NCBI RefSeq assembly: GCF_013520865.1
Contig: NZ_JACDXJ010000001.1
Span: 248,001 to 312,000, forward strand
Length of the DNA stretch: 64,000 nt
Direction: 5' to 3'
Origin: Microvirga mediterraneensis
GTDB lineage: Bacteria > Pseudomonadota > Alphaproteobacteria > Rhizobiales > Beijerinckiaceae
Shown: positions 1 through 64,000 of the stretch, one piece after another
Layout of the letters: the number at the start of each line of letters is the position of its first letter
Position numbering within the stretch: the stretch's first letter is position 1
The notes under the pieces: model-generated
The model's database searches: none
What the model saw: only the letters and a program-made list of their open reading frames with translations
Told to the model about the DNA's origin: nothing
Translations under genes and position numbers: made by a program

Positions 1-1
1 C

Positions 2-160
2 GGCCTCTCGATCAGCCGGACGATCGTGGAATCTCACGGCGGCAAGATCTGGGCGGAATCCGTTCCCGGCGAGGGTACGAGCTTCCATTTCACTCTTAGA
101 ACCATCGATATGGAGGACATGGCCAGTGTCGAACACGCCGATCGTGTATGTGGTGGATGA
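2..160 (+). CDS. Sensor histidine kinase, C-terminal fragment
   Basis: The window opens inside this gene, so only about 52 residues are visible. They are the end of a HATPase_c domain: GLSISRTIVESHGGKIW, then a GEGTSFHFTL-type G2/last-strand motif, then a short tail. The gene runs into the following response-regulator gene, with a 35-base overlap in another frame, so the two are translationally coupled and probably form a kinase-regulator pair of FixL/FixJ type. The sensory part lies outside the window, so the signal cannot be named. Confidence 0.85.
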   Translation, partial: GLSISRTIVESHGGKIWAESVPGEGTSFHFTLRTIDMEDMASVEHADRVCGG

Positions 161-746
161 TGACATTGGAGTGCGAAAAGCTCTTTCGTTTCTGCTGGTA
201 TCGGCCGGGCTGAACGTTCGTGTCTACGAGTCCGCGAAAGCATTCCTCGATGAGGTTCAAGATCCCGGCAGATGTTGCATCGTTACAGATGTCCGCATGC
301 CCGGCATCGACGGCCTGGAGTTCATCCGCCGCCTCCATGGTCGTGGCCTGAATGTGCCGGTTGTCGTCATGACCGGGCACGCGGACATTCCTCTCGCGGT
401 TGAGGCCATGAAGGTGGGAGCCATCGACTTTCTCGAGAAGCCCTTCCGGGAAGACCGCTTCTTGGAAGTGGTGCGCTTCGCATTGGTGTGCGATGAGAAA
501 AGCGTCCGTAAGAATCAGGAGCTTCTTCGCACTCAAGCCAGACTGCAATCGCTGTCTCAGCGGGAGCGCCAGGTACTCGACGGCCTCGTCGCCGGAAAAG
601 CCAATAAGATGATCGCCCACGAGCTGAACATCAGCATCCGCACCGTGGAAATCCATCGATCCAACGTGATGTCCAAGATGGAAGCGAAGAGCCTTTCCGA
701 GCTGATCCGCATGGCTCTGTTTCTCGAAGTGGCTACCGGCAACTAG
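126..746 (+). CDS. FixJ/NarL-type two-component response regulator
   Basis: A 206-residue response regulator. The N-terminal receiver has the acidic pair in VVDDD, the phosphoacceptor Asp in VTDVRMPGIDG (about residue 56) and the conserved Lys in LEKPF. The C-terminal LuxR-type helix-turn-helix (about residues 140-200) shows LSQRERQVLDGLVAG and ISIRTVEIHRSNVMSKM. The GTG start at 126 has a well-placed TGGAGGA eight to nine bases upstream and overlaps the end of the kinase gene. FixJ-family regulators typically dimerise on phosphorylation and activate transcription. The target genes cannot be read from the context; the next gene is a heparinase-like protein 136 bases downstream, and coregulation is only possible. 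Confidence 0.9.
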   Translation: MSNTPIVYVVDDDIGVRKALSFLLVSAGLNVRVYESAKAFLDEVQDPGRCCIVTDVRMPGIDGLEFIRRLHGRGLNVPVVVMTGHADIPLAVEAMKVGAIDFLEKPFREDRFLEVVRFALVCDEKSVRKNQELLRTQARLQSLSQRERQVLDGLVAGKANKMIAHELNISIRTVEIHRSNVMSKMEAKSLSELIRMALFLEVATGN

Positions 747-882
747 GCGGGCAGAGCGGTACAGGCGCCCCGGCCCTGTAACCGGCATGTCATGCTCATC
801 CATAGCGCCCTTCTCTCACCTCTGACGTGGTGGAACTCCACACGCCTGCCTCACAATTCTTCGATAAGGCTTTAAGATCCGC

Positions 883-3681
883 ATGCCTGAAGTCAGACAC
901 ATTTCCTCGGCTCCACGAGATCAGGCTGCAGAAGGTTCTAATGGCGACACTCACGTCGTCGCGAACCATAATCGCTGGTCGCGGGTTGTTTTCGACGTCA
1001 GGGACGTTTCTAGCGATACCTGGTGCGAGGTCGGATTTGAGATCGCCTGGCATCCGGAAGAGGAAGCGCGGCCCGTTCACGACTTCGCATCGGTCGGCAT
1101 CGATTTCATGGCGGGGGATGGATCGAGTATCGATTTCGCCTATGTCCCGGGTTTATCCAGGACGCAGATCGATCCTCATAGCCATTACATCTCTGGGCCT
1201 GCCTATTATGATCGAAGCAGCGACCATTCCCATTCGGCTCGGGTGCTCTTCAATGTCTTCATCCCGGCTCCAGCACGCCACCTGACCCTTACGATCCGCA
1301 GCTGGCGCAACTCGCATCCGTTTACGATCCGCGATCTAAAAGTTCGTCAAAGTGCTCAGACATCTCTGCCTGCTCCTGCGGAACCCACAGGGCTCCAGGC
1401 AGAGGACAAGCCAGTACCGGCTTCACGCCGCGCCTGGTGGAATTTGAGTACGACGCCGCACTGGCTGAATTATGGTGTCGCCCCTGGTCATCCGCTCATC
1501 GTCCGTGGGCAACTGATCAACAGCGGCAAAGCAAGTGATGGAGCCTTGGCCCGGATCATCTTCCGGGATGCCAAGGGCAAGCAACTCCCCCCTCCCTATG
1601 ACGGCATCACGTCCTTACCGGCCTACGGGCCCGTCCTCGACATCCCGATCCATCGACAGGCAAGGCGCTTCACGCTTGAACTAGAGCCTCCGTCAGGTGC
1701 GGCAACAGTCGAACTCGGCTTCCAGGTCTCAGAGGATGAATCTCAGATCAGCTTGGTCACTCCTCTTGAGGTTTCCATCGGAGACGATCTCCTGCTTGAG
1801 AACATTCTAGGAGACGCGATTTCCAATTCGCTTAGCTTCGTGGAGAAGGTCTACGATCGCCTCCACGTTCAGGTTTATCCTGAAACTCAGCGTATGCCTG
1901 CGAGCCTAATCGATAAATCGATCGATCCGAGCAATCTCGGACCTCTGTTCACCTTCCATGATCGACTGAGAGCCATCCAGCTCGGGGAAGCGCTGGCGAT
2001 CACCGATGGCCGCTTGACCCTGTGCGGTCTTGAGCCCTGGCCTCTTCCGGAATCTTTCGAGTGGACGGAAGATCCTTACAAGTCTCCAGCATGGCGCGTG
2101 GAATTCCAGTCCCTTTCGTGGCTCCTTGACCTCGCCACCCGGCCGGACCTCGGTGGCCCTGCGAGAGCTGTGGACCTTGCGCTGTCCTGGGTGCGGTCCA
2201 ACCCCTGGGATGAGCCCAAAGACGCCTTGAGCACATATCCGCGGTCGATGGCGACACGCACAGAAGTGCTTCTGCATCTTCTTGCGCTGACAGCAGCCTC
2301 AAAGAACGGTAAGGATATCAAGCGCCGGCAGGCTCTCTTCGCCGAGATTATAAGATACGGTTTCGCCCTCTCCGAGATCGCAAGCCAGAATATCTTCTCG
2401 CCCTCCCTCATTCAGCTGCGTACCGCATGTGCGTTGCTTGCCGTCGCCCGCGCCAATCCTCTCTTTCCCTTGGCGTCTTACTGGGCATCCATCGCTCTCG
2501 CCCAACTCAGCGCTGGCTTCGAGCAGCTGATCGGCCCCGATGGCTCGTCAGTCGAACAATCTCTTCATGACCGGCTTGAGATGATCTCCATCGGATTGCT
2601 CTTGGCGCACAGCCTAAAGGACAGTCCCGAGGCAAGGGAGTTTCGAGAGCGCCTGACCGTCCGCCTGAGTGCCGGCCTCAAAGTCATCGTCGGGATGACC
2701 GACCCCGGCGGAGTGCTGCCGCCTCTCGGCGATACGCCGCGCGGCTATCATCATGCATCCTGGCTGAGACGGCTGATCTCCAGTTACGGACGACCGCTTC
2801 TGGCAGATGCCGAACTGGCACAGGAGCTGTCCTATCCGACAGGTCCACGGATGTTCACGTCCGAAGGGGACGGCATCGTCGTCCTCCGGGATTATGAGCG
2901 AAAGCCGCACTGGAGCTACTTCTGTGCTTCCTTCGGCGAGCAGCGCCATGAGAATGGTCATTTCAACTGCTCGTCCTTTGTGTACACGGCCCGTGGCACC
3001 CGGTGGATCACGGATCCCGGAGGATCAAGCCTCCATGACACGGGTTCGATCCGGCATTTTCTGACATCGTCGCGAGCTCACAACATCGCCGGCCCGGACG
3101 GGAGAGATCAGTCATCGGGCCATGGGTGGATCGAGGCCAGAACGTCGTTCAATCACGCGAATATCATTCGCATCGGGACGAACGTCTATGGCCCCGGTTA
3201 CGATCACGCCCGCGTTTTCATATGCCTGGACAATCTCAGCGCAATCGCCGTCTTCGATTGTTTCCGAGGCTCCGGAGCATCCCTCTCGTTCGTTGGGAAC
3301 CTTCACTTCGAGGAAAATGTCGCCGTCGCGCTGACAAGTTCGAACCTTGCAATCGGATTCCATGGCAAGAACCGATTGCGCATGGTCCCGCACGCCGTGG
3401 CGGGTGAATACAACGGCATGGCAATTCTTAACGGTTGCAACGACCGTCGCGGATCGCTGCAGGGCTTCGTCTCCCATACACGGGGAGGCCTGCGCCCGGC
3501 CAATGTCCTGACCTACACATTCTCCGGCTCGGGCGATGTCTGTGGAGGAATGATCCTCACGATCAGCGACCAAGGCTTCCGTCGGATCATGGATCTGTTG
3601 GCGACTCCCGAGGTCAGGACAATGCTGCAGATGCCAGGACGTCAGCGTTCGATTGCGCCGCAGGACCCGATAGTTTCATGA
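883..3681 (+). CDS. Heparinase II/III-like polysaccharide lyase family protein
   Basis: A 932-residue protein. About 300 N-terminal residues look like beta-sandwich material. A helical (alpha/alpha toroid-like) middle (about 360-620) follows, and then a C-terminal heparinase II/III-type region. That region has the family pattern of a conserved His-rich segment (HENGHFNCSSFVYTARGT), a DPGG turn and SRAHNIAGPDG (about residues 685-745). Family members cleave uronate-containing polysaccharides by beta-elimination. I see no signal peptide or membrane segment, which is unusual for a lyase acting outside the cell and suggests an intracellular or unconventionally exported role. The start has only a weak ribosome-binding site. 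The gene stands alone and converges on the chemotaxis operon. Substrate unknown; the nearest glycan genes are 13 kb away. Confidence 0.75.
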   Translation: MPEVRHISSAPRDQAAEGSNGDTHVVANHNRWSRVVFDVRDVSSDTWCEVGFEIAWHPEEEARPVHDFASVGIDFMAGDGSSIDFAYVPGLSRTQIDPHSHYISGPAYYDRSSDHSHSARVLFNVFIPAPARHLTLTIRSWRNSHPFTIRDLKVRQSAQTSLPAPAEPTGLQAEDKPVPASRRAWWNLSTTPHWLNYGVAPGHPLIVRGQLINSGKASDGALARIIFRDAKGKQLPPPYDGITSLPAYGPVLDIPIHRQARRFTLELEPPSGAATVELGFQVSEDESQISLVTPLEVSIGDDLLLENILGDAISNSLSFVEKVYDRLHVQVYPETQRMPASLIDKSIDPSNLGPLFTFHDRLRAIQLGEALAITDGRLTLCGLEPWPLPESFEWTEDPYKSPAWRVEFQSLSWLLDLATRPDLGGPARAVDLALSWVRSNPWDEPKDALSTYPRSMATRTEVLLHLLALTAASKNGKDIKRRQALFAEIIRYGFALSEIASQNIFSPSLIQLRTACALLAVARANPLFPLASYWASIALAQLSAGFEQLIGPDGSSVEQSLHDRLEMISIGLLLAHSLKDSPEAREFRERLTVRLSAGLKVIVGMTDPGGVLPPLGDTPRGYHHASWLRRLISSYGRPLLADAELAQELSYPTGPRMFTSEGDGIVVLRDYERKPHWSYFCASFGEQRHENGHFNCSSFVYTARGTRWITDPGGSSLHDTGSIRHFLTSSRAHNIAGPDGRDQSSGHGWIEARTSFNHANIIRIGTNVYGPGYDHARVFICLDNLSAIAVFDCFRGSGASLSFVGNLHFEENVAVALTSSNLAIGFHGKNRLRMVPHAVAGEYNGMAILNGCNDRRGSLQGFVSHTRGGLRPANVLTYTFSGSGDVCGGMILTISDQGFRRIMDLLATPEVRTMLQMPGRQRSIAPQDPIVS

Positions 3682-3682
3682 G

Positions 3683-3716
3683 GCGATAACCCGGCTGATG
3701 CGAGGCCGGGTATCGC
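3683..3716. terminator. Hairpin between convergent heparinase and cheZ genes
   Basis: A 12-base-pair stem (GCGATA-bulged A-CCCGGC pairing with GCCGGGTATCGC) with a 9-base loop sits directly after the heparinase stop codon and before the convergent cheZ stop. No strong T-tract follows on either strand, so its role as a bidirectional terminator is an inference from stem strength and position. Confidence 0.5.
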
Positions 3717-3742
3717 TTCAGGCAGCGATTAAAGGTGCCTCA

Positions 3743-4462
3743 TCAGCCGAAAAGCGCGTCGATCGCATCCTGGGATGTTACCCCTTTGTCAGTCGCGAGA
3801 GCGGGGCCATTCAGGAGCGCTGCGTCTCCCTTTCGACCGGCTTCGTCCACCGGCTCGATGTCCTTGAAGCTTTCGAGACCGCCCCAGATGTCGATCATGT
3901 GATGAACCCGCTCCTCGACGAACTTCATCGCGTTGACAACCTTGCTGATACGCTGGCCCGTAATGTCCTGGAAGTTGCAGGCCTCGAAGATGCTGATGAC
4001 GTGGTCGAGGATCTCACGGGCGATCTCCTGGTCACCTCCGGTAAGACGCGACGACAGATTGCTGGATAGATCGTCGATCTTCTCGGCTGCGGCCAGGATC
4101 GAATTTGTCGCCGTCTCGGTCCCAAGAACGATGGCTCCGAGCTCGTCGGTTACCCGCGTGATCTCTTGGCCTTGTGTGCCCGCATATCGAAGCGTCGCGA
4201 TCTCTCTCTTGGTGCGCTCGATGGCCTCGTAGATCGAGTCGAGCTCCACCTTCAAACGAAGGGCCTCCTGCATGTCGCGGCGATGCTCTTCGAGCAGGGA
4301 TGCCGAGATTTCGCGCGCGGGCACGATGGATTCTTTGATCGTTCCGAGCATGCTCATGATCTCGGAATGCCGCTCCTGGATACCCTCGTCATATGGAAGG
4401 GCATCCATGCTCGCTTCGATGCGATAGCTCTTACGTGACTTCATGACCGTGCCCGCCATCAC
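3743..4462 (-). CDS. cheZ: Chemotaxis protein phosphatase CheZ
   Basis: A 239-residue, largely helical protein. The signature is FQDITGQRISKVV near residues 164-176. It matches the CheZ catalytic segment, with D166 and Q170 in the positions of the Asp and Gln that position water for CheY-P hydrolysis. A long coiled-coil-like stretch precedes it (about 55-135). The usual C-terminal CheY-binding tail is represented by the short hydrophobic end DAIDALFG. The gene follows cheY with no gap: cheY's TAA is followed at once by GTG-ATG, so the start may be the GTG at 4462 or the ATG at 4459. It would switch off CheY-P made by the CheA of the same operon. Confidence 0.88.
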   Translation of the reverse strand: MMAGTVMKSRKSYRIEASMDALPYDEGIQERHSEIMSMLGTIKESIVPAREISASLLEEHRRDMQEALRLKVELDSIYEAIERTKREIATLRYAGTQGQEITRVTDELGAIVLGTETATNSILAAAEKIDDLSSNLSSRLTGGDQEIAREILDHVISIFEACNFQDITGQRISKVVNAMKFVEERVHHMIDIWGGLESFKDIEPVDEAGRKGDAALLNGPALATDKGVTSQDAIDALFG

Positions 4463-4846
4463 TTATCCGTTGAAAACGGCGCTGATTTTTGTCCGCAGCG
4501 TCTCGGCGTTGAAGGGCTTCACGATGTAGTTGTTGACGCCGGCCTTCTTGGCCGCAACGACGTTCTCGGTCTTCGCTTCGGCCGTGACCATGATGAAAGG
4601 CAGAGTGCTCAGCTCCGCATCGGAACGCACCTGCTGCAGCAATTCATATCCCGTCATGGGAGCCATGTTCCAATCGGAGATCACAAGGCCGTACTTCCTG
4701 GCCCGCAGCTTCTCCAGTGCGGCCTGTCCGTCGGAGGCATCGTCCACGTCGTTGAAGCCGATCTGCTTGAGGAGATTGCGGAGGATTCGGACCATCGTCT
4801 GGTAATCATCGACGACGAGAACGGGGGTGGAAAGGTCAAGGCTCAC
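4463..4846 (-). CDS. cheY: Chemotaxis response regulator CheY
   Basis: A 127-residue single receiver domain. It has the acidic pair in VVDDY, phosphoacceptor Asp in VISDWNMAPMTG (about residue 57), the Thr in IMVTAEA and the Lys in IVKPF. DWNM.PM.G is characteristic of true CheY rather than of a generic receiver. The start is GTG with AAGGATCTG eight bases upstream. It lies between cheW and cheZ in a cheA-cheW-cheY-cheZ operon. It would carry phosphate from CheA to the flagellar motor switch. Confidence 0.93.
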   Translation of the reverse strand: MSLDLSTPVLVVDDYQTMVRILRNLLKQIGFNDVDDASDGQAALEKLRARKYGLVISDWNMAPMTGYELLQQVRSDAELSTLPFIMVTAEAKTENVVAAKKAGVNNYIVKPFNAETLRTKISAVFNG

Positions 4847-4895
4847 GGTATCAGATCCTTATGGGGCCCACATGCGGGCTCGAGTTGCGAATGGC

Positions 4896-5390
4896 TTACG
4901 CAGCTTCCCGCTCTGTCTCGAAGGCCAGGACGGCATCGACGTCCAGGACGATCAACAGCTTGTCGTGCAGCTGATGCACGCCTTGCGACAGACCGACCCA
5001 GCCCCGGTCCATGTGAACCGGATTGGGCTGCATCTCATCCGGGTCGAGCTTGAGGACCTCTCCGACCTCGTCCACGAGCAAGCCATAAGCCTCGCCATGG
5101 TTTTCCAGACCCACCGCCATTCGGCGCTCCGTTCCGCCTGAATCACCCAGGCCTAGACGGCGACGCAGCGATACGGCAGTGACGACCCGGCCGCGCAGGT
5201 TCAGCAGACCTGCAATCTCTCCAGGCGCCAGCGGCACGGTGGTCATCTCGCTCACGACGAAAACATCGTGAACCCGGCTTATCGGCAGGCCGAGCAGCTG
5301 CCCAGCAACCGACACCGTGACGAATTCCATTTGCTTGGAAGCTCCCTTAGTCACCGTGGACGTGATCGGATCGATCGGTTTCATGATCAT
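4896..5390 (-). CDS. cheW: Chemotaxis coupling protein CheW
   Basis: A 164-residue CheW-like domain. It shows the family pattern of two five-stranded barrels: QMEFVTVSVAGQLLGLPI at the start, then PGEIAGLLNLRGRVVTAVSLRRRLGL, and YGLLVDEVGEVLKL. It links CheA to chemoreceptors. Its ATG overlaps the cheA stop codon (ATGA), showing translational coupling to the kinase. No chemoreceptor gene is present in the window. Confidence 0.93.
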   Translation of the reverse strand: MIMKPIDPITSTVTKGASKQMEFVTVSVAGQLLGLPISRVHDVFVVSEMTTVPLAPGEIAGLLNLRGRVVTAVSLRRRLGLGDSGGTERRMAVGLENHGEAYGLLVDEVGEVLKLDPDEMQPNPVHMDRGWVGLSQGVHQLHDKLLIVLDVDAVLAFETEREAA

Positions 5391-8185
5391 GCAGCCTCTT
5401 CAAGCGATGCGCTGAGCTCGGCCAATGCGGAGAGCAGTCCCCGCCGGTCGATCTTCGACACGATTTCAGAAATGCGCAGCTTCCTCGCCAGAGCGATCTG
5501 CTGCGGATCGGGCTTGACCGTCATGCCGATGACGGGCGTCGCGCTGTGATGCGAGTCCGCCCTCAAGGAGGCAACGAGTGCGAAGCCCGAATGGCCCGTG
5601 AGTTCAAGATCCGTCACGACCACATCGACCTGCAACCCGTTGGACAGAAGGCGAACGGCTTCCTGGGCCGTCGTGGCCGTCTGAACACGGTAGCCAGAAG
5701 CCTTGAGGACCGGGACGAGCATGTCACGGAAGAAGGTCGAGCTGTCGACCAGGAGCAGGGACCTGTCCGGCCCGTTGCGCCGGTCTCTGCGAGACCAAGT
5801 CTCAAGCACCATGGGGAGGTAATGAGCGATGTTAACGATTTCCGTGGTGCGACCGCGAACGACTGCGGACCCGACCAAGTCCGAACGCTCCGCGAGCAGC
5901 TCCACATCGAGCTTGTCTTCGACGATGTCCACGATCTCGGCGACGGCCAGTCCCATGGAGACTTCACCGTCAGAGAACACCAGCAGGGATTGCATGCCCT
6001 GCCGTTTGATGGTGAGTTCATCGTCGCAGGACACCAGCGGCATCAAGCGCCCACGGTACTGGATGACCGGGCGCCCGCTCGACCATTCGATGGTGGACGC
6101 ATCGATTTCTTCGAGGCGCGTCACCAAGGACAGGGGCACCGCCTTGAGGCTCTCGCCTCCGCCACGGAAGAGGAGAAGGCTCGTCAATTCCTCCGCTGCA
6201 GCGACCGTCTGTTCGAGGCCCGCATCGGTTTGGAACTCGTTGGTATCGGCACCGGAGCCGACCATCCGGGCAAGTCCGTTGGGATCGATGATGAGCACCA
6301 CGGCACCGTCGCCGAGAATGGTGTTACCGGAGAAAAGCTGAATATGCCTCAGCTTCGATGACATCGGCTTGACGACGATTTCCTCGGTATGGAAGACGCC
6401 ATCCACCAGGATGCCAAAGCGCTGATGGGCCACCTGCGTCACGACCACGAAGCCATGGTTCGCATCTTCATTCGCAGAGAGGCCCATGACTTTCGAAAGC
6501 GGGACGATCGGCAGCAGCCGGTCGCGCAGGCGAAGAATGGGAGTGCCGTTGATCCGCTCGATGGAATGTTCCGACGAGGGAGAGACCCTGACGAGCTCGG
6601 AAACAGCGACCTGCGGAATGGCGAAGCGCTGGTCCTTGGAGGCCACGATGAGCGCCGCGACGATGGCGAGGGTCAGCGGGATCTTGATCGTGAACGTCGT
6701 CCCCCGCCCCTGCTCGGAACGGATGTCGACAGTACCGCCGATCAGTTCGATATTCGTCTTGACGACATCCATGCCGACGCCGCGGCCTGACACGGACGTG
6801 ACCTTCGCGGCGGTCGAGAAGCCGGGATGGAAGATGAACTTGGCCACCTGGGCATCGCTCATCCGCTCCACTTCGGCATCGCCAGCGATGCCTCTTTCGA
6901 CCGCCTTCTTGCGGATTGCCGCGAAGTTGAGCCCTTTGCCGTCATCGGCAATCTCGATCGTGATCGAGCCACCCTCATGATACGCGTTGAGGCGGATCGT
7001 GCCCTTCTCGGGCTTTCCGGCGGCCTTGCGGTCTGCCGGGTTCTCGATGCCATGGTCGGCGGAGTTGCGGACCATATGCGTCAGAGGATCCTTGATGACC
7101 TCCAGCACTTGCCGGTCGAGTTCCGTATCGGCCCCCTGCATCACGAGTTCGATCTTCTTCGAAAGCTCGTTGGAGAGATCGCGAACGACACGCGGAAGCT
7201 TCTGCCATGCATTGCCGATGGGCTGCATGCGGGTCTTCATGACGCCGTCCTGCAACTCGGCCGTTACTTGCGAGAGACGCTGCAGGGGCACCTTGTAGCC
7301 GTGATCCTCGGAGCTCCTCCGGGCGATCTCGAGCAACTGATTGCGGGTCAGAACGAGCTCCGACACCATGGTCATCAGGTGCTCGAGCGTGTCGACGTTG
7401 ACGCGGATGGTTTGAACCTTCCCGGCAATCCCTTCGCCGCCCTCGCTCGAATCCGACGTCTCGGCATTCTTCCTGGCAGCGGGCGGAGGCGGCGGAGCCG
7501 ATGCCTCGGCCTTCGCTACAGGCGCAGCCGGCTTCTCGATGACGAGCGGTGCGGGACCGGGCGCCTCACGGAAGGCCCGCTCGAGTTCGTCGAGAGACAC
7601 CTCGCCCGGCTTGAGGGGGCGTTCGAGCACCTGGTACCTCAAGGTACCGGATGTCAAAACCTTTTCAGGGCCCGGCGCGTCCTGGAAGGCGCGCTCGAGT
7701 TCATCAAGCGAAACCTCCCCGGGGCGCAGTTCCCGTTCAAGAACTTGATAGACCAATTGCCCCGATGCCTGCTGTGACGTCGGCTGCGAAGCAGATTCGG
7801 GAGCGGGCGCCTCTTGCGAGGCCATCTTCTCCAGCTGCCCGATCAGGTCGTTGTCCGAACCTTCGGGCTCCGCCCCCTGGCGCTCCAGCTCACCCAGGAT
7901 CTCCTTGATCCGGTCGAGGGTCGTGAGGATCAGGGACACGGCAGGAGTCGTCACCGGCATCCCATCGCGAAACTTGCCCATCAGGGTCTCGGCCGCGTGC
8001 GCAAGCGCCTCGAGGCGAGGCAGTCCGAGGAAGCCGCAAGTCCCCTTGATCGTATGAACCAGGCGGAAGATGTTACTCAGAATCGCTTCGTTGTTGGGGT
8101 CCTGCTCGAAGCGGACCATCTCCACATCGACCGTCTCGAGATGCTCGTTGGTCTCGGTGAGAAACTCAAGAAGAAGGTCGTCCAT
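5387..8185 (-). CDS. cheA: Hybrid chemotaxis histidine kinase CheA with C-terminal receiver
   Basis: A 932-residue protein, longer than the roughly 650 of enteric CheA. Domains in order: Hpt (1-105, phosphoacceptor H44 in VHTIKGTCGF); a linker with two copies of a 28-residue motif (146-173 and 184-211); dimerisation domain (about 250-325); HATPase with NSADHG, DDGKGL and GRGVGMDV (to about 505); a CheW-like domain (about 510-640); a second, more divergent CheW-like segment (about 660-790); and a receiver (about 805-925) with phosphoacceptor Asp in VVTDLELTG. The usual P2 CheY-binding domain is not recognisable, so the repeats may take its place. The receiver could act as a phosphate sink or in adaptation. 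First gene of the operon. CheR and CheB are not in the window. Confidence 0.92.
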   Translation of the reverse strand: MDDLLLEFLTETNEHLETVDVEMVRFEQDPNNEAILSNIFRLVHTIKGTCGFLGLPRLEALAHAAETLMGKFRDGMPVTTPAVSLILTTLDRIKEILGELERQGAEPEGSDNDLIGQLEKMASQEAPAPESASQPTSQQASGQLVYQVLERELRPGEVSLDELERAFQDAPGPEKVLTSGTLRYQVLERPLKPGEVSLDELERAFREAPGPAPLVIEKPAAPVAKAEASAPPPPPAARKNAETSDSSEGGEGIAGKVQTIRVNVDTLEHLMTMVSELVLTRNQLLEIARRSSEDHGYKVPLQRLSQVTAELQDGVMKTRMQPIGNAWQKLPRVVRDLSNELSKKIELVMQGADTELDRQVLEVIKDPLTHMVRNSADHGIENPADRKAAGKPEKGTIRLNAYHEGGSITIEIADDGKGLNFAAIRKKAVERGIAGDAEVERMSDAQVAKFIFHPGFSTAAKVTSVSGRGVGMDVVKTNIELIGGTVDIRSEQGRGTTFTIKIPLTLAIVAALIVASKDQRFAIPQVAVSELVRVSPSSEHSIERINGTPILRLRDRLLPIVPLSKVMGLSANEDANHGFVVVTQVAHQRFGILVDGVFHTEEIVVKPMSSKLRHIQLFSGNTILGDGAVVLIIDPNGLARMVGSGADTNEFQTDAGLEQTVAAAEELTSLLLFRGGGESLKAVPLSLVTRLEEIDASTIEWSSGRPVIQYRGRLMPLVSCDDELTIKRQGMQSLLVFSDGEVSMGLAVAEIVDIVEDKLDVELLAERSDLVGSAVVRGRTTEIVNIAHYLPMVLETWSRRDRRNGPDRSLLLVDSSTFFRDMLVPVLKASGYRVQTATTAQEAVRLLSNGLQVDVVVTDLELTGHSGFALVASLRADSHHSATPVIGMTVKPDPQQIALARKLRISEIVSKIDRRGLLSALAELSASLEEAA
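7553..7750 (-). repeat. Tandem 38-residue repeat in the CheA linker
   Basis: Two in-frame copies encode YQVLERELRPGEVSLDELER-AFQDAPGP and YQVLERPLKPGEVSLDELER-AFREAPGP, starting at CheA residues 146 and 184 (period 38). Their DNA has drifted at many third positions, so the duplication is not recent and the amino-acid pattern appears to be held by selection. It lies where CheA normally has its P2 docking domain. Confidence 0.85.
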
Positions 8186-8739
8186 TGCCGTGTCTCAACT
8201 CTTACTACGCGAACTGATCGGCATAGATCATCAAGCCGTCTCAGATGGAGGATCGCGCGGCCTTCACGCCGGCAACAAAGCGCTGAACATCATGTCCACG
8301 CTGGGAATGCGGGAGGATCTTCCTTGATCCACACTCAACTGATCTGAAGCAGCCTGCTCGAACGCGGTTGCTTCTGAATTGAGATCGGCACTGCTCTTAT
8401 TGTCATGCCCCGCCCCGGTACGCTTTTCACTTTGTCAGGCTCATTGCTAATCTTTTTATGGGACAGATCCGGAGCTGCTCAGCGCCTTAGTTGGCTGCGA
8501 GTTTTATTCCGGTGCGCTTACCCATCCTGACAGCTTCGATCATGACGTTGAGGAAGAATAAGGGTCCGTTTCCTGCAATAAAGTTAACAAGTTGATGGAG
8601 AATGGGAATTATTTAGAGCTTTAAAGACGAACGGCCACCGCGAAGGCTAATCCTTCGGCGATGACCGCAGCCGCTGTCTCAATGCTTGTCTGGGACTTGA
8701 GGGCCCGCATCCTATCCGACGAGCGCTCAAGCAACCCGC
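8186..8739. other. Non-coding interval between cheA and the ftcR-like gene
   Basis: About 550 bases with no open frame showing family motifs on either strand. It must hold the cheA promoter, since both flanking genes read leftward, but I could not pick out a convincing sigma-70, sigma-54 or EcfG box, hairpin or repeat. Confidence 0.5.
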
Positions 8740-9426
8740 TTAGGAAGCCGCGCCGACGTAGGAGTACCCAATGTACCGCTTTGCGTCGATGGGATCGTAG
8801 CCAAGACGTTGCCGGAGCTTCTTACGAAGCTTGCTGATATGTCCTTCGACAACGCTGTCTTCCACATCGTCGCTGTAGATTCCATAAACCGCGTCGAAGA
8901 TCTGCTTCTTGGTCAGGCGATGTCCCCGCTTGCGAACGAGATATTCGAGGATGTGCCGCTCGCGACGAGGGAGCGACAGAGGCAATCCGTCGATCTCCGG
9001 ATCACGGCCATCAAAGAAGACCTTGAGACGGTCGGTATCGTTCTGCGGCTTCTTTCCTGCGCTTGCATTAACCCGTCTCCAGATTGCTTCCGAGCGGGCC
9101 AGGATTTCCCGGACATGGACGGGCTTGCGAACGACATCATCGAATTTCGCTGTGAAGAGTTCCAGGGTTTCTTCAAGGGAGCGAACATCGCTCAAGGCAA
9201 TAATGGGTGCCTTGGAGTAGCGGCGAATGCTCTCGGCAGAGTGAACCCGCTCTTGGAAGGTGCCAAGGACAAATCCTTGAACGGCCTCGAGATCGGCATC
9301 GGATGCTGATTCCAGCCAATCGGTAAATTCATCTGCATATAAGCCAAGGGAGGATATGCCTTCACGCTTGAAACTCGCAACATATCCGGACGTAACCATC
9401 TGCCGGTCATCGACGACGATATACAT
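8740..9426 (-). CDS. ftcR: FtcR/Rem-type flagellar transcriptional regulator
   Basis: A 228-residue OmpR-like protein. The N-terminus MYIVVDDRQMVTSGYVASF and the overall length match the FtcR family of Brucella and the related Rem of Sinorhizobium, regulators of flagellar genes. The C-terminal winged helix (about 125-225) shows LPRRERHILEYLVRKRG and VVEGHISKLRKKLRQRLG. The N-terminal half keeps a receiver fold but I find no clear phosphoacceptor Asp after strand 3 (FVLGTFQERV), so it is probably an atypical receiver. It lies just upstream of the chemotaxis operon, fitting a motility role; no flagellar structural gene is in the window. A CtrA-like site lies about 190 bases upstream. Confidence 0.85.
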   Translation of the reverse strand: MYIVVDDRQMVTSGYVASFKREGISSLGLYADEFTDWLESASDADLEAVQGFVLGTFQERVHSAESIRRYSKAPIIALSDVRSLEETLELFTAKFDDVVRKPVHVREILARSEAIWRRVNASAGKKPQNDTDRLKVFFDGRDPEIDGLPLSLPRRERHILEYLVRKRGHRLTKKQIFDAVYGIYSDDVEDSVVEGHISKLRKKLRQRLGYDPIDAKRYIGYSYVGAAS

Positions 9427-10382
9427 ATTATTCTGCCCCGCCTTAATAATTAAGCGCGTTTTACATAGTTTTTACTTGCCGCTTGGAATTTTTACTCGAC
9501 TCGTTTGTGTCTTGCGGCAACGGTCAGAAGATATGAATTAACGATTGCGCGGACAATACGTAAATAATGGGAGCACTCTCTAGGTTATGGTTAATGCCTC
9601 TTAACCAACCTTAAGCAGTCGTTAAACTCGTCCGTTGGATGCTCAATTGCCGGATGTTGCTTTCGGTAATCCAGGCAACGATCTGATAAGGCAGACATTT
9701 TTCCGTAGCTTACGTTCCAGGGTTACGGAAAGCCTCAACCCAAACCAATTTCTACAATATTATTACTAAGTAGTGTCCGCAATTTCGGCGTACGTAAAAC
9801 CACCTATTCTTTACCGCAACTGCTCCGCATGACCACAAGCTGGCTCGGGCAAGAATCCTGAGGCTTCGATGCCGGGTTTCCCGGGGGTCGCTGGACTTTC
9901 AGGCCCATGATGGTCTTCATCGCTCTGCGAATCGACATATGAGGAGCCGATCACCCGAGTACGGCGTTCTGCCGCATGAAGATTGCGCGAAGATGCCTTC
10001 GCTCTCGAAGCGACTTGATACTGTCTCTTAGAGCCCGCACCTCATAGGATAAGAGTTCCGAATGGCTCATACGGCTCACATTGCGAAACCGTTAACCGTA
10101 AATCTTGAGGAGCTTTTCGGCTTCTTGACCCCTGTCCGGCGACAAGGTTATGCCTTGAGACGACTATAGTTCAGATGATTGCGGACAATAGATCGGTCAG
10201 CACTATGGCGCACCCCGTTCATGGGTGGCATGACGCTCTGCCATTTTACCGGTACTGAGCCCGGATGTTCTGTGAGCAACGGATCGAGTGACTCTCGATG
10301 CATGATGCTGTTCCGTTGAGTCGGTTGAATTCCGACATGTCCCAAACACCCTAGACGCCTCCGAGCGGACAGATTTTGAACG
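9427..10382. other. Long divergent intergenic region between ftcR and the GGDEF/EAL gene
   Basis: About 955 bases, visibly richer in A+T than the flanking genes. Besides the TTAA-containing cluster at 9589-9625 I see no gene, RNA or strong hairpin. Short reading frames here lack family motifs or are shadows of the downstream gene. Confidence 0.5.
9611..9625. promoter_or_regulatory. Candidate CtrA binding site upstream of ftcR
   Basis: TTAA-GCAGTCG-TTAA is an exact TTAA-N7-TTAA, the consensus bound by the alphaproteobacterial cell-cycle regulator CtrA. The inverted repeat GGTTAA-TGCCTC-TTAACC lies just upstream at 9589-9606, so several TTAA half-sites cluster in 40 bases. The site is about 185 bases from the ftcR start. 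CtrA is known to control motility genes in this class; binding here is an inference from sequence alone. Confidence 0.45.
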
Positions 10383-13300
10383 ATGGAATGTCCTGGTCCC
10401 AGCAATCTTCCTCCCTGGGAGGAGGTCGACCGTCTTGCTGCGCTCCAGAAATACGACATTCTGGATACGGCGCCGGAGGTCGAGTTCGACAGCATCGCCA
10501 GAATCGCGGCCCAGGTTTGCGGTACTCCGATCGCTTTTATTTCCTTCCTCGACGAGCACAGGCAGTGGTTCAAATCCAGGATCGGATTTGAGATTACCGA
10601 GACGCCGCGCGAGTTCTCCATTTGCAACCATGCTATTCGTCAGCCTGGCATATTCATTATTCCCGATGTCGCGGTCGATCCTCGTTTCGGAAGCAAGCCA
10701 GCCGCCAGTACCGACGCAATGCCGGCATTTTATGCCGGAGCGCCTTTAAGGACGAAGGACGGATTACCCCTTGGAATGCTGTGCGTGATCGATTACGAGG
10801 CGCGCCCCTCTGGTTTGAGCACACAGCAGGAAGCAGCCTTGGCGGCTCTCGCTGAGACAATCATGACTCAACTCGAGCTAAAGCTCGCCACGAGGACGGC
10901 AGCAGATCGTGAGGAATTCACGCGACGCCTGCTGGCAAGTTCGAATGACTGCATCAAGGTTTTCGACCTGCAGGGACGCCTGCGCTTCATGAGCCAGGGT
11001 GGACTGCGTGCAATGGTGGCGGAAGAATTCGCCTCGATCGAAGGGGTCGACTGGACGTCGTTGTGGAGCGGCGTTGCCGCAGAGGATGCATCTGAAGCGT
11101 TCGAGAAGGCCAGAGCCGGGGGCACCGGCCGTTTCCAAGCGTCTCGCGAAACGGCAACGGGAATATTGAAATGGTGGGATGTCATCGCGACCTCCATCAT
11201 GGGCCGAGACGGAACCCCTCAGGGGTGCCTATGCATCTCCCGTGATATCACGGAGTTTCGAAGGGCGGAACAGAACCTACACAAGAGCGAAAGGCGTCTT
11301 CGCACGCTCATCGAAGCTATGCCGATCTCTTTCTCGTCGCCGCAAGTCGTATGGTTCAGCGATGCGGAAGGCGAGTTCACATACTTCAGCGACGCTTGGT
11401 ATGAGTACACGGGGCTAAGCCCCGACATAGGATGCAAGGAATGGCACTCGGTCATCCACCCTCTGCACCGTGAAGAGATCCTGGAACTGTGGAAGGGCTC
11501 CATAAGGAGGGGAATACCCTTTGAAATGGAAATACCCCTTCGGCGTTCGCCCGATGGGATGTATCGTTGGTTCATCGTCAGAGGAGAGCCTCTCAAGAGC
11601 GAGCAAGACAAGCCCGAACAATGGTTCGGTATCGCCTTGGATATTCATGAACGCAAGGAATCCGAGCGGGCCTTGAGCGAGAGCGAAGAGCGCCTCCAAC
11701 TTGCATTGAAGGCAGCCCATATGATCGCCTGGGAGTTCAATCCGCAAACAGGAATCACGACGAGATCCGACAATTCGCTCGCACTCCTGGGAATCCAACC
11801 GGGCGCCGACAAGAACTTCCTGACAGGCATTCATCCTGACGATCATCGGAAGGTAGAAGACTTCCTGCAGCAGATACGGATCAGTGGCTCAGATTCGGTC
11901 GAATGCCGCTACATCATGCCAGGTGGAGCGATCCGCTGGCTGCGGGCGCGCGCGGAAAAAACGGCGCCGGATAGGATCGTTGGCGTGACGTTCGACATCA
12001 GCGAGCAGAAGGAAGCGGAGGAAGAGATATGGCGCTCGGCCAATCACGATGCGCTGACGCGCCTTCCCAACCGCAATCTCTTCCAGCGTCGGCTTGAGTC
12101 AGCCCTCACCGCAGCCAATCAGAACGGCACATGCGTGAGCCTTTTGCTGATCGATTTGGATGACTTCAAGGATATCAACGATACATTGGGGCATGACGCA
12201 GGCGATGCCTTGCTGCAGGAGACGGCGCGCCGCCTGTCCGCCATGATCCGCAGCTGCGATACCGTCGCCCGGATTGGCGGCGATGAATTCGCCGTACTTG
12301 TCATTGATCCTCTGAAGCTCGAGAATGCCACGCGCCTTGGCACCCTGATCGCCGAGATGCTGCGCCAACCCTTCACTTATCAGAAGCGGACTCTCATCAA
12401 CCGTGTGAGCATCGGTATCGCGGCCTTTCCGGACCACGACGGAACGCCGGCGGAACTGATCAAGGATGCGGACATCGCGATGTATCAGGCGAAATCGCAA
12501 GGCCGCAACCGGGTCTTAACCTACTCCCCTGAAATGCGCAAAGTCATCGAGCAGCGTGTCTCCCTCGGACGCGGCATGCGTGAGGCAATCGCCAAGGATG
12601 AGATCATTCCGTTCTACCAGCCTAAGGTAAGCCTCGCGACAGGCGAGATCGTGGGCCTCGAAGCACTGGCGCGCTGGCAGCATCCCACGGAAGGTCTCCT
12701 GACACCGAGCTTTTTCGGAGCCGTTTTCGATGACCATGAAATAGCGGTCTCAATTGGCAAGCTCCTGACTTCGAAAGTCGCCGCCGACGTGCGCCAATGG
12801 CTCGATCAGGATCTTCCGTTCGGGCGGATTGCACTCAATCTGTCTCCGGCTCAGTTTAGCCAGTCGAATCTCGTCGATACCATGCTCAGGACCTTCGACT
12901 GGCTGAAGGTGCCACCGACGTCCTTCGAGGTTGAGGTCACGGAAACTGTCCTCCTGGGGAAAAACTCCGATAATGTTTCCTCAGCTCTTACACAGTTCCG
13001 CGAGAGCGGCGTCCAGATTGCGCTCGACGATTTCGGTACCGGCTATGCCTCATTGACTCATCTGAAGCAGTTCCCGGTCGATCACATCAAGATTGACCGC
13101 AGCTTCGTGCGGGATCTGGAACAGGATTCCGACGATGAGGCGATCATCACTGCCGTGATCAGCCTCGGCAGAAGCCTGCAGCTTCAAGTGACGGCAGAAG
13201 GCGTGGAAACGCACGGCCAAGCGCGGCGTCTGCGTGAACTGGGGTGTGACCATGCTCAAGGTTATCTTTATGCAAAGCCGATGCCCGCTGCCCAAATCGT

Positions 13301-13388
13301 GGACCTTGTGAGGCGCTGGAACGCAGTGCTCATAAAGCCGCGCCAGATACGAAGCGAAAAGCTATTAAGCGGCCGAATTTCCCTGTAA
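10383..13388 (+). CDS. GAF-PAS-PAS-PAS-GGDEF-EAL cyclic-di-GMP protein
   Basis: A 1001-residue protein with no membrane segment. An N-terminal GAF domain (about 15-165, with DTAPEVEFDSI and FSICNHAI typical of this group) is followed by three PAS/PAC units (about 175-290, 300-430 and 435-550), GGDEF (about 555-720) and EAL (about 735-985). The GGDEF active loop is intact (RIGGDEF, about 630), and so are the EAL motif (GLEALARW, about 759) and DDFGTGYASL. Both diguanylate cyclase and phosphodiesterase activities are therefore possible, and one may act as a regulator of the other. It probably tunes c-di-GMP in response to a ligand or redox cue sensed by GAF/PAS. It lies beside chemotaxis genes but is transcribed away from them. 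The start has a weak ribosome-binding site. Confidence 0.9.
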   Translation: MECPGPSNLPPWEEVDRLAALQKYDILDTAPEVEFDSIARIAAQVCGTPIAFISFLDEHRQWFKSRIGFEITETPREFSICNHAIRQPGIFIIPDVAVDPRFGSKPAASTDAMPAFYAGAPLRTKDGLPLGMLCVIDYEARPSGLSTQQEAALAALAETIMTQLELKLATRTAADREEFTRRLLASSNDCIKVFDLQGRLRFMSQGGLRAMVAEEFASIEGVDWTSLWSGVAAEDASEAFEKARAGGTGRFQASRETATGILKWWDVIATSIMGRDGTPQGCLCISRDITEFRRAEQNLHKSERRLRTLIEAMPISFSSPQVVWFSDAEGEFTYFSDAWYEYTGLSPDIGCKEWHSVIHPLHREEILELWKGSIRRGIPFEMEIPLRRSPDGMYRWFIVRGEPLKSEQDKPEQWFGIALDIHERKESERALSESEERLQLALKAAHMIAWEFNPQTGITTRSDNSLALLGIQPGADKNFLTGIHPDDHRKVEDFLQQIRISGSDSVECRYIMPGGAIRWLRARAEKTAPDRIVGVTFDISEQKEAEEEIWRSANHDALTRLPNRNLFQRRLESALTAANQNGTCVSLLLIDLDDFKDINDTLGHDAGDALLQETARRLSAMIRSCDTVARIGGDEFAVLVIDPLKLENATRLGTLIAEMLRQPFTYQKRTLINRVSIGIAAFPDHDGTPAELIKDADIAMYQAKSQGRNRVLTYSPEMRKVIEQRVSLGRGMREAIAKDEIIPFYQPKVSLATGEIVGLEALARWQHPTEGLLTPSFFGAVFDDHEIAVSIGKLLTSKVAADVRQWLDQDLPFGRIALNLSPAQFSQSNLVDTMLRTFDWLKVPPTSFEVEVTETVLLGKNSDNVSSALTQFRESGVQIALDDFGTGYASLTHLKQFPVDHIKIDRSFVRDLEQDSDDEAIITAVISLGRSLQLQVTAEGVETHGQARRLRELGCDHAQGYLYAKPMPAAQIVDLVRRWNAVLIKPRQIRSEKLLSGRISL

Positions 13389-13627
13389 TCCTCTTTGCCG
13401 CCTGCTGAATACAGCAATATGGCGAGGGTAAGAGGCATTTCTTTGCGCCTTGATGCAGTTTTCATGGAAACATCTCTCCCATGAACGAACACAGGCCCAG
13501 CAGCGGATCAGGAGAAGGTCCATGCCGCTCAGCCTTATGCAATCCCATGAGCCTCTCACGCTCTAGCTTGCGTCGCATTTAGCCGATACCCTTATCAGGA
13601 TGGAGATACAGGGCCAGGAGCTGCCGC

Positions 13628-14503
13628 ATGAGCGTTACCATTTCGAGTCCTCGTCTTCAGGCTCAAGTGTCGCAGAAGGGCGCGGAACTCGTGCGGCTCC
13701 AGGACGAGCAGGGCCGGGACCTTTTGTGGGACGGCAATCCTGCCTTTTGGACTGGCCGCTCCCCCTTGCTTTTCCCCGTCGTCGGCCGCGTGAGGAATGA
13801 TCGCATCCAGGTCGAGGGGTCGGAATATGGATTGCCGAAGCACGGGTTCGCGCGCACGGCTCTCTTCGAGACGAGAGAGGCAGACCCTGTCCAATGCCGG
13901 TTCGGCCTCGGTTCCGACGAGGCCACGTTGAGGCAGTATCCGTTCCCGTTCGAGCTCGACGTGACCTACAGGATCGAGGACGTCAGGCTGACGGTCACTG
14001 CTTCGGTGACCAACACCGGCCCCGCCATCATGCCGGCCTCTTTCGGGTTTCATCCGGCCTTCCGCTGGCCGCTGCCCTATGGGGCACCGCGCGACACGCA
14101 CTCCATCTGCTTCGAGCACGAAGAGACGGCCCCGATCCGCCGTCCCGTGGACGGGCTCATCAGCCGGCATGTCGAGGAGAGCCCGGTCCAGGGACGGATG
14201 CTTCGCCTGCGAGACAGGCTCTTCGAGACGGATGCCCTGGTCTTCGACCAACTTGAGAGCAGGTCCGTTACCTACGGGGCACCCGATGGCGGCTCCATCC
14301 AGGTCGACTTTCCGGATATGCCGCATCTGGGTATCTGGACCAAGCCCGGAGCAGGATTCATCTGCATCGAGCCGTGGCAGGGGCATGCAGATCCGGAAGG
14401 ATTCGATGGGGAGCTGGCCGCCAAACCGGGGATCGTCCTCGTTCAACCGGGCGAAACGCGCAGCTTCACGATGGCAATCACCGTCAGTCCTGCGGGCCTG
14501 TAG
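13628..14503 (+). CDS. Aldose 1-epimerase family protein
   Basis: A 291-residue beta-sandwich sugar mutarotase of the LacX/GalM-like group. The conserved His pair appears in LPKHGFAR (about residue 76) and SFGFHPAFRWPL (about 142), and the catalytic Glu in ICIEPWQG (about 247). The family interconverts alpha and beta anomers of free or phosphorylated hexoses in the cytoplasm. The start is chosen at MSVTISSPRL, with AGGAGCTGCCGC just upstream. It stands alone and converges on the receiver gene. The precise sugar cannot be read from sequence. Confidence 0.82.
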   Translation: MSVTISSPRLQAQVSQKGAELVRLQDEQGRDLLWDGNPAFWTGRSPLLFPVVGRVRNDRIQVEGSEYGLPKHGFARTALFETREADPVQCRFGLGSDEATLRQYPFPFELDVTYRIEDVRLTVTASVTNTGPAIMPASFGFHPAFRWPLPYGAPRDTHSICFEHEETAPIRRPVDGLISRHVEESPVQGRMLRLRDRLFETDALVFDQLESRSVTYGAPDGGSIQVDFPDMPHLGIWTKPGAGFICIEPWQGHADPEGFDGELAAKPGIVLVQPGETRSFTMAITVSPAGL

Positions 14504-14537
14504 TTCTGGCACAGCGCCCCTTCGGGCACGCCATCCG

Positions 14538-14924
14538 TCAATGGCTCGTCACGAGCTCACGGATATGCTTGACCACATCCTCGCTGGAATAAGGTTTCGG
14601 CACGAAGCGTCCATCGTCCGGGATCTGTTGGGGAAGCGGCCTATGATATGCGGACGAGATCAACAGTGAGATGTGCGGCCAACGCTGCTGAACGCTTTCA
14701 GCCAAGTCCAGGCCATTCATGGATCCCGGCATGTCGATATCCGTGAAGAGTACCTGCACGTCATGAGAACAGGTTTCCAATACGGCCAAGGCTACATCGG
14801 CATTCGCAGCCTCCAGCACATGGAAGCCCGCATCCTGCAGATCCTCTGCCGCCGCCATGCGCACGAGAAGCTCATCCTCAACGAGGAGAACCACAGACGT
14901 CTCGTCTGAATAATTGTTCATCAT
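14538..14924 (-). CDS. Single-domain response regulator (receiver only)
   Basis: A 128-residue lone receiver. It has acidic residues in LLVEDELLVRM, the phosphoacceptor Asp in FTDIDMPGSMNG (about 61), and the Lys in VPKPYSSEDV. It has no output domain, so it probably acts through protein contacts or as a phosphate relay. An exact EcfG-type promoter (GGAAC-N16-CGTT on the minus strand, 14934-14958) ends about ten bases before the ATG, which predicts an almost leaderless transcript and membership of the general stress regulon. It lacks the PFxFATG motif of the SdrG/MrrA single-domain regulators. Confidence 0.85.
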   Translation of the reverse strand: MMNNYSDETSVVLLVEDELLVRMAAAEDLQDAGFHVLEAANADVALAVLETCSHDVQVLFTDIDMPGSMNGLDLAESVQQRWPHISLLISSAYHRPLPQQIPDDGRFVPKPYSSEDVVKHIRELVTSH

Positions 14925-14931
14925 GAGCGAT

Positions 14932-14958
14932 GGAACGAAACTAACTTATGTTAGTTCC
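14932..14958. promoter_or_regulatory. Palindromic, bidirectional EcfG-type promoter
   Basis: The interval between two divergent genes contains AACTAAC-TTAT-GTTAGTT inside a larger near-palindrome. On the minus strand it reads GGAAC-N16-CGTT (plus coordinates 14934-14958), an exact ECF15/EcfG promoter facing the receiver gene. On the plus strand it reads GGAAC-N16-AGTT (14932-14956), a one-mismatch promoter facing the small gene at 14996. The consensus is established knowledge; activity here is inferred. Confidence 0.6.
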
Positions 14959-14995
14959 TACTGCTCAGGTGGCTTTTAAACGGGGGAGCCGGGCT

Positions 14996-15232
14996 ATGGC
15001 GTCGCACAAGTTCAAGCTTGGGGATCAGGTGCGATTGGTCAAGCTTACGAGCACGAACACCGTTGAGGCTTTTCTCAACTTGGTGACAACCATCGATGCC
15101 ACTCGTTCCCAGGACATCTGGGAAATCACGCGTCTTCTCCCCGCCGACAGAAACGGCTTCCAGTACCATATCAAGGGCGATCAGGAAGGGCCGGAACGCC
15201 TTGTCCGGGAAGAGCAGCTCCAATTCGCCTGA
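14996..15232 (+). CDS. Small conserved-type hypothetical protein (78 aa)
   Basis: Starts MASHKFKLGDQVRLVKLTST, preceded by GGGGGAG eight to nine bases upstream; a longer frame exists but this start has the better ribosome-binding site. The compact sequence is predicted mostly beta (FKLGDQVRLV, WEITRLLP, GFQYHIKG, RLVREEQLQFA), resembling small SH3-like domains. No domain I can name. An EcfG-like promoter (GGAAC-N16-AGTT) lies 40 bases upstream, so it may be stress-induced. It could be a nucleic-acid-binding or adaptor protein; function unknown. Confidence 0.65.
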   Translation: MASHKFKLGDQVRLVKLTSTNTVEAFLNLVTTIDATRSQDIWEITRLLPADRNGFQYHIKGDQEGPERLVREEQLQFA

Positions 15233-15324
15233 TCTGGAAACCTCGACTGGTTCAAGGAGGCGAGCATCGCCAGATCACCTGGATACCGGCGACGCCTTCG
15301 TCAAGCATCACAGCAATTTTCGGC

Positions 15325-15534
15325 TCAGCTTGCCTTGCGAAGCAGGCCGTCATCGACCCCGTCGGCTACAGGCGCCGTCCGGTTGCGGAACTGGTGCAGT
15401 TCTTGCCGAACCGTCTCAAGAACCGGATCGAAAGCCGGTCCATGCTCCTTTGCAATCTCGACAAGCACGTCGATCGCCCGGAGCAGGCGCTCCTCGGTCA
15501 CCGGTTCCCACTTGCGTCCTGACCAATCGTCCAT
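15325..15534 (-). CDS. Small hypothetical protein (69 aa)
   Basis: Begins MDDWSGRKWEPVTEERLLRA and is predicted mostly helical. A strong ribosome-binding site (GAGGAGGG, six bases before the ATG) supports it as real. Acidic and helical, no membrane segment, no recognised family. It lies between a small plus-strand gene and the first BrkB gene and is read leftward, apparently alone. Confidence 0.6.
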   Translation of the reverse strand: MDDWSGRKWEPVTEERLLRAIDVLVEIAKEHGPAFDPVLETVRQELHQFRNRTAPVADGVDDGLLRKAS

Positions 15535-15702
15535 CTCAGACCCTCCTCGTGGCTTGGGAGAGACACTGGTCCAGAGAGTCTTGCATCCGGGTTAAAGGCA
15601 CCGCTCAAAGTGCAGGCATGCACAGTCCTCAGAAGTGCGACGATCTTGCGTTTACGCATCGACATATCACTCCCGCGGGACGCTCATGCTCGATAAGTGC
15701 GT

Positions 15703-15728
15703 GGAACCGCTGCGTTATTCGGGAGGTT
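15703..15728 (+). promoter_or_regulatory. EcfG-like promoter before the first BrkB gene
   Basis: GGAAC (15703-15707), 17 bases, GGTT (15725-15728): one mismatch to the GGAAC-N16/17-CGTT consensus, and within the looser GGAAC-N18/19-TT form used for RpoE2-type sigma factors. Transcription would begin about 50 bases before the ATG at 15784. Weaker evidence than the exact sites at 25241 and 42189. Confidence 0.4.
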
Positions 15729-15783
15729 TACGGTTGAATCAGGCCGTTTGGCCGACAACCGATCAATGAGGCTGTGTCCGACT

Positions 15784-16980
15784 ATGGCAGACAATCCGGC
15801 TATCCAGCAACCTGGCGCGCGGCAATCCTCCTCCTCTTCGACTGTCACGACCATGTGGGCTGTGGTTCTCGGATGGGCCCTCGTGCGCCTTGTGGCAAGC
15901 GGAGAGCGCTCCGCGTCACCCTCGCCCCAAGCTGGTCGCCCCTCGTCGGCTCCGGCGCAGGCTCGGGGACAGGCGCGGAACACCGGTTCGGATATCGGCG
16001 AGAAGCAGCATGCTCCCCCTCACGCAGCCGCCGAGAAGGGTCGCGGGCGAGGCGCGGACACGCCAACCGAAATCCCGGCGCGAGGATGGAAGGACATCCT
16101 GTGGCGTACCTATGAGGAGTTCAACAAGGACCGGGTTCTATCGGTTGCCGCCGGGGTGACCTATTACGCCCTGCTTGCCGTCTTTCCTGCCATCGCCGCT
16201 TTGGTGTCCATTTACGGCCTCTTCGCGGATCCCGTAACGATCCAGGAGCATCTGAACACCGTGTCCGGCGTTTTCCCGGGCGGCGCTCTCGACATCATCC
16301 GCGAGCAGGTGACGCGGATCGCTTCGCAGGGAGGCGGGGCACTCGGCTTCGGCTTCATTTTCGGCCTGGGCCTGTCTCTCTGGAGCGCCAATGCCGGCAT
16401 GAAGGCGATCTTCGACGCCCTCAACATCGTCTATGGCGAGGACGAGAAGAGAAGCTTCGTTCACCTGAACGTGCTGTCTCTCTCATTCACTCTCGGGGCC
16501 ATCGGTTTTATTCTCTTCGCTCTGGCGGCGATCATCGTGCTTCCGATCATTCTGAACTTCATCGGCCTCGGTTCCGGCACCGAATGGCTTGTCTCCCTCT
16601 CGCGCTGGCCGATCCTCCTCATCGGGGTCACGTTCGGATTGTCGCTCATCTATCGCTTCGGCCCCAGCCGCGACAAAGCGGAATGGCGCTGGGTCACGCC
16701 GGGCGGGCTCGTCGCTGCCGTCCTGTGGCTTGCCGTCTCCATGCTCTTCTCATGGTATGTGGCCAATTTCGGAAGCTACAACGAAACCTATGGTTCGCTT
16801 GGAGCGGTGATCGGCTTCATGACATGGATCTGGCTGTCGACGACCGTGGTTCTGCTTGGCGCCGAGATCAACGCCGAGATGGAGCATCAGACAGCCCACG
16901 ACACGACCGAGGGCACCGATCAGCCCATGGGGACTCGCGGTGCCCGGATGGCCGACACGATAGGGGTTGCAAAAAGCTGA
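15784..16980 (+). CDS. YihY/BrkB family inner-membrane protein, long N-terminal extension
   Basis: A 398-residue membrane protein. The first ~100 residues are low-complexity (Ala, Ser, Pro, Gly rich) with one possible hydrophobic helix (TTMWAVVLGWALVRLVA). The YihY/BrkB core follows: DRVLSVAAGVTYYALLAVFPAIAALVSIYG and about six membrane helices, ending with a short polar tail. The family was once annotated as ribonuclease BN, which is wrong; its true role is unsettled. The start at MADNPAIQQ is favoured; an ATG at 15766 is possible. A candidate EcfG promoter and a clean terminator frame it as a single-gene unit. A paralogue lies at 42277. Confidence 0.85.
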   Translation: MADNPAIQQPGARQSSSSSTVTTMWAVVLGWALVRLVASGERSASPSPQAGRPSSAPAQARGQARNTGSDIGEKQHAPPHAAAEKGRGRGADTPTEIPARGWKDILWRTYEEFNKDRVLSVAAGVTYYALLAVFPAIAALVSIYGLFADPVTIQEHLNTVSGVFPGGALDIIREQVTRIASQGGGALGFGFIFGLGLSLWSANAGMKAIFDALNIVYGEDEKRSFVHLNVLSLSFTLGAIGFILFALAAIIVLPIILNFIGLGSGTEWLVSLSRWPILLIGVTFGLSLIYRFGPSRDKAEWRWVTPGGLVAAVLWLAVSMLFSWYVANFGSYNETYGSLGAVIGFMTWIWLSTTVVLLGAEINAEMEHQTAHDTTEGTDQPMGTRGARMADTIGVAKS

Positions 16981-17001
16981 ACGCTCACTATCAACCGCAT
17001 G

Positions 17002-17026
17002 AAAGGCGCTCCCACCGAGCGCCTTT
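17002..17026 (+). terminator. Rho-independent terminator of the first BrkB gene
   Basis: AAAGGCGCTC, 5-base loop, GAGCGCCTTT: a perfect 10-base-pair stem followed by CTCTTTGC, 21 bases after the BrkB stop codon. Confidence 0.75.
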
Positions 17027-17058
17027 CTCTTTGCAATCTTCGTAGGCGAAGAAAAGAA

Positions 17059-17078
17059 GCGCCAGCCAACGCTGGCGC
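17059..17078 (-). terminator. Rho-independent terminator of the minus glycan operon
   Basis: GCGCCAGC-CAAC-GCTGGCGC, an 8-base-pair stem. Read on the minus strand it is followed by TTCTTTTCTTC, a T-rich tail. It lies 36 bases past the stop of the UDP-glucuronate-decarboxylase-like gene, the last gene of the minus arm. Confidence 0.7.
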
Positions 17079-17113
17079 ATTTCAATCCATCGAGGAGACT
17101 ATGGGCCTCGGAC

Positions 17114-18139
17114 CTACCCGGCCGAGACTGCATCACCCAGGTTCGGCACCTTGTGAGCCCGACCCTCATCGGCGTGATCCTCCGAGAACCAGGCGATGGT
17201 CGATTTCAAACCTGCATCGAGAGACGTCCGCGGCGACCAGCCGAGAAGCTTCTTGGCAAGGGTAATGTCGGGGCGCCGGCGCCGCGGATCGTCGATCGGG
17301 AGCGGACGCTTCACGACGCGAGAGGACGATCCCGTCATCGCCAGAACCTTCTCGGCCAAATCGCCGACAGTAAGTTCCACCGGGTTTCCGAGGTTCACAG
17401 CCCCTGGGAACGACCCCTCATAGGCCATGAGGCGCAGGAAACCTTCCACAAGATCCGACACGTAGCAGAACGAGCGCGTCTGGCTTCCGTCACCGTACAC
17501 CGTGATGTCCTCGCCCGCGAGAGCTTGGCAGATGACGTTCGAGACGACACGGCCGTCATCGGCTCGCATGCGCGGGCCATAGGTATTGAAGATTCGTGCC
17601 ACGCGCACTTCGGCGCGCCCCGCTCGATCGAAGTCGAATGTGAGCGTCTCGGCCGCCCGCTTTCCCTCATCGTAGCAGGCGCGCGGGCCAGTCGGGTTGA
17701 CATTGCCCCAGTAGCTCTCCGTCTGAGGGTGAACCTCGGGATCGCCGTAGATCTCGCTTGTCGAGGCAAGGAAGAAACGCGCACGAACCGACTCGGCAAA
17801 GGTGAGAAGGTTGTGCGTCCCGACGACGCTTGTCAGCATGGTATGCTCGGGATCCGCCTGGTAATGCGGAGGAGACGCTGCGCAGGCAAGATTGAAGATC
17901 TCGTCGATCTTAAGGCGCTTGGAACGCAAGCGAGCAGGCAACGGCTTGATGATATCGCCATCAACAATATCGAAACGCGGTTCACGCTCGAGATGACGGA
18001 GATTCTGCTTTCGCCCTGTTTGAAAATTGTCGAGGGCGATCACGTGAGCGCCTTCACTGAGAAGAGCATCGCAGAGATGAGACCCAAGAAATCCGGCACC
18101 ACCTGCCACGAGAACGTGCTTACTGTTGCTATTCTTCAT
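17114..18139 (-). CDS. UDP-glucuronate decarboxylase-like epimerase (UXS family)
   Basis: A 341-residue extended SDR. It has the Rossmann motif [30 protein letters not shown] and the catalytic YDEGK (in [16 protein letters not shown]). The PHYQ segment and GPR.CYDEGKR are typical of UDP-glucuronic acid decarboxylases, which make UDP-xylose; the related dTDP-glucose 4,6-dehydratases differ here. The start at MKNSNSK has AAGGAGGG eight bases upstream, clearly better than the in-frame upstream candidates. Last gene of the minus arm, separated from the glycosyltransferases by 110 bases. UDP-xylose production would fit the xylosidase-like gene of the opposite arm. Confidence 0.85.
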
Positions 18140-18249
18140 GAGAACGCCCTCCTTTTCAGATCCTGACGGATCTAAAGGTACAAACTGGTTCTGCCCCAAG
18201 TTTCATGCATGGCATTTTCTCAATGCCTTATTAGAATGAATTCACAAGG

Positions 18250-19359
18250 TCAGGACTCAACCGCCAAAGCGAACGGCTGTTCCTGGCGCCTGCGCCGAAT
18301 GGCTTCATGGAGATCCTGCTCCATCGAGGCCGCCCGGTGAGCGGCGGTGTGTTCCGCGAGAATGCGGCGCCGAGCGCGGCCCCCCATTGCCCTTCTCTGA
18401 TCTTCGGGCCATGTCGCTAGCACATCGACGACCTCTTCAGGCTTGGAGGCAAGAAGGATCTCATAACCCGGCTCGAGAAGCGTCTCGATGCCGTCCCAAA
18501 TATCGGAAACGATCGGCGTTCCGCAGGCGGCTGCCTCGAAGAGGCGAACGCTCGGGCTATATCCGGCCCGGATCATATCGGCACGCGTGACATTGAGCGT
18601 GTATCGGCTCCGCGCATAGAAAGCCGGATGATCGTCCGGCGGCACATGATCGATGCGCTCGACATTCTCCGGCCAGTCGATCCCTTCAGGATACTGCGGG
18701 CCGGCCACCGCGAAGCGCAGGTGAGGCGCGCGGCGAGCGGGTTCGATCAGGAGCCGTTCCAAGGTCGGTTGCCGGTCGGGACTATAGGTGCCGATGTAGC
18801 TGAGATCCCAACGCTTCTCGCAATCGAGAACCGGATAAGCCTCCGGATCGACGGAACAGTACAGAGCTCTTGCGGCCGGTGATCCATACCGCTCCATGAC
18901 CGCTTTGAGCGTCGGTCCGCCGGTGAATGAGAAATAGACGTCGTAATCAGGAATGAGGCCGGGTGACAGATACTCGTAGTCGCCTCGGTCCAGCTTCGCG
19001 AGCGTGACCGGCGTATCGATGTCGTAGAATGCCACGATGCCGTTCGCCAGGCGCTGTACGTGGCGACCGACATCGACTCCTTCGGGCACATAGGAGCCGA
19101 CGATCACCGCGTCGGCATTTCCGATTGCGTCTCGGTATCGGCCGAGATCCTCCAGATCGGAATAGAATTCCAGACGGCAGTAATCCGGATTCTTCAGATC
19201 GCGTTGAGCAGCGTACCATGGCACATCGCGTTCAAGAAATAGAATATCATGCCCACGAGCCGCAAAGGCTCTCAGCAAGGCGCGGAAGGTCGTTGCGTGA
19301 CCGTTGCCCCACGAAGAAGACAGGCTCAAGCCCAGGACAACGATACGGAGCTTGGTCAC
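18250..19359 (-). CDS. CgeB-like glycosyltransferase (1 of 4)
   Basis: A 369-residue GT-B protein. The N-terminus LRIVVLGLSLSSSWGNGHAT is a family hallmark, and the C-terminal nucleotide-sugar region has RLFEAAACGTPIVSD, followed by a short Arg-rich tail. It resembles the CgeB/DUF3880 spore-maturation glycosyltransferase group, retaining-type GT4 relatives. No signal peptide or membrane helix, so it acts at the cytoplasmic face. Its ATG overlaps the stop of the preceding glycosyltransferase (ATGA). It is the closest paralogue of the protein at 27064 in the other arm. Donor and acceptor unknown. Confidence 0.8.
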   Translation of the reverse strand: MTKLRIVVLGLSLSSSWGNGHATTFRALLRAFAARGHDILFLERDVPWYAAQRDLKNPDYCRLEFYSDLEDLGRYRDAIGNADAVIVGSYVPEGVDVGRHVQRLANGIVAFYDIDTPVTLAKLDRGDYEYLSPGLIPDYDVYFSFTGGPTLKAVMERYGSPAARALYCSVDPEAYPVLDCEKRWDLSYIGTYSPDRQPTLERLLIEPARRAPHLRFAVAGPQYPEGIDWPENVERIDHVPPDDHPAFYARSRYTLNVTRADMIRAGYSPSVRLFEAAACGTPIVSDIWDGIETLLEPGYEILLASKPEEVVDVLATWPEDQRRAMGGRARRRILAEHTAAHRAASMEQDLHEAIRRRRQEQPFALAVES

Positions 19360-20450
19360 GCCACGCTCCTCTCGCGCTTCTGGGCGGCTTCCTCCCGCAG
19401 GATGACGTCGACCTCTGCGCCGCGCCGGGTATAAGTGTGCTCGGCCATGATCCGGGCGCGAGCGGCATCACCGATCGTGCGGGCACGCTCAAGGGTCAGG
19501 GCCTCGACATGGTCGGCGACGTCCTTGCCGTCGCGCGCCACCAGGACCTCCTCTCCTTCCTTCAGAAACAGCTCCAGGCCGATCCAGGCATCGGTGACGA
19601 GACAGGCGCCCGCTCCCGCGGCTTCGAAGACGCGGGTCGCGGGCGAGTAGCCCGTGCTTGCCATGGAATCGCGAGCGATGTTGAGAACGGCCAGCGGGCT
19701 CGTGTTGAAGGCATTGTGATCGCGCGTGTACACATGCCCGATATGGCGCACGTTCGACGGCATGCCTCTCGTCTCCCAACCGTTGCCGCCGATCAGGAAC
19801 TTGCGGTTCGGCAGGCGCCTGGCTGGCTCGAGGAAGAACTGCTCCACCCGGGCTTCGCGGTCGGGCAGGCGATTGCCGAGAAAGGACAAATCGGCTCCGA
19901 AGCGATCATCCGCCGGAACCGGATGATGGGTCGTCGGATCGCAAGCATTGTAGATCGGAACGCAGCGGCGCGCGCCGAAGCCCTCGTAAGCGGCGATCAC
20001 CGGCGGACCGCCGCCATAGGTAAGCACGAGATCGAGCGCCGGCATGGTGCGATGGAGCGGATGGTCTGGGCTCTCGCGCAGTTCGGCCAAAGTGGCAGGA
20101 GCGTCCACGTCCCAGAAGATGCGAATGGCGTCGGGACGCGAGGCTGCCGTGACCCCTTCCAACAACTCGTTGTCGAAGACACCAACCCCGGAGGCCTTCA
20201 CCACGACGTCCGCCTTCGCGGCCTCGGCCACGACACCGCGCATGGCCTCCTCCGTCGCCGGATAGACCTTTACCTCAGCCCAATCCGGCGGCTCGATGTC
20301 CCGATGTTTCTGGCGATCGAAAGCATCCGGTTCATAGAAGGTGATGCTGTAACCACGTCGGGCAAGATCGCTCAGGAGGCCGCGATAATAGGTGGCGGCT
20401 CCATTCCAGTACGACGACAGAAGGCTGGAACCATAAAAGGCGATCTTCAT
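19356..20450 (-). CDS. CgeB-like glycosyltransferase (2 of 4)
   Basis: A 364-residue GT-B protein, starting MKIAFYGSSLLSSYWNGAAT. The C-terminal half has DLSFLGNRLPDREARVEQFF and RVFEAAGAGACLVTDAW, in the same places as in its neighbours, so the set arose by duplication. Translationally coupled on both sides by ATGA overlaps. Within the operon it would add one sugar of a short oligosaccharide or glycolipid; the linkage cannot be predicted. Confidence 0.78.
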   Translation of the reverse strand: MKIAFYGSSLLSSYWNGAATYYRGLLSDLARRGYSITFYEPDAFDRQKHRDIEPPDWAEVKVYPATEEAMRGVVAEAAKADVVVKASGVGVFDNELLEGVTAASRPDAIRIFWDVDAPATLAELRESPDHPLHRTMPALDLVLTYGGGPPVIAAYEGFGARRCVPIYNACDPTTHHPVPADDRFGADLSFLGNRLPDREARVEQFFLEPARRLPNRKFLIGGNGWETRGMPSNVRHIGHVYTRDHNAFNTSPLAVLNIARDSMASTGYSPATRVFEAAGAGACLVTDAWIGLELFLKEGEEVLVARDGKDVADHVEALTLERARTIGDAARARIMAEHTYTRRGAEVDVILREEAAQKRERSVA

Positions 20451-21559
20451 GCAGACATCTCCACCGGCGCTGAAATGCCGTAACTTGCAAGAATGGCGAG
20501 AAGCTGATCGACCCGGTGGGCACAGGAATGGCGGCTGCGAACAGCATCGAGCCCGTTCTCCACCAAGGATCGGCGCAGATCGGAATCGTTGAGGACCGAT
20601 TTCATGTGGCGCTCCATCTGCGCCTCATCCTGAGCGACCAGATAGTCCGTCCCCGGCGTGAACAGATTCTCCGAGTCATGCCACGGCGCCGAGATCAGCG
20701 GGATACCGCAGGCGAGGGCCTCGAAAACTCGGATCGTCGGAATACCGGGGAGCATATCGACGTAGAACCGCCTCGGCACATGCACGGTCGCAAGATGCTT
20801 CGCGAACACCTCGGGCGCTCGGGCGTTCGGAAGCCAGCCGCGATAGGTCACGCCATAACGGGCAAGCGTTTGAAGGGCTGCCTCCGGATAGCGGACGCCA
20901 TATATGTCGAGGGACAGGCCAGCCGTTTGCGCGGGGCGAAAGAGAAAGCTTTCCAGTTCCGCGCTTCTCTCGTCGTCCCCCCAGTTTCCGATCCAGACAA
21001 GCCCTTTCCGATCCGTCTCTTGGACAGGAGGATGAAAGAGCCGTGTATCGGCGGCTTCATGCCAGACGTGAACCCGGTTGCCCCAGCCCCAACGGCGATA
21101 AACCTCCGCGAGCGTTTCGCCAAAGGCGAGGACGCCGTCATAACCATCGAGCTCGAAACGGCGGATGGCGTCGGGATCGCTCACTGCCCTGTGATGCGTG
21201 TCATGGAAGAGGAGCGTGAACCGTCCGCCTTGTCGCCGCGCTCTGCCGATAGCGGCGACAAGCCAGGGCTCGTTCCATTCGTGAACGACCACCACATCCG
21301 CACCGGACAGGGTCTCTCCGAGGTCGACGTCGGGATCGAAAATTTCCGACGACAGTTCAGGGTAAAGGCCGCGATAGGCATGAAGACCAGCCTCTCCATG
21401 ATCCTTCAGGAGGTTCTCCAGGCTCCAGGCGCCCCGCGGTTCATAGGCTACGACATCGTGGCCGCGGTGAACGAACTCGCGCAGAACCCCGCGCAGAAAA
21501 TGCGCATTGCCGTGATTCCAGCACGAGGCGAGGGAATGCGTGAAATAGATGAGCTTCAT
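20447..21559 (-). CDS. CgeB-like glycosyltransferase (3 of 4)
   Basis: A 370-residue GT-B protein, starting MKLIYFTHSLASCWNHGNAH. Key segments are FLRGVLREFVHRGHDVVAYEP, GLVWIGNWGDDERSAELESF and RVFEALACGIPLISAPW. It is more divergent from the other three paralogues but keeps the same frame of motifs. Coupled by four-base overlaps to genes on both sides. No membrane segment. Function inferred at family level only. Confidence 0.78.
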   Translation of the reverse strand: MKLIYFTHSLASCWNHGNAHFLRGVLREFVHRGHDVVAYEPRGAWSLENLLKDHGEAGLHAYRGLYPELSSEIFDPDVDLGETLSGADVVVVHEWNEPWLVAAIGRARRQGGRFTLLFHDTHHRAVSDPDAIRRFELDGYDGVLAFGETLAEVYRRWGWGNRVHVWHEAADTRLFHPPVQETDRKGLVWIGNWGDDERSAELESFLFRPAQTAGLSLDIYGVRYPEAALQTLARYGVTYRGWLPNARAPEVFAKHLATVHVPRRFYVDMLPGIPTIRVFEALACGIPLISAPWHDSENLFTPGTDYLVAQDEAQMERHMKSVLNDSDLRRSLVENGLDAVRSRHSCAHRVDQLLAILASYGISAPVEMSA

Positions 21560-22689
21560 GCAGCGGCTTCCTCAAGTGAGGATCTCGGGGGCTCGCGGCG
21601 CAAGACGGAATAGTAAGCGCTCAGGACCCCCGCGCTCATGGCGGCGGCCGTATAGGTATAGGCCCGCTCTCGCGCGCGGCGCCCCAATGCGGCGCGGGAC
21701 TCCGGATCCTGCAGAAGTCGCTCGATCTCCTCAGCCGCCGCGCCGTCATCATCGGGCGCAACGAACAATGCGGCGCCCTCCCACAATTCACGGAATGTCG
21801 GAATATCGGACAAAACGAGCGCGCATCCGTGCTGAGCGGCTTCTAGGACCGCAAGGCCGAAAGGCTCATACCGCGCCATCGAAAGAAAGATGGGCTCTCT
21901 GCTCAGGTGCCGGGCAATCTCTGAATCGCTCAAGCGACCAAGCGGCCTCGCATGACACACGTCAACATGCGCGCCGTTTGGGCCGTCGAGCGGCCCGGCC
22001 GCAAGGATCGGCACTGTGAGCCGCGAAGAAATCCGGTCGATGACGGCGAAATTCTTGCCTTCGTCCCAGAGGCGCCCAGCGGTAAAAACGAAATCCTCAT
22101 CGGATTCCGATCGGCTCGCGATGGCGGAACGTCGGCCGTTCGGGACAACATGGGGCGCCTGAACGAGACCATAGACCTGCGCAGTTGCCTGAGCAAAGGC
22201 CCACGTCGGCGCGAGCAGTCGGTCCACGGACGAATAACCCTTCGCTACGAGTTCCGTGCGCCAAGCGAACTCCTCCGGCAGAGGACCGTCCTTGACGGCC
22301 TGCCACCAAGTCGCAACGCAGGAATGACAAACCGCCACAACCGGGATGTCGAACGACACATGGGCTGCAAGGGCCGGAGAATTGAGGTGAATGAGATCTG
22401 GCCTGATCTGCGCAGCGACGCGAGCGACTGCGCGGCCGGTTTCCTCGACCTCGCGGGCATTATCTGCCGTCCAATCGAGTGGAAGGTCTGTCAGGATGAG
22501 CTTTGCACCGACGGCCTCGGCCATGGCCTGCTGGTCTGACGAGGGAGGGGGGCCCAGCACTGCTATTGTCGTCCTGACACCCTCCGAGCACAAGCCTTTC
22601 GCGAGATCCAGCGCATATTGCCAGACGCCGCCGACCGCATCTGCCGTCATGAGCACATGCAGGCCTGCGGCTTTGTCAGACCCTTCCAT
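21556..22689 (-). CDS. Family 4 glycosyltransferase
   Basis: A 377-residue GT4 protein with the typical N-terminal loop ADAVGGVWQYALDLAKGL. In the C-terminal domain it has FVFTAGRLWDEGKN and EPFGLAVLEAAQHGCALVLSDI, where the EX7E motif (EPFGLAVLE) is intact. GT4 enzymes are retaining and use nucleotide sugars. It is separated by 45 bases from the epimerase upstream and coupled to the CgeB-like gene downstream. Confidence 0.87.
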   Translation of the reverse strand: MEGSDKAAGLHVLMTADAVGGVWQYALDLAKGLCSEGVRTTIAVLGPPPSSDQQAMAEAVGAKLILTDLPLDWTADNAREVEETGRAVARVAAQIRPDLIHLNSPALAAHVSFDIPVVAVCHSCVATWWQAVKDGPLPEEFAWRTELVAKGYSSVDRLLAPTWAFAQATAQVYGLVQAPHVVPNGRRSAIASRSESDEDFVFTAGRLWDEGKNFAVIDRISSRLTVPILAAGPLDGPNGAHVDVCHARPLGRLSDSEIARHLSREPIFLSMARYEPFGLAVLEAAQHGCALVLSDIPTFRELWEGAALFVAPDDDGAAAEEIERLLQDPESRAALGRRARERAYTYTAAAMSAGVLSAYYSVLRREPPRSSLEEAAA

Positions 22690-22734
22690 GGCTGCCCTCT
22701 ATTGTGCGCAACGTGGAGGCGACATGACCTCCCA

Positions 22735-23850
22735 TCACAAAGCCTCTGCATTCTGCAGACGTGAAGGCAACGAACCTGAACGTGCGAGCTCCCGTTCATC
22801 CTGCAGCCACTCCGCAAGGGCGGCCACGCCCTTGAGCCAAGTGACAGGCTGACTCAACCCGAGTTCCCGGGTTGCGAGGTGCGTGTCGGAAACGTAGTAG
22901 CGTTGATCGCCGGCACGCCAGTCGTCGTAGATCGTCTCGACAGGACGGCCAATCACCTCCTCGATGTGGGTGAGAAGCTGGCGCAAGCTGATGGCATTGG
23001 ACGGACCACCTCCGAGATTGAAGGCTCTGCCCTGAACCGCATCGATGCGCTTCCACGCGGCCGCATAAGCGGAGACAGCATCGGAGATGTCGAGCACGTC
23101 GCGAACCTGGCAGCCGTCGCCGTAAATGGTGATTGGCTCGCCTTGAAGCGCACGGATCAGGAAGTGAGCCACCCAGCCCTGGTCCTCGGTCCCCATCTGT
23201 CGCTGACCGTAGATGCAGCTCATCCGCATGACGCAGGTCGGCATCCCGAACGAGCGGGCATAATCCAGTACATACTGATCGGCGGCGCCCTTCGAGCAAC
23301 CATACGGAGTATGAAAATCGAGGGGCCGGCTTTCGCCGATCCCGGCGTTCCTGATCGCAGGGTCGCGCGGCATGTAGGCGTCGTTGGTCTTCTCTAATTC
23401 CACATCCGCGAGATCGCCGTAGACCTTGTTCGTGGACGCAAAGATCAACGGGATTCGCTCGCCGCGTTGCCTCAGCGCATCGAGCACGTTCAGCGTTCCG
23501 CGAATGTTGATCTCGAAATCCTCGCGGGGATCGGCGAGACTGGTCGTCACCGCAACCTGCGCAGCCATGTGGAAAACGGCCTGTGCATCACGAACGACTT
23601 CAGTGACGGCCGCCTCATCGCGAACGTCGCCGATTACTGTGGAAATTTTGCCCGGATGTCGCTTCTTGAGCCATTCGAGATTCCGCTCGACACCGGAGCG
23701 CGCCAGGGCATCGTAGATCAGGACATCATGGCCCTCGCTCGCGAAACGATCGGCGAGGTTGGAGCCGATGAACCCCGCGCCGCCTGTCACCAAGATCGGG
23801 CGGCGATGGAGGACAGCCGGCGCGGCGGCCGATGTATCTGACGCCGTCAT
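22735..23850 (-). CDS. NAD-dependent sugar epimerase, CDP-paratose/tyvelose epimerase-like
   Basis: A 371-residue extended SDR: VTGGAGFIGSNL, DVRD, FASTNKVYGDL, catalytic Tyr/Lys in YGCSKGAADQY, and RMSCIYGQRQMGTEDQGWVAHF. The STNKVYGD and YGQRQ.G.EDQGW pattern is typical of CDP-tyvelose (CDP-paratose) 2-epimerases, although related UDP-sugar epimerases share it. It acts on a nucleotide-activated sugar in the cytoplasm. The start overlaps the stop of the epimerase upstream (ATGA). The exact substrate is not secure. Confidence 0.8.
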   Translation of the reverse strand: MTASDTSAAAPAVLHRRPILVTGGAGFIGSNLADRFASEGHDVLIYDALARSGVERNLEWLKKRHPGKISTVIGDVRDEAAVTEVVRDAQAVFHMAAQVAVTTSLADPREDFEINIRGTLNVLDALRQRGERIPLIFASTNKVYGDLADVELEKTNDAYMPRDPAIRNAGIGESRPLDFHTPYGCSKGAADQYVLDYARSFGMPTCVMRMSCIYGQRQMGTEDQGWVAHFLIRALQGEPITIYGDGCQVRDVLDISDAVSAYAAAWKRIDAVQGRAFNLGGGPSNAISLRQLLTHIEEVIGRPVETIYDDWRAGDQRYYVSDTHLATRELGLSQPVTWLKGVAALAEWLQDERELARSGSLPSRLQNAEAL

Positions 23851-24959
23851 GCCACTAGGCCTCGCGCTTCCAGCTCCTTACGGGCTTCGTTGACCAGATC
23901 CTTGGCTTCCTGTCTGGCAACCCATTCGGCAAGCTCCGCCAAGCCCTCGGCAAAATCCTTTCTCGGCTTGTAACCCAGCTCCTGCTGGATCTTGCTGATA
24001 TCGGCAATGCAATGGCGAATGTCGCCGATGCGCGCCTTGCCGGCGATTTCCGGCGCCATCGGACGGTTCATCGCCTGCGAAAGAAGTTCCGCCACTTCGG
24101 ATACGGTACGATCCTGGCCGCTGCCGACATTATAGACGCCGCCCGGAGCATTCTCATGCTCGAGAGCCAAGACGAATGCCTGCGCCACGTCCTCCACATG
24201 GACGAAGTCGCGACGCTGCCGTCCATCCTCGAAGATCATCGGCGGCTGTCCATTGTGAAGCCGCGATGCGAAGATGGCGAGGACCCCGGTATAAGGATTT
24301 GACAGAGCCTGCCCCGGGCCGTAGGCATTCCACAACCGAAGCGCCACTCCCTCCATGCCGTAAGCCGGACACAGCGTCAGGGTCAGTCGTTCCTGAACGT
24401 ATTTCGAGAGCGCGTAAACCGATGCCAGCGCAGGCTTTTTCCATTCGGGCGTCGGAACGGGAATGAGCGGGCATCCCCGCTCGTCCAACGGATCCCAAGA
24501 ATCTTTCTCGCTCTTGCGAGGCACACGAACGACATCTTCATGGATGCGTCCATCCCCATCCTTGTAGAGGCCTTCGCCGTAAATGCTCATGGATGAAGCC
24601 ACGACCACCCGCTTCACCGGATTGTCGATGAGCTGCTGGAACAGCACGGCCGTACCGTAATCGTTGACGGAGACATAGCGATCTACCGCATACATGCTCT
24701 GGCCGACACCGACCTCCGCGGCAAGGTGGACGACTTTCGTTGCACCCTTCAGGGCCCTAAGAAGCGCCGTCTCATCGCGCACATCCCCAACCACCACCTC
24801 CACGTCCGGATCGAGACCCTCGCCCTGCGTTCTGTCTCCATGAACCTGCTCGATGAGACTGTCGAGTACACGCACCTTGTGGCCATGCTCTAAGCAAGCC
24901 TGCGCAACATAACGTCCGATGAAGCCCGCACCGCCGGTAATGAGGATCGTATCCGTCAC
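23847..24959 (-). CDS. NAD-dependent sugar epimerase/dehydratase
   Basis: A 370-residue extended SDR with ITGGAGFIGRYVAQ, ASSMSIYGEG, catalytic Tyr/Lys in YALSKYVQER, and RLWNAYGPGQALSNPYTG. The motifs place it near UDP-glucose/UDP-galacturonate 4-epimerases. I chose the GTG at 24959 (VTDTILITGG) because CTGGAGAT lies eight bases upstream; the longer reading frame begins with an implausible basic segment. First gene of the minus arm of the glycan locus. A one-mismatch EcfG promoter lies about 190 bases upstream. Confidence 0.82.
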   Translation of the reverse strand: MTDTILITGGAGFIGRYVAQACLEHGHKVRVLDSLIEQVHGDRTQGEGLDPDVEVVVGDVRDETALLRALKGATKVVHLAAEVGVGQSMYAVDRYVSVNDYGTAVLFQQLIDNPVKRVVVASSMSIYGEGLYKDGDGRIHEDVVRVPRKSEKDSWDPLDERGCPLIPVPTPEWKKPALASVYALSKYVQERLTLTLCPAYGMEGVALRLWNAYGPGQALSNPYTGVLAIFASRLHNGQPPMIFEDGRQRRDFVHVEDVAQAFVLALEHENAPGGVYNVGSGQDRTVSEVAELLSQAMNRPMAPEIAGKARIGDIRHCIADISKIQQELGYKPRKDFAEGLAELAEWVARQEAKDLVNEARKELEARGLVA

Positions 24960-25149
24960 AAGATATCTCCAGATTGGTTTCCGGGTTAAGCGCCGATGGG
25001 TCAGACAGGAGACGACAACCCATCCCCATGGTGGAGATGCGACGCGGAACATGCGCATCTTCCAGGTAGAGAATAGGCCCTGAAGCGGCCCTCGCCGAAC
25101 GAGGTCTACGCTATATATCCCCTTCGATAGCTTGAGCTTGCGCAGAGAA

Positions 25150-25174
25150 AACTACGCATCTTCATCTTTGTTCC
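25150..25174 (-). promoter_or_regulatory. EcfG-like promoter of the minus glycan operon
   Basis: On the minus strand: GGAAC, 16 bases, AGTT; one mismatch to GGAAC-N16/17-CGTT. It would start a transcript about 185 bases before the GTG at 24959. It lies in the same 409-base divergent region as the exact site at 25241, facing the other way. Confidence 0.45.
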
Positions 25175-25240
25175 TGACTTGAACACAGTAGTTTAGGCGC
25201 TCGGCGGGGAAGACAAGAGTCACAGACCCGGAATCTGGGC

Positions 25241-25266
25241 GGAACAACAAACCTTCTTCAAACGTT
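25241..25266 (+). promoter_or_regulatory. Exact EcfG (general stress) promoter of the inositol/glycan operon
   Basis: GGAAC (25241-25245), 17 bases, CGTT (25263-25266): a full match to the ECF15/EcfG consensus of the PhyR-NepR-EcfG system. Predicted transcription starts about 95 bases before the inositol-3-phosphate synthase ATG at 25369. The rest of the divergent region (24960-25368) holds no gene I can support. Confidence 0.65.
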
Positions 25267-25368
25267 GAATGCCACGCTTTGAAAAAGGTCGCAGCCGAAT
25301 GCCTGCGGCCTGCAGATGCTTTTGCCTAAAAAAGAAACACCCGGCGGGCCGTGCAAGGGAGATCAGTC

Positions 25369-26451
25369 ATGAGTTCGAGCAAGGTCCGCGTCGGTATCGT
25401 GGGCGTCGGCAATTGTGCCTCGTCTTTCGTGCAGGGTCTCTCCTATTACAAGGATGCAAAAGGGAACGAGCCGGTGCCTGGCCTGATGAATGTCGAGCTT
25501 GGCGGATATCATATCAGTGACATCGAGATTTCCGCAGCCTTCGACGTGAATGTCTCGAAAGTGGGCCACGATGTCTCCGAAGCGATCTTTGCCGAACCAA
25601 ACAATACGCAGCGCTTTGCGGCCGTTCCTCCCAGCGGAATCATCGTCAAGCGGGGAAGAACGCTCGATGGGCTTGGCAAATATCTTCATGACGTGATTGG
25701 TGAGTCTCCTGAAGACGAAGTCGATGTCGCGGAGATTTTGCGTCAATCCAAGACTGATGTTCTTGTCTCCTATCTGCCTGTCGGTTCGCAGAAAGCGACG
25801 GAATGGTACGCCGAGCGTGCGCTCGAAGCCGGCTGTGCATTCGTGAACTGCATCCCCGTCTTCATCGCGTCGAATCCGGAATGGCGCAGGCGGTTTGAAG
25901 AGCGTGGTCTCCCTATCGTCGGCGACGACATCAAGAGCCAGGTGGGTGCCACCATTGTTCATCGTGTGCTCGCCAATCTATTTCGCGAACGTGGCGTGCG
26001 CCTCGATCGTACCTACCAGCTGAATTTCGGCGGCAACACAGATTTCCAGAACATGCTGGAACGCGAGCGTCTCGAATCGAAGAAGATATCCAAAACGCAG
26101 GCCGTCTCGAGCCAGCTGGATATTCCCCTTCCCGCAGGCGACATCCATGTGGGCCCAAGTGACCATGTTCCGTGGCTCACCGACCGCAAATGGGCCTACA
26201 TCCGCCTGGAGGGGACAACTTTCGGCGGCGTTCCGCTGAACATGGAAGTGAAACTCGAGGTCTGGGATTCACCGAACTCCGCCGGCATCGTGATCGATGC
26301 GGTGCGCTGCGCAAAGCTCGCCATGGATCGTAAGATCGGCGGCGCTCTCACCGGCCCGTCCAGCTACTTCATGAAGTCTCCGCCGCAGCAATTCACCGAC
26401 AACGAGGCTCGCGACAGGACAATCCGCTTCATTAACGGCGACGAAGATTAG
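25369..26451 (+). CDS. ino1: Inositol-3-phosphate synthase
   Basis: A 360-residue cytoplasmic enzyme that converts glucose 6-phosphate to 1D-myo-inositol 3-phosphate with bound NAD. It carries [17 protein letters not shown] (NAD-binding), [27 protein letters not shown] and [14 protein letters not shown], all diagnostic, and is of the short bacterial/actinobacterial type rather than the ~510-residue eukaryotic one. The start at MSSSKVRV has AGGGAGA nine bases upstream. First gene of a six-gene operon and preceded by an exact EcfG promoter. Ino1 is uncommon in this class and points to an inositol-containing product of the locus. Confidence 0.93.
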
Positions 26452-26467
26452 AGCCTTGGAGGTCGAG

Positions 26468-27067
26468 ATGACCACCACGTTCTTTCTCGTGCGCCACGCC
26501 GCCCATGATTGGGTAGGGACAGTTCTGTGCGGCCGCATGCCTGGCGTTCATCTCGGCGCTGCAGGGAAAGCCCAGGCGGAGCGTCTGGCTCAGCGCTTTC
26601 TTAACGAGAGAGTGGACGCCATTTACACAAGTCCTCTTGAGCGGGCGTCGGAAACGGCGCAGCCCATCGCTTCCCGTCTCGAACGATCTCTTCAGATATG
26701 CGATGCCATCAGTGAAGTCGAATTCGGCCGATGGACAGGCATGAGTTTCGAATCCCTGAGCCGAGATCCGCTCTGGTCGTCCTGGAATGCATCGCGCAGC
26801 ACCAATCGCGCTCCCGATGGCGAGACGATGCTGGAGGCTCAGGGACGTATCGTCGGGGCCATGGAACAGATGCGCAACCGTTATGCGGGGCGTGCGCTCA
26901 TTCTCGTGAGCCACAGCGACGTCATCAAGGCTGCGATTCTCCACTACCTTGGCATGCCGGTCGACGCCTATGACCGCATCGAAGTGGAGCCCGCCTCGAT
27001 CAGCACTCTCGTCGTGGGTGATTGGGGTTCCAAGCTTCTCCGATTGAACGAAGTGGTGGCCGCATGA
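26468..27067 (+). CDS. Histidine phosphatase superfamily protein
   Basis: A 199-residue phosphoglycerate-mutase-like phosphatase. The catalytic His is in FLVRHAAHDW, followed by the usual Arg in YTSPLERASETAQ, an acidic FGRWTGMSF segment and the second His in VSHSDVIKAAI. GGAGG precedes the chosen ATG. Annotated relatives include alpha-ribazole and broad sugar phosphatases. Placed between inositol-phosphate synthase and a glycosyltransferase, it may release inositol from inositol phosphate or act on a glycosylated phosphate, as in the order used in mycothiol synthesis; that is inference. Confidence 0.85.
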   Translation: MTTTFFLVRHAAHDWVGTVLCGRMPGVHLGAAGKAQAERLAQRFLNERVDAIYTSPLERASETAQPIASRLERSLQICDAISEVEFGRWTGMSFESLSRDPLWSSWNASRSTNRAPDGETMLEAQGRIVGAMEQMRNRYAGRALILVSHSDVIKAAILHYLGMPVDAYDRIEVEPASISTLVVGDWGSKLLRLNEVVAA

Positions 27068-28173
27068 AGATCGTCATATTCGGCCTGACCATCTCGTCAT
27101 CTTGGGGCAACGGCCACGCAACCTTATGGCGCGGCCTATGCCGGGCGCTCGCAAAGCGCGGGCATAGAATCGTGTTCTTCGAGAAGGACGTGCCCTACTA
27201 CGCCGAGAACCGGGATCTCATCGAAGTGCCCGATGGCAACCTTATCCTCTACGAGGATTGGGAGAGCATTCGCGCTCGCGCTGAAATGGAACTCAAGGAT
27301 GCAGACTTCGCCCTCGTCTCGTCCTATTGTCCCGACGGCATCACGGCTGGCGATCTCCTGCTTTCTGCGCCGCGCGCCATTCGCGCATTCTACGATCTCG
27401 ATACTCCCATCACCTTCTCGCGCCTCGATACGGGCGGGCCCATCAGCTACATCGGCTCACGCGGGCTCGGAGATTTCGACCTTGTCCTGAGTTATACGGG
27501 AGGCCGGGCCATTGAAAGACTGCGGACAGATCTCGGCGCCCAACGCGTCGCTCCTCTCTATGGCCATGTGGACCCGGATGTGCACAGACCCGTGCATACC
27601 ATCCGGCACTATGTTTCCGATCTATCCTATCTCGGCACCTATGCGGCTGATCGCCAGAATGCATTGCAGCGTCTCTTCATCGACCCTGCCGCCTTCCGGC
27701 CGGATCGGCGCTTCCTGATCGGCGGAGCGCAGTACCCGGAGGATTTCCCATGGCAGCCCAATATCCATTTCGTCCAGCACCTGCCGCCGCCAGAGCATCC
27801 TGCGTTCTTCTCGTCCTCGCGGCTTACGCTCAACATCACGCGGCAAGCCATGGCCGAGATGGGCTGGTGCCCTTCAGGGCGCCTGTTCGAGGCGGCAGCC
27901 TGCGGTGCGCCTATTCTCTCGGACTGGTGGGTGGGCCTCGACAGCTTCTTCGAGCCTGGCAAGGACATCCTGATCGCTGCAAATACGGACGATGCCGTCG
28001 CGGCCCTCGACCTGACGGACGCCGAGCTGACGCGAATTGCCAGGGCAGGCCGTGAGAGGACGCTCGCAGAGCACACGTCGGATCATCGGGCGAAGGAGCT
28101 TGAGAACCTGATCGAGGGCTCAACATCCCTTCTGTGCCCGGCCGAAAGTTCCACCGCCATGATGGAGGCCTGA
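27064..28173 (+). CDS. CgeB-like glycosyltransferase (4 of 4)
   Basis: A 369-residue GT-B protein, starting MKIVIFGLTISSSWGNGHAT, with DLSYLGTYAADRQNALQRLF and GRLFEAAACGAPILSDWW. It is strikingly similar in length and motif layout to the protein at 18250 in the opposite arm, so duplication linked the two operons. Its ATG overlaps the phosphatase stop (ATGA). Following ino1 and the phosphatase, it may glycosylate inositol or inositol phosphate. Acceptor unproven. Confidence 0.8.
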   Translation: MKIVIFGLTISSSWGNGHATLWRGLCRALAKRGHRIVFFEKDVPYYAENRDLIEVPDGNLILYEDWESIRARAEMELKDADFALVSSYCPDGITAGDLLLSAPRAIRAFYDLDTPITFSRLDTGGPISYIGSRGLGDFDLVLSYTGGRAIERLRTDLGAQRVAPLYGHVDPDVHRPVHTIRHYVSDLSYLGTYAADRQNALQRLFIDPAAFRPDRRFLIGGAQYPEDFPWQPNIHFVQHLPPPEHPAFFSSSRLTLNITRQAMAEMGWCPSGRLFEAAACGAPILSDWWVGLDSFFEPGKDILIAANTDDAVAALDLTDAELTRIARAGRERTLAEHTSDHRAKELENLIEGSTSLLCPAESSTAMMEA

Positions 28174-28175
28174 TC

Positions 28176-28988
28176 ATGTGGGGAATCATACCTGCTGCGG
28201 GCATCGGCAGCCGCATTCAGCCCCTGGCCTTCTCGAAGGAGCTTCTGCCCGTGGGCAGCCGCCTCGACAACGGCATCGAACGCCCCTGTGCCGTCAGTGA
28301 ATATCTCGTCGAGCGCATGATTCATGGCGGAGCGGACAAGATCTGCTTCGTCATCTCTCCCGGCAAATCGGACATTATGGAATACTATGGCGCAAGCTAT
28401 GGCAGCGCTTCCATCGCCTATGTGGTCCAGCCGGAAGCACGTGGCCTGTGCGACGCGATCTTCCAGGCGGCTCCGCTCATTCCCGCCGATGAGGGCGTGA
28501 TCGTCGGCCTGCCGGATACGGTCTGGTTTCCCGAGAAGGCCCTGGCGGAACTGCCGGACGACTGTCTCTCCTTCCTGCTCTTTCCGGTCGATAATCCCGA
28601 GGTCTTCGATGCGGTGATCCTGGACGAGACGATGCAGGTTCAGGAAATCCAGGTCAAACAGGCCGATGCCGCTTCACGCTGGATCTGGGGCGCCTTCAAG
28701 ATGCCGGGTCATGTGCTCGCAACGTTGCGCAAGCTATGGATGTCACGCAATCGCGATGATGAATTTTTCGGCACGCTCGTGAATGCCTACTTGGCTGAAG
28801 GCGGCAGGGCCCTCGGGCTGAGAGCGGGCCAATCCTATGTAGACGTCGGAACCTTGCACGGCTATCGCGCCGCCATCGGCCTCCTGAGCGACGCGGCCCA
28901 GCATGAAACCTTTACCGGTGCGCGCGTCGCTCTCGGCTGGCCCGCGGGCCGACTGCCGCGCGGGCTTCATGATTTGAACAGGGAGTAA
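28176..28988 (+). CDS. Sugar-phosphate nucleotidyltransferase
   Basis: A 270-residue Rossmann-type enzyme. The N-terminus MWGIIPAAGIGSRIQPLAFS-KELLPVG is the nucleotide-binding signature (GxGxR...P...KELLP), close to RmlA/GalU types. LPDTVWFPEKAL resembles the metal-binding Asp segment and SYVDVGTLHGY the C-terminal DVGT loop of this family. It joins NTP and a sugar 1-phosphate to give an NDP-sugar for the locus. The ATG comes two bases after the preceding stop, with GGAGGCC upstream. Whether the sugar is glucose, or even inositol phosphate, cannot be told. Confidence 0.85.
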   Translation: MWGIIPAAGIGSRIQPLAFSKELLPVGSRLDNGIERPCAVSEYLVERMIHGGADKICFVISPGKSDIMEYYGASYGSASIAYVVQPEARGLCDAIFQAAPLIPADEGVIVGLPDTVWFPEKALAELPDDCLSFLLFPVDNPEVFDAVILDETMQVQEIQVKQADAASRWIWGAFKMPGHVLATLRKLWMSRNRDDEFFGTLVNAYLAEGGRALGLRAGQSYVDVGTLHGYRAAIGLLSDAAQHETFTGARVALGWPAGRLPRGLHDLNRE

Positions 28989-28996
28989 TCGTCACG

Positions 28997-29770
28997 ATGA
29001 ATGCCATCGATCCCATGCGGCTTGACGAAATCCGTCAGAAAGCCGAAGCGCTCGGGCCCTGGTTTCACAATATCGAGCTCAAGGGAGGCGTCTGGACCGC
29101 GCCGAACCATTTCCTCGGCAATTATCCTGCCGTGAAGTGGCAGCGGTTTTCGGATGCGATCCCGCAGGACCTCACAGGGAAAAGCGTCCTCGACATCGGC
29201 TGCAACGGCGGCTTCTACTCGATGGAGATGAAGAAGCGCGGCGCGGAACGCGTCCTCGGTATCGACTTCGATGAAGCCTATCTCGCGCAGGCGCGCTTTG
29301 CCGCGCAGACGATGGATTACGATATCGAGTTCCGGAAACTGTCCGTCTATGACCTGGGTCAGCTCGGCGAACGGTTCGACGTCGTGCTCTTCATGGGCGT
29401 GCTCTATCACCTGCGGCATCCATTGCTAGCACTCGATCTCATTCACGAGCACGTCGCCAAGGATCTTCTCGTGTTCCAGTCGATGCAACGCGGCTCCACG
29501 GAGGTCATGCCTGTCGAGGAAAACTACACCTTCTGGCAGACGGATCACTTCGACGATCCGCGCTATCCGAAGATGCATTTCATCGAGCATCGCTATGCCG
29601 ACGACCCTACCAATTGGTGGGCGCCCAATTCCGGCTGCGTCGAAGCCATGCTCCGCAGCGCCGGGTTCGAGATCGTCCAGCATCCTGAAACTGAAGTTTA
29701 CATCTGTCGCCGTGTCGATGCCCCACCCGGTGCGGGTGCGGTCTACCCGGCGCAAGGGAGACACGCATGA
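28997..29770 (+). CDS. Class I SAM-dependent methyltransferase, CmoB-like
   Basis: A 257-residue methyltransferase. Motif I is VLDIGCNGGFYSMEM (about residues 67-81), followed by GIDFDEAYLAQARF and FDVVLFMGVLYHLRHP. Relatives include CmoB-type proteins and methyltransferases of polysaccharide loci. The tail after residue ~240 (VDAPPGAGAVYPAQGRHA) is extra and Pro/Gly-rich. Stop overlaps the start of the glycosidase gene (ATGA), so the two are co-translated. In this operon it probably methylates a sugar or inositol. Confidence 0.82.
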   Translation: MNAIDPMRLDEIRQKAEALGPWFHNIELKGGVWTAPNHFLGNYPAVKWQRFSDAIPQDLTGKSVLDIGCNGGFYSMEMKKRGAERVLGIDFDEAYLAQARFAAQTMDYDIEFRKLSVYDLGQLGERFDVVLFMGVLYHLRHPLLALDLIHEHVAKDLLVFQSMQRGSTEVMPVEENYTFWQTDHFDDPRYPKMHFIEHRYADDPTNWWAPNSGCVEAMLRSAGFEIVQHPETEVYICRRVDAPPGAGAVYPAQGRHA

Positions 29771-30696
29771 TCGAAGCCGCGATGATCTGGAACGAGCCCA
29801 ACAACAAGTCTCATTGGGACCCGGAGATCGACCCGGATTGGAGGCTCTTCTCCGACATGGTGATTGCCGCAGGCCAGGCGATCAAGGCCGAGAATCCCAA
29901 TCTGCCGCGCGTTCTCGGTGGCATCTCGCCCATCGACCCCGGCTTCATCAGGAAGCTGGAAGGACACGGCGCTCTCGATCACCTGGACGTCGTGGCCGTT
30001 CACGGCTTCCCGCTCGACTGGAACCTGTGGCAGATCCATGAATGGCCCGCGAAAATCGACGAGATCCGCGCCGTGACGAACAAGCCCATCTGGGTCAGTG
30101 AGGTCGGAATCTCAACCTTCGGGGCAGAGGAAGTGCAGGTCTGGGGCTTGAACCGGACCGCCGAGCTCCTGATCGGCAAGGTGCCGAAGATCCATTGGTA
30201 CAGCCTCTACGATCTCCCCCGCGCTTGGGAAGCCACGACACGCCACCGGGAGGCCGAGGGCTCATCCTATTATCGGCACTTCTACATGGGGCTCCTGCGC
30301 GAGGACGGAACGCCGAAACCTTCTCTCGAGGAGTTCGCCAAGCACGCGCCGCAGATGGGGCTGTGCCAGTGGTTCCACTATGAGGACCACCGTCTCGACG
30401 ATGCCGTGGCATGGATGAAACGCCTGGGCGTCAAGTACCTGCGCACCGGTTTGTCCTGGGCCGACAGCTTCCGTCCGAACGCATTGGATTGGTTCGACCG
30501 GCAGATGGAAGCGCTTGCGGATTTCGACGTGACGGTGACCTTCTGCTTCACGCCGGAACATCGCGGGATCGCGCCTCACCACACCAGCGCGCCGCAGGTG
30601 AAGGAGGAATTTGCGGAGTTCTGTGCCAGCATGATCCGCCGCTATGCGCCTTCAAGTCAGCCTGATGAAGCGAGCAAGGTTCTGGAAGCTCTCTGA
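29767..30696 (+). CDS. Clan GH-A glycoside hydrolase, beta-xylosidase-like, apparently circularly permuted
   Basis: A 309-residue protein. The acid/base motif WNEPNN sits at residues 8-13 (E10) and the nucleophile motif WVSEVGIS near residue 112 (E112), about 100 apart as in GH39-type barrels. In usual GH-A enzymes about three beta/alpha units come before WNEPN. Here they seem to follow strand 8 instead: GLCQWFH (198-204), VKYLRTGLSW (about 222-231), VTVTFCFTPE (about 256-265). No room exists upstream, because the start overlaps the methyltransferase stop and that gene ends normally. The protein thus looks like a permuted (beta/alpha)8 barrel, or a lineage that lost one half of a tandem. No signal peptide. 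It may trim or transfer sugars on the locus product in the cytoplasm. Confidence 0.75.
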   Translation: MIEAAMIWNEPNNKSHWDPEIDPDWRLFSDMVIAAGQAIKAENPNLPRVLGGISPIDPGFIRKLEGHGALDHLDVVAVHGFPLDWNLWQIHEWPAKIDEIRAVTNKPIWVSEVGISTFGAEEVQVWGLNRTAELLIGKVPKIHWYSLYDLPRAWEATTRHREAEGSSYYRHFYMGLLREDGTPKPSLEEFAKHAPQMGLCQWFHYEDHRLDDAVAWMKRLGVKYLRTGLSWADSFRPNALDWFDRQMEALADFDVTVTFCFTPEHRGIAPHHTSAPQVKEEFAEFCASMIRRYAPSSQPDEASKVLEAL

Positions 30697-30869
30697 GGTG
30701 GGGATCGCTTCCAGGAACTGCCCCTGAACCGTCGTAGCCGGCATAGGGTCGGCCACCCCGATTCGATGCAGTGTCTAAAGGAATCGAAATCACCGGCACA
30801 AGGCCAGTGATGATGCAAAAGGGGTCTTGCGAATCGCAAAAGATGTCAGCTTGACCGTTGTACTTGGTG

Positions 30870-31898
30870 CTATCGTCCATAAATCCGGTCGAGCACCTTT
30901 GCGACATCGACCAGTTGCTCTGCGGCCCGATCGAACCCCTCCCCGGCCGCCAGGCGGGATGCCCAATCTGCCGCCGCGCGTCCGCCCCATTCGTCCGGCG
31001 GGGAGGTCAGCGTCTCGCGCGACGTGCCCCAATAGCGCTCGGCCGTAAAGTCATAGAACGAACCGTTCACGTTGCGCAGCGCCACGCCGCCCTGCGTTCC
31101 GTAGAACGTGGCCGAGATGATTGCATCGGATCCGGCCTGAAGCCGCCAGGAACAGGCGAGCTGGATCACGGCGCCCGTGTTCAGCTCGACAGTCGCGACG
31201 GCATAATCTTCCACCTGCGAGGCGGAATCCTTGAGCGGCGCGCCACCTGCGAAGAGCTTGCCCGTGACACCCCCGACGCCGGGGTTGTTCAATGCCCAAA
31301 GGGCGAGATCGACCAGATGGACACCGAGATCCATCACGCAGCCGCCCCCGGACAGAGCTGGATCGTAGAACCAGGGCTTGTCCGGGCCATAGGCGTTGTG
31401 GAACACGAGATCCACGGCATAGACGTGTCCCAGTTCGCCTGAATCGATGATCTCGCGGATGCGCCGCATGCCTTCCGTAAAGCGGTATGAGAGGTCGACA
31501 CATAGCAGGCGACCGGCCTTTCGCGCCGCATCGACCACCGCCTGCACCTCTGCCGCGGTTCGCCCGAGCGGCTTCTGGCAGAACACGGCGACGCCGTGCT
31601 CCAAAGCTTGGATCGACTGCGCCGCATGCATGGCACTAGGGGTTGCAATCACGACGCCATCAACGCCGAGGTCGAGGATCTCGTCGAGACTGGAAACCAG
31701 TTGCGCTTTGGGCGCCAGCTTGCCGGCTTCGGCGGCCATGTCGGGAGATGGGTCGGCAATGGCAGCAACGTCGGCGACACCGGCGCCGAGGATCGCCTGC
31801 ATGCGGTGCCGCCCGATCCAGCCGACGCCGAGGAAGCCGAGACGCGGACGCGCGGGAGAGGTTCCAGAACTCGTCTTGAGCACAGCCTGTTGCACCAT
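30870..31898 (-). CDS. Gfo/Idh/MocA family oxidoreductase
   Basis: A 342-residue NAD(P)-dependent enzyme. A Rossmann domain shows LGFLGVGWIGRHRMQAIL. CQKPLGRTAAEVQ is the EKP-type motif (Glu replaced by Gln, Lys kept), and GGGCVMDLGVHLVDLALW carries the GG..D.G.H pattern. The family oxidises or reduces sugars, inositols or sugar nucleotides; inositol 2-dehydrogenase belongs here. Start overlaps the stop of the zinc-alcohol-dehydrogenase-like gene by one base (TGATG). The pair converges on the ino1 operon, 173 bases away, and plausibly makes a modified sugar for it. Confidence 0.85.
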   Translation of the reverse strand: MVQQAVLKTSSGTSPARPRLGFLGVGWIGRHRMQAILGAGVADVAAIADPSPDMAAEAGKLAPKAQLVSSLDEILDLGVDGVVIATPSAMHAAQSIQALEHGVAVFCQKPLGRTAAEVQAVVDAARKAGRLLCVDLSYRFTEGMRRIREIIDSGELGHVYAVDLVFHNAYGPDKPWFYDPALSGGGCVMDLGVHLVDLALWALNNPGVGGVTGKLFAGGAPLKDSASQVEDYAVATVELNTGAVIQLACSWRLQAGSDAIISATFYGTQGGVALRNVNGSFYDFTAERYWGTSRETLTSPPDEWGGRAAADWASRLAAGEGFDRAAEQLVDVAKVLDRIYGR

Positions 31899-32851
31899 CA
31901 GTACGTCACCAGGGCCTTGAGGAAACCGTCGGGCCGGTCGCGCGTGGCGTTCAGCGCTTCGTCGAGTCGCTCCAGAGGATAGGTGTGGGTGTAGAGGACG
32001 CTCGGATCGAGGCGCCCCGACGCGATAGCATCCACCGCCTCGCGCAAACCCTGCACGTAGATCTTCGGATCGCGTTCATGCGCGTTGATCACGTCGATGC
32101 CGCGCCAGTTCCAGAGCCACATATTGACCTGCCGCGGGCCATCCTGATGATAGCCGGCCACGATCAGCTTGCCGCGCTCGCGGGTCAGTTCCCCGGCGAG
32201 ATCAAGCGGCCATTGCTTGCCGACGGCCTCGATCACGCGGTCGCAGAACGTGCCGCCGGTCAGTTCCTTGACTTGCTCGATGATCGCATGGTGATCGTCC
32301 ATCGGGATCGTCTCGACCGCGCCCATGCGGCGTGCCAGCTCGAGCGAGAACGGCCGTCGCGAGATCGCGATCACCCGCGCGCCGGCGTCAGAGGCGAGCT
32401 TCGTGAGAATGGCGCCGAGAAAGCCGATGCCAACAATGGCGATCGTCTGCCCGGCCACGATGTCGCTGCGCCGGAAGATGTTCATCGCGCAGCCGAGCGG
32501 CTCACCGGGAAAAGCCTGGCCCGCCAGGGCATCAGGCAGGCGTACGACCACGTCGGCCTCTGCCAGATCGTATTCCGCATAGGATTTGTAGGAGAGCGCC
32601 GCGACCCGGTCTCCGACCGCCAGGTCTTCGACACCTTCGCCGACCGCGTCCACGAAGCCCCAGGCTTCATGTCCGAGAGCGCCCGGCTCGGTGGGATACT
32701 GCATCCATTCGGGGCCGGCCCAAGGTGTCAGGTTGGATGCGCAGACGCCACAGCCTTCCAGGCGAAGCCGCACCTGTCCTCGCCCCGGCACCGGACGCGC
32801 CACCTCGCTGACCTTGATCCGCCCGGGTCCCGTGAGGATGGCTGCCCGCAT
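31898..32851 (-). CDS. Medium-chain (zinc-type) alcohol dehydrogenase-like protein
   Basis: A 317-residue MDR protein. It keeps CGVCASNL and GALGHEAWG (catalytic-type Cys and His-Glu) and a Rossmann AIVGIGFLGAILTKLA, but lacks the four-Cys structural zinc loop. I chose the ATG at 32851 (MRAAILTG), though its ribosome-binding site is weak; the frame extends 38 residues upstream from TTG through a Ser/Gly-rich segment, so the true N-terminus is unsure. Coupled to the Gfo/Idh/MocA gene. Such pairs occur in polysaccharide loci, where they modify sugars. Confidence 0.78.
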   Translation of the reverse strand: MRAAILTGPGRIKVSEVARPVPGRGQVRLRLEGCGVCASNLTPWAGPEWMQYPTEPGALGHEAWGFVDAVGEGVEDLAVGDRVAALSYKSYAEYDLAEADVVVRLPDALAGQAFPGEPLGCAMNIFRRSDIVAGQTIAIVGIGFLGAILTKLASDAGARVIAISRRPFSLELARRMGAVETIPMDDHHAIIEQVKELTGGTFCDRVIEAVGKQWPLDLAGELTRERGKLIVAGYHQDGPRQVNMWLWNWRGIDVINAHERDPKIYVQGLREAVDAIASGRLDPSVLYTHTYPLERLDEALNATRDRPDGFLKALVTY

Positions 32852-33022
32852 GTTTGCCGGAGCCCCGGCCGGCTCATCGCTCCCCTTCGACGCAGAAGCG
32901 GAATTGTTGCTGCCGGCACCACTCTCTTTCAGCAAGTTCGTCCCTCCACCATAGCGCCCGAGCAATTAGAGATGGGAGAGGAGACTTCAAGGCTCGACTA
33001 TTTGTAACAAGGGATTGTGAGC

Positions 33023-33313
33023 TCACGCGGTGATCCGGGCGCTCATTTCTGCGGCATATGTCGTGCGCGCCTTGCCGTCGGGCTCCAGGCCCTGTTCCTC
33101 GCACCACGACGCGAACGCATCGGGCTCGATCATGATACGCGCAATTAGGAGCCCGGCCTGTTGGCCGACGGTCTCGTTGTTCTCGGCCGAAGCCAGCCAC
33201 GCCTCATAGGTCGAGGCGAGATTGTGCCGGTCGGTCATCATGGCGCGGATGCGGGGATAATCCTCCCGGCTGTACCAGGGCAGTCCGATCCTGCGGGGCG
33301 GCGCATCCGTCAT
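33023..33313 (-). CDS. Small hypothetical protein (96 aa)
   Basis: Starts MTDAPPRRIGLPWYSREDYP with GGAGAG eight bases upstream. Predicted helical, acidic, no membrane segment. The segment IGLPWYSREDYPRIRAMM and the C-terminal SWCEEQGLEPDGK are distinctive but I cannot assign a family with certainty. Stands alone between the oxidoreductase pair and another hypothetical gene. Confidence 0.65.
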   Translation of the reverse strand: MTDAPPRRIGLPWYSREDYPRIRAMMTDRHNLASTYEAWLASAENNETVGQQAGLLIARIMIEPDAFASWCEEQGLEPDGKARTTYAAEMSARITA

Positions 33314-33379
33314 TCATCAACTCTCCGAACAATCGGCACCGGGCCCACTGATCAGGAGGCTCGGTGCCGCAGCATACTT

Positions 33380-33841
33380 TCAGCTCAGCAGGTAGAACAC
33401 GGCCGGGGCGGCTGTGAGCAGCCCGGCCGTCGTGAACAGCATGAGCCGATGATCAGGGTTCGCGATGCGACGGACCTTTCGCGCCGTGGAGCCCGCTTCC
33501 ATGCTCCAGCCGTTCATGCAGGAGCAGAGAAGTCGATGGGAGGCTCCCTCCGACAATTCGAAGAACTCCATGGCATCCCCGAGCGTGTCGCCCTTCAGGC
33601 CGGCGGCGCGCAGGACTGGATCCTCGAACGCAACCGTAATGGGGGATTCGTCCGAGCGCAATTCCGGCCGCTTGTCCTTCGGAACGAACTCGATCTCACC
33701 CAGTGACCTCAAGCGCCGTTTCGGCTGGCGCTCCAACATTTCGGCCCAACGCTCGAGGCGTTCGCGCCGTGACAGGAAACCTTGGCTCAACTCATGCACT
33801 TCAGCGACGCTACGCAGCTTCTCTACAGGCTTGTGTTCCAT
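33380..33841 (-). CDS. Hypothetical protein with C-terminal membrane anchor (153 aa)
   Basis: A soluble, charged N-terminal part (many Arg/Glu, RRERLERWAEMLER and RLRSLGEIEFVPKDKRPEL) is followed by one hydrophobic segment at the end (LMLFTTAGLLTAAPAVFYLL). This suggests tail anchoring to the membrane. AGGAG lies seven bases before the ATG. No recognised domain. It lies 100 bases downstream of spoVR, on the same strand, and may belong to that stress operon. Confidence 0.65.
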   Translation of the reverse strand: MEHKPVEKLRSVAEVHELSQGFLSRRERLERWAEMLERQPKRRLRSLGEIEFVPKDKRPELRSDESPITVAFEDPVLRAAGLKGDTLGDAMEFFELSEGASHRLLCSCMNGWSMEAGSTARKVRRIANPDHRLMLFTTAGLLTAAPAVFYLLS

Positions 33842-33941
33842 AGGTATTCTCCTGCAAGGGAGCCGACCCCGAAACCAGGGCCGAGCCCAGGGAACCCTAT
33901 GGTCGCGTGAGTCCCAGGCTTTTTTGCGTCAAACCGTCCTT

Positions 33942-35486
33942 TTAGAAGAGTGTTTCGTGCGGGTGAGCCACGTGTTCCTGGAAGATCGCCCCCGTGGCCG
34001 GCTCCACCTCTTTCAGCACCACCGCATAGCCCCAGAGATTGGCTACCATCTGAAGCACCCGCTGGGCGTCGTCCTTGTGCAGCAAGGTTCGGTTGAGAAC
34101 GTGATGATGCAGGATCAGACGCCTGTCTCCGGCAAGGTCCACGTCGATCACCTGGATGTCGGGATCGCTCCACCCGACATCGTAATGGCGCGAGAGCGAG
34201 CGCCGCAGACGCCGATAGCCACGCTCGTCGTGGATCGCCTCGATCATGAGCTCAGGCTGGTCCGGATCATCGACGAGATGGAACATACGCCATTGCCGGA
34301 TCAGGTGGGGGCTCAGGAACTGCGAGATGAAGCTCTCGTCGCGGTAGTTCGCCCAAACATCGCGCAGAACCGCCATGGCATCGCCACTGCCCGCGATGTC
34401 GGGGAACCAGTTCCGGTCCTCCGCGGTCGGCTCAGTGCAGATGCGCTCGATGTCCTGCATCATGCCGAAGCCCAGGGCGTAAGGATTGATGCCGCCATAA
34501 TGCGGGTCGTCGAATTCGGGCTGCCGGGTCACGTTGGTATGGGATTGCAGAAATTCGAGAAAGGAGCCATCGCTGATTTGCCCCGTCTCGTGCAGGCGGG
34601 TCATGATGCGGTAGTGGCAATAGGTGGCGCAGCCCTCGTTCATCACCTTGGTCTGGCGCTGCGGATAGAAATACTGGGCGATCTGACGCACGATGCGCAG
34701 GATCTCGCGCTGCCAGGGCTGCAGGCGCGGCGCGGACTTTTCGAGGAAATACAGGATGTTTTCCTGCGGCAGTTCGAGAAGGGCGCGGCGGCGCTCCTCG
34801 CTCAGCTGCGGCTTCGCGGCCGCTCCCTTGGTCGGCACCGTACGCCACAGGTCGTTGAAGGTCTGCTCCTGGTGGAGATGGCGCTCCCGCTCCCGGCGCT
34901 CCTCCGAGCGCAGGTCGGGCCGCTTCTTGCGCGGATAGCGGTGCACCCCGTGCGACATCAGGGCATGGGCTGCATCGAGAACGCGCTCTACGGCCGCATG
35001 TCCGTAACGCTCCTCGCAGCGCGTGATGTAGCCCTTGGCGAATTCGAGATAGTCGAGAATCCCATCCGCATCGGTCCATTCCGTGAAGAGGTAGTTGTTC
35101 TTGAAGAAATGGTTGTGTCCGAAAGCCGCGTGGGCGATGACGAGTGTCTGCATCGTCGCCGAGTTCTCCTCCATGATATAGGAGATGCACGGGTTCGAGT
35201 TGATGACGATCTCGTAGGCCAGGCCCGTGAGCCCCTGGCGATAGCTCGATTCATGCAGGGCGAAGCGCTTGCCGAAGGACCAGTGCTTATAAAATAGGGG
35301 CATGCCGATCGACGCATAGGCGTCGAGCATCTGCTCGGCGGTGATCACCTCGATCTGGTTTGGATAGACGTCGAGCCCCAGCTCGCCGACCCCGATAGCC
35401 TCGACGGCGTCATGGATGCGCTGGATCGTTCCGAAATCCCAATCGGCCCCATGGAACAGCAGGTTGTCGTCCAGGGTCACGCTCAT
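33942..35486 (-). CDS. SpoVR family protein
   Basis: A 514-residue protein matching SpoVR/YcgB in length. Features are DWDFGTIQRIHDAVEAIGVGELGLD at the start, MPLFYKHWSFGK, HAAFGHNHFFKNNYLFTEW (a His-rich conserved block), and CATYCHYRIM. The biochemical role is unknown. In many proteobacteria it is co-transcribed with PrkA and YeaH and is induced by starvation or stress. Its ATG overlaps the yeaH stop (ATGA). Third gene of the prkA-yeaH-spoVR operon. No sporulation genes are present; the name is historical. Confidence 0.93.
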   Translation of the reverse strand: MSVTLDDNLLFHGADWDFGTIQRIHDAVEAIGVGELGLDVYPNQIEVITAEQMLDAYASIGMPLFYKHWSFGKRFALHESSYRQGLTGLAYEIVINSNPCISYIMEENSATMQTLVIAHAAFGHNHFFKNNYLFTEWTDADGILDYLEFAKGYITRCEERYGHAAVERVLDAAHALMSHGVHRYPRKKRPDLRSEERRERERHLHQEQTFNDLWRTVPTKGAAAKPQLSEERRRALLELPQENILYFLEKSAPRLQPWQREILRIVRQIAQYFYPQRQTKVMNEGCATYCHYRIMTRLHETGQISDGSFLEFLQSHTNVTRQPEFDDPHYGGINPYALGFGMMQDIERICTEPTAEDRNWFPDIAGSGDAMAVLRDVWANYRDESFISQFLSPHLIRQWRMFHLVDDPDQPELMIEAIHDERGYRRLRRSLSRHYDVGWSDPDIQVIDVDLAGDRRLILHHHVLNRTLLHKDDAQRVLQMVANLWGYAVVLKEVEPATGAIFQEHVAHPHETLF

Positions 35487-36787
35487 GGCACCCTCGCTCC
35501 TGCTTCCGCATCGCGCCGGCGGAAGAGTTCGCGGAAGACCGGATAGATCTCGCGACGGTGGTTCACCTTGCGCATGGCGAGGTTGGCCCCCTCCTCCAGC
35601 AGCGCCTCATAGGTCTGCCATAGGGATGTCCTGTGGTTGATGAAACCGGTCTGCATCCGGTCGCTGTCGCTGCCGACCTCAAGATAGGCATAATACTGGC
35701 AGACCGGCAGGATCACGTCACGCAGCAGGGCGGCGCTGGTGGCGCCGTCGTTGGGCGAGTTGTCCCCATCGGAGGCCTGGGCGGCGTAGATGTTCCACGC
35801 ATCCGGCGAATAGCGCTCGTCCACGATCCGCTGCATCTCGCGCAGGGCGGAGGACACCACCGTTCCGCCGGTCTCGGGACTGTTGAAGAAGGTTTCCTCA
35901 TCCACCTCCTTGGCCTCGTGGGTGTGGCGGATAAAGACGATCTCCACATGCTTGTAGCGCCGCGTCAGGAAGATATAGAGCAGCATGTAGAAGCGCTTGG
36001 CCAAATCCTTCATGTGCTCGGTCATGGAGCCCGAAACGTCCATAAGGCAGAACATGACGGCCTGGGCCACAGGCTTCGAGACCGGCTCGAAGCGACGATA
36101 GCGTAAGTCGATGGGATCGATATAGGGGAAGCGCTTGGTGCGCAGCTGCAGCTGCTCCAGCTCCTCGCGCAGGGCAATCAGGCGCTCGGACGAGCCATCC
36201 TGCTCCTCGAGGCGGACGATCTCCGCCTGAAGACGGAGCAGATCCTCGGTTTTCGGCCGCCGCATGGCGATGCGGCGGGAGAGGGCGTTGCGCATGGAGC
36301 GCAGCAGGGCGAGGTTCACGGGTGAACCGGTGACCGTATAGCCGGCCCGCCGCAAGCCTTGTGTCTCCACTGTCGCAACGCGCCGCTTTGCGAGATCCGG
36401 CAGCTCCAGGTCGTCGAGGAAAAGATCGAGAAACTCGTCACGGGTCAGGACGAAGCGGAAATCGTCCTCGCCCTCGCCGCTGTCGCCACCCGTTGCGCCA
36501 CTCCCGCCACCTGGGGGCCGCTCGATGGTATCGCCTTCGACAAAGCGCTTGTTGCCGGGCAGGATGTGATCGTGCACACCGCCCTCGCCGGACCGCCGGA
36601 AGCTGGGCTCGCGAACGCCATCGGCCGGGATAGAGACCTCCCCTCCCCGTTCGAGATCGGTGATGTCCCGATCGCCTGCGGTCTGGCGTACGGCCCGCTG
36701 GATCTGCGCCTTGGCGCGGCGCAGGAAACGTTGGCGGTTGGCCAGACTCTTGCCCCCTGGGTTGAGGCGCCGGTCGATGATGTACAT
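35483..36787 (-). CDS. YeaH/YhbH family protein (DUF444, vWA domain)
   Basis: A 434-residue protein. It has the characteristic N-terminus MYIIDRRLNPGGKSLANRQR, then GGVHDHILPGNKRFVEGD, and a von Willebrand A domain with the metal-binding DVSGSMT and later FIRHTHEAKEVDEETFF. GGAGG lies upstream of the chosen ATG. It works with the PrkA kinase and SpoVR in a widespread stress module whose partners are not fully known. Overlap with spoVR shows coupling. Confidence 0.92.
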   Translation of the reverse strand: MYIIDRRLNPGGKSLANRQRFLRRAKAQIQRAVRQTAGDRDITDLERGGEVSIPADGVREPSFRRSGEGGVHDHILPGNKRFVEGDTIERPPGGGSGATGGDSGEGEDDFRFVLTRDEFLDLFLDDLELPDLAKRRVATVETQGLRRAGYTVTGSPVNLALLRSMRNALSRRIAMRRPKTEDLLRLQAEIVRLEEQDGSSERLIALREELEQLQLRTKRFPYIDPIDLRYRRFEPVSKPVAQAVMFCLMDVSGSMTEHMKDLAKRFYMLLYIFLTRRYKHVEIVFIRHTHEAKEVDEETFFNSPETGGTVVSSALREMQRIVDERYSPDAWNIYAAQASDGDNSPNDGATSAALLRDVILPVCQYYAYLEVGSDSDRMQTGFINHRTSLWQTYEALLEEGANLAMRKVNHRREIYPVFRELFRRRDAEAGARVP

Positions 36788-36816
36788 AGGAACGCCTGAT
36801 CTGCCTCCGTTTTCCG

Positions 36817-38763
36817 TCAGCCCGCCTGTTTCACGCGCATGTACCATTCCACCAGACGCCGCACCTGGCGCTCGGTGTATCCACGCGCCATCATCCGCTC
36901 CACGAATTCTCCGTGCTTCTTCTCGGTCTCGCTGTCCTTCTTGGAGCCGAAGCTGATGACGGGCAGCAATTCCTCGACCTGTGAGAACATGCGGCGTTCG
37001 ATCACGTCGCGAATCTTCTCATAGCTCGTCCAGGACGGATTGCGGCCCTGGTTGCCGGCCCGCGCGCGGAGCGAGAACTTGACCACCTCGTTGCGGAAGT
37101 CCTTCGGGTTGGCGATACCGGCCGGCTTCTCGATCTTGGTCAGCTCCTGGTTCAGGAGCTCCCGGTTCAGAAGCTGGCCGGTGTCGGGATCCTTGAAGTC
37201 CTGATCCTCGATCCAGGCATCCGCATAAGCCACATAGCGGTCGAAAAGATTCTGGCCGTAATCGTGATAGGACTCGAGATAGGCCTTCTGGATTTCGTGG
37301 CCGATGAAATCCGCGTAGCGCGGCGCCAGTTCGGCCTTGATGAATTCCAGATACCGCCGCTCCACGTCCTGGGGCAGCTGCTCGCGCCGCAGGGATTGTT
37401 CGAGCACGTACATGAGATGGACCGGGTCGGCCGCTACCTCGATCGTATCGTGGTTGAAGGTGGCGGACAGGACCTTGAAGGCGAAGCGGGTCGAGATCCC
37501 GTCCATGCCTTCGTCCACGCCGGCGGAATCCTTGTACTCCTGCAGGCTGCGTGCGCGCGGATCGACCTCGCGCAGGCTCTCGCCGTCATAGACGCGCATC
37601 TTCGAGAAGAAATTCGAGTTCTCGTGCGCCCGCAAGCGCGACAGGACCGAAAACCGTGCCAGCATTTCGAGCGTGGCCGGAGCGCAGGGAGCGCCAGCCA
37701 GTTCCGAACTGCGGATCAGTTTCTCGTAGATCTTCTGCTCCTCCGTGACCCGCAGGCAATATGGCACCTTGATCACGTAGATGCGGTCGATGAAGGCCTC
37801 GTTGTTCTTGTTGGTGCGGAAGGTCTGCCACTCCGCCTCGTTCGAATGCGCCAGGATGATGCCGCTGAACGGGATAGAGCCGATGTTCTCGGTACCGACG
37901 TAATTCCCCTCCTGCGTGGCGGTAAGCAGGGGATGCAGCATCTTGATAGGCGCCTTGAACATCTCGACGAATTCGAGAATGCCCTGGTTGGCGCGATTGA
38001 GGCCGCCGGAATAGCTGTAGGCATCGGGATCGGCTTGGGATAGGGTCTCGAGCTTGCGGATGTCGACCTTGCCCACGAGAGACGAAATATCCTGATTGTT
38101 CTCGTCGCCGGGCTCCGTCTTGGCGATGGCGATCTGTCTCAGGCGGGACGGGTTGATCTTGACCACCCGGAACTTGGAAATGTCGCCCTTGAACTCGTCG
38201 AGCCGCTTGATAGCCCAGGGGCTGAGCAGGTTGGTCAGGCGCCGACGCGGAATGCCGTACCGCTCCTCCAGGATCGGCCCCATCTGCTCCGGATCGAAAA
38301 GGCCGAGCGGACTCTCGAAGACCGGACTGACCTCGTCGCCCGCCTTCAGGACATAGATGGGATTGATTTCCATAAGCGCCTTCAGGCGCTCGGCAAGAGA
38401 AGATTTGCCGCCGCCGACCGGGCCGAGCAGGTAAAGGATCTGCTTGCGCTCTTCGAGGCCTTGGGCGGCGTGTCGGAAGAAGCTGACGATCATCTCGATC
38501 GTCTCTTCCATGCCGTAGAATTCGGAGAAGGCCGGGTAAACCCGGATCGTGCGGTTCATGAAGATGCGGCCGAGGCGTGCATCCTTCGACGTATCGACAA
38601 GCCGGGGCTCGCCGATAGCCGCCAGGATGCGCTCGGGAGCGCTCGCATACATCATGGGATCGTTGCGGCACCCTTCCAGGTAGTCCGCCAGGGACATCTC
38701 CGCCTCGCGGCGGGTTTCGTATGTCTTCAGGAAACTCGAGAACAGGTCGTCGGAATGATGCAT
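36817..38763 (-). CDS. prkA: PrkA family serine protein kinase
   Basis: A 648-residue AAA-like protein. Walker A is LLGPVGGGKSSLAERLK (about residue 112), and the region SNEAEWQTFRTNKNNEAF with IDRIYVIKVPYCLR is typical of PrkA. The C-terminal part (about 400-640) is the PrkA kinase-like/C-terminal domain. The family is reported to have kinase and, in Bacillus, Lon-like protease activity. I chose the ATG at 38763; a TTG at 38781 is possible but has its Shine-Dalgarno too close. First gene of a prkA-yeaH-spoVR operon; no EcfG box is visible upstream. Confidence 0.93.
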   Translation of the reverse strand: MHHSDDLFSSFLKTYETRREAEMSLADYLEGCRNDPMMYASAPERILAAIGEPRLVDTSKDARLGRIFMNRTIRVYPAFSEFYGMEETIEMIVSFFRHAAQGLEERKQILYLLGPVGGGKSSLAERLKALMEINPIYVLKAGDEVSPVFESPLGLFDPEQMGPILEERYGIPRRRLTNLLSPWAIKRLDEFKGDISKFRVVKINPSRLRQIAIAKTEPGDENNQDISSLVGKVDIRKLETLSQADPDAYSYSGGLNRANQGILEFVEMFKAPIKMLHPLLTATQEGNYVGTENIGSIPFSGIILAHSNEAEWQTFRTNKNNEAFIDRIYVIKVPYCLRVTEEQKIYEKLIRSSELAGAPCAPATLEMLARFSVLSRLRAHENSNFFSKMRVYDGESLREVDPRARSLQEYKDSAGVDEGMDGISTRFAFKVLSATFNHDTIEVAADPVHLMYVLEQSLRREQLPQDVERRYLEFIKAELAPRYADFIGHEIQKAYLESYHDYGQNLFDRYVAYADAWIEDQDFKDPDTGQLLNRELLNQELTKIEKPAGIANPKDFRNEVVKFSLRARAGNQGRNPSWTSYEKIRDVIERRMFSQVEELLPVISFGSKKDSETEKKHGEFVERMMARGYTERQVRRLVEWYMRVKQAG

Positions 38764-39343
38764 GGCGCCACCGAAATCCAATCCCTCTCAGAGACAACTA
38801 TTGTGCACCGCTAAGGTTGCTCAGACCAGCGATACTGACGATGCGGTTAAATGATGCGGCGTACTCCTTTTGTCATGGCGGAGTAAAAAGCGTGTCGCGA
38901 CAGGCTCGGCTCTGTCCGGGGCAACCCGTTCGACTTGAAGATAGACCCGCCCTCGACATCTAGCCTCGCGGATTGCGGGCGGGACAGCAAGCTAAGGTTT
39001 CTGGCAGGCATCCGAAAATCCACTGTGCCGCACTGCCGCCTGCATATGATGTGGTGGTCTACTGGGCGTTCCTGCAAGGCTGTCCCCGGCAGGCAACCCA
39101 TCAATTGAGCGTTACCGTCATTGAACAGCGGCTGTCCTTAACCGGGGCTGAATCGACTCCCCATTCATGGGGGCACAGGATCCATGTCCTTGGCCGGATG
39201 AACGTCTCGAACAAACATCCCGTTCATCGGTTGACGCGGGCCTGATCGAACCTATCGTTTGTTGCGCTTGGGTATTTTGCAGGGTCCTTGCGCCGTGGAA
39301 GGACCTGCCCTTTTCGACGACCGATAATCCGGAGAAATTTCCC
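38764..39343. other. Divergent intergenic region between prkA and the alcohol dehydrogenase
   Basis: About 580 bases with no supported gene. Both flanking genes point away, so it contains promoters for each. I saw no exact GGAAC/CGTT site, no strong hairpin and no repeat. The 59 codons that extend the dehydrogenase frame upstream of 39344 show no family resemblance. Confidence 0.5.
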
Positions 39344-40408
39344 GTGATCAAAGCTTTCGGCTATGCCGCCCAGGATGCGACCACCCCGCTTGCCCCCTTC
39401 AGCTTCGAGCGCCGGGAGCCCCGCGAGAACGACGTCCAGATCGAGATTCTGTATTGCGGCGTCTGCCACTCCGACTTGCACACTGCACGAGAGGAATGGG
39501 GTGGCACTCTCTACCCCTGTGTGCCAGGCCACGAGATCGTCGGCCGAGTCACGCGTGTCGGCCAGGGTGTGCGGAAATTCAAGGAGGGCGACCTTGTCGG
39601 CGTGGGCTGCATGGTCGATTCCTGCCGCACATGCCGCTCTTGCCGCGAAGGCCTGGAGCAATACTGCGAAGTCGGCTTCACCGGCACGTATAACGGTCCC
39701 GAGCAGGGCACGGGCGCCAATACCTATGGCGGCTATTCCGACAACATCGTCGTCGACGAGAGCTTCGTCCTGAAAGTACCCGAGGGCATGGACCTCGCCG
39801 CTGCCGCGCCTCTTCTCTGCGCAGGGATTACCACGTATTCCCCCCTGCGCCGCTGGCGCGTGCAGCCTGGGCAGAAAGTGGGCGTGGTCGGCCTCGGCGG
39901 CCTAGGCCATATGGCCGTCAAGCTCGCGCGGGCCATGGGTGCACATGTGGTGCTGTTCACCACCTCGCCCAACAAGCGCGAGGACGCACTCGCCCTCGGG
40001 GCCCACGAAGTGGTCGTGTCGCGGGATCCCGAGGCCATGAAGGAGCACGTGAACAGCTTCGATTTCATCCTCGACACCGTCGCCGCCCCGCATGACCTCG
40101 ACAGCTACCTCGTCTTGCTTGCCCGCGATGGCGCCATGGTGCTCGTCGGCGCCCCGGCCGAGCCACATCCGGCCACGACGGTGTTCAACCTGATCATGAA
40201 ACGTCGGCAGATTGCCGGCTCGCTGATCGGCGGCATCGCCGAAACCCAGGAGATGCTCGATTTCTGCGCCCAGCACGGCATCACCTCCGAGATCGAGATC
40301 ATTCCGATCCAGAAGATCAACGAGGCTTATGAGCGGATGCTGAGAAGCGACGTGAAATACCGCTTCGTCATCGATATGGCTTCGCTGAAGCAGGAGGCGG
40401 CAGCGTAA
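39344..40408 (+). CDS. NAD(P)-dependent zinc alcohol dehydrogenase, YahK-like
   Basis: A 354-residue MDR enzyme of the cinnamyl-alcohol-dehydrogenase type. The catalytic zinc ligands are in CGVCHSDL and VPGHEIVG. The structural zinc loop has four Cys (CRTCRSCREGLEQYC), and the Rossmann motif is GVVGLGGLGHMAVKLA. The family reduces aldehydes, usually with NADPH. GTG 39344 is chosen because GGAG sits nine bases upstream and the protein then starts VIKAFGYAA, as homologues do. It could detoxify aldehydes in the stress setting. Confidence 0.9.
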   Translation: MIKAFGYAAQDATTPLAPFSFERREPRENDVQIEILYCGVCHSDLHTAREEWGGTLYPCVPGHEIVGRVTRVGQGVRKFKEGDLVGVGCMVDSCRTCRSCREGLEQYCEVGFTGTYNGPEQGTGANTYGGYSDNIVVDESFVLKVPEGMDLAAAAPLLCAGITTYSPLRRWRVQPGQKVGVVGLGGLGHMAVKLARAMGAHVVLFTTSPNKREDALALGAHEVVVSRDPEAMKEHVNSFDFILDTVAAPHDLDSYLVLLARDGAMVLVGAPAEPHPATTVFNLIMKRRQIAGSLIGGIAETQEMLDFCAQHGITSEIEIIPIQKINEAYERMLRSDVKYRFVIDMASLKQEAAA

Positions 40409-40428
40409 GCGCGACGGCAAGACTCTCC

Positions 40429-42186
40429 ATGCTGGTCTACGGCGATGCGGAACATACCGTTACGGTAGGTACCAAGCAGGCTGCTATCGAGAGCACCCTG
40501 CCCGAGATCCATTCCATGCCGCCCGGAATCGCGCGGCATGGGACATTGGTAACGGCTTTCGTCGGCACCGCAGAACTCGTTCAGGGGCTCATCGACGCCG
40601 AGTTTCATGAGCTCGGCGTCGATACTGGGTCAATTGTCCATCGGACCGGCATGGAATGCCTTTCCCTTCTTGCCTGTGCTGTCGATCACTCATGGCGAAG
40701 CGGATTCCAGGAAGTCGCCTTGCCGAAGGAGTTTCTCGGAAAACTCCTCAGCTTCGACCCATCGTGGACGATCCACACGAAGCAGGCGGAAGGATATGCA
40801 TTCTACGCCCTATATCCGGAAAACTATCTCGAAGCAGCCCGCGCCTCGGGTTTAGGCGCCGACACGCAGGTGATCGGCATCCGCAGCATCGGCACCGGGC
40901 TCAGCGCCCTGGTGGCAGCCGCCATCGGGGCTCCACCGCCCTTCACCCTTCGCCCTGCCGGCCATCCCTTCCGGCGAGAGGTGAAGGCGGATCCCGGACT
41001 TGCGCGGAAGCTGGCAAACCAGGCAACCTCTTTCGCCATCGTCGACGAGGGCCCCGGCTTGTCCGGCAGCTCGTTCGGGGCCGTTGCCGACTGGCTGGAA
41101 GAGGCCGGCGTGCAACGGCAGAGGATTCACTTCTTTCCAAGTCATGAGGGCACACTCGGGCCACAGGCCAGCACCCGCCACCGGGAGCGCTGGAGGCAGG
41201 CTCCACGCCATGTCCGCACCATGGACGACCTCCTGCTTGGCGGATCGCCCCCTCATTGTTTGGCGGCCTGGGTGGAAGACCTCGTCGGACCGCTGGATGG
41301 CCCTCTTGAAGATGTGTCGGGTGGGGGATGGCGGCGGCGGCGCTACGCGGACAAAACGAACTGGCCGCCGTCCAATGTCCAGCAGGAGCGCCGGAAATTC
41401 CTGGCCCGGGCCAACGGCGCGTCTTGGTTTGTGAAATTCGCGGGCCTGGGAGAGACCGGAGCGAGGAAGCTCCGGATGGCCCACCACCTGCACGAAGCGG
41501 GGTTCGCGCCGGACGTTGCGGGCTGGCGCCACGGCTTTCTCGTGCAAAGCTGGCTTGAGGATGCACGAGGCCTCGACCAGACGACCTTCGATCGGGACGG
41601 ATTGATCGGGCAGGTCGGAGCCTATCTGGGCTTTCGAGCCCGCTACTATCCTGCCGTAGGGCAGCCGGGTGCCTCCATGGGCGAATTACGCCACATGGCA
41701 GTCTACAACGCCCAGCAGGCCCTGGGAGACGATGCAGGGGGATCCCTGGACCGATCCCTCCCGCCTTCGGACAGTCTGGAGGGTAAGGTCCGCCGGGTCT
41801 GGTCCGACAACCGGATGCATGCCTGGGAATGGCTGGTCTCCGGCAAACGCCTCGCGAAGGCTGATGCGCTGGATCACAGCGCCTCCCACGATTTGGTCGG
41901 CCATCAGGACATCGCCTGGGATATTGCCGGGGCCAGTATCGAGCTGGAACTATCCGGGTCGGAGACCGCCCGGCTCTTTGCCATCGTCGAGCGGGAGAGC
42001 GGGCACCCGGTTTCTCCCGAGCTGCTGGTCTTCCTGCGTCCCTGCTACTGCGCCTTTCACATGGGCGCCTACCTCATGGCCGCGAACGCAATTGAAGGCG
42101 AGGAAGAGGTTCGCCTGCGCAGGGCAGCAGACCGTTACGGGCGGCTCCTGCGGCATGAAAGCTTAGGGCCGGTGCTTCGACCTTAA
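40429..42186 (+). CDS. Phosphoribosyltransferase-like domain fused to an APH-type kinase-like domain
   Basis: A 585-residue protein I do not recognise as a named family. The N-terminal half resembles a type I phosphoribosyltransferase fold: a hood-like start, then FAIVDEGPGLSGSSFGAVAD (about residues 202-221), similar to the PRPP-binding loop. The C-terminal half looks like an aminoglycoside-phosphotransferase-type kinase: WFVKFAG with a candidate ATP-binding Lys at 336, ARKLRMAHHLHEAGFAPDV, FLVQSWLEDA, then SDNRMHAWEWL (about 459) where HxDxxxxN is expected, and GHQDIAWDIAG (about 491). The catalytic Asp pattern is degenerate. It lies 20 bases after the dehydrogenase and may be co-transcribed. 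Function unknown. Confidence 0.7.
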   Translation: MLVYGDAEHTVTVGTKQAAIESTLPEIHSMPPGIARHGTLVTAFVGTAELVQGLIDAEFHELGVDTGSIVHRTGMECLSLLACAVDHSWRSGFQEVALPKEFLGKLLSFDPSWTIHTKQAEGYAFYALYPENYLEAARASGLGADTQVIGIRSIGTGLSALVAAAIGAPPPFTLRPAGHPFRREVKADPGLARKLANQATSFAIVDEGPGLSGSSFGAVADWLEEAGVQRQRIHFFPSHEGTLGPQASTRHRERWRQAPRHVRTMDDLLLGGSPPHCLAAWVEDLVGPLDGPLEDVSGGGWRRRRYADKTNWPPSNVQQERRKFLARANGASWFVKFAGLGETGARKLRMAHHLHEAGFAPDVAGWRHGFLVQSWLEDARGLDQTTFDRDGLIGQVGAYLGFRARYYPAVGQPGASMGELRHMAVYNAQQALGDDAGGSLDRSLPPSDSLEGKVRRVWSDNRMHAWEWLVSGKRLAKADALDHSASHDLVGHQDIAWDIAGASIELELSGSETARLFAIVERESGHPVSPELLVFLRPCYCAFHMGAYLMAANAIEGEEEVRLRRAADRYGRLLRHESLGPVLRP

Positions 42187-42188
42187 CA

Positions 42189-42214
42189 GGAACAAGGGAA
42201 AGTTCCTGCCCGTT
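42189..42214 (+). promoter_or_regulatory. Exact EcfG (general stress) promoter of the second BrkB gene
   Basis: GGAAC (42189-42193), 17 bases, CGTT (42211-42214), a full match to the ECF15/EcfG consensus. It begins three bases after the preceding stop codon and lies about 60 bases before the BrkB ATG at 42277. Confidence 0.65.
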
Positions 42215-42276
42215 AACGGCCAAGGCAACACATTCACCATGCCGGGCCGTTTCGCCCGGCAGGATCGGTCCCTTAC

Positions 42277-43191
42277 ATGTTTTCCGAGACTTGGCGGCTT
42301 TTGAAGGTGGCATTCGCGGGCTGGTGGAACGATCGCGCCATGAGCCTTGGCGCCTCCATCGCGTTCTTCACCGTCTTCTCCCTCGCCCCGATGCTGCTCG
42401 CGGCCATCGCGGTTGCCGGGCTGGCCTTCGGGCGGGAGGCCGCGCAGGGCGCCATCGTCGGGGAGCTCGGAGGATTGATCGGGACCAAGGAGGCTTCCGC
42501 CCTGGAGGCCATGATCGCCAGCGCCAGCAATGTGGGCTCGGGCCTCATCGGCACGACGGTCGGCATCGTGACGTTTCTTCTCCTGGTGACCGGCGCCGTC
42601 GTGGAGCTCCAGGATGACCTGAACATCATCTGGAAGACGAAACCGCCCGCAAGCTACGGGATCCTCGACTTCGTCCGCACGCGGCTCGTCAGCCTCGCGT
42701 TGATCTTAGGAATCGGCTTCCTGCTGCTCGTCTCGCTCGTGATCGATACCGGGCTGACCGCGATCGGGCATTATCTCGAGGCCAATTTCTCAGGCGCGAC
42801 GATCATTCTGCGCTTCCTGAACAGCCTCGTGGCCTTCGCCATCGCGACGCTGCTTTTCGCGATGATGTTCAAGATGCTGCCGGCCGTGGACCTGAGGTGG
42901 AGTGACGTGTGGACCGGCTCCCTGGTGACGGCCCTCCTGTTCACCATCGGCAAGTTCCTGATCGGGTATTATCTCGGCAAGAGCAACGTCGCGTCGAGCT
43001 ACGGTGCCGCCGCCTCCGTCATCACGATCCTGCTGTGGATCTATTACTCATCCCTGATCCTGCTCTTCGGCGCCGAATTCACGAAAGCCTATGCCGAGAG
43101 CCGCGGGAGCCGAGGCCCTGGGCGTCTCCCGGAGTCCCAACGGGAAACGGGCCGGGAAGCCCCGGCCCGTTCCAATTCGACGATGACCTAA
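42277..43191 (+). CDS. YihY/BrkB family inner-membrane protein, short form
   Basis: A 304-residue membrane protein with about six hydrophobic segments. It starts MFSETWRLLKVAFAGWW and has DRAMSLGASIAFFTVFSLAPMLLAAIAVAGLAF-type first helix, GTTVGIVTFLLLVTGAVVELQ, and the conserved SYGAAASVITILLWIYYSSLILLFGAEFTKAY end. It lacks the low-complexity N-terminus of the paralogue at 15784. Role of the family is unsettled. Its own exact EcfG promoter predicts induction under general stress. It converges on catalase, with only 3 bases between the stop codons. Confidence 0.88.
   Translation: MFSETWRLLKVAFAGWWNDRAMSLGASIAFFTVFSLAPMLLAAIAVAGLAFGREAAQGAIVGELGGLIGTKEASALEAMIASASNVGSGLIGTTVGIVTFLLLVTGAVVELQDDLNIIWKTKPPASYGILDFVRTRLVSLALILGIGFLLLVSLVIDTGLTAIGHYLEANFSGATIILRFLNSLVAFAIATLLFAMMFKMLPAVDLRWSDVWTGSLVTALLFTIGKFLIGYYLGKSNVASSYGAAASVITILLWIYYSSLILLFGAEFTKAYAESRGSRGPGRLPESQRETGREAPARSNSTMT
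43146..43171 (-). terminator. Terminator hairpin of catalase inside the 3' end of brkB
   Basis: AACGGGCCGGG pairs with CCCGGCCCGTT (11 base pairs, 4-base loop). It lies within the last codons of the convergent BrkB gene, 24 bases beyond the catalase stop. On the minus strand it is followed by TTCCCGTT. No other terminator is possible in the 3-base gap. Confidence 0.55.
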
Positions 43192-43194
43192 GAC

Positions 43195-44910
43195 CTATTC
43201 GGCGGCCTGACGCGTCGCCGGCTTCGTCGGTACGTTGCGCATGCCGCCCAGCACCTCCTCGGCAGAAGCCTTGTAGTTCTTCACGGAACTCGTCCACTGG
43301 CCCCACACGGCCGGATCGATCTTGTCGCCGTTCCTGCCGAGATTCTGCAGGCGTCGCTTGTCCTCGTCGGTCAGGACCTGCTTCGGCAGCGGCGGAAGAG
43401 CCTTCACGTCGTCGGCCTTGATGCCGAGCATCTCTCCGACGCGGGTTCCGTAATCGTCGTGTACCAGAAGGAGGTGCCACACCATGCGCTCCTGCACGTC
43501 CCGCTCGCACTGGGCCAGGAGCGTGCCCATGTTGAGGACGAGATCGTCGCGCTCCCAATCCATCATGGTGCAGTAGCGGCCCCGGGCATGGATGTAGTCA
43601 TTGCGCCGTTCTATCACGCTGCGGGTCAGCCGCCCGTGGATCTCCGGCGGGTTGTTGGGCTCCTCGCGGGGCGATTCATGCAGGCCGTTATGGATCGAAG
43701 GCTCGAAGTTGATGTGCGGGTTCTGTCCCGGGGCCAGATCGCGGCGGTAGGACATCTGCCCGCCGTTCAGGTTGGTCGACACCTTGGCATTCTTGGCCTG
43801 GTTCACCGGCAGCTGCAGGTAGTTCGTCCCGACCCGGTACCGCTGGGTGTCGGAATACGAGAAGGTCCGGCCTACCAGCATCTTGTCGTCGGAGAAGTCC
43901 AGTCCATCCACGAGGACGCCGGTGCCCATGGCGATCTGCTCGTTCTCGTTGAAGTGATCCTCCACATTGCGGTTCAGGGTCATGACGCCCACGTGCCGCA
44001 GGGGGAAATCCTTCTCGGGCCAGATCTTGGTATCGTCCAGCGGATCCCAGTCGAGCTCCGGATGATCATAGTCTTCCATGATCTGCACGTACATGTCCCA
44101 TTGGGGATGCTCGCCGCGCTCGATGGCCTCGTAGAGGTCCTTGGAGGCCGATCCGAGATCCTGCCCCTGCACCTTGGCCGCTTCCTCGGCCGTCAGGCTC
44201 GCCAGCCCGCAGCGCGGATGGAAATGGTACTTCACCAGCACGGTATCGCCCTGGGCATTGACCATCTTGTACGTGTTGACGCCGAAGCCCTCCATGTGCC
44301 GGTAGCTCGCCGGAATGCCGCGCGGGCTGAACAGATGGGTCAGCATGTGCATGGATTCGGGCGTCTGGCTCATGAAGTCGAAGATACGGTTCGGCTCCTG
44401 GCGGAAAGTGACGGGATCCGGCTTCAGGGAGTGGATGACATCTGGAAACTTGATGGCATCTCGTATGAAAAACACTGCCAGGTTGTTACCAACGAGATCC
44501 CAATTGCCGTCCTCGGTATAGAACTTCACGGCAAAGCCACGCGGATCGCGTGCCACTTCCGAGGAATCGCGACCGCCGATCACGGTCGAGAAGCGGATGG
44601 CAAGCGGCGTTTTCTTGCCGGCGGTCTGAAACAGCTTGGCGCGGGTGTATTTCGATGCCGGCTCGTCGCCGATCTTGCCGGTCACCTCGAGTTCGCCATA
44701 GCACACGAAGCCGCGGGCATGGACGACGCGTTCCGGTATGCGCTCACGGTCGAAATGGGTGATCTTCTCGAGGAATTGATAGTTCTCCAGCGTGGCCGGC
44801 CCACGGCTGCCCACGGTGCGCTGGGATTGGTTGTTGGTGATAGGATGGCCCTGCCTGTTCGTCAGGACCTGATCGGACGTTCCCGACGGCGCTTTAGGAT
44901 TCTTAGCCAT
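43195..44910 (-). CDS. Monofunctional heme catalase
   Basis: A 571-residue enzyme that breaks down hydrogen peroxide. The catalytic His is in RVVHARGF, the Asn in [15 protein letters not shown], and the proximal heme Tyr in [21 protein letters not shown]. The length exceeds small-subunit catalases (~480-500), with a polar C-terminal extension after about residue 500 ([18 protein letters not shown]). It is not a bifunctional KatG. The start is [10 protein letters not shown], with AGGGAGA upstream. Single gene, converging on the second BrkB gene. I see no OxyR-like box. Confidence 0.95.
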
Positions 44911-45120
44911 GGCGATCTCCCTTGACTGACCGGTTGATAGCGACACGCCCCCAATTAGGATCGTATGGGCGAACGGCAATCAGCGCCAATCGATATTCCT
45001 GACCGCCATGATCAGATTACCTGATTGCGTGCTGCTCGCAGGGGAGCACGTTTCCGGAGGCACCATCCGAGAATCGCAATGGTTGCGCGAGGCCGACTCC
45101 ACACAGCGGATTCAGGGCGC

Positions 45121-45420
45121 TCAATGGAAAACCCTGTCGCCCTGCTCGTCGATGATCTGCTTGCCCTTGGCGATGGCGAATGTGGCTGCGTCGTCCTTGC
45201 TGGGATGCGTCTCGGCCCGCACGAAGCGGTGTTCCTTCATGCCGGTGTCGAAATCCTTCTCGATCACGCCAGCGGTCTGATACCCGCCCTTGGCGGAATA
45301 AGGCGCGGGCCGGATGCGGAATCCCTTGTATTCTACCGCCTCGGCGGCAGGCTCCTCGCGCTCGCCTGTGCTGCCTCCGCCCGACAGGCGGCTCCAGAGG
45401 TCCTTCAAGATCGATGCCAT
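45121..45420 (-). CDS. HlyU family protein
   Basis: A 99-residue protein. The conserved centre EYKGFRIRPAPYSAKGGYQT and the pattern IEKDFDTGMKEHRFVRAET place it in the HlyU family (named from Vibrio), here without the ArsR-type DNA-binding domain of the Vibrio regulator. The start MASILKDLWSRLSGG is preceded by CAGGGAC. It is a single gene, and its function in Alphaproteobacteria is not established. Confidence 0.85.
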   Translation of the reverse strand: MASILKDLWSRLSGGGSTGEREEPAAEAVEYKGFRIRPAPYSAKGGYQTAGVIEKDFDTGMKEHRFVRAETHPSKDDAATFAIAKGKQIIDEQGDRVFH

Positions 45421-45639
45421 CGTTGTCCCTGAACAAGGGTTGATTCGAGGGACGGAGCATAACCGGGACGCGGCGGAGGAGCGAATCCTGCGGGTCCTGC
45501 AGCGGCGGCATTCGTCCATGCCGTCGTTTCCCTCGTTCCCAGGATCATTGTGCCCTTGGCAGGACGAATGATCGCCTATCTGTAGCTTGGCACGTCGCTT
45601 TCATTCGTTTGCTCCATAGTTTTCCGATCGGGGTTGTTC

Positions 45640-46476
45640 ATGCGCTTCCGGCTGGCGCTTTGCGGAATCGTCCTCTGCTGCGGCACCGCCATGGCCAATC
45701 CTGGAACGTCGTCGGAGAGCGTCGAGCAGGCTCTGTGCCGGCTGATCGAGGGGGCGGCGCGCAACCAGCGGATCCCTCACGATCTGCTCACCAAGCTGAT
45801 TTGGCAGGAAAGCTCGTTTCGCCCCCATGTCGTCAGCCCCGCGGGCGCACAGGGCATCGCCCAGTTCATGCCGGGCACGGCCCGGGAACGAGGATTGACC
45901 GATCCGTTCGATCCCGAACAGGCCATCCCCAAGGCCGCCGAGTTCATCGCCCATCTGTCGGAGCAGTTCGGCAATTTGGGACTGGCGGCGGCGGCCTATA
46001 ACGGAGGACCTGCGCGGGTGACCTCCTGGCTCGCGGGCCAGGGAGGATTGCCGTCCGAGACTAGGAACTATGTCATCGCGGTCACGGGCCGCTCTGCCGA
46101 GGATTGGGCCGCCGACGCCAAGGACCGCAAGAATGCCGACTGGGACTCGTCCGGGCAGACCTGCCAGCAGATCGTCGCCACCCTGCGTATTCCCGGACGC
46201 CGCGAGACGATCGAGGCTCCCTTCGCTCCTTGGGGCGTTCAGCTTGCCGGCAATTTCTCGAAGGAGCAGGCGCTCGCAACCTTCAGGCGCACGAGCCAGT
46301 CCTACGCTTCTCTCTTGAAGGACGTGCGTCCGATGATCATCGGGACGCGGCTGCGCTATCGCGGGACGCGCACCTTCTATCGCGTCCGCGCACCGGCCGA
46401 AACGCGGCAGGCGGCAGAGCAATTGTGCCGCAATATCCGGACGGCGGGCGGCAGTTGCATCGTGCTACCGAGCTGA
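45640..46476 (+). CDS. Lytic transglycosylase with C-terminal SPOR-like segment
   Basis: A 278-residue exported protein. A signal peptide (MRFRLALCGIVLCCGTAMA-N) is followed by an SLT domain (about 30-140): catalytic Glu in LIWQESSFRP, GAQGIAQFMPGTA and AAYNGGPARV. The end FYRVRAPAETRQAAEQLCRN resembles a SPOR peptidoglycan-binding repeat. It cleaves the MurNAc-GlcNAc bond in the periplasm. Start ATG 45640 chosen over an upstream TTG. The gene converges on the CYTH-like gene. Could act in cell-wall remodelling or in assembly of an envelope structure. Confidence 0.88.
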   Translation: MRFRLALCGIVLCCGTAMANPGTSSESVEQALCRLIEGAARNQRIPHDLLTKLIWQESSFRPHVVSPAGAQGIAQFMPGTARERGLTDPFDPEQAIPKAAEFIAHLSEQFGNLGLAAAAYNGGPARVTSWLAGQGGLPSETRNYVIAVTGRSAEDWAADAKDRKNADWDSSGQTCQQIVATLRIPGRRETIEAPFAPWGVQLAGNFSKEQALATFRRTSQSYASLLKDVRPMIIGTRLRYRGTRTFYRVRAPAETRQAAEQLCRNIRTAGGSCIVLPS

Positions 46477-46534
46477 AGAAGCCTACGCCATAGGAATGGC
46501 GCAGACTCTCATTTGATTTCTACTGGGAGAATTA

Positions 46535-47320
46535 TCAGCGACGCTGAGGCCGGAGCGAACGGGCCAGCTCGCGAATGACGTTGTCCTCGATGTTGAGGTT
46601 CAGGTCGTTGTCATCGCCGGCTTCATCATCTCCGAGATCCGCATCGGCCGTGGCGGCAGGCCTGGACAGAACACCCCGCTGCGGCTGCGCTGTTCTCTCA
46701 GCGCCCTGTGCGGGAGCAGGCGGAGCATTGCGCTGTCCCGTCCCGGCTTCCGCCCCCGTCCGCGCGGGTGCGTGCGGAGTATAGCCGCGCGGAGCGGAAT
46801 AGCGGTTCTCAAGCGTGTCGAGCAAGCTGTTGAGGGCCGCGTTCGACATCGGAACGTCGGGCGCCTGAGGCGCCCCTTCCAGGGCGATGGACCGATTCTG
46901 ATAGGCTACTTCCGTGGTGACATCCGAACCGAACCAGGACAGAGGACGGAAATCCCTGGCCTCTTCCTCGCTCTCGAACGGAACGGAGATCAGGTCCAGC
47001 GGCCCCGGAGTCACGAAGCGGACGATCTGAATGTCGCGCGTGCCGACGGTGAGGTGGGTGAGCAGGTAGTCGAGCTTGCCGGGCGTGACGTCGAGAAGAG
47101 CCTCGGCATGGGCACGTGGCACTTCGGTGCGCTCTTCGAGTGGTCCGTTCGGGCCCGAGTGGAGCAGGACAAGGCTGCCCTTGTCGCCTTCCACGACCAC
47201 GAAGGAGCTGCGATCAGCCTGATTGGGGAAGTGGCCTTCCGTGACACGATTGCCTCCCCGCTCCTTGCGGATCAGACGCGCAAGTGAAGAAGCAATAAGA
47301 TAACGTCTGGAAGTAACCAT
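46535..47320 (-). CDS. CYTH-like domain protein with degenerate metal motif
   Basis: A 261-residue protein. The first ~170 residues follow the CYTH (triphosphate tunnel) layout: RRYLIASSLARLI, VTEGHFP, LLDVTPGKLDYLLTH, DLISVPFESEEEARDF and SWFGSDVTTEVAYQNRS. Yet the N-terminal ExExK metal-binding motif of active CYTH enzymes is missing: the protein starts MVTSRRYL. Catalysis is therefore doubtful and it may be a binding or regulatory form. The last ~90 residues are Pro/Ala/Gly-rich and acidic, with a basic end (LARSLRPQRR). Start at 47320 is the first Met consistent with the fold. Assignment rests on pattern, not on a search. Confidence 0.6.
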   Translation of the reverse strand: MVTSRRYLIASSLARLIRKERGGNRVTEGHFPNQADRSSFVVVEGDKGSLVLLHSGPNGPLEERTEVPRAHAEALLDVTPGKLDYLLTHLTVGTRDIQIVRFVTPGPLDLISVPFESEEEARDFRPLSWFGSDVTTEVAYQNRSIALEGAPQAPDVPMSNAALNSLLDTLENRYSAPRGYTPHAPARTGAEAGTGQRNAPPAPAQGAERTAQPQRGVLSRPAATADADLGDDEAGDDNDLNLNIEDNVIRELARSLRPQRR

Positions 47321-47733
47321 ATTAAGTTCTCTACTATTGAAGGAGTGCCGCTCACCGGCTCGCAGAACTAGCAGCATCCATTCTCAATAGAACGAAATTG
47401 CAATTCAGTTTTCCAGGCCATTAAGCCTGAAATTAAACGCAACAACGTTTACCACTGCAGGAGTTCGAGCCTGTAAGTACCGGTCCTCTTGATAGCTTAT
47501 CATGGCGTTCCCATGGCAAAGTTCAATCCATAGAGCCAAAAGCTGCCTGAGTTTTGTCGATAAAGTTAACGCTGCTCCGGATGGAGCACCGGCAATGCAC
47601 TCGAGTTAAATCCGATTGCCGCATCGCTTCGGCAAAAGCGACAATCATCCAAGTTCATCCATTACATAAGTGAATGGCCTCGGCATCTCGATCCTGAAAT
47701 GCCGAGGCCATGCGACGCATGTCGGTAACTGCG
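47321..47733. other. Intergenic region upstream of the CYTH-like gene
   Basis: About 410 bases, AT-richer than its flanks. The aldehyde dehydrogenase terminator (47674-47711) is the only structure I can support; the rest probably holds the leftward promoter of the CYTH-like gene. No GGAAC/CGTT match. Confidence 0.5.
47674..47711 (-). terminator. Terminator of the aldehyde dehydrogenase operon
   Basis: ATGGCCTCGGCAT pairs perfectly with ATGCCGAGGCCAT (13 base pairs, 12-base loop). It begins 23 bases beyond the dehydrogenase stop and on the minus strand is followed by TCACTTATGTAATG. Confidence 0.7.
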
Positions 47734-49209
47734 TTACTCGCTCCCCTTTGTCTTTGGCACGTAGGGACCGTTGCCGTCGAAGGTGTAGGCGGTCTTCACC
47801 GTGGTGTAGAACTCCTGCGCATAGCGGCCCTGCTCACGCGGACCATAGCTCGAGCCCTTCCGGCCGCCGAACGGTACATGGTAGTCCACGCCCGCCGTCG
47901 GCAGGTTCACCATAACCATCCCGGCTTCCGCATTGCGCTTGAAGTGGGAGGCGTATTTGAGGCTTGTGGTGCAGATACCGGAGGACAGACCGAACTCGGT
48001 GTCGTTGGCCAGTTCCAGCGCCTCGTCGTAATCCTTTGCACGGGTCACGGTCGCCACCGGGCCGAAGATTTCCTCGCGGGCCACGCGCATCTGGCTGCTC
48101 ACCTCCGTGAACAACGCCGGTGCGAGATAGAAGCCGGGCGTGTCGCGCTTCAGGAGCTCGCCGCCGGCGACCAGCTTGGCGCCCTCCTCCTGGCCGATGC
48201 GGATGTACTTCAGATCCTGGTCGAGCTGGCTCTGATCGACAACCGGACCGATATGCGTGCCCGCTTTCAAGGCATCGTCAATGACGAGGCCCTTCATACG
48301 CTCCTGCATGGCGGCCACGAACCGGTCGTGAATGCCCTCGGTGACGATCAGGCGCGAGGACGCCGTGCAACGCTGTCCGGTGGAGAAGAACGCGCTGTTG
48401 ACCGCGCACTCCACCGCGACCTTCAGGTCGGCGTCGTCGAGAACCACCATCGGGTTCTTGCCGCCCATCTCGAGCTGCACCTTCTTCATCGGATCGGCCG
48501 TGATGCAGGTCTGGGCGACCTTGCGACCCGTCGGCACCGAGCCGGTGAAGGAGATCGCCGCCACCTTGGGGCTGTTCAGCATCGCCTCGCCCACCACCGA
48601 GCCTCGGCCCATGACAAGATTGAACACGCCCGCCGGCACGCCGGCCCGGACGATGATCTCAGCGAGCGCGTGGGCCGAGCCCGGCACCAGATCGGCAGGC
48701 TTGAATACCACCGTGTTGCCGTAAGCGAGCGCCGGGGCGATCTTCCAGGCGGGAATCGCGATGGGGAAGTTCCGGGGCGTGATCAGGCCGACGACGCCCA
48801 CGGGCTCGCGGGTGATCTCCACGTCGATGAAAGGACGCACGGAGGGCACTTTCTCGCCGGCCATGCGCAGGCACTCGCCGGAGAAGAACAGGAAGATCTG
48901 CGCCGCGCGGGTGACCTCGCCGATGCCCTCGGGCAGGGTCTTGCCTTCCTCGCGGGAGAGCAGGCGGCCGAGTTCTTCCTTGCGGGCGAGGATCTCGTCA
49001 CCGACGGCTTTCAGGATGTCGTGGCGCTGCTGGATCGAGGAGCGCGACCATGCCGGGAAGGCGTCATAGGCGGCGGCAATGGCGCGCTCGGCCTCGGCCG
49101 CGGAAGCGCGTGCGTACTCGCCGACCACGTCGGTGGTGTTGGACGGGTTGATGTTGGCCGAAGCGTCCGTGGCCGAGACCCAATCGCCGGCAATATAGTT
49201 CTTGGTCAT
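47734..49209 (-). CDS. Aldehyde dehydrogenase, probable 2-oxoglutarate semialdehyde dehydrogenase
   Basis: A 491-residue NAD(P)-dependent enzyme. It has the catalytic Cys in FFSTGQRCTASSR, the Glu in QLEMGGKNPMVV, and the oxyanion Asn in PRNFPIAIPAWK (Arg replaces the usual Trp before Asn). FKPADLVPGSAHALAEI and the ISFTGSVPTGRKVA segment are typical of the semialdehyde dehydrogenases of the oxidative pentose (Weimberg) route, which convert 2,5-dioxopentanoate to 2-oxoglutarate. The gene starts one base after the end of the FAH-family dehydratase, so they form an operon; that context supports the substrate. Confidence 0.83.
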   Translation of the reverse strand: MTKNYIAGDWVSATDASANINPSNTTDVVGEYARASAAEAERAIAAAYDAFPAWSRSSIQQRHDILKAVGDEILARKEELGRLLSREEGKTLPEGIGEVTRAAQIFLFFSGECLRMAGEKVPSVRPFIDVEITREPVGVVGLITPRNFPIAIPAWKIAPALAYGNTVVFKPADLVPGSAHALAEIIVRAGVPAGVFNLVMGRGSVVGEAMLNSPKVAAISFTGSVPTGRKVAQTCITADPMKKVQLEMGGKNPMVVLDDADLKVAVECAVNSAFFSTGQRCTASSRLIVTEGIHDRFVAAMQERMKGLVIDDALKAGTHIGPVVDQSQLDQDLKYIRIGQEEGAKLVAGGELLKRDTPGFYLAPALFTEVSSQMRVAREEIFGPVATVTRAKDYDEALELANDTEFGLSSGICTTSLKYASHFKRNAEAGMVMVNLPTAGVDYHVPFGGRKGSSYGPREQGRYAQEFYTTVKTAYTFDGNGPYVPKTKGSE

Positions 49210-49210
49210 C

Positions 49211-50407
49211 TTAACCTGCCTGTCTGGTGTTGAGGAGGCCCCGCCGGGCTAGGTTGGACATGAAAGCCCCGAGGCCGAAGGTCCATGGCTCGCATTCGGA
49301 GCTCGACTTCATGCGGTTCACCAGCGCTCCAAGCTTGGGCGCCGCAATGGTGACGATGTCACCGCTCTTATGCGTGAAGCCCATGCCGGCATCGTCCCGG
49401 TCCTGCGTGGGCGCAAACATCGTTCCAAGGAAGAGCGCGAACCCATCCGGGTACTGGTGGTGAGCGCCGACCGTCTGCGCGACGAGATCCTCGGGATCGC
49501 GGCTGATCTTGGTGATCGACGACGAACCCTCGAGCTTGAACCCGTCCTCGCCCTCGACCGTCAGCGTCACGTTGGTCCGGCGGACATCGTCGAGGGAGAA
49601 GGTCTCATCGAAGAACCGGATGAACGGACCGACCGAACAGGAGGCGTTGTTGTCCTTTGCCTTCGAGAGAAGCAGAGCCGAGCGTCCCTCGAAATCGCGC
49701 AGGTTCACGTCATTGCCCAGCGTCGCGCCGACGATCCTGCCGTCAGCCGTGACGATGATCACCACCTCGGGCTCGGGATTGTTCCACGTGGATTTGGGAT
49801 GCAGACCCGCATCCATGAACGTCCCAACGGCCGAGAGCGTCGGAGCCTTGGTGAAGACTTCCGCGTCCGGACCGATGCCCACTTCGAGATACTGGCTCCA
49901 GGCTCCCTGGGCGACGAGCACCTCCTTCAGGGCCATGGCCTCGGGCGAGCCCGGCTTGAGTCGGCTCAGATCGTCGCCGACGAGGCGCAGAACCTCGGCT
50001 CGGATGGCCGCTGCCGCGCTGGCATCGCCCCGGGCGCGCTCCTCGATGACGCGCTCCAGCATCGAGACCGCGAAGGTGACGCCGGCCGCCTTGACGACCT
50101 GGAGGTCGATGGGGGCAAGCAGCCAGGGCTTCGACGGATCCCGACCATCAGGGAGGGTATTCCCGGCGATCTCGTCGAGGGATCCGACCCGCTCGCCCGT
50201 GGCGGCCTTCAGGACGCCCGCCGGATCGTCCATGGCGGCCAGACCGCTGACCGTCGCGCAGGTGGCGGAGATATCGAAGAGACCGTCCTCCCTCACGGCC
50301 ACGACCGAGGGTCCGATGCCGGGACGCCAGACACGCCCGACAAGGGCGCCTTGGAACCCATCGGTTGGCAGAATCCGGGCTATGTTCGTCGAAGACAGAT
50401 GGTCCAT
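49211..50407 (-). CDS. Fumarylacetoacetate hydrolase family protein, probable 2-dehydro-3-deoxy-pentonate dehydratase
   Basis: A 398-residue FAH-fold protein. It shows TFMDAGLHPKSTWNNPEPEVV (metal-binding Glu pair), GATLGNDVNLRDFEGRSALLL, CSVGPFIRFF and LFLGTMFAPTQDRD. The ~400-residue length and the segment KAAGVTFAVSMLERVIEERA match dehydratases that turn 2-keto-3-deoxy-pentonates into 2,5-dioxopentanoate. The start at MDHLSSTNI is the only Met near the expected N-terminus. Paired with the dehydrogenase downstream, it gives the last two steps of oxidative D-xylose or arabinose breakdown. Upstream enzymes are not in the window. Confidence 0.82.
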   Translation of the reverse strand: MDHLSSTNIARILPTDGFQGALVGRVWRPGIGPSVVAVREDGLFDISATCATVSGLAAMDDPAGVLKAATGERVGSLDEIAGNTLPDGRDPSKPWLLAPIDLQVVKAAGVTFAVSMLERVIEERARGDASAAAAIRAEVLRLVGDDLSRLKPGSPEAMALKEVLVAQGAWSQYLEVGIGPDAEVFTKAPTLSAVGTFMDAGLHPKSTWNNPEPEVVIIVTADGRIVGATLGNDVNLRDFEGRSALLLSKAKDNNASCSVGPFIRFFDETFSLDDVRRTNVTLTVEGEDGFKLEGSSSITKISRDPEDLVAQTVGAHHQYPDGFALFLGTMFAPTQDRDDAGMGFTHKSGDIVTIAAPKLGALVNRMKSSSECEPWTFGLGAFMSNLARRGLLNTRQAG

Positions 50408-50746
50408 CGGCTGGCGCTCGCTTTCCGTTTCGCGGTTCAGGATCGTTTCCCTTGAGCACGGGCCTGCTGGACCCGATGCCCTCTTGTGTTGGACGCATGG
50501 TTCAGCGCGGCGCCGCGAGGCCCGCAGGATGCGCTTTGCGTCCTTGATATAACCGCGGGGGCGCGAGGGGCTATAGGGAAAATGACTTTCCCCGGGTTCG
50601 AACGAGGAAAGCATAAATCCACACTCGGCCCCTCGGGACCATTCAGCGGTCATAGAGTTCTTTGTGGATCCCCCCGGGCAGCGGAGAGTTAACCCGGCCT
50701 TGAAAATGTGCTTTGTGCAGTGCCTTAAGTCACCGGAGCCTCTTTC
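50408..50746. other. Divergent intergenic region, pentonate operon / LOG gene
   Basis: About 340 bases. It includes a small inverted repeat GGGAAA-ATGAC-TTTCCC (50576-50592) that might be an operator for one of the two divergent units. No gene or RNA that I can support. Confidence 0.4.
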
Positions 50747-51535
50747 ATGAACGACGCCAAGCCTTCGAACGCGGCCAATATCGCTTCGCCGTCCTATCGG
50801 CTGGCCGCGATGGATCAGGATTTTCTCCTGGGCGATTCCATGCGGGGCGTCCGATTCATGCTGGAATACGCCAAGGCCGAGGAAAACCTGCGGATCTGGG
50901 GGGTGCGCTCGACCATCGTCGTCTTCGGCAGCGCTCGCGTGCGGGAGAACGGTCCCGGCAAGCATCCGTTCTGGTACGAGCAAGCCCGCGCCTTCGGAGC
51001 CCTTGCATCGCAGCGCGGCGGTGCATTGACTGACAACGGAGGGAAACGAGACAACGTGATCGCCACCGGCGGCGGCCCCGGCATCATGGAGGCCGCGAAC
51101 AGAGGAGCCTTCGACGTCGGCGCCCCTTCGATCGGCTTCAACATCACCCTGCCCCACGAGCAGGAACCCAATGCCTATTCGACCCCGGACCTGACGTTCC
51201 GCTTCCACTACTTCGCCATGCGCAAGATGCATCTGGCGATGCGGGCCAACGCCCTGGTAGTGTTCCCCGGCGGCTTCGGCACCTTCGACGAGTTGTTCGA
51301 GCTCCTGACCCTGCGCCAGACCGGCAAGGCGCCTCCCCTGCCGATCGTCCTCTTCGACCGCGATTACTGGCAATCGGTCATCAAGTTCGATGCGCTGCTC
51401 GAACACGGCATGGTGAGCGAGCATGACCGCGGGCTCGTGAACTATGCCGAAACCGGCGAGGAGGTGTGGCAAACCCTCATCGACAACGGCCTCATCGTTC
51501 AGACCCAGGAAAGAGAATCCGAGCAGGATTACTGA
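50747..51535 (+). CDS. LOG/TIGR00730 family Rossmann protein (nucleotide 5'-monophosphate phosphoribohydrolase type)
   Basis: A 262-residue protein with GGGPGIMEAANRGA and PGGFGTFDELFELLTL, the two motifs of the LOG (lysine decarboxylase-like, misnamed) family, which cleaves cytokinin riboside monophosphates and other nucleoside monophosphates. The 60-residue N-terminal extension (SYRLAAMDQDFLLGDSMRGV) is common in proteobacterial members of this length. ATG is preceded by CCGGAGCC. A single gene, divergent from the pentonate operon. Confidence 0.88.
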   Translation: MNDAKPSNAANIASPSYRLAAMDQDFLLGDSMRGVRFMLEYAKAEENLRIWGVRSTIVVFGSARVRENGPGKHPFWYEQARAFGALASQRGGALTDNGGKRDNVIATGGGPGIMEAANRGAFDVGAPSIGFNITLPHEQEPNAYSTPDLTFRFHYFAMRKMHLAMRANALVVFPGGFGTFDELFELLTLRQTGKAPPLPIVLFDRDYWQSVIKFDALLEHGMVSEHDRGLVNYAETGEEVWQTLIDNGLIVQTQERESEQDY

Positions 51536-51561
51536 TTTCCAGCATGCTCCGTGCAGATCGA

Positions 51562-51600
51562 TTGACAAATCCAGAGCAGCAGGTATGTAATATATTTCAT
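51562..51600 (+). promoter_or_regulatory. Sigma-70 promoter and palindromic operator of the chromate operon
   Basis: TTGACA (51562-51567), 16 bases, TATGTA (51584-51589). The -10 element is overlapped by ATGTAATATATTTCAT (51585-51600), a 16-base palindrome of form ATGNAATATATTNCAT. A repressor bound there would block RNA polymerase. Start codon at 51673 is about 75 bases downstream. Confidence 0.5.
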
Positions 51601-51672
51601 GGGGATTGCGATCTCCCCACGAGGCGACATGCCCAAGCATCGCATCCGCAATAAAATCCAACGGATGCTATC

Positions 51673-52497
51673 GTGTCGTCAATTAACACAATTTCCATCG
51701 ACAAGCTTGCTCGCCTGATCGGCACGCCCAAGTGCCCTGCCATCATCGACGTTCGAACCGACGATGACTTTGAAACCAACCCTCGCCTGATCCCGGGTTC
51801 GGTTCGCCGGCCCTACGCGACCGTGACTGCCTGGGGGGAGGAATTCAGGGGGTGGAATGCCATTGTCGTGTGCCAGAAGGGCCTCAAGCTCGGCCAAGGC
51901 GTCGCCGCTTGGCTACGCCACTTTGGCGTACCGGCAGATGCCCTTGAGGGCGGCACGGTCGCTTGGTCACAGGCCGGTTTGCCTATGGTCCCGGAAGCCA
52001 AGCTGCCACCTCGAAATCCTCAAGGCCAAACCGTCTGGGTGACGCGGTCGCGTCCCAAGATCGACCGGATCGCCTGTCCGTGGCTGATCCGCCGTTTCGT
52101 CGATCCGAGGGCGGTTTTCCTGTTCGTAACGCCATCGGAGGCCGAGGGTGTCGCCAAGCATTTTGGGGCGACCCCATTCGACATCGAAGGCGAAGGAGTA
52201 TTCTGGAGCCACCGTGGCGAGCTGTGCACCTTCGATGTCATGGTCGAGGAATTCGGACTTGCGTCCGCGCCTTTGAACCGACTCGCCACCATCGTAAGGG
52301 GAGCGGACACGGCGCGCCTCGACCTCGCACCCGAAGCTCCCGGCCTGCTCGCCGCCTCGTTGGGATTGTCACGCATGTATGCAGACGACCTCGCACAACT
52401 CGAAGCCGGGCTCCTGCTCTACGACGCCTTCTATCGCTGGTGCCGCGATGCGACTGATGAGACACACGACTGGCCTTCGAAGAAGCCGGGGGTCTGA
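51673..52497 (+). CDS. Rhodanese-ChrB-like chromate resistance protein
   Basis: A 274-residue protein. The N-terminal rhodanese domain (1-100) has an active-site loop with VVCQKGLKLGQG. The rest is a ChrB C-terminal-type domain with VWVTRSRPKIDRIACPWLIR, DPRAVFLFVTPSEAEGVAKHF and YDAFYRWCRDAT. Classical ChrB has an N-terminal regulatory domain instead, so this is the fused form. GTG start at 51673. It lies four bases upstream of chrA. It may detect chromate or handle sulphur/oxidised species during chromate stress. A palindromic operator overlaps its promoter. Confidence 0.85.
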   Translation: MSSINTISIDKLARLIGTPKCPAIIDVRTDDDFETNPRLIPGSVRRPYATVTAWGEEFRGWNAIVVCQKGLKLGQGVAAWLRHFGVPADALEGGTVAWSQAGLPMVPEAKLPPRNPQGQTVWVTRSRPKIDRIACPWLIRRFVDPRAVFLFVTPSEAEGVAKHFGATPFDIEGEGVFWSHRGELCTFDVMVEEFGLASAPLNRLATIVRGADTARLDLAPEAPGLLAASLGLSRMYADDLAQLEAGLLLYDAFYRWCRDATDETHDWPSKKPGV

Positions 52498-52501
52498 TGT
52501 G

Positions 52502-53896
52502 ATGGACACGGCGCAGAACTCAAACCAGAGCGCTGCTCAAGCCTCCCCCAGCCATGGCGTCTCGCTGGGCGAGGCTTTTCGAGTCTGGCTGCGGGTCGCG
52601 GCCTTGAGCTTCGGCGGGCCCGCCGGGCAGATCGCGGTGATGCACCGGATCCTGGTCGAGGAGAAGCGCTGGATCTCCGAGAACCGCTTTCTCCATGCCC
52701 TCAACTATTGCATGCTGCTGCCGGGGCCGGAGGCGCAGCAGCTCGCCACCTATGTGGGCTGGCTCATGCACCGCACCCTCGGCGGCCTCATGGCGGGCGG
52801 ATTGTTCATCCTGCCCGGCATCGTGGCCATTATGGGGTTGAGCTGGATCTATGCCCTCTATGGCAAAGTCGGCATCGTTGCCGCGCTTTTCTTCGGCCTG
52901 AAGGCCGCTGTGCTCGCCATCGTACTCGAAGCGGTGCTGAGGATCGGCAGGCGGGCCCTCAAGAACCGCATCCTGGTCGGTCTCGCCGCGGCAGCCTTCG
53001 TGGCGATCTTCTTCCTTGGCGCGCCCTTTCCGCTGATCGTGTTCGCGGCGGGTCTGATCGGCTTTCTCGGCGGGCGAGCGGGCCTCCCGCAGGTCCAGTC
53101 GGGTGGACCGAGCAATGGCGCGGAGGAACATGGCGACCTCCTCGGCGAGCACATCCCTGCCCACGCGTCTCCGAACAGGAGACGAAGCATGCAAGTGGCG
53201 GCGATCTGGCTGACACTCTGGCTCGTGCCGGTCCTGTTGCTCGTGCTGTTCCTCGGCAGAGGCGACGTCTTCAGCCAGATCGCGATCTTCTTTTCGAAGA
53301 TGGCGATGGTCACCTTCGGCGGCGCCTATGCCGCCCTGGCTTATGTGGCGCAACAGGCGGTGGACACTTATGGCTGGCTGCGGCCCGGCGAGATGCTCGA
53401 TGGCCTCGGCATGGCCGAGACGACGCCCGGGCCGTTGATCATGGTGCTGCAATTCGTGGGCTTCATGGCGGCCTTCCGGGGAGCCGGCACGCTCAATCCC
53501 TTGCTGGCAGGCACCTTGGGCGGCCTTCTCACCACATGGGTGACCTTCGCGCCGTGCTTCCTCTGGATCTTTCTCGGCGCTCCCTATATCGAGGTCCTGC
53601 GCGGCAACCGGGCCCTGAGCGGAGCCCTCTCGGCCATCACGGCCGCCGTGGTCGGCGTGATCCTGAACCTGGCGATCTGGTTCGGCATTCATACGATCTT
53701 CGGCCAGGTTCAACCGGTCGGATGGGGCCCCTTCCGTTTCGACGCGCCGATCTGGGACAGCGTCAACCTTTGGGCGCTGCTGCTCTCAGGTTCTGCCATC
53801 CTGGCCATGTTCCGCTTCCACATCGGGATGCTGCCGACGCTTGCCGCGACATCGGCGGCCGGGATCGCTCTCTATTGGGCAGGGATCATCGCTTGA
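52502..53896 (+). CDS. chrA: Chromate efflux transporter ChrA
   Basis: A 464-residue membrane protein with two homologous halves, as in long-chain CHR transporters. The N-terminal half has LSFGGPAGQIAVMHRILVEE and YCMLLPGPEAQQLATYVGW; the C-terminal half has VTFGGAYAALAYVAQQAV and GMAETTPGPLIMVLQFVGF. A hydrophilic linker (about 195-240) joins them. It exports chromate across the inner membrane. ATG chosen immediately after an adjacent GTG. Transcribed with the rhodanese-ChrB-like gene. Confidence 0.94.
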   Translation: MDTAQNSNQSAAQASPSHGVSLGEAFRVWLRVAALSFGGPAGQIAVMHRILVEEKRWISENRFLHALNYCMLLPGPEAQQLATYVGWLMHRTLGGLMAGGLFILPGIVAIMGLSWIYALYGKVGIVAALFFGLKAAVLAIVLEAVLRIGRRALKNRILVGLAAAAFVAIFFLGAPFPLIVFAAGLIGFLGGRAGLPQVQSGGPSNGAEEHGDLLGEHIPAHASPNRRRSMQVAAIWLTLWLVPVLLLVLFLGRGDVFSQIAIFFSKMAMVTFGGAYAALAYVAQQAVDTYGWLRPGEMLDGLGMAETTPGPLIMVLQFVGFMAAFRGAGTLNPLLAGTLGGLLTTWVTFAPCFLWIFLGAPYIEVLRGNRALSGALSAITAAVVGVILNLAIWFGIHTIFGQVQPVGWGPFRFDAPIWDSVNLWALLLSGSAILAMFRFHIGMLPTLAATSAAGIALYWAGIIA

Positions 53897-53902
53897 GCGG
53901 AT

Positions 53903-53930
53903 GAGGTGAGGCGGGAACCCGCCTCACCTC
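53903..53930. terminator. Bidirectional terminator between chrA and the SDR gene
   Basis: GAGGTGAGGCGGG-AA-CCCGCCTCACCTC, a perfect 13-base-pair palindrome centred in the 47-base gap between two convergent genes. No long T-tract, but its strength and place argue for a shared terminator. Confidence 0.65.
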
Positions 53931-53943
53931 AAGAGTATCGGCA

Positions 53944-54723
53944 TCAGGTCGTGGACGAGATCTGCCCGCCGTCGACGCGCAGGATCGAGCCCGTCATGAA
54001 CGAGGCCTTCTCGCTGGCGAGGAAGACGGCCGCAGCCGCGAATTCCTCGATCTCACCGTAGCGGCCAGCCGGAATGCCGGCGCGCGCCGCAGCGGCCACG
54101 TCCTCGACGGAGCGATTGGTGCGCTCCGCATTGGCGGCATCGAGCTGCTTCAGGCGATCGGTGGCGATGCGGCCCGGAGCGATGGCGTTCACGGTCACGC
54201 CCGAGGATGCCACTTCGCTCGCCAGCGTCTTGCCCCAGCCCACAAGCGCGGGCCGAATGGCATTCGAGATGGCGAGGTTCGGGATCGGCTGGATCACGCC
54301 GGAGGAGATCACGGAGATGATGCGGCCGAATCTGCGCTCGATCATGCCGGGTAGAAGCTGGTCGGCGATCCGCACGAGATTGACGAACATGGCTTCGAAC
54401 GACTGGCGCCACTGGTCGGACGAGACGCCCTGCGCCTTGCCGGGCGGCGGGCCGCCACTGTTGAGCACGAGAATGTCCACGCCGCCGAGCGCAGCCGTGA
54501 CATCCTTCACCAGCGCATCGACCTGATCGACCTTGCCGGTATCGCAGATGAAGGGAAGGACGTCCCTGCCGATCTTGTCGACGGCGGCCTTCGAGCCTTC
54601 CATGGTGCGGCTGGCGATGGCGACGCGCGCACCCTCCTCCGCCAACCCTTGAGCGATGCCGAAGCCCAGCCCCTTGCTCGCGCCGAGAACCAGCGCGCGC
54701 TTTCCTTTCAACCCTGTTTCCAT
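53944..54723 (-). CDS. SDR family protein with Ser/Arg in place of catalytic Tyr/Lys
   Basis: A 259-residue classical-size SDR. Cofactor motif is VLGASKGLGFGIAQGL and the NNAG equivalent is LNSGGPPPG. The active site has Ser at 140/141, but where YxxxK is expected it has S153 and R157 (LAISNAIRPAL). PFxR-type end: GQISSTT. NSGGP plus SxxxR occurs in an SDR subgroup whose reactions are unclear. The start has AGGGAG well placed. Twenty-three bases downstream of the DapA-family gene, so probably one operon acting on a sugar-acid or keto-acid. Confidence 0.85.
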   Translation of the reverse strand: METGLKGKRALVLGASKGLGFGIAQGLAEEGARVAIASRTMEGSKAAVDKIGRDVLPFICDTGKVDQVDALVKDVTAALGGVDILVLNSGGPPPGKAQGVSSDQWRQSFEAMFVNLVRIADQLLPGMIERRFGRIISVISSGVIQPIPNLAISNAIRPALVGWGKTLASEVASSGVTVNAIAPGRIATDRLKQLDAANAERTNRSVEDVAAAARAGIPAGRYGEIEEFAAAAVFLASEKASFMTGSILRVDGGQISSTT

Positions 54724-54746
54724 TCGTAGAAACTCCCTTGCAAAAC

Positions 54747-55670
54747 TCACGAGCGCTCGATGCGCTCCATCAGCCATTCGATCTCGGCAATCGTCTCCGG
54801 GCTCAGCTTCGGCCCGGGCTTGCGCAGCGTGTCGGACGCGATGATGCCGCGCCGCTTCAGCACGTATTTGCGCACGGCAAGCCCCACACCGGGCTGCGTC
54901 TCGTAGCGCACCAGCGGCAGGTGACGGTCGAAGAGGTCGTGTGCCTCCTTCCGCTTGCCTTGGTTGATGAGGTTCACCACGCCGACCAGCATTTCGGGAT
55001 AGGCGTAGCCCGTCATGGCTCCGTCGGCGCCGCGCTCCATCTCGAAGGGAAGGAACATGCCGCCGTTGCCGCAGAGGATGGACACGCGGCGCGCCTGACC
55101 GGCATCGCTGGCGCGGCGCAGGGTCGTGATCTTGTCGAGGCCTGGCCAATCCTCATGCTTGAGCATCACGCAGGAGGGGCTCTGCTCGATGATGCGCATG
55201 ATCACCTTGGGCGTCATGACAACATTGGTCGTGAGTGGATAATCCTGGATCACCCACGGCACGTCCGCTCCGATGGCTTCCACCGCATCGGCGTAATAGG
55301 AGACGATCTGGTCGTCGGTCTTGAGCGTCGAGGGCGGAGCGATCATGACGCCGGCTGCGCCCGCGTCCATCACCTTGGACGACAGGCCCGACATGGCGGC
55401 GAAGCCTGCGGCAGAGACACCGACGATGATGGGAACGCGCCCCGCCACCGTGGCGATAACCTGGCGGGCGAAGGAAAGGGCCTCGTCGGCCGCCAGCTTG
55501 GGCGCTTCGCCCATGATGCCGAGAATCGTCAGCCCGGTGGCGCCGGCTTTCAGATAGGCCTCGACCATCCGGTCGGTCGAGGCGACGTCCACACGCCCAT
55601 CGCTCTCGAAGGGCGTGGGACAGATGACATAGACGCCGGCGGCAGAACTGGTGAGCAAGGCTTCCTCCAT
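54747..55670 (-). CDS. Dihydrodipicolinate synthase/N-acetylneuraminate lyase family protein
   Basis: A 307-residue (beta/alpha)8 class I aldolase-type protein. The Schiff-base Lys is in CVMLKHED and the Tyr in VIQDYPLT; the GIMGEAPKLAADE segment replaces the usual GTTGE motif. The length and C-terminal helices favour a keto-deoxy sugar-acid aldolase or dehydratase rather than lysine biosynthesis DapA. Paired with the SDR gene. The pentonate-oxidation operon lies 4 kb away, so a related sugar-acid route is possible but unproven. Confidence 0.82.
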   Translation of the reverse strand: MEEALLTSSAAGVYVICPTPFESDGRVDVASTDRMVEAYLKAGATGLTILGIMGEAPKLAADEALSFARQVIATVAGRVPIIVGVSAAGFAAMSGLSSKVMDAGAAGVMIAPPSTLKTDDQIVSYYADAVEAIGADVPWVIQDYPLTTNVVMTPKVIMRIIEQSPSCVMLKHEDWPGLDKITTLRRASDAGQARRVSILCGNGGMFLPFEMERGADGAMTGYAYPEMLVGVVNLINQGKRKEAHDLFDRHLPLVRYETQPGVGLAVRKYVLKRRGIIASDTLRKPGPKLSPETIAEIEWLMERIERS

Positions 55671-55758
55671 GGCAGGATCGGGCGGGAGAGATCAGGCCCC
55701 TCCATACACCCGCTTTCCGCCCGGCGCACTACCTTAGCTGCAGCCGGCTCTCATACCT

Positions 55759-55932
55759 TTAGCGGTGGCCGGAGCCGCCTTTCTTGCCGCCGCCGTCCTG
55801 CTTGTTGACGGTGGCCCAGGCGCGACGCTCGGCTTCCTTCTCGGAGACGCCGCGATTCTCGTAGCCTTCTTCGATATGCTCGGCCTTGCGCTTCTGCTTG
55901 TCCGTGTAGGCGGACTTGTCACCACGGGACAT
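55759..55932 (-). CDS. Small Lys-rich conserved protein (57 aa), often labelled plasmid stabilisation protein
   Basis: Sequence begins MSRGDKSAYTDKQKRKAEHI, then ERRAWATVNK and ends with a Gly/Lys tail (GGGKKGGSGHR). This is a compact family widespread in Hyphomicrobiales; the label plasmid stabilisation is not supported by any feature here. GAGGAGAA lies seven bases before the ATG. A GGAAC-N16-GGTT box facing this gene lies about 65-85 bases upstream, suggesting general stress control. Likely a small stress protein; mechanism unknown. Confidence 0.8.
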   Translation of the reverse strand: MSRGDKSAYTDKQKRKAEHIEEGYENRGVSEKEAERRAWATVNKQDGGGKKGGSGHR

Positions 55933-55994
55933 GGATTTCTCCTCTCAGGCTAAAGCTCCAGGCGCCCCTCACGGGGTGCGCTCTCAAGGAAATC

Positions 55995-56019
55995 AACCGA
56001 GAAGATCCGATCGGGTTCC
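55995..56019 (-). promoter_or_regulatory. EcfG-like promoter before the 57-residue protein
   Basis: On the minus strand: GGAAC (complement of 56015-56019), 16 bases, GGTT (complement of 55995-55998). One mismatch to the consensus. Transcription would start about 55 bases before the ATG at 55932. It lies between this gene and the ppc stop codon. Confidence 0.4.
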
Positions 56020-56032
56020 GAAACTGTGTTTC

Positions 56033-58819
56033 CTAACCGCTGTTGCGCAGGCCCGCCGCGATGCCGTTGATGGACAGGTGGATGCCCTGCACGACCTGCT
56101 CATCGGCATCGCCGGAACGGTGACGCTTCAGCAATTCGATCTGCAGGTGGTTCAGCGGATCGAGATAGGGAAAGCGGTTGCGGATCGAGCGGGCGAGAAG
56201 CGGATTGCCGTCGAGCAGGGATTGCTGCTGCATGATGGCGAGGAGCTGCCTGATCGAATCCTCCCATTCGTGGCGCAGGCGCGGGAAGATGGCCTCGCGA
56301 AGGCCGTCGTCTTCGACGAGCTTCGCGTAGCGCGACGCGATGGCGATGTTGCTCTTCGCCAGCACCATGTCCATGTTCGACAGGAGCGCCTGGAAGAAGG
56401 GCCATTCGCGGTACATCTCCTGCAGCAGAGCCAAGCCGGTGTCAGGGTGCTTCTCAAGCCATTCGTTGACGGCGGAGCCGAATCCGTACCAGCCCGGCAG
56501 CATGAGGCGGCACTGCGCCCAGCCGAACACCCAGGGAATGGCGCGCAGGTCCTCGATGCGCCGCGAATTTGTGCGCGAGGCGGGCCGGCTGCCGATGTTC
56601 AGATTGGCGATTTCGCCAATCACCGTGGATTCCCAGAAATAGCGCTCGAACCCTTCGGTCTCGTAGACGAGGGCCCGATAAGCCTTGAAGGCGCTGTTCG
56701 ACAGCTCCTCCATGGCATTGAGATATTCCGCGCGCGGCGCCGACTGGCCGGAATGCAGCAGCGAGGCTTCGAGGGTCGCGGCGGCCAGGATCTCAAGATT
56801 GCGCCGCCCGAGATCGGGATTGGAGTATTTGCCCGCGATCACCTCGCCCTGTTCCGTGATGCGGATGGCGCCCTGCACGGCTCCTCCGGGCTGCGCGAGG
56901 ATCGCCTGATAGCTCGGCCCGCCGCCACGCCCCACCGATCCGCCGCGTCCGTGGAAGAGACGGAGAGCCACGCCATGACGCCTGAACACCTCGATCAGTT
57001 CGATCTCCGCCTTGTAGAGCTCCCAGCCCGACGTGAGGAAGCCGCCGTCCTTGTTGCTGTCCGAATAGCCGAGCATCACCTCCTGCGCCTGACCGCGGCT
57101 GCGCAACAGGCGCATGTAAGCGGGCAGCGCGAAGAGCGCATCCATCACGCCGCTGCAATGGCGCAGATCCGCAATGGTCTCGAAGAGCGGGATGATGTTC
57201 ACGTCCATCTCGCCGTCGCGTGGACGCAAGAGGCCCGCCTCCTTCAGGAGAAGGGCCACCTCAAGAATGTCCGACGGATCGCTCGCCTTGGAGATGACGT
57301 AGTTCGGCACGGCCGCGCGGCCGTAGCGCCGGTGGGCTTCGGCGGCCTCGTGAACGATGGCGAGTTCGGACGATGTCTCCGGCGAGTATTCGAGATAGGG
57401 CGAGGTCAGGAGACGTGGGGTCGCGAGTTCTTCCATAAGCAGCGCGACACGCCTGTCCTCCGACAATCCTTCGTAGCCGGTGCCGGGCATCGCCTTCTCG
57501 AAAAGCTCGGCGATCACACGCTGATGAACGTCGGAGTTCTGCCGCATGTCGAGGCTTGCCAGATGGAAGCCGAACACGTCGACCGTGCGGCGCAGCTTGC
57601 GCAGGCGCCCCCGCGACAGGGAGCCCGATCCGTTCGACCGCAGGGAGCGGTGCAGGATGGACAGATCGCCTTCGAATTCGTCGACGCTGTCATAGGCCGG
57701 CGCATCGCCCACCGCGTGACGCGCCACGTCGCCATGTCCTAGCCGCGCGGCGGTTGCCGCCAAGCGCGCATAGATACCTGATATCGCCCGGCGATAGGGC
57801 TCGTCCTGGCGATGGGGCGAAGGATCGGGAGAAGCCTTGGCGAGTTCCTGGACCTCATCGGACACATTCACATAGCGCCCATCGAGCGACAGTTCGGCGC
57901 CCAGGCAATGGAGTTCTTCGAGGTAGAAGCCAAGGGCGTGCTTGCTCTGCAGCATCAGGGCCTGACGCAGGGCATCCGCCGTCACGAAGGGATTGCCGTC
58001 GCGGTCACCGCCGATCCAGCTTCCCATCCGCAGGAAGGAGGGAAGCTCCACATTCTCCCAGACGGGATCCATGGCCGCGAGCTGATCCTCCAGGGCGGCA
58101 TAGACGCGGGGCAACTCCTTGAAGAAGGTGTAGTCGTAATAGGAAAGGCCGTTATTGACCTCGTCGATCACCTTCAGCCTGTTCCGGCGCAGAATGCTCG
58201 TCTGCCAGAGAGTGAGGATGGCGCGGCGAAGGCCCTCCTGACAGGCCGCCTCCTCATCCGGCGTCAAATGCTGCCGGTCGCGCTGCGCCAGGATCTGGGA
58301 GATCTCCATCTCCCGGTCGATGGTACTCTTGCGGCGCACCTCCGTCGGGTGCGCGGTCAGGACCGGAGAGACCAGAGCGGAGCCGAAGAAGGCCTGCAGG
58401 GCGTTGTGGCTGATGCCCGCGTCCCGGATGAGTTTGAGCGCCCGCGCTAATGTTCCCTCGCGCGGCGCTGAAGCCTCCAGGGCGTGAGCGCCCGCCATGG
58501 CATGGGCGCGGGATCGGCGGACATGGTGCTGGTCCTCGGCGATGTTCGCCAGATGCGAGAAATAGCTGTAGGCCCGGATGATCTGGTTGGTGCGTCCCCG
58601 CGAGAGGCTGTTCAGGATCGTCTCGAGCTCGCGGCGGGCGGTTTCATCCTCGTCGCGGTGGAAGCGGATCGAGGTCTGGCGGATGCGCTCGACGATCTCG
58701 AAAGCCGCTTCTCCCTCCTGTTCGCGGATCGTATCGCCGAGGATGCGCCCCAGGAGCCGGATATCGTCGCGAAGGGGAAAGTCCTTCTCGGGCGTGACGT
58801 CGGGATTGATCAGGGACAT
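56033..58819 (-). CDS. ppc: Phosphoenolpyruvate carboxylase
   Basis: A 928-residue enzyme that carboxylates phosphoenolpyruvate to oxaloacetate. It has [12 protein letters not shown] (catalytic His), [45 protein letters not shown] and the C-terminal LRNSG, the usual QNTG-like end. The length is normal for bacterial PEPC. In methylotrophic relatives the enzyme also serves the serine cycle, but no serine-cycle gene is adjacent, so an anaplerotic role is the simple reading. Downstream of and co-directional with the Hsp70-like gene, with 91 AT-rich bases between. Confidence 0.96.
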
Positions 58820-58910
58820 GAGAGGACTCCCGCTTCAGGCGCCAATGTTGCGCTGCGAAATAAAACCCTTTATCTCCCTACGGCAAGCGTAATTTTATTT
58901 TAAATCTAGC

Positions 58911-60221
58911 CTAGTTCGTGACAGCCCAACGCTCGGGGGCTTCCGACTGGCCGATGAGCGCCAGCCCATAGGCGATCGACTCGAACTGGTCCGCCGAGGT
59001 CAGCCTGGTTTCACCGAATCGGTCGACGAACAGGCGCCGGATGGCCGGGACGAAAGATGTGCCGCCCGTTAGGAAGACCCTCTCGATCTCCCCCGGCTTC
59101 ACACCGGACTTGGCGAGCGCCTCGTCGACCGTCTGGGCGATCCGGTCGACATCCTCCGCGATCCAGGTCTCGAACTCGGCGCGGGTGATCTTCGCCTGGA
59201 TGTCGACGCCCTCGCCCTGGAAGCGGAAATCCGTCTCCTCCTGGTTGGAGAGCGCCACCTTGGCCGACGATACGGCCCGGTAGAGGGCGAAGCCCAGATC
59301 GTATTCGATGATGTCGATGAATTTCTCCAGCGGCTCAGGCTCCAGGGCGACGCGGGCGAGTTCGCGCAGCTCCTTCAAGTCGCCGCTGCCCTTCATCATG
59401 GCGAGCTGGTTCCAACGGGCAAAGTTTGCGTAGTAGTGGTTGGGGATCGTCAGGATCTTGTCCATGGAGCGGTAGAGCCCACCCTTGCCGAGGCGTGGCG
59501 ATACGACCTTGTCGACGATCCGATAATCGAAGGCATCGCCCGCAAGACCGATACCTGCATGCCCCAGGGGCTCCGCGCGCAGCGCGCCGCCGGCCTTCGA
59601 GAACCGCATCACCGAAAAGTCGCTGGTGCCGCCGCCGAAATCCGCGACGAGCACGGTGGCGTCGTGGTCGAGCTGGCGCGCGTAGAAGAAGGCGGCGCCG
59701 ACAGGCTCATAGACATAGCGGGCCTGCTCGGCCCCGAGCCGTCCGAAGGCGGCCCGGTAGCGCCGCATCGCGAGATCGTCATCCGGGTTGTAGCCCGCGA
59801 ACTGGACCGGCCGGCCGATAACCACATTCCCTGCGCCCCAATCCAACCGGGAGCCGCCATGCTCCGCGAGCGTGCGCAGAAACGCGCTCAACAGGTCCTC
59901 GAAGGCGTAGCGCTCCCGGAAGATGCGGGTTTCCTTGAAGGTGGCGCTGGCCGCGAAAGTCTTGAAGGATTGGATGAAACGGTGGGCATGGAGCCCCTCG
60001 AGGAACTGCTCGATAGCCCAGGGGCCGCCCTCGACCTCCGTCCGCAGGCCGTTGCCGTGCCGCTCGTCCCAGAAGCAGAGCGCCGTGACATAGACCTTCA
60101 GGCGCTCTCCCCCATGCTCGAAGGTTAGCGCCTCCACATTCCCCTCCGGATCCGCGATGGCCACGACCGTGTTGCTGGTGCCGAAATCGATGCCGATGGA
60201 AAAATCAGGGGATACGGGCAT
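58911..60221 (-). CDS. Hsp70 family protein, YegD-like
   Basis: A 436-residue protein with the actin-like ATPase core of Hsp70: [38 protein letters not shown] (phosphate 2) and [21 protein letters not shown] (adenosine). The substrate-binding domain of DnaK is missing, as in YegD-type proteins, whose partners are unknown. It is divergent from tex across 183 bases and could share promoter elements with it. Confidence 0.9.
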
Positions 60222-60404
60222 TTGGACCTCGGAGGACGGCTTGAAGGGCCGGACGGTCTATACGCCAAGGCCAGCCAAGCCAAGGGGAAAAACCAAATAC
60301 TCTATTCCCTAACGGTACTGCGACCCCGGGGCTGTGGACGGCCCGTTGACCGGGGGGCGCCCCGCACCGTAGAAGCCGCGCCTTATGCTTTTTCGGAGAC
60401 GTCC

Positions 60405-62750
60405 ATGCTATCCATCGGTCAGCGCATCGCGAACGAACTGAATGTCCAGGAATGGCAGGTCAAGGCGGCTGTCGAGCTGCTCGACGGCGGCTCCACCGTT
60501 CCTTTCATCGCGCGCTACCGCAAGGAAGTCACCGGCACCCTGGACGATGCCCAGCTGCGCACCCTGGAGGAGCGCCTGCGCTACCTGCGCGAGATGGAGG
60601 ACCGCCGCAAGACGATCCTCGACAGCATCCGCGAGCAAGGCAAGCTTAACGACGAACTGGCGCTCCAAATCAACAACGCCGACACCAAGGCGCGTCTCGA
60701 AGATCTCTACCTGCCCTACAAGCCCAAGCGGCGCACCAAGGCGCAGATCGCCAAGGAAGCAGGCCTGGAGCCCCTGGCGGATCTCCTCCTGAGCGAACCC
60801 GCCCGCGACCCGAAGGAAGCGGCGGCCGCCTTCGTGAATGCCGAGAAAGAAGTCGCCACGCCCGAGGCGGCCCTGGAAGGCGCCCGTTCGATCCTGGTCG
60901 AGCGTTTCTCGGAAAACGCCGAGTTGCTGGGCTCCCTGCGCGACATCTATTGGGAGCGCGGCAGCCTCACCTCCAAGGTCCGCGACGGCAAGCAGACCGA
61001 CGGGGCGAAATTCTCCGATTACTTCGACTTCGCCGAGCCGCTGACCAAGCTCCCCTCCCACCGCATCCTCGCGCTCTTCCGCGGTGAGAAGGAAGAGATC
61101 CTCGACCTGCGGATGGAGGAGGACAAGGATGCCGCCGAGCCCAGCTATGTCAGCCGCTACGAAGGCCGCACCGCCCTCGCCTTCGGCATCGTCGACCAGG
61201 GCCGCCCAGGCGACAAGTGGCTTCTGGAAACCGTGCGCTGGGCCTGGCGCACGAAACTGCGCTTCTCCATCGAGCTCGACATGAAGATGAAGCTCTGGCA
61301 GCTCGCGGAGGAGGAGGCCGTGAAGGTGTTCGCCGGCAACCTGCGCGACCTGCTGCTTGCGGCTCCCGCCGGGGCGCGCCCGACGCTCGGCCTCGATCCG
61401 GGCTACCGCACCGGCGTGAAGGTGGCCGTGGTGGATGCGACCGGAAAGGTCGTGGCGACCGACACCATCTACCCGCACGAGCCGAAGCGCCAATGGGACG
61501 AATCCCTCGCGACGCTGGCGCGGCTCTGCCGCGTCCACAAGGTCGAACTCGTCGCCATCGGCAACGGCACGGCCTCCCGCGAGACCGACAAGCTCGCGGC
61601 CGAACTGGTGGCGAAGCATCCGGACTTGAAACTGACCAAGATCATGGTCTCGGAGGCGGGCGCTTCCGTCTATTCCGCGTCCGCCTTCGCCAGCCAGGAG
61701 CTGCCCGACCTCGACGTGTCCCTGCGCGGCGCCGTCTCCATCGCGCGCCGCCTGCAGGATCCGCTGGCCGAACTGGTGAAGATCGACCCGAAATCCATCG
61801 GCGTCGGGCAGTACCAGCACGATCTCGCGGAATACAAGCTCTCCCGCTCCCTCGATGCTGTCGTGGAGGATTGCGTGAACGCGGTCGGCGTCGATCTCAA
61901 CACCGCCTCCGCGCCGCTCCTGTCCCGCGTGTCGGGCCTCGGCGAATGGGTGGCGAAGAACATCGTCGAGCACCGGGACGCCAACGGGCCGTTCAAGACG
62001 CGCAAGGCGCTGACCAAGGTGTCGGGCCTGGGTCCGAAGACCTTCGAGCAGGCGGCGGGCTTCCTGCGCATTCCGAATGGCGACGACCCGCTCGATGCCT
62101 CCGGGGTCCATCCGGAAGCCTACCCGGTGGTGCGCCGCATTCTCGAAGCCACGAAGAGCGACATCAAGGTCGTGATCGGCAACGGGGCCGTCCTGAAGAA
62201 GCTCAACCCGCAGGCTTTCACGGACGAGAAGTTCGGCGTACCGACCGTGAAGGACATCCTGAGCGAGCTGGAGAAGCCCGGCCGCGACCCGCGCCCCGAA
62301 TTCAAGACCGCAACCTTCATGGAAGGCGTGGAGAAGATCGGCGACCTGAGGCCCGGCATGATGCTGGAAGGGGTCGTCACCAACGTGGCCGCCTTCGGCG
62401 CCTTCGTCGACGTGGGCGTGCACCAGGACGGGCTCGTGCACATTTCGGCGCTCGCCGACACCTTCGTGAAGGATCCGCGCACCGTCGTGAAGCCGGGCGA
62501 CATCGTGAAGGTGAAGGTGCTCGAGGTCGACGTTCCGAGGAAGCGCATCTCGCTTTCCATGCGCATGAGCGATCCGGCCGAGAAGCGGCCCCAGGGCCGC
62601 CAGGACGACAACCGGGCCGCGTTCCAGAAGCATCGTTCCCAGAATGAGCGGAAGCCGGCCCCGCAGGCTCAAGCCTCCGGCGGCGCCCTGGCCGATGCCC
62701 TGCGCCGGGCCGCGATGGCGGGCGGCAAGGACAAGGGCAACCGGAAATGA
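60405..62750 (+). CDS. tex: Tex-type transcription accessory protein
   Basis: A 781-residue RNA-binding protein. The N-terminal Tex domain ([32 protein letters not shown]), a YqgF-like RNase H fold ([20 protein letters not shown], about 325), two HhH motifs (about 500-560, [16 protein letters not shown]) and a C-terminal S1 domain ([21 protein letters not shown], about 650-720) appear in the family order. The tail is basic and low-complexity. The ATG at 60405 has GGAGA upstream and matches the usual N-terminus. It affects transcription or RNA turnover in many bacteria. Confidence 0.95.
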
Positions 62751-62758
62751 GCCAGACC

Positions 62759-62779
62759 GGGGCGGCTTGTGGCCGCCCC
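62759..62779 (+). terminator. Possible tex terminator
   Basis: GGGGCGGC-TTGTG-GCCGCCCC, an 8-base-pair GC stem nine bases after the tex stop. It lacks a clear T-tract, so it may instead be a Rho-dependent pause or structural element. Confidence 0.35.
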
Positions 62780-62802
62780 TGAAGTGCTCTAGAAGCAAAG
62801 CG

Positions 62803-62889
62803 TCTCACGGGGAGCCCATCCGGGGCTGAGAGGCGGCAAGGCCGCCGACCCGTCGAACCTGATCCGGGTCATGCCGGCGGAGGGAATGA
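62803..62889 (+). ncRNA. TPP riboswitch (THI element)
   Basis: A complete thiamine pyrophosphate riboswitch: GGGGAGCCC...GGGGCTGAGAGG (CUGAGA at 62826-62831), a short P3a stem GGCGGC-AA-GGCCGCC, then GAACCTGATCCGGGTCATGC (ACCUGAUC at 62857-62864) and GGCGGAGGGAA. All TPP-contacting motifs are intact. It lies about 80 bases before thiB and should lower its expression when TPP is plentiful, most likely by hiding the ribosome-binding site, as is usual in proteobacteria. Confidence 0.95.
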
Positions 62890-62971
62890 GCATGCGACAT
62901 CGCCAGAAAAGCCATGCCCCGTGCAATCCGTGCCGCCGGTCCGGCCTGCCTCATGCATGGGAGCGCTCCTG

Positions 62972-63976
62972 ATGTTACGCCGACTTCTCCTCACCCTCGC
63001 GACGCTTGGACTCGCGACGGGCCTCGCCCAGGCCCAGACCAAACCGACCCTCACGGTCTATACCTACAGCTCGTTCGCCGGGAAATACGGCCCCGGCAAG
63101 ACCGTCAAGGAGCGCTTCGAGGCAACCTGCGGCTGCGAATTGAACTGGGTCACGGCCGAGGATGCCGGGAGCCTGCTCGGACGGCTGCGGCTCGAAGGCG
63201 AGAACACCAAGGCCGATGCAGTGGTCGGTCTCGACATGAATCTCATGGCGGAGGCCAAGTCTCTCAACCTTTTTGCCCCTCATGGCGTGGATGAAAGAAC
63301 TCTGACACTTCCTATCACATGGAGTGACAGCACCTTCCTTCCCTTCGACTGGGGCTATTACGCCTTCGTGTACGACGCCAACAAGCTCGCCAACCCGCCC
63401 AAAAGCCTGAAGGAACTGGTCGACGATCCCAACGGCCCGAAGGTGGTGCTGCAGGATCCCCGCACCAGTGCGCCGGGCCTCGGCCTCCTGCTCTGGATGC
63501 AGAAGGTCTACGGCGATCAAGCCGGCGAGGCCTGGGGCAAGCTCAAGCCCCGCATCGTCACCTTCACCAAGGGCTGGTCCGAGGCCTACGGCCTGTTCCT
63601 GAAGGGCGAGGCCGACATGGTGATGTCCTACACCACGTCGCCTGCTTATCACATCGTCGCGGAGAAGAAGGACAACTACAAGGCCGCCGCCTTTACGGAG
63701 GGTCACTATCTCCACGTGGAGCTCGCCGGCATGACCCGCACGACGAAGCAGCCGGACCTCGCCAAGCAGTTCATGGCCTTCATCCTCAGCGAGCCGTTCC
63801 AGTCGGCCATGCCCGAGGGCAACTGGATGATGCCAGCGAAGACGCCCGCTTCCGGCCTGCCCGACGCTTTTAAGAACCTCGTGCAGCCGGACAAGGCGCT
63901 TCTCTTCACCCCCGAGGAGGTGCAGCAGAACCGCCGCGCTTTCACGAATGCCTGGCTCAACGCCACCGCGCGCTGA
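62972..63976 (+). CDS. thiB: Thiamine ABC transporter substrate-binding protein
   Basis: A 334-residue periplasmic binding protein. Signal peptide MLRRLLLTLATLGLATGLAQ-A precedes TKPTLTVYTYSSFAGKYGPG, a ThiB hallmark, followed by DWGYYAFVYDANKL and DPRTSAPGLGLLLWM. GGGAG lies nine bases before the ATG at 62972, better than the in-frame GTG and ATG upstream. It binds thiamine or its phosphates for the ThiPQ importer. Controlled by the TPP riboswitch just upstream, and followed by a putative thiP. Confidence 0.95.
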   Translation: MLRRLLLTLATLGLATGLAQAQTKPTLTVYTYSSFAGKYGPGKTVKERFEATCGCELNWVTAEDAGSLLGRLRLEGENTKADAVVGLDMNLMAEAKSLNLFAPHGVDERTLTLPITWSDSTFLPFDWGYYAFVYDANKLANPPKSLKELVDDPNGPKVVLQDPRTSAPGLGLLLWMQKVYGDQAGEAWGKLKPRIVTFTKGWSEAYGLFLKGEADMVMSYTTSPAYHIVAEKKDNYKAAAFTEGHYLHVELAGMTRTTKQPDLAKQFMAFILSEPFQSAMPEGNWMMPAKTPASGLPDAFKNLVQPDKALLFTPEEVQQNRRAFTNAWLNATAR

Positions 63977-63985
63977 TCGCCGCTC

Positions 63986-64000
63986 ATGGTCCTGAAGCCG
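63986..64000 (+). CDS. thiP: Start of the next gene, probably thiamine permease thiP (partial)
   Basis: ATG at 63986, nine bases after the thiB stop, opens a frame MVLKP before the window ends. Too short to identify by sequence; thiP normally follows thiB, so the name is an inference from gene order. Confidence 0.45.

Follow-up and report, generated by a model that had tools for sequence, protein, structure and literature searches.

The window, i.e., the whole stretch of DNA that was analysed, spans 64 kb of contig C1 (248001–312000) and encodes an inositol-3-phosphate synthase, Ino1, that is 95–96% identical to its best matches, the products of three Microvirga records (L001, L002 and L051). 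The ino1 gene heads a rightward arm of six genes, and a leftward arm of seven genes, headed by an epimerase gene, departs in the opposite direction. The gap between them measures 406 bp with the epimerase start placed at 24962, or 409 bp with the next in-frame GTG, and holds two promoter-like boxes, each oriented toward its own operon:

25241–25266, plus strand: plus box, putative EcfG-type promoter of the ino1 operon (GGAAC-N17-CGTT, exact consensus)
25150–25174, minus strand: minus box, putative EcfG-type promoter of the epimerase/glycosyltransferase operon (GGAAC-N16-AGTT)

In the plus box, a 17-nt spacer separates GGAAC (25241–25245) from CGTT (25263–25266), and the ino1 ATG (25369) follows 102 nt further on; in the minus box, GGAAC (25174–25170) and AGTT (25153–25150) are 16 nt apart, about 190 nt ahead of the TTG/GTG start near 24962. 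Both boxes have the exact −35 GGAAC of EcfG (ECF15) promoters, and their spacers fall in the allowed 16–17 nt, the lengths found in the consensus sequences given in part of PMC4814048. The plus −10 is exact, and the minus AGTT is a one-base variant that was counted as accepted; sections of PMC7083833 describe the EcfG −10 as flexible. Our data thus agree with the sequence-only reading, which had proposed two divergent EcfG-type boxes here, one exact and one with a single mismatch; both are present at the coordinates listed. A search of the 406-bp gap for a sigma-70-like promoter gave no match, and no RNA element was found in 24900–25500 (Rfam, E 0.1).

The rightward arm comprises:

25369–26451, plus strand: ino1, inositol-3-phosphate synthase of actinobacterial type (PF01658; 1gr0, E 4e-147)
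26456–27067, plus strand: histidine-phosphatase family enzyme (PF00300; TIGR03848 below cut-off)
27064–28173, plus strand: glycosyltransferase, PF13524 domain (start at the first Met of the frame)
28176–28988, plus strand: sugar-phosphate nucleotidyltransferase-like protein (PF00483; weak RmlA/GalU matches; start at the first Met of the frame)
28997–29770, plus strand: methyltransferase of TIGR04290 (382 bits, above the curated cut-off of 300)
29767–30696, plus strand: clan GH-A glycosidase-like protein, last gene of the arm, circularly permuted relative to PslG as judged from their alignment

The structure 1gr0 is the inositol-3-phosphate synthase from M. tuberculosis. In Actinobacteria, a mycothiol-type inositol-3-phosphate synthase supplies the mycothiol pathway, in which inositol is glycosylated. 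Ino1 here is nearest to the actinobacterial type, however, it scores 547 bits against the mycothiol INO1 equivalog TIGR03450, under the curated cut-off of 638, one glycosyltransferase matches MshA only at E 4e-4, and across both arms the 13 genes gave no family match to any other mycothiol enzyme. The histidine-phosphatase family enzyme is a candidate inositol-phosphate phosphatase, its substrate being a presumption.

PslG acts in Pseudomonas Psl exopolysaccharide. Both halves of the glycosidase-like protein align with it, and the motifs WNEPN and SEVG are present, however, the halves stand in swapped order and the protein lacks a strongly hydrophobic segment: residues 3–185 match PslG 132–320 and residues 198–295 match PslG 22–130, which gives an order of barrel strands different from that of PslG. 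Catalysis in clan GH-A relies on two glutamates, one in an NEP motif and a second Glu. Here E10 and E112 are invariant in 30/30 aligned rows, in keeping with this pattern. With its halves swapped, the sequence reaches the GH39 family of Pfam (PF01229) at E 0.049, below cut-off, while none is listed for the native order. Comparison of a structural model with known structures (VIA-align) returned generic TIM-barrel matches; PslG is absent among the 50 rows listed, which is uninformative either way. This permuted PslG-like glycosidase is strongly conserved in the cluster.

The leftward arm comprises:

23847–24962, minus strand: SDR epimerase, UDP-glucose 4-epimerase-like, first gene of the arm (PF01370)
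22735–23850, minus strand: SDR enzyme nearest to CDP-tyvelose 2-epimerase (9rl0, E 2e-83)
21556–22689, minus strand: GT4-type glycosyltransferase (PF13439/PF00534)
20447–21559, minus strand: glycosyltransferase (PF13524 family match)
19356–20450, minus strand: glycosyltransferase (PF13524 family match)
18250–19359, minus strand: glycosyltransferase (PF13524 family match)
17114–18139, minus strand: UDP-glucuronate decarboxylase (UDP-xylose synthase), last gene of the arm (4gll, E 6e-102; 2b69, E 7e-102; start at the first Met of the frame)
17059–17078, minus strand: terminator-like stem of 8 pairs with a T-rich tail, just past the arm (consensus scan only)

With the ORF starts as chosen, intergenic gaps within the arms range from −40 to 83 bp. 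Further terminator-like stems lie within the two arms (the region has 16, where 10.2 are expected), and a single transcript per arm is therefore not assured. The sequence-only reading spoke of a complete glycan pathway, for which we find no support, since the 13 genes yielded no family match to a polymerase, flippase, exporter or priming transferase and a simple hydropathy scan of their products gave no transmembrane segment. Judging from these genes, the product of the cluster may be a soluble glycoside or a lipid-linked oligosaccharide.

Exact GGAAC-N16/17-CGTT matches number 3 in the window against 0.74 expected, a count reached in 2/100 shuffles, and 124 in the genome against 77 for the reversed pattern. 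On these counts a lone exact match is weak evidence, and related loci were therefore compared. The comparison set was drawn from the best 80 of 167 loci encoding a relative of the ino1 product, of which 79 were used; the omitted locus, L015, holds a second ino1 copy of one species, lacks the cluster and has an N17-AGTT box. By record title the 79 loci comprise 25 that are Microvirga-like (one titled simply Rhizobiales bacterium), 37 others, mostly alphaproteobacterial (L041 and L055 are titled simply Proteobacteria), and 17 non-alphaproteobacterial loci.

Within 250 bp upstream of ino1, a GGAAC-N16/17-NGTT box is present in 24/25 Microvirga-like, 26/37 other and 0/17 non-alphaproteobacterial loci, where dinucleotide shuffles predict 0.24, 0.24 and 0.08, respectively; the exact CGTT form accounts for 23 of 25, 12 of 37 and 0 of 17. 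The non-alphaproteobacterial control is small, as just 4/17 loci (L058, L059, L066 and L070) show other cluster genes. Upstream of the epimerase gene, all 24 Microvirga-like loci carry the NGTT box (0.18 expected from mononucleotide shuffles). When 14 other genes of the Microvirga-like loci and their neighbours were examined in the same way, 13 had no box ahead of them and the UDP-xylose synthase gene had an NGTT box in 6/25, genes having been placed by best tblastn hits, with cross-hits between glycosyltransferases possible and SpoVR testable in one locus only. Conservation across orthologous loci, the check that the sequence-only reading had proposed for the boxes, is thus borne out in the Microvirga-like loci (24/25 and 24/24 against about 0.2 expected), and conservation at both operon heads places the boxes above chance, with the proviso that loci of one genus are not independent of each other.

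In an alignment of 25 divergent regions (the window and 24 relatives), the 5-mer with the highest conservation is the minus-box −35 (100%). Mean conservation is 96% over the nine minus-box positions and 94% over the nine plus-box positions, against 65% overall. The nine minus-box positions are 89–100% identical to the window in 24/24 relatives and the nine plus-box positions 100% identical in 22/24, whereas the remaining divergent region is just 28–59% identical in 19/24. Ranked against all placements with the same two-block geometry (345 in each case), the minus box comes 2nd and the plus box 5th; the four plus-type placements above the latter overlap the minus box. The strict plus box is lost in L024, where a CATT variant is present; in L021 it is present, aligned at a different place.

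Outside Microvirga the picture is more varied. The box is missing upstream of ino1 in 11/37 other loci. Counting the Microvirga-like loci as well, 12 loci lack it, and in six of these (L024, L043, L050, L053, L062 and L063) GGAAC is instead paired with CATT or CCTT as the −10. We also considered the box as a general feature of the ino1 genes of the class. A class-wide draw contained an Ino1 relative at E 1e-60 in 22/289 genomes, the window's own included; in the class-wide sample of 22 other loci (about 4 kb each) the strict box occurs in 1/22 (L111, GGTT), which speaks against such generality, and it occurs in 0/4 of those with further cluster genes (L097, L098, L108 and L109). L097 carries GGAAC-N16-CATT about 80 bp ahead of the start. 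As far as sequence can tell, the link between ino1 and the box is firm in Microvirga, common in related Rhizobiales and some Roseomonas relatives, and not general.

The methyltransferase gene provides a further case. Wherever no other cluster gene precedes it, it has an NGTT box of its own (8/8 loci, 0.04 expected), beginning 73–173 bp upstream; one of these boxes is CGTT. The eight loci belong to Chelativorans, Phyllobacterium, Paramesorhizobium, Mesorhizobium and a Phyllobacteriaceae bin, with six copies free-standing and two just upstream of ino1, and as the loci are related to each other they may represent one event. The remaining 26/34 non-Microvirga loci with a methyltransferase gene have no own box for it; two of these 26, L056 and L068, have it at a distance from ino1 but embedded among other cluster genes.

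The reading we favour, that EcfG controls both arms, is very probably correct. It is supported by the conservation of the boxes and their near restriction to operon heads, by the methyltransferase gene having its own box in all eight loci where no cluster gene precedes it, and by the promoters of the genome's own phyR and nepR-ecfG genes, which have the same box types. The genome encodes PhyR, NepR and EcfG, the ecfG gene being so named because it follows nepR and has a sigma2 match. The divergent phyR and nepR-ecfG genes (C1, 3946.5–3947.3 kb) have back-to-back exact GGAAC-N16-CGTT boxes at 3946777–3946801 (minus) and 3946808–3946832 (plus); around phyR and the second nepR there are also boxes with N17 spacing and N17-AGTT variants, and an N17-AGTT box also lies ahead of an ORF for a small hydrophobic protein beside the second nepR. 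These findings strongly support the proposal of the sequence-only reading that both arms stand under PhyR–NepR–EcfG, while control itself is something we infer.

It is improbable that only the ino1 promoter is EcfG-type in this strain, the minus box having decayed and the left arm being driven otherwise. The minus-box −10 is indeed off consensus in the window (AGTT), and among the 24 relatives it is CGTT in 17, AGTT in 6 and TGTT in one. Outside Microvirga the epimerase gene has a strict box in 5/19 loci and none in 14/19; where it is detached from ino1, an exact CGTT box is found in L044, L048 and L055, and none in L033, L038, L045, L049, L057 and L061. However, the minus-box GGAAC is invariant in 25/25 sequences and the GTT is kept while the rest of the region drifts, and the N17-AGTT box near the second nepR offers a parallel in the same genome. 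A marginally less probable explanation places the locus outside the general stress response, with another ECF sigma factor, or one specific EcfG paralogue, acting at the boxes. Four NepR matches reach or exceed the cut-off in this genome, and nine of its ten PhyR_sigma2-type matches exceed theirs, so more than one factor could be the one that acts; against this, the form of the boxes matches that at the phyR and nepR-ecfG promoters, and M. extorquens EcfG paralogues are said, in part of PMC4814048, to recognise similar promoters. That the boxes are chance or passively inherited sequence devoid of promoter function is very improbable, since nearly all the conserved boxes stand at the two operon heads or at the free methyltransferase gene and their flanks are conserved far less, even though exact matches are common across the genome (124, with 77 for the control pattern).

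Control of both arms by EcfG would operate as follows. The 406-bp gap would act as two back-to-back promoters of the general-stress sigma factor; under stress, PhyR would be phosphorylated and sequester NepR, and the EcfG so freed would, with RNA polymerase, start transcription about 7 nt past each −10, with predicted start sites near 25272–25275 on the plus strand and 25141–25144 on the minus strand. The predicted rightward transcript would run from ino1 through the phosphatase, glycosyltransferase, nucleotidyltransferase and methyltransferase genes to the glycosidase gene, and the leftward one from the two epimerase genes through the four glycosyltransferase genes to the UDP-xylose synthase gene. 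The sugar product of this inositol-making cluster would probably be formed under stress. Our preferred guess, offered tentatively, is that the enzymes jointly assemble an inositol glycoside or oligosaccharide, methylated and containing xylose, with a protective role for the cell.

Both leaders of the Microvirga-like loci carry a related sequence after the −10, GGCCAAGCTT-like in form:

25271–25281, plus strand: leader element GCCACGCTTTG (GGCCAAGCTT-like in relatives), 4 nt past the plus −10
25127–25136, minus strand: leader element CTCAAGCTAT (GCCAAGCTT in many relatives), 13 nt past the minus −10

CAAGCT lies at most 26 nt from the −10 in 18/24 plus leaders and 23/25 minus leaders, the plus leader of the window having CACGCT. 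This CAAGCT-type element could be the operator of a second regulator or a feature of the 5′ end of the RNA. Other EcfG-like promoters of Microvirga may carry it as well. Matches to GCCAAG or CAAGCTT after the −10 exceed the reversed control, but many of them are this locus itself or one sequence recurring across several genomes, which leaves them uninformative about such promoters in general. A bolder and rather doubtful extension is that many soil Alphaproteobacteria make an undescribed methylated, xylosylated inositol glycoside as a dedicated output of the stress response, with a permuted PslG-type enzyme and a second signal acting at the shared CAAGCT leader element.

Compared with the PhyR–NepR–EcfG regulon of Alphaproteobacteria, the locus shares the −35 GGAAC, the 16–17-nt spacer and the −10 CGTT or variant, with the regulator genes behind the same boxes, but differs in its target, an inositol-synthesis and glycosyltransferase cluster; the cluster would represent new targets of a known kind of regulation. 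The sequence-only reading regarded EcfG control of an inositol-synthesis locus as undescribed, and our literature search is compatible with this without proving it, subscription papers lying mostly outside the search. In searches that paired inositol with the name EcfG but not RpoE2, no match joined EcfG, the general stress response and inositol-3-phosphate synthase, while EcfG and inositol occur together in five papers, one of them on inositol catabolism in Ensifer aridi. The locus itself was not found described, and the literature searched, seen in part, yielded no inositol-synthesis and glycosyltransferase cluster as an EcfG target. The word inositol has no occurrence in PMC3892343, PMC4814048 and PMC7083833, and in part of PMC5591287 it appears only as myo-inositol, a carbon source. 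Two further systems were compared. Sections of PMC6599016 report EcfG-dependent expression of glycosyltransferase/exopolysaccharide genes in Sphingomonas melonis Fr1 (#3505–3509), however, #3505 was tested there as a putative indirect target, the boxes of #3506–3509 score low, the likeness is by description only, and inositol has 0 occurrences in the main text. In Ensifer aridi, inositol metabolism has RpoE2 sites upstream of iolR (RpoE2/IolR; PMC8877191, in part), but the sites are only predicted and the genes serve inositol breakdown and transport rather than synthesis.

In part of PMC6599016, about 40% of the EcfG-dependent genes of S. melonis are without assignable function, which makes a conserved and biochemically readable EcfG target useful. 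The likely outputs of the stress response would gain the synthesis of inositol de novo, together with a glycan cluster not yet characterised, in Microvirga and in Bradyrhizobium, Chelativorans, Bosea and Roseomonas relatives with the ino1 box. A concrete hypothesis follows, namely that the product of the cluster accumulates under stress and protects.

Several neighbouring features of the window deserve mention. Gfo/Idh/MocA and zinc dehydrogenase genes (30870–32965, minus strand), with below-cut-off similarity to inositol dehydrogenases, adjoin the cluster in many loci and have no boxes. A 585-residue protein (40429–42186, plus strand) has no Pfam or NCBIfam match, and its relatives adjoin the cluster in L020, L041, L043 and L066. 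An exact GGAAC-N16-CGTT (14934–14958, minus strand) lies just 9 nt ahead of a gene for a single-domain response regulator (14538–14924), as counted from its listed start, and an exact GGAAC-N17-CGTT (42189–42214, plus strand) lies 62 nt ahead of a gene for a BrkB/YihY-family membrane protein (42277); a promoter sequence near-identical to the latter, with its AACGGCCAAG continuation, recurs in 5/25 other genomes of the genus (G003, G009, G017, G020 and G021). The SpoVR, DUF444 and PrkA genes occupy 33942–38781 (minus strand), and such genes are linked to stress in other bacteria; within the extent of the loci, 17/25 of the Microvirga-like ones have SpoVR next to the cluster.
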